Below are positions 1 to 20,728 of a DNA stretch of 20,728 bases, one piece after another. The stretch spans positions 1 through 20,728 of the forward strand of contig CAIPTQ010000081.1 of the NCBI GenBank assembly GCA_903868035.1. Direction: 5' to 3'. Numbering within the stretch: position 1 is the stretch's first letter; the number at the start of each line of letters is the position of its first letter. The DNA is from an uncultured Phycisphaerales bacterium (GTDB lineage Bacteria > Planctomycetota > Phycisphaerae > WQYP01). The notes under the pieces are model-generated. The model saw nothing but the letters and a program-made list of their open reading frames with translations, did not search any database and was not told the DNA's origin. Made by a program: the position numbers and the translations under genes.

Positions 1-15
1 CCCCTCATCCCCCCC

Positions 16-927
16 ATGGCCGTCATCAAAACCCCCTACTTCCACGTCCTGGGCTACTCCGTCGCCGGCGAGGAATCCGTCATCCAAATCCCCGAACTCA
101 ACCTCAACTTCGACATCGGCAAGTGCCCCCGCCCCGTCCTCACCTCCGACTTCTGCCTCCTGACCCACGGCCACATCGACCACTCCGCTGGCATCCCCTA
201 CTACCTCTCCCAACGCTTCTTCCAGGGCATGGCCCCCGGCACCATCCTCTGCCCCGCCAAAATCGCCCAGCCCCTCTCCGACATTATTCACTCTTGGGCG
301 GGTTTGGAGGGCAAAGTCACCGAGCACCGCATCATCCCCATGAGTGTCGGGGACGAGTTTGAGTTGCGCAAGGGCCTCGTGGCACGCGCGTTTGCCACGC
401 GCCACACCGTGCCGAGCGTGGGTTTTGTGGTGATTGATAGGCGCGAAAAGCTGCGTTCCGACCTCCTGGCCCAGAACCTCCCCGGCCACATCCTCCGCAA
501 AATGAAGGAACAAGGCGAACGCATCACCTACACCCTCGACGTCCCCCTCGTCGCCTACACCGGCGACACCTCCCTGCCGGAAACCCTGCTGCAGCATGCA
601 GTTATCGACGCCAAAGTCCTCATCACCGAATGCACCTTCTACGAACCCGACCACCGCAAACGCGCCCGCCAGGGCCAGCACCTCCACCTTAACGAACTCC
701 TCGAAGTCCTCCCCCAGCTAAAAAACGAATTAGTGATTATTTCACATGTCTCGCGCCGCACTCATCTTAGGGCAGCCAAGCGCATTTTTTCCGATGCCGT
801 GGCCAACCTCGCGCCCCTGCCCAAGGTGGAATTCCTCATGGACTACGCCCAGCGTCTGCAAGTAAAACCCGGCCGCGCCGCCCCCTTCACCGTGGTCGAG
901 CCGGCATTGCCCGAGAGTGCCGAGTAG
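16..927 (+). CDS. MBL-fold metallo-hydrolase, ribonuclease Z-like
   Basis: A 303-residue metallo-beta-lactamase-fold protein. The metal-binding signature HGHIDH lies at residues 51-56 (H51, H53, D55, H56). Further likely ligands are H130 (TRHT), D184 (TGDTS) and H244 (ISHVS), in the order expected for the tRNase Z branch, which matures tRNA 3' ends. The E205-containing ECTF segment followed by a histidine-rich stretch (H222, H224) also resembles that branch. No long exosite insertion is evident, so the substrate (tRNA, cyclic nucleotide or another phosphodiester) is not settled. No Shine-Dalgarno sequence precedes the ATG, and the frame stays open to the left window edge, so the true start could lie further upstream. 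A tRNA gene lacking an encoded CCA lies about 4 kb downstream, so 3'-end maturation is needed in this organism, but that does not prove this gene performs it. Confidence 0.85.
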   Translation: MAVIKTPYFHVLGYSVAGEESVIQIPELNLNFDIGKCPRPVLTSDFCLLTHGHIDHSAGIPYYLSQRFFQGMAPGTILCPAKIAQPLSDIIHSWAGLEGKVTEHRIIPMSVGDEFELRKGLVARAFATRHTVPSVGFVVIDRREKLRSDLLAQNLPGHILRKMKEQGERITYTLDVPLVAYTGDTSLPETLLQHAVIDAKVLITECTFYEPDHRKRARQGQHLHLNELLEVLPQLKNELVIISHVSRRTHLRAAKRIFSDAVANLAPLPKVEFLMDYAQRLQVKPGRAAPFTVVEPALPESAE

Positions 928-957
928 ATCGAGACACTGGATTGTTATCCTTTCAGA

Positions 958-1179
958 ATGTATGGAGGTAATGCTAAGATTGCCAATTCTACAGAGTACG
1001 CCAAAGCACAGGAAGAACTCCAATCACTCGAAGAACGGCTCAGGCAGTTGCAACAAAGCCACCCTGTGGGTTCCAAAGGGTTCACAAAGGCGGGCATTCG
1101 TAAACTCATCGCGCGACTGCACGAGGAACTGGCGGTCTACGAAGGCGGCGAGGAAGCCCGGCATCCTGTCCCACAGTAA
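958..1179 (+). CDS. Small helical hypothetical protein
   Basis: A 73-residue protein of unknown function starting 30 bp after the MBL-fold gene. Residues about 13-35 are rich in E, Q, L and K with heptad-like leucines, suggesting a short coiled coil. A Gly/Lys turn (SKGFTKAG) follows, then a second charged helix containing IARLHEELAVYEG. The C-terminal helix looks conserved in style, which favours a real gene over the overlapping frame that begins at 917 and reads as low-complexity shadow. The ATG at 958 has no clear Shine-Dalgarno sequence, and a GGAGG at 964-968 lies just inside the gene, so the start is uncertain. It may be co-transcribed with the gene before it. No enzymatic motif is visible. 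Confidence 0.55.
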   Translation: MYGGNAKIANSTEYAKAQEELQSLEERLRQLQQSHPVGSKGFTKAGIRKLIARLHEELAVYEGGEEARHPVPQ

Positions 1180-1335
1180 TGCCACGGCTTGAAAATCACG
1201 CCCGAACCCTGTGTTTCCGTACCGTGCAATACTCCCCTTCCACCATGATGCAAGACTCCCCCATCCCGTATATTATAACCACCTTTCCAAAATACCCGAC
1301 CGGCGTATCCGGCCTCCTGTTTCAATGGAGTCCTC

Positions 1336-2736
1336 ATGTCCACCTTCGCACTCGTCGTCGGCAACCGCGGCTTCTTCCCCGCGCACCTCTGTTCCGCCGG
1401 CCGCCAGGCCGTCCTCGATCTCCTCCAGAAGGAAGGCCACAAGGTCATCGCCCTCTCCCCCCACGACACCCGCCACGGCGCCGTTGAGTCGCTCGATGAA
1501 GCCCGCAAGTGCGCCGAACTCTTCCAGAAACATGCCGCCGACATCGACGGCATCATCGTCACCCTCCCCAACTTCGGCGACGAACGCGCCATCGCCAACA
1601 CCCTCCGCTGGGCCGGCCTCAAAGTGCCCGTCCTCATCCACGCCTTCGATGACAACCCCGCCAGCATGACCATCAAGGACCGCCGCGACTCCTTCTGTGG
1701 CAAGATGTCCGCCTGCAACAACCTCCGCCAATACAACATCCCCTACTCGCTGACCACCCTGCACACGTGCGATCCCGCCCGCCCGGAATTCACCGCCGAC
1801 ATCCGCCGTTTCGCCGCCACCTGCCGCGTCGTCCGCAAGTTCAAAAACGCCCGCGTCGGCGCCATCGGTGCCCGCCCCGGTGCCTTCAACACTGTCCGCT
1901 ACTCCGAAAAGCTCCTCGAACACTCCGGCATTACCGTCGAAACCCTCGACCTCTCCGAGGTTCTCGGCTGGGCCCGCAACCTCAAGGACGATAATGCCGA
2001 CGTCAAGGCCAAAATCGCAGCTATTCAGGGCTACACCAACACCACCGGCATCCCCCAGCTCCCCCTGATCAAAATGGCCAAGCTCGGCGTCGCCATCGAA
2101 AAATGGTCCACCGACCAACGCCTCATCGGCACCGCCATCCAATGCTGGACCGCCCTCGAAGAACTCTACGGCATCGTCCCCTGCACCCTCATGTCCATGA
2201 ACTCCAACGCCTGCATGCCCTCGGCCTGCGAAACCGACATCACCGGCCTCATCGGCATGCTCGCCCTCACCGCCGCCTCCAACACCCCCGCCGCCCTCCT
2301 CGACTGGAACAACAACTACGGCACCGACCCCGACAAGGGTGTCGTCTTCCACTGCTCCAACCTCCCCAAGGATTTCTTCGCCAGCCACAAAATGGACTAC
2401 CAGGAAATCATCGCCGGCACCGTGGGTAAGGAAAACACCTTTGGCACCATCGTCGGCAAAATCGCCCCCGGACCCTTCACCTACTGCCGCGTCTCCACCG
2501 ACGACCTCTCCGGCAAGGTCCGCGCCTACCTCGGCGAAGGCACCTTCACCGACGACAAGCTCGACACCTTCGGCGGCTTCGGCACCTTCCACGTCAACCG
2601 GCTCCAGGCCCTGCTGGCGTACATCTGCAAGAACGGCTTTGAGCACCACGTGGCGGCGACCAAGGCCCAGGTCGCCGATGCCGTGCAGGATGCGCTGACG
2701 ACGTACCTGGGTTGGGATGTCTACCGGCACCAGTGA
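1336..2736 (+). CDS. L-fucose/L-arabinose isomerase family protein
   Basis: A 466-residue protein of the FucI/AraA-related family (COG2407-like), shorter than true FucI (about 590 residues). The family centre is clear: SACETD with E299, then LLDWNN with D323, then VFHCSN with H339. These correspond to the acidic and histidine metal-binding region of ketol isomerases of this fold. A second conserved histidine, H419, lies in FGTFHVNR near the C terminus. Characterised relatives interconvert aldoses and ketoses with Mn2+, but many members have no proven substrate, so the sugar cannot be named. The ATG at 1336 follows a GGAG at 1329-1332. No kinase, aldolase, transporter or regulator adjoins it, so it looks like a single-gene unit. 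The long open frame on the opposite strand is a codon-bias shadow. Confidence 0.85.
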   Translation: MSTFALVVGNRGFFPAHLCSAGRQAVLDLLQKEGHKVIALSPHDTRHGAVESLDEARKCAELFQKHAADIDGIIVTLPNFGDERAIANTLRWAGLKVPVLIHAFDDNPASMTIKDRRDSFCGKMSACNNLRQYNIPYSLTTLHTCDPARPEFTADIRRFAATCRVVRKFKNARVGAIGARPGAFNTVRYSEKLLEHSGITVETLDLSEVLGWARNLKDDNADVKAKIAAIQGYTNTTGIPQLPLIKMAKLGVAIEKWSTDQRLIGTAIQCWTALEELYGIVPCTLMSMNSNACMPSACETDITGLIGMLALTAASNTPAALLDWNNNYGTDPDKGVVFHCSNLPKDFFASHKMDYQEIIAGTVGKENTFGTIVGKIAPGPFTYCRVSTDDLSGKVRAYLGEGTFTDDKLDTFGGFGTFHVNRLQALLAYICKNGFEHHVAATKAQVADAVQDALTTYLGWDVYRHQ

Positions 2737-2841
2737 TGCGGATATCGCCGCCAACTCAACGGGAAAAAAGCTGATGCGGGAGAATTCCGTCAGAAGGAAT
2801 GAAATTCGGTGACAGAAATGATACGATGATTCAGTCGAGAA

Positions 2842-2847
2842 AAGGAG
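2842..2847 (+). promoter_or_regulatory. Ribosome binding site setting the 2853 start
   Basis: AAGGAG lies 5 nt before the ATG at 2853. The earlier in-frame ATG at 2799 has its purines directly adjacent, too close to work well. The site therefore favours the shorter 147-residue product. Confidence 0.7.
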
Positions 2848-2852
2848 ATCGT

Positions 2853-3296
2853 ATGCCTGTTATTCAAACGCCGTTAAAGCTCGACCGCAAGGCCGTGGAT
2901 ATTCGCGTGGCGGATTGGACCGCCCGGCTCAACAAGCTGTATGGGCGGTTGGACGCATGGATGCAAGGCGTCCCCCACGCCACCGTCACCCGCGGCACGA
3001 TCAAAAAAGTGCTTGGCCCCCCCGGCAAGCGGTCCTTGGCGGCGACGTACAGCATCCCCACCTACAGTGTCTTTGTGGACCAGAAGCGGCGAATCTCTTT
3101 TCTTCCCGGCGACCTCTGGATTGTCGGAGCCAACGGGCGTATCGACATCTCCGCCCCTGCGAGCTGGCACCAGATGGCTGACCTGGGAGGCCGCGAGGGC
3201 GCGCCCAGTGACTGGCAGTTGGCGGTGGATGTGGGCGCCAAATTCCTGATCCCCTTCAATAAAACCGCGTTCCGGAAGCTGCTTGGGGAGAAGTAA
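2853..3296 (+). CDS. Hypothetical protein paired with a HEPN gene (possible antitoxin)
   Basis: A 147-residue cytoplasmic protein of no recognised family. The N-terminal third is helical and tryptophan-containing (WTARLNKLYGRLDAWM), followed by a basic stretch (TRGTIKK) and a beta-rich half with RISFLPGDLWIVGANGRID and a second WQ-containing strand region. No signal peptide, membrane segment or catalytic motif is seen. Its stop overlaps the start of the next gene (TAATG), which implies translational coupling. Small two-gene units with a HEPN partner are often toxin-antitoxin modules in which the upstream gene is the antitoxin, and that is the basis for the suggestion. It is inference from gene order only. 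A longer form starting at 2799 is possible but has a poorly placed ribosome binding site. Confidence 0.65.
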   Translation: MPVIQTPLKLDRKAVDIRVADWTARLNKLYGRLDAWMQGVPHATVTRGTIKKVLGPPGKRSLAATYSIPTYSVFVDQKRRISFLPGDLWIVGANGRIDISAPASWHQMADLGGREGAPSDWQLAVDVGAKFLIPFNKTAFRKLLGEK

Positions 3297-3742
3297 TGAC
3301 TTCGTTTCGGGAGATTCGTGCGGCCTATCTCGCCATTGACCTCTATTTGGCGCAGCGGGAGTCCGAAGGAAGAACCGCCCGCCGCCAGGCGCATTGGGCG
3401 AAGATGCGTAAGTACAACCACCACGCCTATTTCGTCATGCTGTTCGCCCAACTCGAGCAGCACATCGACAACCTATGTGCCGCCTTGATCGCACAAAAGA
3501 AATCCTCGCCCCAATGGAAGACGCGCCGGCTGTGGGATTCCGTGGACGTGGATCGGTTGACGTTCATGCGGAAAGTGGCGTTGCTGACCGACAAGGGGCA
3601 GTCCACCTATGCCCGGGTGGATGCGTATTATGATACCCGCTGCAAAATCGCCCATGGCGACAGCGCGTTGGTCGGCGTTATGTTTCTGCCCGTCGTAGCC
3701 GGGGATTTGCAGGCCATCGCCAAAGAGCTCCACGTGAGGTGA
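3296..3742 (+). CDS. HEPN-like domain protein (possible RNase toxin)
   Basis: A 148-residue mainly alpha-helical protein. Near the C terminus it carries RCKIAH (R115 to H120), matching the Rx4-6H motif that forms the catalytic site of HEPN ribonucleases, followed by GDS as in many HEPN proteins. The preceding helix contains YYDT, and earlier helices (residues about 40-62, with FAQLEQHIDNL) fit a four-helix bundle of the RiboL-PSP-HEPN or MAE_28990-like type. HEPN proteins often act as metal-independent RNases in toxin-antitoxin, abortive infection and CRISPR systems. Start and stop overlap with the upstream gene makes a tight bicistron. The motif is visible; nuclease activity and toxicity are inferred. 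It could instead be a non-catalytic HEPN scaffold. Confidence 0.65.
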   Translation: MTSFREIRAAYLAIDLYLAQRESEGRTARRQAHWAKMRKYNHHAYFVMLFAQLEQHIDNLCAALIAQKKSSPQWKTRRLWDSVDVDRLTFMRKVALLTDKGQSTYARVDAYYDTRCKIAHGDSALVGVMFLPVVAGDLQAIAKELHVR

Positions 3743-3746
3743 AACC

Positions 3747-3752
3747 AAGGAG
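3747..3752 (+). promoter_or_regulatory. Ribosome binding site setting the 3761 start
   Basis: AAGGAG ends 8 nt before the ATG at 3761 and overlaps a GTG at 3752 that could otherwise be taken as the start. The spacing favours the ATG. Confidence 0.65.
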
Positions 3753-3760
3753 TGACCAAC

Positions 3761-4444
3761 ATGTGGCGAACATTATGTGCGGTGCTTGTCATATTTGCTC
3801 TGTGGTCACCTGTCGGTGCTGTGCAGCTTAGCGATGCCACACAGCATTTTTCCTTTGATATTCCGCCAGACTGGCAGCCTATTAGTCCCACCGAAATTGA
3901 CGCTGTCCGCGGCCCTGGCAGTCAAGGCCTTCTCGCTGGTGCGCGATCCAAAGACACGGGTGTCCCCTATTGTGTGGTGCAAGCCGTCAGCAAACCACCT
4001 GGAGATCCCGCGGGGTACGTTGATAAATTTCGTTTGGACGCCATAGGCTCTGGCATGACCGTTACCAGTGGCGTATACGACACACGACGTCAGGCCGTGA
4101 TACTTCAGGCTCAACACCGTTTGCCGACGGGCATCGTGAACGTAACTACCTACGCATTCGTTGGAAAAAATGCAGTTATATGTATTAATTGTTACGATTT
4201 TGAAGCTGGATTCAGCAAGTCTATGCCCACTTTTGAAGCTCTCGCGGATTCATTTCGCTTCGACCCGGGTTACGGCTATGGGAATGGGAACTCTTTTCCC
4301 AGTCTGGGTACCATCGTCGATATCTGCATTGGTATTATATTGATAGCGCTTTACCCATTGATCCGGCGATCTATGCGTTCGAAAACACAAAACAAAACTC
4401 CTTCACTATTAGGAGGTTCCCGTGACCGAAAGTCTTCCGAATAA
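3761..4444 (+). CDS. Exported, C-terminally membrane-anchored hypothetical protein
   Basis: A 227-residue protein. Residues 1-20 form a signal peptide with a hydrophobic core (CAVLVIFALW) and a likely cleavage site after SPVGA. The exported body opens with FSFDIPPDWQPIS, the entry strand typical of PsbP/DUF1795-like folds. Residues about 183-202 form a hydrophobic segment followed by basic residues (RRSMRSK), so the protein should be anchored by its C terminus with the domain outside. The gene is visibly less GC-rich than its neighbours and uses more A/T-ending codons, which may point to separate acquisition. It starts 18 bp after the HEPN gene, and the next gene's ribosome binding site lies inside its 3' end. 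Function is unknown; a role in envelope stress or lipoprotein-like scaffolding would be a guess. Confidence 0.7.
   Translation: MWRTLCAVLVIFALWSPVGAVQLSDATQHFSFDIPPDWQPISPTEIDAVRGPGSQGLLAGARSKDTGVPYCVVQAVSKPPGDPAGYVDKFRLDAIGSGMTVTSGVYDTRRQAVILQAQHRLPTGIVNVTTYAFVGKNAVICINCYDFEAGFSKSMPTFEALADSFRFDPGYGYGNGNSFPSLGTIVDICIGIILIALYPLIRRSMRSKTQNKTPSLLGGSRDRKSSE
4411..4416 (+). promoter_or_regulatory. Consensus Shine-Dalgarno for the GTG start at 4422
   Basis: A perfect AGGAGG lies 5 nt before the GTG at 4422. It fixes a non-ATG start that lies 23 bp inside the previous gene. Confidence 0.85.
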
Positions 4445-4973
4445 TTTCCCCGAAGAAAACTTCGGATCTGAGGAATTCGTAAACGACGAAAGATTCCACG
4501 ACAACGAAGACCGCTTCACCTACCGCTCCAAGCAAATGCGCAAACTCGCCCAGGAGCCCTGGACGCTCGATCTGTTCCTCGCCCTGGCCCAGGGCCTCAT
4601 GGACCGCCACGAGGACATCCGCATCGCCGCCATCGAATCCCTCCAGGAAATCGCCCAGGCCCACCCCGAACCCATCGCCGTTTCGCCGCTGGCGCTGATC
4701 GCCTGTTTCAGCTCCGACTTCACCGTCGCCTCCGGCATGCGCCTGGCCATCTTCCGCTTCTTCATCAACCACAAAACCCCCGAATCCCGCCGCATCCTCA
4801 AGGACCTACTCGACAGCCCGCACATGCGCAATGAGGACTTCCAATTCCTGGTCAACGCCGTGGCCGATTCCCAGGACCCCGAACTGCTGGCGTTCCTCAA
4901 GGCGCTCCAAATGCCCGCCAAACAAAAGGCCAAAGTCCTGCGCGCGGCCCTGGCGCGGCTCGGCCCCCAGTAG
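4422..4973 (+). CDS. HEAT-like helical repeat protein
   Basis: A 183-residue protein starting at GTG behind a consensus AGGAGG and overlapping the previous gene by 23 bp. The first 30 residues are acidic and asparagine-rich, probably disordered. Paired amphipathic helices follow. One unit (residues about 45-72) has the HEAT-style segment DIRIAAIESLQEIAQ, and similar pairs continue with RRILKDLLDS and DPELLAFLKAL to the end. Such short helical solenoids serve as protein-binding scaffolds, and no catalytic residues are seen. The overlap suggests co-expression with the membrane-anchored protein and perhaps a cytoplasmic partner role. Base composition returns to the GC-rich level of the host after about codon 30. 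Confidence 0.7.
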   Translation: MTESLPNNFPEENFGSEEFVNDERFHDNEDRFTYRSKQMRKLAQEPWTLDLFLALAQGLMDRHEDIRIAAIESLQEIAQAHPEPIAVSPLALIACFSSDFTVASGMRLAIFRFFINHKTPESRRILKDLLDSPHMRNEDFQFLVNAVADSQDPELLAFLKALQMPAKQKAKVLRAALARLGPQ

Positions 4974-5083
4974 TAGCGCCGTCCCAAAAACCCGGGCGCA
5001 ACGCTTGGTCCACAAAATAACATCCGGGAGCAATGGGTTGCCAGCATACGCCAACGGAACGTATTGTATCAGGCGCCAAACGA

Positions 5084-5157
5084 GCGCCCATAGCTCAATC
5101 GGATAGAGCATCCGCCTTCTAAGCGGACGGTTACAGGTTCGAGTCCTGTTGGGCGCG
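5084..5157 (+). tRNA. tRNA-Arg (anticodon TCT)
   Basis: A complete cloverleaf can be drawn. The acceptor stem pairs GCGCCCA (5084-5090) with TGGGCGC (5150-5156). The D stem pairs GCTC with GAGC (5093-5096 and 5106-5109). The anticodon stem pairs TCCGC with GCGGA (5111-5115 and 5123-5127) around the loop CTTCTAA, with anticodon TCT at 5118-5120 (reads AGA/AGG). The T stem pairs ACAGG with CCTGT (5133-5137 and 5145-5149) around the loop TTCGAGT. The variable loop is 5 nt. The discriminator base is G at 5157 and no CCA is encoded. The gene faces the - strand operon, whose last stop is only 14 bp further on. Confidence 0.96.
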
Positions 5158-5171
5158 TTTCCTGCCGCCAT

Positions 5172-5840
5172 TTACATGCGATGCTCGGGACGCAACGTGT
5201 CCCGGGGGCTCGCGTGCCACGCCGAGCGCCAGTCCTTGGGGGGGATGATGGCGTCCAGGCGGTCGAGCTGGTGAATCGCCTGCAGCCGTTTGTAGATCAG
5301 TTGCCAGGCGCAGGGGCGGTTGGCGTCGCACTCGCAATGTTCCTCGGTGCTGCCGCCGCAGGGGCCGTTGAGCAGGCGCTTGGCGCACCGCGTGACCGGG
5401 CAGATGCCGCCGAAAGTGGCCAGCATGCAGTCCCCGCAGCCGAGGCATTTTTCGGTCCAGACGGCCTGCTCTTCGAGGATGCCCAAAAACTGCGTGTTCA
5501 GCGCCGCGTAGACGGGCTTGGTGGGGAAGCGCTCCGCCAGCGCCTGCACGCCCGCGCCGCAGCCGAAGGAAATCACCGCGTCGTTCCGCTCCACCAGCGG
5601 CACCAGATCCTTGATGAATTCGTTTTCGCACTGGCGCTCAATGGTCGCCTGTTCAATCTCCACCGGCTTGCCGGAAAGCTTCCGGGCCATGCGCACGGCA
5701 TAGGCGGCGATGCCCACCTCGCGCTCGCCGCCGGCCAGGCACACGGTCACGCACGTGCCGCAGCCGACGAACAGAACCTTGTCGTGGTTCCTCGTCAGGC
5801 CGATGAGTTCCTTGATGGGTTTGGGGCTGGCGACAATCAT
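5172..5840 (-). CDS. metV: MetV, Fe-S/zinc partner subunit of methylenetetrahydrofolate reductase
   Basis: A 222-residue cysteine-rich protein of the MTHFR C-terminal (MetV) family, which partners MetF in organisms whose reductase does not use NAD(P)H directly. The hallmark block is complete: CLGCGDC (C132, C135, C138), GGICPVTRCAK (C147, C152), NGPCGGS (C161), then C169, C171 and CAWQLIYKRL (C177). An N-terminal group VGCGTCVTVC (C27, C30, C34) and FGCGAG (C94) may bind a second centre. In Moorella thermoacetica the MetV-MetF pair reduces methylene-THF to methyl-THF within a complex with HdrABC-MvhD, and all of those partners are in this operon. I chose the ATG at 5840 because it forms an ATGA overlap with the upstream gene and follows AGGAA; an 18-residue-longer frame exists. 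This is the last gene of the operon. Confidence 0.93.
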   Translation of the reverse strand: MIVASPKPIKELIGLTRNHDKVLFVGCGTCVTVCLAGGEREVGIAAYAVRMARKLSGKPVEIEQATIERQCENEFIKDLVPLVERNDAVISFGCGAGVQALAERFPTKPVYAALNTQFLGILEEQAVWTEKCLGCGDCMLATFGGICPVTRCAKRLLNGPCGGSTEEHCECDANRPCAWQLIYKRLQAIHQLDRLDAIIPPKDWRSAWHASPRDTLRPEHRM

Positions 5841-6343
5841 GAAATTCCTGCACTTTCTGGAGCGCGGCTCGTTGCGGATTTTTCGGCGGGACACTTCAAT
5901 GGGTTGGGGCCCAGTTCGCGGATGACCCGCACGATTTCCTGGACCCGCTGGACAAACATGGGGGCCATCGCGGCCGACAGATTGTTCATGCTGAGGCGGC
6001 GGCCGCCGATGCCGATCTCGTCGAGGATGCGCTGGATACGTTCCACCCGCTTGCGGGCGCGGAGATTGCCTTCCTGGAAGTGGCAGCCGCCTTCGAGGCA
6101 GCCGGCGAGCAGCACGCCGTCGGCGCCGTGGTCAAAGGCCTCCAGGATGTGTTCCATTTCGACCTTGCCGGTGCAGGGCGAGTGGACGACGCGGATGTTG
6201 GCCGGGTACTGCATGCGCTTGGCCCCGGCGAGGTCGGCGGCGGCATAGGCGCAGTAGTTGCAGCAAAAGGCCACGATCATCGGTTCCCACGCGTGGGGAG
6301 CGGCAGTCGCGGTGGAAGGTGATTGTTCGAGCTGTTGGGTCAT
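5837..6343 (-). CDS. mvhD: MvhD/FlpD-type iron-sulfur protein (first copy)
   Basis: A 168-residue homologue of the methyl-viologen-reducing hydrogenase delta subunit, a [2Fe-2S] protein that delivers electrons to HdrA. Cysteines fall in the family pattern: FCCNYC (C27, C28, C31), SPCTGKV (C57) and GCLEGGCHFQ (C82, C87), followed by EGN. The first 20 residues are Ala/Ser/Thr-rich and probably flexible. It is joined to HdrA upstream and metV downstream by ATGA overlaps and has a strong GGAGG ribosome binding site 6 nt before the ATG. No NiFe-hydrogenase large or small subunit lies in the window, so this MvhD must take electrons from another donor, as in MetFV-HdrABC-MvhD complexes. Its position between HdrA and MetV fits a bridging role. 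Confidence 0.92.
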   Translation of the reverse strand: MTQQLEQSPSTATAAPHAWEPMIVAFCCNYCAYAAADLAGAKRMQYPANIRVVHSPCTGKVEMEHILEAFDHGADGVLLAGCLEGGCHFQEGNLRARKRVERIQRILDEIGIGGRRLSMNNLSAAMAPMFVQRVQEIVRVIRELGPNPLKCPAEKSATSRAPESAGIS

Positions 6344-9300
6344 GCCGGGCCTCCGGTCAGGAGCAATTCATCAAGCATGGCGGAAATCTGCAGGTCCTCC
6401 TGATGTTGCAGGGTGATGGTGCGCGCCGGGCAGGAGGCGGCGCAACTGCCGCAGCCCATGCACTTGGCACCCTGGATTTCCGCCTTCTTGAGATCGTTGA
6501 TGAAGGGGGCGCCGTAGGGGCAGACCTTCACGCACGTGGCGCACGCCACGCAGTTGTCGGCATTCACCTTGGCAATCTGCCCGGCGATGGTGAGGAAGGC
6601 CTTGGACAGCACCGTGGCCGCCCGTCCGGCGACGGCCTTGGCCTGGGCGATGGTCTCGTCGATGAAGCGCGGCGAGTGCGCCAGGCCGCAGATGAATTCA
6701 CCCTCGTTGGCCAGATCGACGGGGCGAAGCTTGGGATGGGCCTCCAGGAAGAAGCCGTCGGTGGTCAGAGCGGTGCGGAGCATGGACGAGAGCGCGGGAT
6801 TATCCTCGGCGGGGGCCATGCCGACGCTGAGCGCCAGCAGGTCCGGGTGGAGGATGACTTCGCGCTGCGTGCCCGCGTCGGTGACGCGCACCGTGAGCTG
6901 GCCGGTCTCCTCGCTGACGGCCGGATCGAGCGCTTCGGGGTGGCGGATGAAGATGACGCCTTTTTCGCGGGCTTCCTGGTAGGCCAGTTCGCGGAAGCCG
7001 TAGGTGCGGATGTCCTTGGCCAGGACGATGACGGTGGCGTGGGGCAATTTCTCTTTCAGGGTGAGGGCGTTTTTGACGGCTTCGGAACAGCAGACGCGGC
7101 TGCAATAGGAGTGTTGGGCGTTGCGCGATTCAACACACTGGATCATCACGATCGTGGGGCTGTTCCCCAGGTTCTTGGGCAAGGTGCCGGCGGAGAGTTG
7201 GGCTTCCAGCTCGCGCTGGGTGGTGACGCGGGGGTGCTTGCCATGAAGGTAGAGGGAGGTCTCGCGCTGCCGTGCGCCCGTGGCAATGATCGTCACGCCG
7301 TGATTGACGGTGATTTCGGCGGGTTGGCCGGTGTCCGCTTTTTTGGCCAGGCGCGTCTTGAAGTTGCCGACATGGCCGGCGACTTGCAGGGGTGTGGTGC
7401 GGAGGTGGACGGTGATCTTGGGATGCGTGGTGACCCGGCGCTCCAGGTCGGCCAGGAAACCGCCGACGTCGGCACGCTCCAGCGTCGTGTGAATGTGCCG
7501 CAGGTTCCCGCCGAGTGCGGCTTCCTTTTCCGTCAGATGCACCTGGAAGCCCTGATCGGCAATCGCCAGGGCGGCCGTCATGCCCGCCAGCCCGCCGCCG
7601 ATGATGAGGGCGGAGGCGGTGACGGCCAGCATGCCGGTCTCCAGCGGGCGCAGGTGCCGCGCCCGGGCGACGGCCATGGCCATCAGGTCGAGGGCCTTCT
7701 CGGTGGCGGCCACGGGGTCTTCGCGATGCACCCAGGAGCACTGGTCGCGGATGTTGGTCATGGCGAACAGATAGGGATTCAGTCCCGATTCCCGCAGCGT
7801 TTCCTGGAACAGCGCCTCATGGGTGCGCGGCGAGCACGACGCCACGACCACGCGATTGAGCCGTTTCTGCAGGATCACATCCTTGATGTGCATGAGGCTG
7901 TTGTCCGAGCAGGTGTACAGGCTGGCCTCGGCGTGGATGACGTTCGGCAGTTTCAGCGCGTGTGCGGCGACGGCCTGGACATCAACCACCGAGGCGATGT
8001 TGTGCCCGCAATGGCAGATGAACACCCCGATGCGCGGGGCCTCGTCCGTCACGTCGCGCTCCCAGGGATACTCGCGGCGCTGGATCATCGTGCCGCGGGC
8101 GGAGGCAAGCTGCTCCATGGCGCACGCGGCGGCGGCGGAGGCCTGGGCGACGGATTCCGGGATGTCCTTGGGCTCCTGGAAGGCGCCGGCCACGTACAAC
8201 CCCGGCCGCGATGCCGCCATGGGCGTCAGCCGATCGGTTTGGCAGAAGCCGAACTCGTTTAGGTCCAGGCCCAGTTTCTGCGCCAGCGCCTTGACCGAAG
8301 CGCTGGGCCGCATGCCCACCGAGAGCACGACCATGTCGAATTCCTGCTGCAGTTCCTTGCCGGCCTCATCGAAGTGGCGCACGCGCGTGTTCCGCGTGCC
8401 GGGCATCTCCACCACGCGCGAGGGCATGGCCCGGATGAACTGCACCCCGTGTTCCTCGCGGGCGCGGGTGACGTAATTGTCGAATTCCTTGCCGAAGGCG
8501 CGGATATCCATGCAGAAAATGGAAATCTTCAGCCCTTTTTCGTGCTCCAATGCGACCATGGCTTCCTTGGTCGCCGACATGCAGCAGATGCTCGAGCAGT
8601 AGCCGCAACCCCGCGCCGCATCCCGCGACCCGACGCATTGGATGAAGGCGATGCTCTTGGGGTGCTTGCCGTCCGAGGGCCGCAGCACCTCCCCGCCCGT
8701 CGGACCCGCGGCGCTGAGCAACCGCTCGAACTGCGCGCTGGACAATACGTTGGCATAACGCCCGTGGCCGAACTCGCCCCGCAGCGACGCCTGAAATTCC
8801 TCAAACCCCGGCGTCAGGATCACCGACCCCACCCGCACCGTTTCCGTCACCGCCTGCATGTTGTGATTGATCGCCCCCGGCCCGCACGCCGTCACGCACA
8901 AGCCGCACTCGCTGCACATGCCGCAGGCCAGGCAGCGCTTGGCCTCGGCCACGGCCTGTTCGGCGGTGTACCCCAGGTCGATCTCCCGGAAACTCGCGCT
9001 CCGCTCCGCCGCGGCGGCCTGCGGCATGGGTTGGCGCGCCACCTGCGGGGCCTCGGGCCTCGGATTCGGCGCGGCGTCTTTTTTCGCGCCGGGCGCGGCG
9101 GCGGCCCCCTGCGCCTGCGTGCCGCGCAGATACGCGTGGATCGCCTCGGCGGCCCGGTGGCCCTGGGCCATGGCGTCGACCATGGAGGCGGGGCCCAGCA
9201 CGGCGTCGCCGCCGGCGAAAATGCCGGGGATGCCGGTGGCCAGCGTCTCTTTGTTGACGACAATCCGCCCCCCCGGTCCCGTGGCCACCTGGCCCAGGTT

Positions 9301-10854
9301 GCTATTGTCAATGCCCTGGCCGATGGTCACGATGATCGTGTCGGCCGCGAGGGTGGTCTTCTGCGCATCGTCAAATTGCGGGGCAAACCGGCGGTTTTCG
9401 TCAAACACCCGGGTGCAGGCGCGGAAGGCCATCCCGGTAACCTTGCCGCCGGTGCTGACTACCTCCGTCGGCCCCCAACCGCAATGAAACTCGATCCCCT
9501 CTTCAAGGGCCTCGGCGGCCTCCCAGGAATGCGCGGGCATCTCGTCGCGCTTTTCCAGACTGGCCAAAACAACGTTCCTGACGCCCGGCAGCCGCTTGGC
9601 GCAGCGGGCGGCATCCATCGCCACATCGCCGCCGCCGATGACCAGCACGTTGGGCCCAATGGTTGGTTTCCCGCCCGCGTTGACTTCCTGCAGGAACTTG
9701 AGCCCCGGCCAGACCTCCGGTGCATCTTCACCCGGGATGCCCAGCTTCCTGCTGGTCCAGGCGCCGATGGCGGCAAAGATGGCGTCAAACTTGCCCGCCG
9801 CGTCGCCGTTGGTGGCCTTTGCGGGCTTGAGCAGACTCGCGGGACTCGCCACCCGGCAGCCCGTCCGCACCTCGACGCCCAAATCGGTGATGTGCTTGAG
9901 TTCCTGGTCCAGCACTTCGGCCGGCAGGCGATACCGCGGAATGCCGTAGCGGAGCATCCCGCCCAGGTGCGGCATGGCTTCGAAAATGGTGACGGCATAC
10001 CCCAGCTTCCGCAGGTCCGCCGCGGCGGTGATGCCCGCCGGGCCGCCGCCGATGATCGCGACCCGTTCCTTCTGCGGCTCCACCGGCGGTAAGGGTTCGT
10101 CCGCCAGTTCGGGATGCGCATACACGTAGTCGGCGGCGAAACGCTTGAGGTCGCGCACCGCCAGGGCGCGGTCCACGTCCTTGCGGTTGCAGTCCGTTTC
10201 ACACGGATGCTGGCACACGCGCCCGCACGCCGCCGGCAAGGGGCACCGCTTGCGCACCAGTTCGTAGGCTTCCTTGAATTTGCCCACCGCGATGAGCGCC
10301 ACGTACCCCTGGACGTTCACGCCCGCCGGACAGGCGCTGCGGCAGGGAGCCGCGCCGGCCGCCTTGGTGATGGCGAACAGATTGGGAATCGCCTGCGGAT
10401 ACAGTCGGGAGATCGCCTTGCGGGTGCCCAGCTTGCGGTCAAACTCATTGGGCAGGCTGACCGGGCAGGCTTCCGAGCACTCGCCGCACGCGTTGCACTT
10501 GCTGGCCTCCACGTACCGGGCCCGCCGGCGGATTTGCACCTGGAACTGCCCCGGCGTGCCGCTGATGCCCTCCACATCCGCCAGAGTGATGATGTCGATG
10601 TTCTTGTTCCGGGCGCAGGCCACCAGCTTGGGCGAGAGAATGCACATCGCGCAATCGCCGGTGGGAAAGGTCTTGTCCAGCCGCGCCATGCTCCCGCCGA
10701 TGGCCGCCGCCGAATCCACCAAATACACCTTGAATCCGGATTCCGCCAGGTCCAGCGCCGCCTGGATGCCCGTGATGCCCGCGCCGACGACCATCACCGC
10801 CCCGAGTGGCTCTTCCGCCGTGCCGTTGGTTGAATTTGGTTTTTCACCGATCAT
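6340..10854 (-). CDS. hdrA: HdrA-GltD-HdrA fusion flavoprotein
   Basis: A 1504-residue soluble flavin/Fe-S protein. Residues 18-60 form an HdrA-type FAD Rossmann start (VVGAGITG), with C68, C71 and C80 after it and a [4Fe-4S] motif C120/C123/C126/C130. Residues about 165-578 are a complete GltD/NfnB-like insert: cysteine-rich domain (C171, C175, C204, C210, C214, C218, C222), FAD motif GGGPAG (269-274), NAD(P) motif GGGDVAMD (407-414) and FAD-closing GIFAGGDAV (544-552). An Ala/Pro-rich linker (about 580-620) leads to C641/C644/C647/C650/C653/C657, and the first HdrA unit resumes (C740, CGYCSSICC 750-758, FAD end about 885-912). A second HdrA unit starts at about 942 (ICHCGH; C982, C1007), with GGGLAG (1086-1091) and C1240/C1251/C1255/C1256. 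Ferredoxin motifs C1435-C1445 and C1465-C1475 close the protein. HdrA flavin is the electron-bifurcation site in known complexes; NAD(P)H input here is inferred. Confidence 0.93.
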   Translation of the reverse strand: MIGEKPNSTNGTAEEPLGAVMVVGAGITGIQAALDLAESGFKVYLVDSAAAIGGSMARLDKTFPTGDCAMCILSPKLVACARNKNIDIITLADVEGISGTPGQFQVQIRRRARYVEASKCNACGECSEACPVSLPNEFDRKLGTRKAISRLYPQAIPNLFAITKAAGAAPCRSACPAGVNVQGYVALIAVGKFKEAYELVRKRCPLPAACGRVCQHPCETDCNRKDVDRALAVRDLKRFAADYVYAHPELADEPLPPVEPQKERVAIIGGGPAGITAAADLRKLGYAVTIFEAMPHLGGMLRYGIPRYRLPAEVLDQELKHITDLGVEVRTGCRVASPASLLKPAKATNGDAAGKFDAIFAAIGAWTSRKLGIPGEDAPEVWPGLKFLQEVNAGGKPTIGPNVLVIGGGDVAMDAARCAKRLPGVRNVVLASLEKRDEMPAHSWEAAEALEEGIEFHCGWGPTEVVSTGGKVTGMAFRACTRVFDENRRFAPQFDDAQKTTLAADTIIVTIGQGIDNSNLGQVATGPGGRIVVNKETLATGIPGIFAGGDAVLGPASMVDAMAQGHRAAEAIHAYLRGTQAQGAAAAPGAKKDAAPNPRPEAPQVARQPMPQAAAAERSASFREIDLGYTAEQAVAEAKRCLACGMCSECGLCVTACGPGAINHNMQAVTETVRVGSVILTPGFEEFQASLRGEFGHGRYANVLSSAQFERLLSAAGPTGGEVLRPSDGKHPKSIAFIQCVGSRDAARGCGYCSSICCMSATKEAMVALEHEKGLKISIFCMDIRAFGKEFDNYVTRAREEHGVQFIRAMPSRVVEMPGTRNTRVRHFDEAGKELQQEFDMVVLSVGMRPSASVKALAQKLGLDLNEFGFCQTDRLTPMAASRPGLYVAGAFQEPKDIPESVAQASAAAACAMEQLASARGTMIQRREYPWERDVTDEAPRIGVFICHCGHNIASVVDVQAVAAHALKLPNVIHAEASLYTCSDNSLMHIKDVILQKRLNRVVVASCSPRTHEALFQETLRESGLNPYLFAMTNIRDQCSWVHREDPVAATEKALDLMAMAVARARHLRPLETGMLAVTASALIIGGGLAGMTAALAIADQGFQVHLTEKEAALGGNLRHIHTTLERADVGGFLADLERRVTTHPKITVHLRTTPLQVAGHVGNFKTRLAKKADTGQPAEITVNHGVTIIATGARQRETSLYLHGKHPRVTTQRELEAQLSAGTLPKNLGNSPTIVMIQCVESRNAQHSYCSRVCCSEAVKNALTLKEKLPHATVIVLAKDIRTYGFRELAYQEAREKGVIFIRHPEALDPAVSEETGQLTVRVTDAGTQREVILHPDLLALSVGMAPAEDNPALSSMLRTALTTDGFFLEAHPKLRPVDLANEGEFICGLAHSPRFIDETIAQAKAVAGRAATVLSKAFLTIAGQIAKVNADNCVACATCVKVCPYGAPFINDLKKAEIQGAKCMGCGSCAASCPARTITLQHQEDLQISAMLDELLLTGGPA

Positions 10855-10860
10855 AAGGCT

Positions 10861-11757
10861 CTACCTTGCTGACTCAGGAATGCCGACACGGGTCAGGAGC
10901 GGCCAGGGATTGACGACGAGGCGGTCGAGGCCCAGTTCCTTCACGGAACACCCCAGCGCCAGGCCCAGCAACTGCGTGAAATAAAACACCGGCAGATTAA
11001 AGGCCTCTTCATATTTCTTGTTGATGTCCTGCTGCCGCAGGTCCAGGTTGAGCTGGCACAGCGGGCACGCCGTCACGATGCAGTCCGCCCCGGCGGCCTT
11101 GGCCATCGCCAGTATCTCCCGCCCCAGTTCGCACACCACCGCCGTGTCCGTGATCGAACAGCTCGCCCCGCAGCACTCCGTCTTGTGCGGCCAGTCCAGC
11201 GGCGTGGCCCCCGCGGCCCGCATCAATTGGTCCATCAGTGTCGGATTTTCCACATCGTCAAAGGCGATCTCCGGCGGCCGCGACAGCAAACACCCGTAGT
11301 AACACGCCACCTTCAGCCCCGCCAACTGCCGCCGCACCTTGCCCGCCAGCGCCGCCACGCCAATGTCCCGCGCTAAAATCTCCAGCAGATGCACGATCGG
11401 CGTCTGCCCGTCATAGTCCGCGCCCACGGCCTGGGCCACCGCACCGCGGAAGCCCGCATCCGCGGCAATGTGCAGATTGGCCAAACGCAAACGGCTGTAA
11501 CACGCGGCACATCCAACCGCAACCTTCGTCCGCCCGCCATTCACCCCCATCTTCGCCGCCGCCGCTAAATTCTGCGCCGGTAGCGCCGCCGCCAGCAGCG
11601 GATCGGTGGAATGTGCCGCCGTCGAGCCGCAACAAATCCAATCCGGTATCTCCGGCAGCTCAATCCCCAGCGCCCGCGCCACCGCCAGCGTCGATAGCCG
11701 GTAGTCGGCCGCGGTGCCTTCCATGGAACAACCCGGATAAAAAGCGTATTTCATCAT
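10861..11757 (-). CDS. hdrB: HdrB, heterodisulfide reductase-type subunit B
   Basis: A 298-residue protein with two complete CCG domains, which in methanogen HdrB bind the two non-cubane [4Fe-4S] clusters that cleave the CoM-S-S-CoB disulfide. Domain 1 is C10, C42-C43-G and C83/C86. Domain 2 is C156, C195-C196-G and C231/C234. All ligands are present, so the clusters should form. A bacterium using tetrahydrofolate would not be expected to have the CoM/CoB substrate; in Moorella-type complexes the HdrBC branch passes electrons on or meets an unknown acceptor. ATG at 11757 forms an ATGA overlap with hdrC; a second ATG follows directly. It ends 6 bp before hdrA. Confidence 0.94.
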   Translation of the reverse strand: MMKYAFYPGCSMEGTAADYRLSTLAVARALGIELPEIPDWICCGSTAAHSTDPLLAAALPAQNLAAAAKMGVNGGRTKVAVGCAACYSRLRLANLHIAADAGFRGAVAQAVGADYDGQTPIVHLLEILARDIGVAALAGKVRRQLAGLKVACYYGCLLSRPPEIAFDDVENPTLMDQLMRAAGATPLDWPHKTECCGASCSITDTAVVCELGREILAMAKAAGADCIVTACPLCQLNLDLRQQDINKKYEEAFNLPVFYFTQLLGLALGCSVKELGLDRLVVNPWPLLTRVGIPESAR

Positions 11758-12329
11758 TTCTTGCCCCCCTCTTTCGCCGTCCGCGTGCCCTGCGCCGCGC
11801 GCTTGAACATTTCCTGCCGCCGCCCCTTGTCCCCGACGGACTTGGGGAAAAACGGCAGCTTGCGCTTGGCCAGCATCATCGGCAGCTTGGCCATGTCGTC
11901 GAAGAATCGCCGCGTGCGCAGCTTATATGCGGTCATCAGCCCCGGCTCGAACACGCGCCCGCGCTTCCGCACGCCGTTCAGGAATATCTCGTTAAACGTC
12001 GCCACCGTGGTCTTGGCGGCCTTGCCCTCGGCCTGGCTGAGCCGCCGCAATTCATCGTTCAGCGTCGCAATGTCCACCTGCATCGGGCACCGCGTCACGC
12101 ACGTCTGGCACGACGTGCATTCCCAGATCATCCGGCTCGACAATACCTCCGCCCGCTGGCCCAACTGTATCATCCGCACCAGCTCATGCGGCGAAATGTC
12201 CGCGCGGCCCGCCACCGGGCACCCATTGGAACACTTGCGGCACTGCATGCACGACATCACATGCGTTTCCGCCACCAGCGCCGCCAGGCTGTCCGCGAAA
12301 TCCGGAGTCACGGGTGAATGTTTGCTCAT
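11754..12329 (-). CDS. hdrC: HdrC, heterodisulfide reductase-type subunit C
   Basis: A 191-residue soluble ferredoxin-like protein. Two [4Fe-4S] motifs, C27/C30/C33/C37-P and C71/C74/C77/C81-P, match HdrC, which wires HdrA to HdrB. No membrane-anchor (HdrE-like) segment is present, so it belongs to the soluble HdrABC type. The C-terminal third is basic and helical (many K and R), typical of the family's docking tail. I chose the ATG at 12329 because it has GGAG 8 nt upstream and forms an ATGA overlap with the preceding gene. A longer open frame to 12407 reads into that gene's codons. It overlaps hdrB by ATGA downstream. Confidence 0.93.
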   Translation of the reverse strand: MSKHSPVTPDFADSLAALVAETHVMSCMQCRKCSNGCPVAGRADISPHELVRMIQLGQRAEVLSSRMIWECTSCQTCVTRCPMQVDIATLNDELRRLSQAEGKAAKTTVATFNEIFLNGVRKRGRVFEPGLMTAYKLRTRRFFDDMAKLPMMLAKRKLPFFPKSVGDKGRRQEMFKRAAQGTRTAKEGGKK

Positions 12330-14926
12330 TTTTTCTTCTCCGTGGCTGCGGCCAGCACTTGCAGCTTCACCGCGCTGACCTTGCGATACACTTCCGCCGG
12401 CGGGCACACCCGCCCATCGACCGTCAGCAGTTCCTTGACGCTGATGCCGAAGAGCCGCTCATTTTCCTGCAAATAGGGCCGTATGAGCCGCCAATCCTGC
12501 TCCGTCAGCGGCGAATACACCCCGCCGTTGAGCTGCCCCTGCACCATCTTGGAATGCGGATCGCGAATGTAGATCGCCCCGCCGCTGGCCAGCGAAAACA
12601 AATTGCTCCCCGGATACGGCGCCGGCAGTTCGCCCAGCTTGCCGTGGTCGTCGAACGCCACGCCATTAAGAACCACAAAACCCCCGCCATTGATCGGATC
12701 GCCGGCCATGAACGACTCCGCCAGAAAATCCAGGCACGTGCCGTTGATCACCACCCGCGGCTTGCCCACCGCATTGATCAGCGGCCGCCCCGCGGCATTG
12801 CCCAGCACATACACCTCGCCCCCCTTGGCGCCGTACATGAAGGTCTGCCCCACATCGCCATAAATGACCAGCTTGCCCAGCTTCATGATCTGCGCCACCT
12901 GGTCCTGGGCGTTGCCATGGACATACAGGTGCAGCCCGTCGGCCCCGCTGGCGATGTAGTCGCCGCTCGAGCCATACAGGTCGATGCGCACGCCCGCGGT
13001 GTTGGGGCCCAGCCCCGCGCCGTGGAAACGCTGCCCGCGCAGCCGATACACCGCGAAATTCCGCCAGCCCATCTGATACGCCTTGCGCATCAGCACGGCA
13101 TCGCACCCGTCGCCTTCCGCCGGGAACCTTTCGGCATCGATCACCAGCAATTCCTCCCCCGGCGCGGGGGCCGCCAGGCGATCGCACGTGGTCCAATCCA
13201 CGCGGCGGAAATAACCCGTGCCCGGACTTCCACAGACCGGGGCCGAGTCGAATATCTTGTCCAGCGCGTCCTCCAGAACCCGCCGCACGCTGCTGCGGTG
13301 CTTGTCCCCGGTGTCGAAGCAGCGGTCATGCAGCAGCGTCAGGGCCGCAATGGCCGTCACCCGGGCCGGCGTAGTCGTCGCCTTGCTGACGACCGTCTGG
13401 CAGAACCGCTTGAGGGCGTCCGGCGTCCAGCGCGGCAGATCCTGGACGTAGTCGAACACTTGCCGGGTCTCCCCATTCCCCAGCCACTGGCTGACGCGCG
13501 CCGCTTCGTCGGGCTGTTCCGCCGCCAACTCCACCAAGTCGCAGCGCACGGGGCCGGTGTCCACCGATACCTGGTGCCCGAACTTGTCGGTGCATTCAAA
13601 GGTCTTGCGCCCCTGGGCGTCCTCGCCAATGGTGAAGATGAACGCACCGCCGTCCGTGTGGCTGCCGCCGCGCGCGTTCCAGTAGCGGTCGGCGACCGGA
13701 CAGAACCGCGGATCCTCGCGCGCCAGGCTGCGCAGCGTGGCGTCGATGGCCTGCTTCTCCGAGCAGATCAGACCGATCTTCGCTTCCCCGCTGCCGGCCA
13801 GCGCGAACACCTGCGGCCGCAACATCGCCGTGTCCGTAATGCCCAATAGTTGGAATTGCTTCTTGTCCGGCTGGCTCCGGGCGATGATGAAGAACCACGG
13901 CCCGTCCGGCGAGGCGTGGATGTGCGCCGCCTGTATCTTCCGGTAGATCGCCTGCTTGGCCGGCGGCAATTGGTCGAAATCCAGCTCCGTCGTCGGCGCC
14001 AGCGCCTCAATAATGTACTCCAGCGGATACTTGTACACCCGGTCCCACAGGTCAAACAACTGCACCGAAACTTCCGTGTCGGTGAGGAACTGCTGCCGGA
14101 TGTTGCGCTGCTTGAGGTAGTCGCACACCGAGTAATAGTTGGCGAAATCGCCATTGTGGACCAGCGCCTCGTTGAGCCCCACGAACGGGTGCGCCCCGCC
14201 CGGATGCCACACCCGGCCTTTCGTCGGATACCGCTGATGCGCGATCCACACGTGGGCCTTCATGTTCTGCAGGTTGTAATACGTCACATTCTGCTCGGCA
14301 AACCCCACCATCTTGAACACCAGCAGGTCGCGCCCGTGGCACAGCACAAAGGCGCGCTTTTGGCCCAGCGAGGCATAGTAGGCGTCGTTGAGCCGGTAGG
14401 AATTCCGCCACATGAACTCATCTTCCAGCTCGCGCAACGGCAGACGCTCCAACTCGGTGGCTTTGGCGAAGGTCCGCAGCACCTCCGGCTTGACGCGCAC
14501 GAAATAGCGGTGGATGTCCGGTGGCCGGACTTCCAAACCCCGGATGTCCCGGTAGTCGTCAATATGCCCCACCCGCGCCGCGTGCGCCACGTCAAAGTTC
14601 GGCAAAATGAACTTTTCTTCCAGTTCGCCGTGTACCGCATTGTCCAGCAACGCGATCTGCAATAGATAATGCGAATCCAGCACTTCCCGGCTCACGCCCA
14701 TCTCGCTGGGCACCAGGCCCACCGCCGCTATGCCCCCACCTTTCCCGTTGCCCCGGTTCTGCATCTGCACCGACGGTTCATAGATCATGCGCCCCGCCAC
14801 CGGCACCGTACACGCAAACCCCGTCACCCCGCAGCCCCCTTCATCGGCCGCCTTGCCCCCCTCCACCGGTGCGGCGCCATAGACCTGCGACCGCGCGGCT
14901 AAAAGTTTTTCGGCATGCTGGCTCAT
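12326..14926 (-). CDS. Glutamine amidotransferase fused to glutamate synthase GXGXG domain
   Basis: An 866-residue protein combining the first and last domains of the glutamate synthase large subunit without the central FMN domain. Residues about 32-420 are a class II glutamine amidotransferase: likely nucleophile C32 in GGCGVTGF, H230-Q231-R232 with YPTKG, AHPF, and oxyanion-region NGD at 258-260. C32 must become N-terminal, so removal of a 31-residue propeptide is expected, as in GltB. Residues about 620-800 are a GXGXG beta-helix with repeated glycine motifs (GLGPNTAG, HGNAQDQ, GDVGQTFMYGAKGG). The stretch between is less recognisable. It should hydrolyse glutamine and supply ammonia to the FMN/Fe-S protein encoded just upstream. 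The ATG at 14926 has GGAG 8 nt upstream and an ATGA overlap with that gene; the frame continues 78 codons further back but only over that gene. Confidence 0.88.
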   Translation of the reverse strand: MSQHAEKLLAARSQVYGAAPVEGGKAADEGGCGVTGFACTVPVAGRMIYEPSVQMQNRGNGKGGGIAAVGLVPSEMGVSREVLDSHYLLQIALLDNAVHGELEEKFILPNFDVAHAARVGHIDDYRDIRGLEVRPPDIHRYFVRVKPEVLRTFAKATELERLPLRELEDEFMWRNSYRLNDAYYASLGQKRAFVLCHGRDLLVFKMVGFAEQNVTYYNLQNMKAHVWIAHQRYPTKGRVWHPGGAHPFVGLNEALVHNGDFANYYSVCDYLKQRNIRQQFLTDTEVSVQLFDLWDRVYKYPLEYIIEALAPTTELDFDQLPPAKQAIYRKIQAAHIHASPDGPWFFIIARSQPDKKQFQLLGITDTAMLRPQVFALAGSGEAKIGLICSEKQAIDATLRSLAREDPRFCPVADRYWNARGGSHTDGGAFIFTIGEDAQGRKTFECTDKFGHQVSVDTGPVRCDLVELAAEQPDEAARVSQWLGNGETRQVFDYVQDLPRWTPDALKRFCQTVVSKATTTPARVTAIAALTLLHDRCFDTGDKHRSSVRRVLEDALDKIFDSAPVCGSPGTGYFRRVDWTTCDRLAAPAPGEELLVIDAERFPAEGDGCDAVLMRKAYQMGWRNFAVYRLRGQRFHGAGLGPNTAGVRIDLYGSSGDYIASGADGLHLYVHGNAQDQVAQIMKLGKLVIYGDVGQTFMYGAKGGEVYVLGNAAGRPLINAVGKPRVVINGTCLDFLAESFMAGDPINGGGFVVLNGVAFDDHGKLGELPAPYPGSNLFSLASGGAIYIRDPHSKMVQGQLNGGVYSPLTEQDWRLIRPYLQENERLFGISVKELLTVDGRVCPPAEVYRKVSAVKLQVLAAATEKKK

Positions 14927-16548
14927 GATTTGGCTCCTTCCCGCGGCGGCTCCGCCAGGTAATACAGCAGGTCCGGCCGCCCGCGCAGGGCGCTCGTGGA
15001 TGGCACCCCGAGCCGCGCCAGTACGTCCGTGATCCGTTCCCGCCACGCGTTCATCAGGTTGATCAGGCGCTGGCTGGCCCAGTCGAGGCTCATCTGCATC
15101 ATCAGTTCCGGGTCCGTGCTGGCGATCCCGCGCGGACACCCGCGCCCGGATTCGCAGCACGCGCAGCGCACGCAGCCCAGCGCCACCATGTCCGCCGTGC
15201 CGATCACCACGCCGTCGGCCCCCAGGGCGATGGCCTTGATCACGTCGTCCGGCGTGCGGATGCCGCCCGAGACGATCAGCGTGACCTTGTCCCGTATGCC
15301 TTCGGTGGTCAGGAACTTGTGGACCTTCGGAATGGCGAACTCGATGGGCATGGCGATGTTCTTCTTGGCGATGTCCGGCGCGGCGCCGGTGCCGCCGTAG
15401 CTGCCGTCCAGATGAATGATGTGCGCCCCGGCGCAGTAACTCCCCACCGCCACCATGTCCACATCCGTCGGCGTCGAGACCTTCACGCTCACCAGCGCCT
15501 TGGGATTGACTTCCTTGATCCAGTCCAGGTGCTTCTTGTGATCCTCCACGCTGTATACGCTGTGGAACGGGAACGGCGAGAACAGGGCGTTGCCCGCCAC
15601 GGCCTCGCGCATCCGCGCCACCGGCGGCGTGTTCTTGTCCCCCAGCAGGTGCCCGCCCAGCCCCGGCTTGGCGCCCTGGGCGTACTTGAATTCCACGATG
15701 CGCACGCGCTGGATCGTCTCCTCGCGCACGCCAAACAGCCCCGTCGCCACCTGCGTGATCACGTGGTCGTCATACGGCTTGAGCCGGTCGTGATAGCCCC
15801 CCTCGCCCGTGCAGGTGAAGGTGTTCCAGGCCACGGCCGCGCGGGCCTTCGCCAGGATCGTGTGGATCGAGACCGAGCCGAATGACATGCCCCCGCCGTA
15901 TATGGGCAGGTCGATCTTGATCTGCGGGCGGCCGTCGCGGCTGCGGTTCAGTTCCAGCGTCGTGTCGATTTCCTTCGGATCGAGCTTGTGCCCGGCGTCT
16001 TCCGGCAGGTTGATGCGGATGCGGTCAAAGCCGCCCCCGCTGTTGCCATGGCGGTACTCCCCCTCCTGCGGCATGTGGCCGGTTTCGGCCATGTGCCAGG
16101 TGGCTAGTATCAGGTCGCTGCTCCAGCGATAGTCGCCCATCGTCTCCGTCACCGGATTGCGCAGCAGTTGCAGGGCCTGCTGCGGGCAATGTTCCACGCA
16201 ATAATGATCCGTGGCGGCGCATGCCGGGCCCACGCACAGGTGGTCCTGCGGGCGCAGGACATATTTGTAACCCGCCGGCTTGCTGTGGACGCCCTCGGGG
16301 CACATCGCGGCGCACGTGCCGCACGCGGCGCAGTCGGCCGAGCGGCGGATGGCGTAGCGCCCGAGTTTGTTCCGGTAGCGGTCGGGAACGGGGCGGACTT
16401 CGCGGGTGACGGCCGCTTGCGGCGTGCCATTAAGGCCAATGGCTTCCGGCTGGGCGGCGGCCGCCGGGTGGCCGTGCGCGGGGCTGGGGGGAGCGTCCGC
16501 CACCTCACAACCCGCATATACGTCGATGTTATTTCCAGACAAGGTCAC
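14923..16548 (-). CDS. FMN-binding glutamate synthase central domain with ferredoxin module
   Basis: About 541 residues. Near the N terminus is a two-cluster ferredoxin module: CAACGTCAAMC about 35 residues after a low-complexity A/P-rich stretch, then CVGPAC...CVEHCP. The rest is the glutamate synthase FMN barrel with its signatures: GGGMSFGS, the loop KYAQGAKPGLGG, GSYGGTGAAP, VSGGIRTPDDV and the 3Fe-4S region CVRCACC...CPRG. This is where 2-iminoglutarate is reduced to glutamate using ammonia from the amidotransferase. It resembles the archaeal-type stand-alone GltS with an added ferredoxin. The start is uncertain. A GTG at 16548 with GAGG 6 nt upstream is preferred; a TTG at 16566 would add 6 residues. 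Either way the gene overlaps the upstream gene by 20 or 38 bp. Confidence 0.9.
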   Translation of the reverse strand: MTLSGNNIDVYAGCEVADAPPSPAHGHPAAAAQPEAIGLNGTPQAAVTREVRPVPDRYRNKLGRYAIRRSADCAACGTCAAMCPEGVHSKPAGYKYVLRPQDHLCVGPACAATDHYCVEHCPQQALQLLRNPVTETMGDYRWSSDLILATWHMAETGHMPQEGEYRHGNSGGGFDRIRINLPEDAGHKLDPKEIDTTLELNRSRDGRPQIKIDLPIYGGGMSFGSVSIHTILAKARAAVAWNTFTCTGEGGYHDRLKPYDDHVITQVATGLFGVREETIQRVRIVEFKYAQGAKPGLGGHLLGDKNTPPVARMREAVAGNALFSPFPFHSVYSVEDHKKHLDWIKEVNPKALVSVKVSTPTDVDMVAVGSYCAGAHIIHLDGSYGGTGAAPDIAKKNIAMPIEFAIPKVHKFLTTEGIRDKVTLIVSGGIRTPDDVIKAIALGADGVVIGTADMVALGCVRCACCESGRGCPRGIASTDPELMMQMSLDWASQRLINLMNAWRERITDVLARLGVPSTSALRGRPDLLYYLAEPPREGAKS

Positions 16549-17935
16549 CGAACGCCTCTTTTTCAATATCTTCCAAAAACATCGCGCGGCCCATTTCGCC
16601 GCGCAGCCGCCGGATTTCCCGGATGCCCATCGCCCCCAGCACCTCGATCAACTGCGAATGCCACGCCCCCATCAAATTCACCATCCGCTGCGCCGCATAC
16701 GCCAATTCCACGCTCTGCAAGCCCGCCGGACACGTTCCCGGGCACGCGCCGCTCTGGTATGCCTCCCGGCATACCCGGCAGCCCAGACCCACCAGCAGCG
16801 CCACATTCACGGCCACCAGGTCGGCGCCGCAGATGATCGCCTTGGCCATGTGTTCGGCCAGTGCGATCCCCCCGCCCGCGATCAGCGTGATCTCGTCCCG
16901 CCGCCCGTCCTTGACCAACCGGCCGTGGATTTCCCGCAAGGCGTCCTTGAGGTGCCGCCCGGGCGTGCCGTCGGCCAGTTTCTCGCAGCCATGCAGGTCC
17001 GCGCACAGGTGAAACACCTTGAACGTGCCGGCCGCCAGTTGCCCCACCCGTTCGGCCGCATCGGCGGTCAATTCCATCCGCAGCGCCAGCACCGCCTGCG
17101 GATTGATCTCCGCGATGCGCCGCGCCAGCAACTGCATGTCCCCGGGACCGGTCAGTTCCACCATGCGCACCCCCGCCAGCGCCTCCTGACAGCACGCCAG
17201 CGTCGCTTCGGTCACCAGCGGCACGATGTTCGCGTGCTGCTCCGGCGGAATATCGCCAACATGCGCCGCCGGTATGACCGCCAGCGTGTGCAGCTTCTTG
17301 GCCGCCGCGGCCCGGGCCAGCGACCACAATACGCCCGGCATCGGCCAGGGCGGCAGGTCCAGCAGCGCGGGCATCTGGATTTCAATCAGCGAAGCGCCCG
17401 CACAGGTCATCGCCCCGTCCGCCCCAAAGCTCAGCCGCATCGGCTTGACCCCGATGTCCACGCTGGTGCTGATATACTCGCGCCCGTGAATCCCGTCGCG
17501 CGTCGGCCGCACGATTTCCGACATGTCCGTCCATATCCCATCAAAACCCGGCCCCGAAAACCGCCCCCGATACCCCGCGCCCGATACCGGAATGCGCCCC
17601 GCGTCCGCCTGGATCCACGTCGTGGCAATCATCTCGGGCTGCCAGTATTCGTCGCCCAGGTCCAGGAACTCGGGGTTCACGCCGATGGCCAGCAGCCCCT
17701 TGGTGCATCCCTGCACGCACGACAGGCACGCCTTGCATTCATAGTGCGTTTCCATCGGCGCCGCCGGATCGCGGTTGGCCGCGGTCTCGTGCTTGTACAC
17801 CTCATAGGTGCAGCGCGGCTTCACGCAGTTGGTGCAGCGCGCACAGTCTTCACGCCAGTCCACGCTGCCGTATTTGCCCACCCGGCGGAACTTGCCGGGC
17901 GTGAGGGCGACATGAATGTGATATTTCTCAGGCAT
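16529..17935 (-). CDS. Divergent glutamate-synthase-like Fe-S flavoprotein
   Basis: A 468-residue paralogue of the next gene's product. It has an N-terminal ferredoxin module (C31/C34/C37/C42 and C67/C70/C73/C77) and a barrel whose C-terminal half aligns with glutamate synthase: LIAGGGIALAEHMAKAI, GADLVAVNVAL, a cysteine group C386/C389/C398/C402 where the 3Fe-4S ligands lie, and the family C-terminal helices (RMVNLMGAW). The QGAKPGxGG loop and the GGTGAAP substrate/FMN signature are missing; in their place are unrelated segments. It may bind FMN and clusters but is unlikely to make glutamate alone, so an electron-transfer or structural role beside the intact paralogue is plausible. The ATG at 17935 follows metF by 16 bp and has only a weak, distant GAAGG; a TTG at 17980 is the alternative. 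Confidence 0.82.
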   Translation of the reverse strand: MPEKYHIHVALTPGKFRRVGKYGSVDWREDCARCTNCVKPRCTYEVYKHETAANRDPAAPMETHYECKACLSCVQGCTKGLLAIGVNPEFLDLGDEYWQPEMIATTWIQADAGRIPVSGAGYRGRFSGPGFDGIWTDMSEIVRPTRDGIHGREYISTSVDIGVKPMRLSFGADGAMTCAGASLIEIQMPALLDLPPWPMPGVLWSLARAAAAKKLHTLAVIPAAHVGDIPPEQHANIVPLVTEATLACCQEALAGVRMVELTGPGDMQLLARRIAEINPQAVLALRMELTADAAERVGQLAAGTFKVFHLCADLHGCEKLADGTPGRHLKDALREIHGRLVKDGRRDEITLIAGGGIALAEHMAKAIICGADLVAVNVALLVGLGCRVCREAYQSGACPGTCPAGLQSVELAYAAQRMVNLMGAWHSQLIEVLGAMGIREIRRLRGEMGRAMFLEDIEKEAFGDLVWK

Positions 17936-17951
17936 GCTGTTTGTCAGACCT

Positions 17952-18845
17952 TCAGGCTTGCGCCAATCCGGCCTCCTCAACTATAGTGGCGACGGCCAGC
18001 GCGCCGCCGGACAAAATGTGTATGCCGCGCACGCCTGCGATGGACTTTACCTTTTTTGCCACCTCCGATGCAATGGCTATGCCTTCTTTTGCCGCGTCCG
18101 CCGCGTCCGCCAGCCGGTTCACGACCTCCGCGCCCACCCCACTGCTCTTTTTCGCCTGTAGCAGTTTCGCCTGCTCCACGCTCGTCAGCGGCAGCACGCT
18201 GGCGATGATCGCCGCCTGCTTGTCTATCCCCGCCGCCCGCACCGCCTCCATCCACTCGGCAAACCCGGCCACGTCGAACACCGCCTGCGTGATGAAAAAG
18301 CCCGCCCCCGCCGCCACCTTCTTCTTGAGCCCCATCAGATTCAACGCCATCGGCCGCAGATAGGGATGTGCCGCCGCCCCCAGGAGCAGCTTCGGCGCCG
18401 CTTCCAGCGGCTTGCCCGCGAAATCCACCCCCTGGTCGCACATCGCCTTGAGCCCCCGTATCAACTGCACCGGATCGATGTCGTACACCCCCGCCGCCTG
18501 GGCGTCCGCCCCCAACGACTGATGTTCCCCGCTCAAACACAACACGCTCCGCACCCCCACCGCCGCCGCCCCCAGCACATCCGCCTGCAGCGCGATCCGG
18601 TTGCGGTCCCGCGTGACCACCGACAGCACCGGCGCGGCTTTCTCCCCCGCCAGGATCGCCGCGCACGCCAGCGCCGAACCCCCGTCCCCATGCGGATTGT
18701 CCGCCACCACCACCGCATCCACCCGCGCCGGCAGCGCGCCCGCCAGTTTGCGCACTCCCGCCGCGTCCGGCCCCCGCGGGGGCAGGCATTCGACGGACAA
18801 TGTCAGGCGCCCGGTCTGCAGCGCCTCGGCCAGATCAGTCTTCAT
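17952..18845 (-). CDS. metF: Methylenetetrahydrofolate reductase, MetF subunit
   Basis: A 297-residue TIM-barrel flavoprotein that reduces 5,10-methylene-THF to 5-methyl-THF. Family marks are E19 in LSVECLPPRG (catalytic acid region), TRDRN (79-83), LCLSGEH (102-108), FFITQAVFD (183-191, the FITQ substrate loop) and the C-terminal GIHILSGG. It is of normal length for the single-domain bacterial/MetFV type and has no extra NAD(P)H domain. Together with MetV and HdrABC-MvhD it matches the hexameric reductase of Moorella thermoacetica. The ATG at 18845 follows GAGG at slightly short spacing and overlaps the upstream gene by 11 bp; a GTG at 18854 is possible but lacks a binding site. Confidence 0.94.
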   Translation of the reverse strand: MKTDLAEALQTGRLTLSVECLPPRGPDAAGVRKLAGALPARVDAVVVADNPHGDGGSALACAAILAGEKAAPVLSVVTRDRNRIALQADVLGAAAVGVRSVLCLSGEHQSLGADAQAAGVYDIDPVQLIRGLKAMCDQGVDFAGKPLEAAPKLLLGAAAHPYLRPMALNLMGLKKKVAAGAGFFITQAVFDVAGFAEWMEAVRAAGIDKQAAIIASVLPLTSVEQAKLLQAKKSSGVGAEVVNRLADAADAAKEGIAIASEVAKKVKSIAGVRGIHILSGGALAVATIVEEAGLAQA

Positions 18846-19467
18846 TTTCCTCACCGTTTTCTGTGACCATGACTTCTTCTTCCGGCGCCGGCGGCCTACC
18901 CAGCGGATTGGCCGGACAGCTTCCCAGCCGGGCGGCCACCTCGGCCGTCACCGCCGCCGCCTGGCGCGAAAATTCGTCCTCCCCGCTCTCCGCCTCCGCC
19001 GCGCCTTCCCCGGCGGCCAGATCCTGCCGCGCCGATCCGGGCAGATGCACCATCAATATCCGTTCGCCTCCCACCCCGATCTCCGCCAGCATTTGCTTGA
19101 CGTATTCGCCGCGCCGGCCGGCGCGCCGGGAGCCTTCCAGAAAATGACAGTTGTCTTCCGCGCAGCCGACGATGCACACCAGATCCGCCCCCTCCTCGAT
19201 GGCCCGCAGCAGATGCTCCGGCTGCAGCCGGCCCGTGCAGGGAATCGTAATCTCCTGGACCGCGCACGCTTGCGGAAAAAGCCCCGCGCTCGAATGCCGC
19301 GACCACGGCCCGCGCTCCGGGATCGCACGCACGCAATTCGTGCAGACAAACGCCGTAACCCTTTTCTGCGCGGCGGTGCTGGTGACGACGGTGTCCGGCG
19401 AATGCTCCACTCTCGACAACTCCTTGGCGAATTCCAAATTCACTTGACGCGGAAGCCGACCTGCCAT
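18835..19467 (-). CDS. MvhD/FlpD-type iron-sulfur protein (second, divergent copy)
   Basis: A 210-residue protein and the first gene of the operon. The family pattern is present: FVCTNC (C42, C45), an extra C68, IPCTGRL (C77) and GCAEDNCHFLEG (C102, C107), then the YVKQMLAEIGVGGERI helix region. Compared with the copy at the far end of the operon, it has a longer N terminus, a 20-residue insertion between the first cysteine pair and C77, and an acidic C-terminal tail after an extra C184. Two non-identical MvhD proteins suggest two electron-entry or exit points on the HdrA fusion, perhaps one per HdrA unit. The ATG at 19467 has a modest AGAG upstream; the open frame continues to 19545, but that stretch lacks family similarity. 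Confidence 0.88.
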   Translation of the reverse strand: MAGRLPRQVNLEFAKELSRVEHSPDTVVTSTAAQKRVTAFVCTNCVRAIPERGPWSRHSSAGLFPQACAVQEITIPCTGRLQPEHLLRAIEEGADLVCIVGCAEDNCHFLEGSRRAGRRGEYVKQMLAEIGVGGERILMVHLPGSARQDLAAGEGAAEAESGEDEFSRQAAAVTAEVAARLGSCPANPLGRPPAPEEEVMVTENGEENED

Positions 19468-19721
19468 TGTCTCTTTTTCGTGTGCGTTTGCAAGTGAATG
19501 TGTGTGTAAGGCGTGTGGAATTGGACGCGAATTATTTGGGAGCATATGTACCTAATGATCCCAGTGAGAGTTTCATAAAGGCGCGCCGCCCCGCCCCATC
19601 CGAGCCGCGACCGTCAGGGAGCGACCCATCGGAATCCCATTTAGATTCCGCGACACAACATATTAGTGTAGTCCCCATCGCTTTCACATGATGGCGAACT
19701 TCACGTATGAAAAACGCGCGC
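19468..19721. other. Spacer between gyrA and the ten-gene operon
   Basis: This 254-bp stretch has no credible gene. It should hold the operon promoter (read leftwards), but I found no good -35/-10 pair. It contains the repeat-like block at 19600-19650, a 17-bp imperfect palindrome at 19653-19669 (ACAC/GTGT arms) and a weak hairpin at the gyrA stop. No riboswitch class was recognised. The parts around 19500-19560 and 19640-19710 are clearly richer in A/T than the coding DNA. Confidence 0.5.
19600..19650. repeat. REP-like intergenic repeat candidate
   Basis: The block holds GAGCCGCGACCGTCAGGGAG at 19602-19621, a GCGACC direct repeat (19607-19612 and 19621-19626) and a perfect 7-bp inverted repeat, CGGAATC (19630-19636) with GATTCCG (19644-19650), around a 7-nt loop. 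From memory, similar intergenic elements are dispersed in some PVC-group genomes. Only one copy is seen in this window, so its repeat nature is unproven. Confidence 0.35.
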
Positions 19722-19727
19722 TCACGT
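19710..19727 (-). terminator. gyrA: Weak candidate terminator overlapping the gyrA stop
   Basis: Read on the - strand, ACGTG-AGCG-CGCGT (19727-19714) can fold into a 5-bp stem with one G-U pair and a 4-nt loop, followed by a run of five T (19714-19710). The stem is short and includes the gyrA stop codon, so termination may be partial. Confidence 0.3.
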
Positions 19728-20728
19728 CCCGGGCAACACCGGCTGCTCCCCGACCTCCTCCGGCACCACCCGCGCCACCGCCACCAGCTTGTCCGTTTCA
19801 TCCAGCTTCAACAGCCGCACCCCCTGCGTCGCCCGCCCCATTTCCCGCAGCTCCCCCGTCACCCCGATGCGCACCACCTGCCCGGCCTTCGTGATCATCA
19901 TCAGTTCATCGCCGTCCCGGACGGCCTTCACGCCCACCACCGGCCCGTTGCGGTCGGTCGTCTTGATGTTGATCACGCCCTTGCCCCCGCGGTGCGTCAG
20001 CCGGTACTCCTCAATCTTCGTGCGCTTCCCATAGCCGTTCTCGCACGCGACCAGCACCGTCACCTGGTTGTCCCCGGTTTCCTGGCCGTGTGGGATGATG
20101 ATCATATCGACGACGGCGTCCCCCTTGCCCAGTTCGATGCCCTTGACCCCGCCCGCCTGGCGGCCCATGTCGCGCACTTCCGACTCGTCAAACCGCACCG
20201 CCAGCGCGTTCTCGTCCTTCGTCCCCGACGTGCATAGCATGATCTGGTCGTTGCCGTTGGTGACCGTCACCCCGATCAGCGCGTCCTTGGGCTCCAGCCC
20301 GATGGCGATGATCCCGCGCTTCAGCGGGTTGCCGTACGCCTTCAGCAGCGTCTTCTTGATCACGCCCTGCGCCGTGGCGAACACCAGATGCTTGCCTTCG
20401 TCCTCAAAGTCGCGCACCGACACCACCTGCGCCAGCTTCTCCTCCGCCTGCATCTCCAGCAGGTTCACAATGCTCCGCCCCTTCGACTGCCGCGGCAGTT
20501 GCGGTATGTCGTACACCTTCTGCCAGTAACACCGCCCTAAATTCGTGAAGAACATCAGATAGTCCTTCGTCGAGGCGATGAACAGCGTCTCGATGAAATC
20601 GCCCTCCTTCGAGTCCGCACCGATCACACCCCGCCCGCCCCGACCCTGCTTGCGGTACGTGTCCAGCGGCATCCGCTTGATGTACCCCTCGTGCGATATC
20701 GTCACCACCACCTGCTCGTCGGCGATCA
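19722..20728 (-). CDS. gyrA: DNA gyrase subunit A, C-terminal part (5' end outside the window)
   Basis: The last 335 or so residues of GyrA; the frame is open to the right edge, beginning IADEQVVVTISHEGYIKR. This is the junction into the C-terminal beta-pinwheel that wraps DNA. The GyrA box is present as KQGRGGRG just after it, which favours GyrA over ParC. Repeated blade motifs follow (DYLMFFTNLGRCYW, HLVFATAQGVIKKT, DQIMLCTSGTKDENAL, VLVACENGYGKRT, DELMMITKAGQVVRI). The tail is short and not strongly acidic. The catalytic tyrosine domain lies outside. It is transcribed in the same direction as the operon, 254 bp ahead of it; run-through into the operon is possible because only a weak terminator is seen. 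Confidence 0.95.
   Translation of the reverse strand, partial: IADEQVVVTISHEGYIKRMPLDTYRKQGRGGRGVIGADSKEGDFIETLFIASTKDYLMFFTNLGRCYWQKVYDIPQLPRQSKGRSIVNLLEMQAEEKLAQVVSVRDFEDEGKHLVFATAQGVIKKTLLKAYGNPLKRGIIAIGLEPKDALIGVTVTNGNDQIMLCTSGTKDENALAVRFDESEVRDMGRQAGGVKGIELGKGDAVVDMIIIPHGQETGDNQVTVLVACENGYGKRTKIEEYRLTHRGGKGVINIKTTDRNGPVVGVKAVRDGDELMMITKAGQVVRIGVTGELREMGRATQGVRLLKLDETDKLVAVARVVPEEVGEQPVLPGT

Follow-up and report, generated by a model that had tools for sequence, protein, structure and literature searches.

A ten-gene cluster of a Phycisphaerales bacterium joining a split glutamate synthase to MetFV- and HdrABC-MvhD-type genes

Glutamate synthase is one of the chief entry points for ammonia assimilation; the electron donors best known for it are NAD(P)H (via GltD) and ferredoxin. 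In a contig of an uncultured Phycisphaerales bacterium (the window, 20,728 nucleotides), a glutamate synthase divided over three genes shares an operon with MetF, MetV and HdrABC-MvhD genes, which raises the question of where its electrons come from and whether folate chemistry takes part.

Gene content and cofactor motifs of the operon

The ten genes, all on the minus strand from 19467 to 5172, are those described in the initial annotation, and their Pfam and NCBIfam identities agree with it (Table 1). Its count of six ATGA or longer overlaps among the nine junctions also held on a recount, for which some gene starts were refined from sequence reading. Overlaps of 4 bases (ATGA) occur at Glt4/Glt5, Glt5/HdrC, HdrC/HdrB, HdrA/MvhD and MvhD/MetV, and one of 11 bases at FlpD1/MetF; Glt3 and Glt4 overlap by 20-38 bases, the Glt4 start being non-ATG and uncertain. 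MetF and Glt3 are separated by 16 bases with an ATG start or overlap by 29 with a TTG start, and 6 bases lie between HdrB and HdrA. No excess of promoter-like sequences was found in the window (one, against 2.1 expected).

Table 1. Genes of the ten-gene cluster in operon order, with Pfam/NCBIfam families.
Gene	Family and predicted product	Position	Strand	Remarks
FlpD1	FlpD; head FlpD/MvhD-like [2Fe-2S] protein, 210 aa	18835..19467	-	PF02662, E 2.6e-21; alternative upstream ATG at 19545
MetF	MTHFR; MetF-like flavoprotein	17952..18845	-	Glu107 at catalytic Asp position
Glt3	Glu_synthase; eight-Cys ferredoxin-like N-terminus and diverged Glu_synthase barrel	16529..17935	-	PF01645 partial, E 4.7e-14; start ATG 17935 or TTG 17980
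Glt4	Glu_synthase; ferredoxin-like Cys motifs and FMN/2-oxoglutarate glutamate synthase domain	14923..16566	-	PF01645, E 3.8e-94; start uncertain
Glt5	GATase_6+GXGXG; class II glutamine amidotransferase and GXGXG domain	12326..14926	-	Cys32 likely nucleophile
HdrC	HdrC-like; two [4Fe-4S] motifs	11754..12329	-	TIGR03290, 1.6e-17, under its cut-off
HdrB	HdrB-like (CCG); CCG-domain protein	10861..11757	-	PF02754; TIGR03288, 2.7e-54
HdrA	HdrA fusion with GltD/NfnB-type insert, 1504 aa	6340..10854	-	NF040770; NF009410 (PRK12771) above cut-off; PF14691
MvhD	FlpD (MvhD); second FlpD-family protein	5837..6343	-	PF02662, 1.7e-47
MetV	MetV; DUF5981, Cys-rich	5172..5840	-	PF12225, 1.3e-35

Judged from its alignments, the synthase half of the operon looks genuine. 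Glt4 aligns with solved GltS (2vdc_A/1ea0_A, E 4.5e-53) and retains the motifs KxAQGAKPGxGG, SPxPxHxxYSxED and GGTGA(A/S)P, while its cluster motif has four conserved Cys (C465, C468, C471 and C477) where canonical GltS has a three-Cys [3Fe-4S] motif. Glt5 aligns with solved GltS across 581 residues, with residue 32 of the model opposite GltS residue 1, which we take to be the nucleophilic Cys; C32 is invariant in 44 aligned rows, 33 of which come from a scan in which one of the two patterns includes this residue. In Glt3, eight Cys are conserved and the barrel is degenerate. The operon has no free GltD gene, a GltD-like domain being present just as the insert in HdrA.

The HdrA protein comprises an HdrA N-part, a GltD/NfnB-type NAD(P)H insert (about residues 163-650), the rest of HdrA, a second HdrA part and a C-terminal two-cluster ferredoxin, with structure matches to 5odc_A, 9bov_A and NfnA (9n5u_A). 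The insert is filled to at least 0.93 in 17 of the 19 fetched HdrA rows of the ten-gene clade. Its motif in the window, GGGDVA, is of the GXGXXA pattern, which, according to the available part of PMC12054007, goes with NADP and not with NAD. Eight Cys of HdrC are kept in 15 of 15 rows, and the putative CCG-ligand Cys of HdrB in 14-15 of 15, except C152 (11/15). All 19 ten-gene-clade rows likewise keep C42, C77, C102 and C107 of FlpD1 (C45 in 13/19) and C27, C28, C31, C57, C82 and C87 of MvhD.

Recurrence, variant arrangements and host genomes

Genomes were scanned with two peptide patterns and the best 80 of 323 loci were retained, a sample thus biased to loci resembling the window and its conserved motifs. 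The identical ten-gene order recurs in nine of these best 80 of 323 loci (L003-L007, L011, L012, L054 and L075), and is therefore not due to chance. The neighbourhood, for which the initial annotation had proposed a database search, is thus conserved beyond one genome, and with it recurs the association of a split glutamate synthase with a MetFV-type module. Several bacterial phyla share the ten-gene block with its order conserved, and a smaller core of FlpD, MetV, MetF and the split glutamate synthase is found in MAGs of Desulfobacterota, Nitrospirota, Chloroflexota and Spirochaetes.

Of the best 80 loci, 42 extend 5.5 kb or more upstream of Glt5 and 2.2 kb or more downstream of it. Among these, Glt3 was found in 42, a FlpD-type gene in 37, MetF in 28 and MetV in 29, the last over a downstream flank that may fall short of MetV at the far end of the cluster. 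FlpD-Glt345 stands without a MetF or MetV match in 8 of the 42 (e.g. L017 and L036), so neither MetF nor MetV is indispensable. HdrCB is lost from L002, L013, L105, L106 and L107, and all Hdr genes (HdrABC-MvhD) from the otherwise similar L009, L010 and L108, with FlpD1-MetF-Glt345-MetV kept in all eight. L028, L030 and L032 have a second complete HdrCBA-MvhD-MetV-MetF set downstream of the glutamate synthase, and in L039 and L040 a GlcD-like FAD_binding_4 protein precedes Glt345. In the phylum of L055 (Desulfobacteraceae), 74 of the 297 genomes sampled have a Glt5 relative, at least 29 of them with MetV within about 11 kb of it.

A few relatives have glutamine synthetase (glnA), carA/carAB or nrpR genes nearby. 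No nitrogen-specific neighbourhood was found for the ten-gene form, the ten ORFs flanking nine ten-gene-clade loci belonging to unrelated families or to none. One flanking ORF encodes a sigma-54 activator; a nitrogen-related role for it is possible but not implied.

GltB, MTHFR and CdhC were searched for in the draft genomes of 42 of the 80 loci. Further MTHFR matches were present in 19 of 19 hosts of the ten-gene form and CdhC was found in five of these; among the 23 searched genomes of other types, CdhC was found in 21. A full-length canonical GltB (GATase_2) match occurred in 10 of the 19 ten-gene-clade genomes, where the operon synthase is thus not the sole glutamate synthase. In the 23 others there was one full-length match and weak partial matches in two more, so some anaerobes may rely mainly on the operon-type enzyme for glutamate synthase activity; MAGs make up many of these records, and absence of GltB from them is no more than suggestive.

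Divergence of MetF and conservation of MetV

The catalytic Asp is retained in 3 of 21 MetF rows of the ten-gene clade versus 57 of 57 other MetFs (78 rows with at least 75% profile coverage, from 85 matching ORFs, the 7 shorter ones dropped); other cluster arrangements retain it in 22/22, 3/3 and 4/4 rows. Within the clade, L006 has the Asp, and L003 lacks both it and the catalytic Glu. The window MetF has Glu107 instead and keeps Glu19, Gln187 and the FAD-region residues, and about 18-19 of the first 20 rows of its closest homologs combine E or D at 107 with Glu19 and Gln187. The full Asp/Glu/Gln set is present in 43 of 120 close homologs; with the residues kept in the window, this indicates that folate activity may survive. 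In 37 of the 120, one or more of the three residues are missing even when Glu counts as kept; one of these cases may be a gap. According to the available part of PMC11094777, an active mycobacterial Mfr bears Glu at the Asp120 position, and the window MetF may still work with Glu replacing Asp.

As judged from these alignments, the MetF active site of the ten-gene form is under relaxed constraint. MetF is the least conserved of five subunits compared in this clade (mean identity 0.523 versus 0.729 for MetV), and the other set has the reversed pattern (0.678 versus 0.633). A decaying pseudogene was rejected: the MetF frame is uninterrupted in each of the 21 rows used, and in four clade pairs dN (0.09-0.38) is below dS (0.49-1.85), with dS near saturation in the distant pairs and ORFs taken from stop to stop.

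The fetched DNA of L048, L064, L069 and L077 contains MetV but gave no MetF match; L048 and L069 end less than 200 bases after Glt5, so MetF may lie downstream there. In L033, MetV is accompanied by just a 33-35-residue match to the MetF tail. Twelve Cys of MetV are conserved in each of two sets compared, and no solved structure matching it by sequence was found. In the MetV tree the ten-gene clade groups with the synthase-linked (first) MetV and not with the Hdr-linked second copy (SH-aLRT 85-90, unstarred), and in the MetF tree it falls outside both copies of the doubled set of L028, L030 and L032. An origin of the ten-gene form from that set by complementary loss (its MetF descending from the first pair and its MetV from the second) was rejected on the basis of these trees.

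Known systems and proposed electron input to the synthase

All six gene kinds of the Moorella thermoacetica MetFV-HdrABC-MvhD methylene-THF reductase (Mock et al. 2014, as cited in the available parts of PMC6085437 and PMC9012536), i.e. metF, metV, hdrA, hdrB, hdrC and mvhD, lie within the one cluster of the window, and its HdrA is double, as that part of PMC9012536 gives for Moorella. Unlike the complex as described there, the window interleaves a three-gene glutamate synthase and a second FlpD, has MetF and MetV at opposite ends instead of as an adjacent pair, and carries a GltD/NfnB insert in HdrA and, in the ten-gene clade, a relaxed MetF active site. The glutaminase with its likely N-terminal Cys, the FMN/2-oxoglutarate site and the GXGXG domain are shared with GltBD and Fd-GltS, but the synthase is split over three genes, its GltD relative is inserted in HdrA, and it has extra ferredoxin-like motifs and a four-Cys, not a three-Cys, cluster motif. 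A GltD-type domain within HdrA is shared with HdrL and type III HdrA, and an adjoining mvhD with HdrL; unlike these, as described in the available parts of PMC2702500 and PMC12054007, the window HdrA is linked to glutamate synthase and MetF. The split GltS ORFs of Archaea and the putative F420-dependent glutamate synthases of ANME also have their domains on separate genes, but in the parts of PMC8097209 and PMC9012536 at hand their input is an FrhB-type F420 protein or unstated, whereas that proposed for the window is FlpD-MetVF-HdrABC. No published description of a glutamate synthase with a FlpD-MetV-HdrABC input was found in the literature searched.

The initial annotation had proposed a single supercomplex whose shared bifurcating flavins tie methyl-THF formation to glutamate synthesis; on such a model, both the folate reaction (methylene-THF reduction, or methyl-THF oxidation) and glutamate synthesis would be at work. 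Its link between the MetFV-type module and the split synthase is real and conserved. The coupling of methyl-THF to glutamate agrees with the catalytically complete MetF and frequent CdhC of the other arrangements and with Glu19, Glu107 and Gln187 in the close clade of the window, but support for it in the ten-gene form is weak and it seems unlikely to us, because there MetF has a relaxed active site and is the least conserved of the subunits compared, catalytic residues are lost in part of the homologs, MetV occurs without detectable MetF, and the hosts all have further MTHFR matches and in five cases CdhC.

It is equally doubtful that a MetFV-HdrABC-MvhD reductase and a ferredoxin-type glutamate synthase are separate enzymes, merely co-transcribed for anaerobic C1/N assimilation or a shared reduced donor. 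The synthase half does occur without MetVF, behind FlpD or a GlcD-like protein, and the doubled loci have a complete second reductase set after it; yet in the ten-gene form its genes sit between MetF and MetV, both of which stay with the synthase where Hdr is missing, and the ten-gene-clade MetV groups with synthase-linked MetV. That the proteins direct glutamine-derived ammonia or electrons to another substrate, e.g. in an N-methylglutamate-synthase-like reaction, would fit the degenerate Glt3 barrel and the four-Cys motif of Glt4 but is highly improbable given the GltS motifs of Glt4, the long GltS alignment of Glt5 and the glnA, carA/carAB and nrpR genes near some relatives.

We favour, with a probability of about 0.5, a split glutamate synthase that receives its electrons through an exapted FlpD-MetV(-MetF) module, to which HdrABC-MvhD is added in the window. 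Glt5 would be the glutaminase and channel domain, Glt4 would hold the FMN/2-oxoglutarate site and Glt3 would contribute Fe-S clusters and a degenerate barrel. The FlpD-MetV(-MetF) module, putatively derived from a MetVF-type methylene-THF reductase, would stand in for the usual separate GltD input subunit, possibly with loss of folate activity. In the ten-gene form, HdrABC-MvhD would lengthen this input, with HdrA supplying a GltD/NfnB-like NAD(P)H domain. We infer a single physical complex; gene linkage alone does not establish one. Electrons would pass from NAD(P)H to the FAD of the HdrA insert and on to the HdrA FAD and Fe-S clusters, then through the [2Fe-2S] clusters of MvhD/FlpD1 to MetV/MetF and the Fe-S clusters of Glt3/Glt4, and finally to FMN, where they would combine with 2-oxoglutarate and glutamine-derived NH3 to give glutamate. 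The HdrA step may be bifurcating, sending part of the electrons to ferredoxin or to an HdrBC acceptor. A full flavin-bifurcating glutamate synthase, in which NADPH electrons split at HdrA, the strongly exergonic glutamine:2-oxoglutarate reaction drives ferredoxin reduction, and MetV and a MetF losing its folate site serve as electron-transfer subunits, is a tentative and rather improbable version.

If the favoured reading is true, FlpD-MetV-HdrABC would be an additional donor system for glutamate synthase, MetV would gain a folate-independent setting for study, and glutamate synthesis might join the reactions that drive electron bifurcation. The bifurcating version, if true, would turn ammonia assimilation into a step that conserves energy.

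Operon structure and recurrence

The initial annotation had described ten genes on one strand that join a MetFV-HdrABC-MvhD reductase to a split glutamate synthase, and this observation is right, as shown by the agreement of gene positions, family searches and junctions. Each of the ten identities is backed by family searches, and the genes are tightly packed, with five ATGA overlaps, an overlap of 11 between FlpD1 (a FlpD/MvhD-like protein) and MetF, and a gap of 6 between HdrB and HdrA; the two remaining junctions vary with the start codon chosen. The synthase consists of Glt3 (Fe-S/degenerate barrel), Glt4 (FMN/2-oxoglutarate site) and Glt5 (glutaminase and GXGXG). An upstream ORF on the same strand presumably encodes the C-terminal part of GyrA. 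Downstream, 14 bases separate the end of a tRNA-Arg gene from the MetV stop codon at 5172.

Coordinates of features in the window and at related loci (L numbers)
Sequence	Feature	Position	Strand
Window	FlpD1, MetF, Glt3, Glt4, Glt5, HdrC, HdrB, HdrA fusion, MvhD, MetV	19467-5172	-
Window	Glt4	14923-16566	-
Window	tRNA-Arg (TCT)	5084-5157	+
Window	466-aa ORF, by reading presumably an L-fucose/arabinose isomerase-family protein	1336-2736	
L039	GlcD-like FAD_binding_4 protein	5051-6937	
L040	GlcD-like FAD_binding_4 protein	5180-7087	
L039	PPDK_N protein after Glt5	12854-15469	
L067	PPDK_N protein after Glt5	12527-15148	
L045 (Spirochaetes MAG)	1531-aa ORF and ORF of about GltD size	12802-18812	
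L024 (Nitrospiraceae MAG)	Second Glu_synthase protein and Pyr_redox_2 protein after the cluster	13788-17855	

A scan of 84,980 species, one genome each, with two peptide patterns gave 323 confirmed loci, of which 80 were kept. All ten genes occur in the same order and strand in nine of these 80, from Myxococcales (L003, where Glt4 and MetV are each in two pieces, and L004), an Anaeromyxobacter MAG (L007), Acidobacteria/Bryobacterales (L005, L006), an actinobacterial MAG (L011), Planctomycetota (L012), Armatimonadota (L054) and a bacterium (L075). L001, L008, L014, L026 and L068 appear to be further copies of this form, truncated where the retrieved DNA stops. Other arrangements are FlpD-MetV-MetF-Glt3-Glt4-Glt5 (e.g. 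L055, L024, L063, L045), FlpD-Glt345-MetV-MetF (L018, L029, L052), FlpD-Glt345 (L017, L036, L041), and the six-gene core followed by HdrCBA-MvhD-MetV-MetF (L028, L030, L032).

Genes that follow the synthase

Some members of the ten-gene clade have lost part or all of the Hdr set. HdrCB is missing from L105, HdrCB and most of the HdrA middle from L002, L013 and L107, and these parts together with any MvhD match from L106, while L009, L010 and L108 lack any Hdr match and keep FlpD1-MetF-Glt345-MetV. L048, L064, L069 and L077 have a complete MetV, and the DNA retrieved for them gave no MetF match; it reaches ~10 kb downstream in L064 and L077 but stops <200 bases beyond Glt5 in L048 and L069, where MetF may follow further downstream. 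At L033, only 33-35 residues match MetF, all in its tail, in the stretch separating FlpD from Glt3. MetF may also be located elsewhere in these genomes. In the MetV tree, the ten-gene clade groups with synthase-linked MetV and not with the Hdr-linked second copy (supports 85-90, unstarred). Together, the loss of Hdr, the MetV genes lacking a MetF match and the tree indicate that MetV and FlpD follow the synthase. Where the flanks extended at least 5.5 kb upstream and 2.2 kb downstream (42 loci), Glt3 was present in all 42, a FlpD-type gene in 37, MetV in 29 and MetF in 28; FlpD-Glt345 stood without a MetF or MetV match in eight, so MetV is not obligatory.

Phylum samples, whose counts include genomes already found by the two-pattern scan, held Glt5 relatives in 6/294 genomes (phylum of L001, E 1e-100), 13/297 (L006), 3/193 (L007) and 74/297 (L055; the last three at E 1e-200). 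By hand count, at least 29 of these 74 had MetV and Glt5 on one contig, about 11 kb apart or less. Four of the 14 newly fetched loci (L105-L108) are the ten-gene form or reduced versions; the other ten (L109-L118) have Glt genes with no FlpD, MetF or MetV match. In five of these distant relatives (L110, L113, L114, L117, L118), whose retrieved DNA gave no match to FlpD or MetF, the Glt4 ORF spans 2.5-3.2 kb and is possibly a Glt3-Glt4 fusion.

CdhC was found in 5/19 genomes of the ten-gene clade versus 21/23 with other types, and a full-length GATase_2 match (canonical GltB) in 10/19 versus 1/23, absences being weak evidence because completeness figures are lacking. Partial GATase_2 matches comprised one strong (G001) and two weak in the former group and two weak among the 23. 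All 19 ten-gene-clade genomes have at least two MTHFR matches, counting the operon's own copy and gene pieces.

Proposed electron inputs and mechanism

The 1504-aa HdrA carries, within its first HdrA part, an insert above the cut-off for NCBIfam PRK12771, with further matches to NfnA and GltD chains; the missing GltD thus has a relative inside HdrA. This architecture resembles HdrL of Desulfobacterium autotrophicum (PMC2702500), ANME-1 HdrA with an NfnB-like insertion (PMC9012536) and type III HdrA (PMC12054007). The insert is filled to at least 0.93 in 18 of 20 aligned rows, window included; the L046 and L068 rows lack the N-part because HdrA is split in both, in L046 into two pieces. Glt4 has four conserved cysteines (C465, C468, C471, C477) where canonical GltS has three [3Fe-4S] ligands, a possible [4Fe-4S] site.

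At L039 and L040, a GlcD-like protein takes FlpD's place before Glt345, another electron-input variant; L067 and L078 have a similar-sized ORF there, outside the family scan. In L045, the 1531-aa ORF follows the FlpD-MetV-MetF-Glt345 cluster and probably bears that genome's full GATase_2 match, and the neighbouring ORF matches the HdrA query; two glutamate synthases may lie side by side.

Among the papers listed by searches of an open-access collection that excludes most subscription titles, none described a MetV/MetF-glutamate synthase operon or complex, so its novelty is 'not seen' rather than 'shown'. We propose that electrons would reach the synthase via FlpD and MetV, with MetF as a flavin relay or scaffold. 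The coupling of methyl-THF formation to glutamate synthesis suggested by the initial annotation is possible in six-gene forms, where MetF is complete. In the window's form, NAD(P)H would feed electrons in at HdrA. Glutamate synthesis driven by NAD(P)H is strongly exergonic, so HdrA could, hypothetically, harness it to drive ferredoxin reduction.
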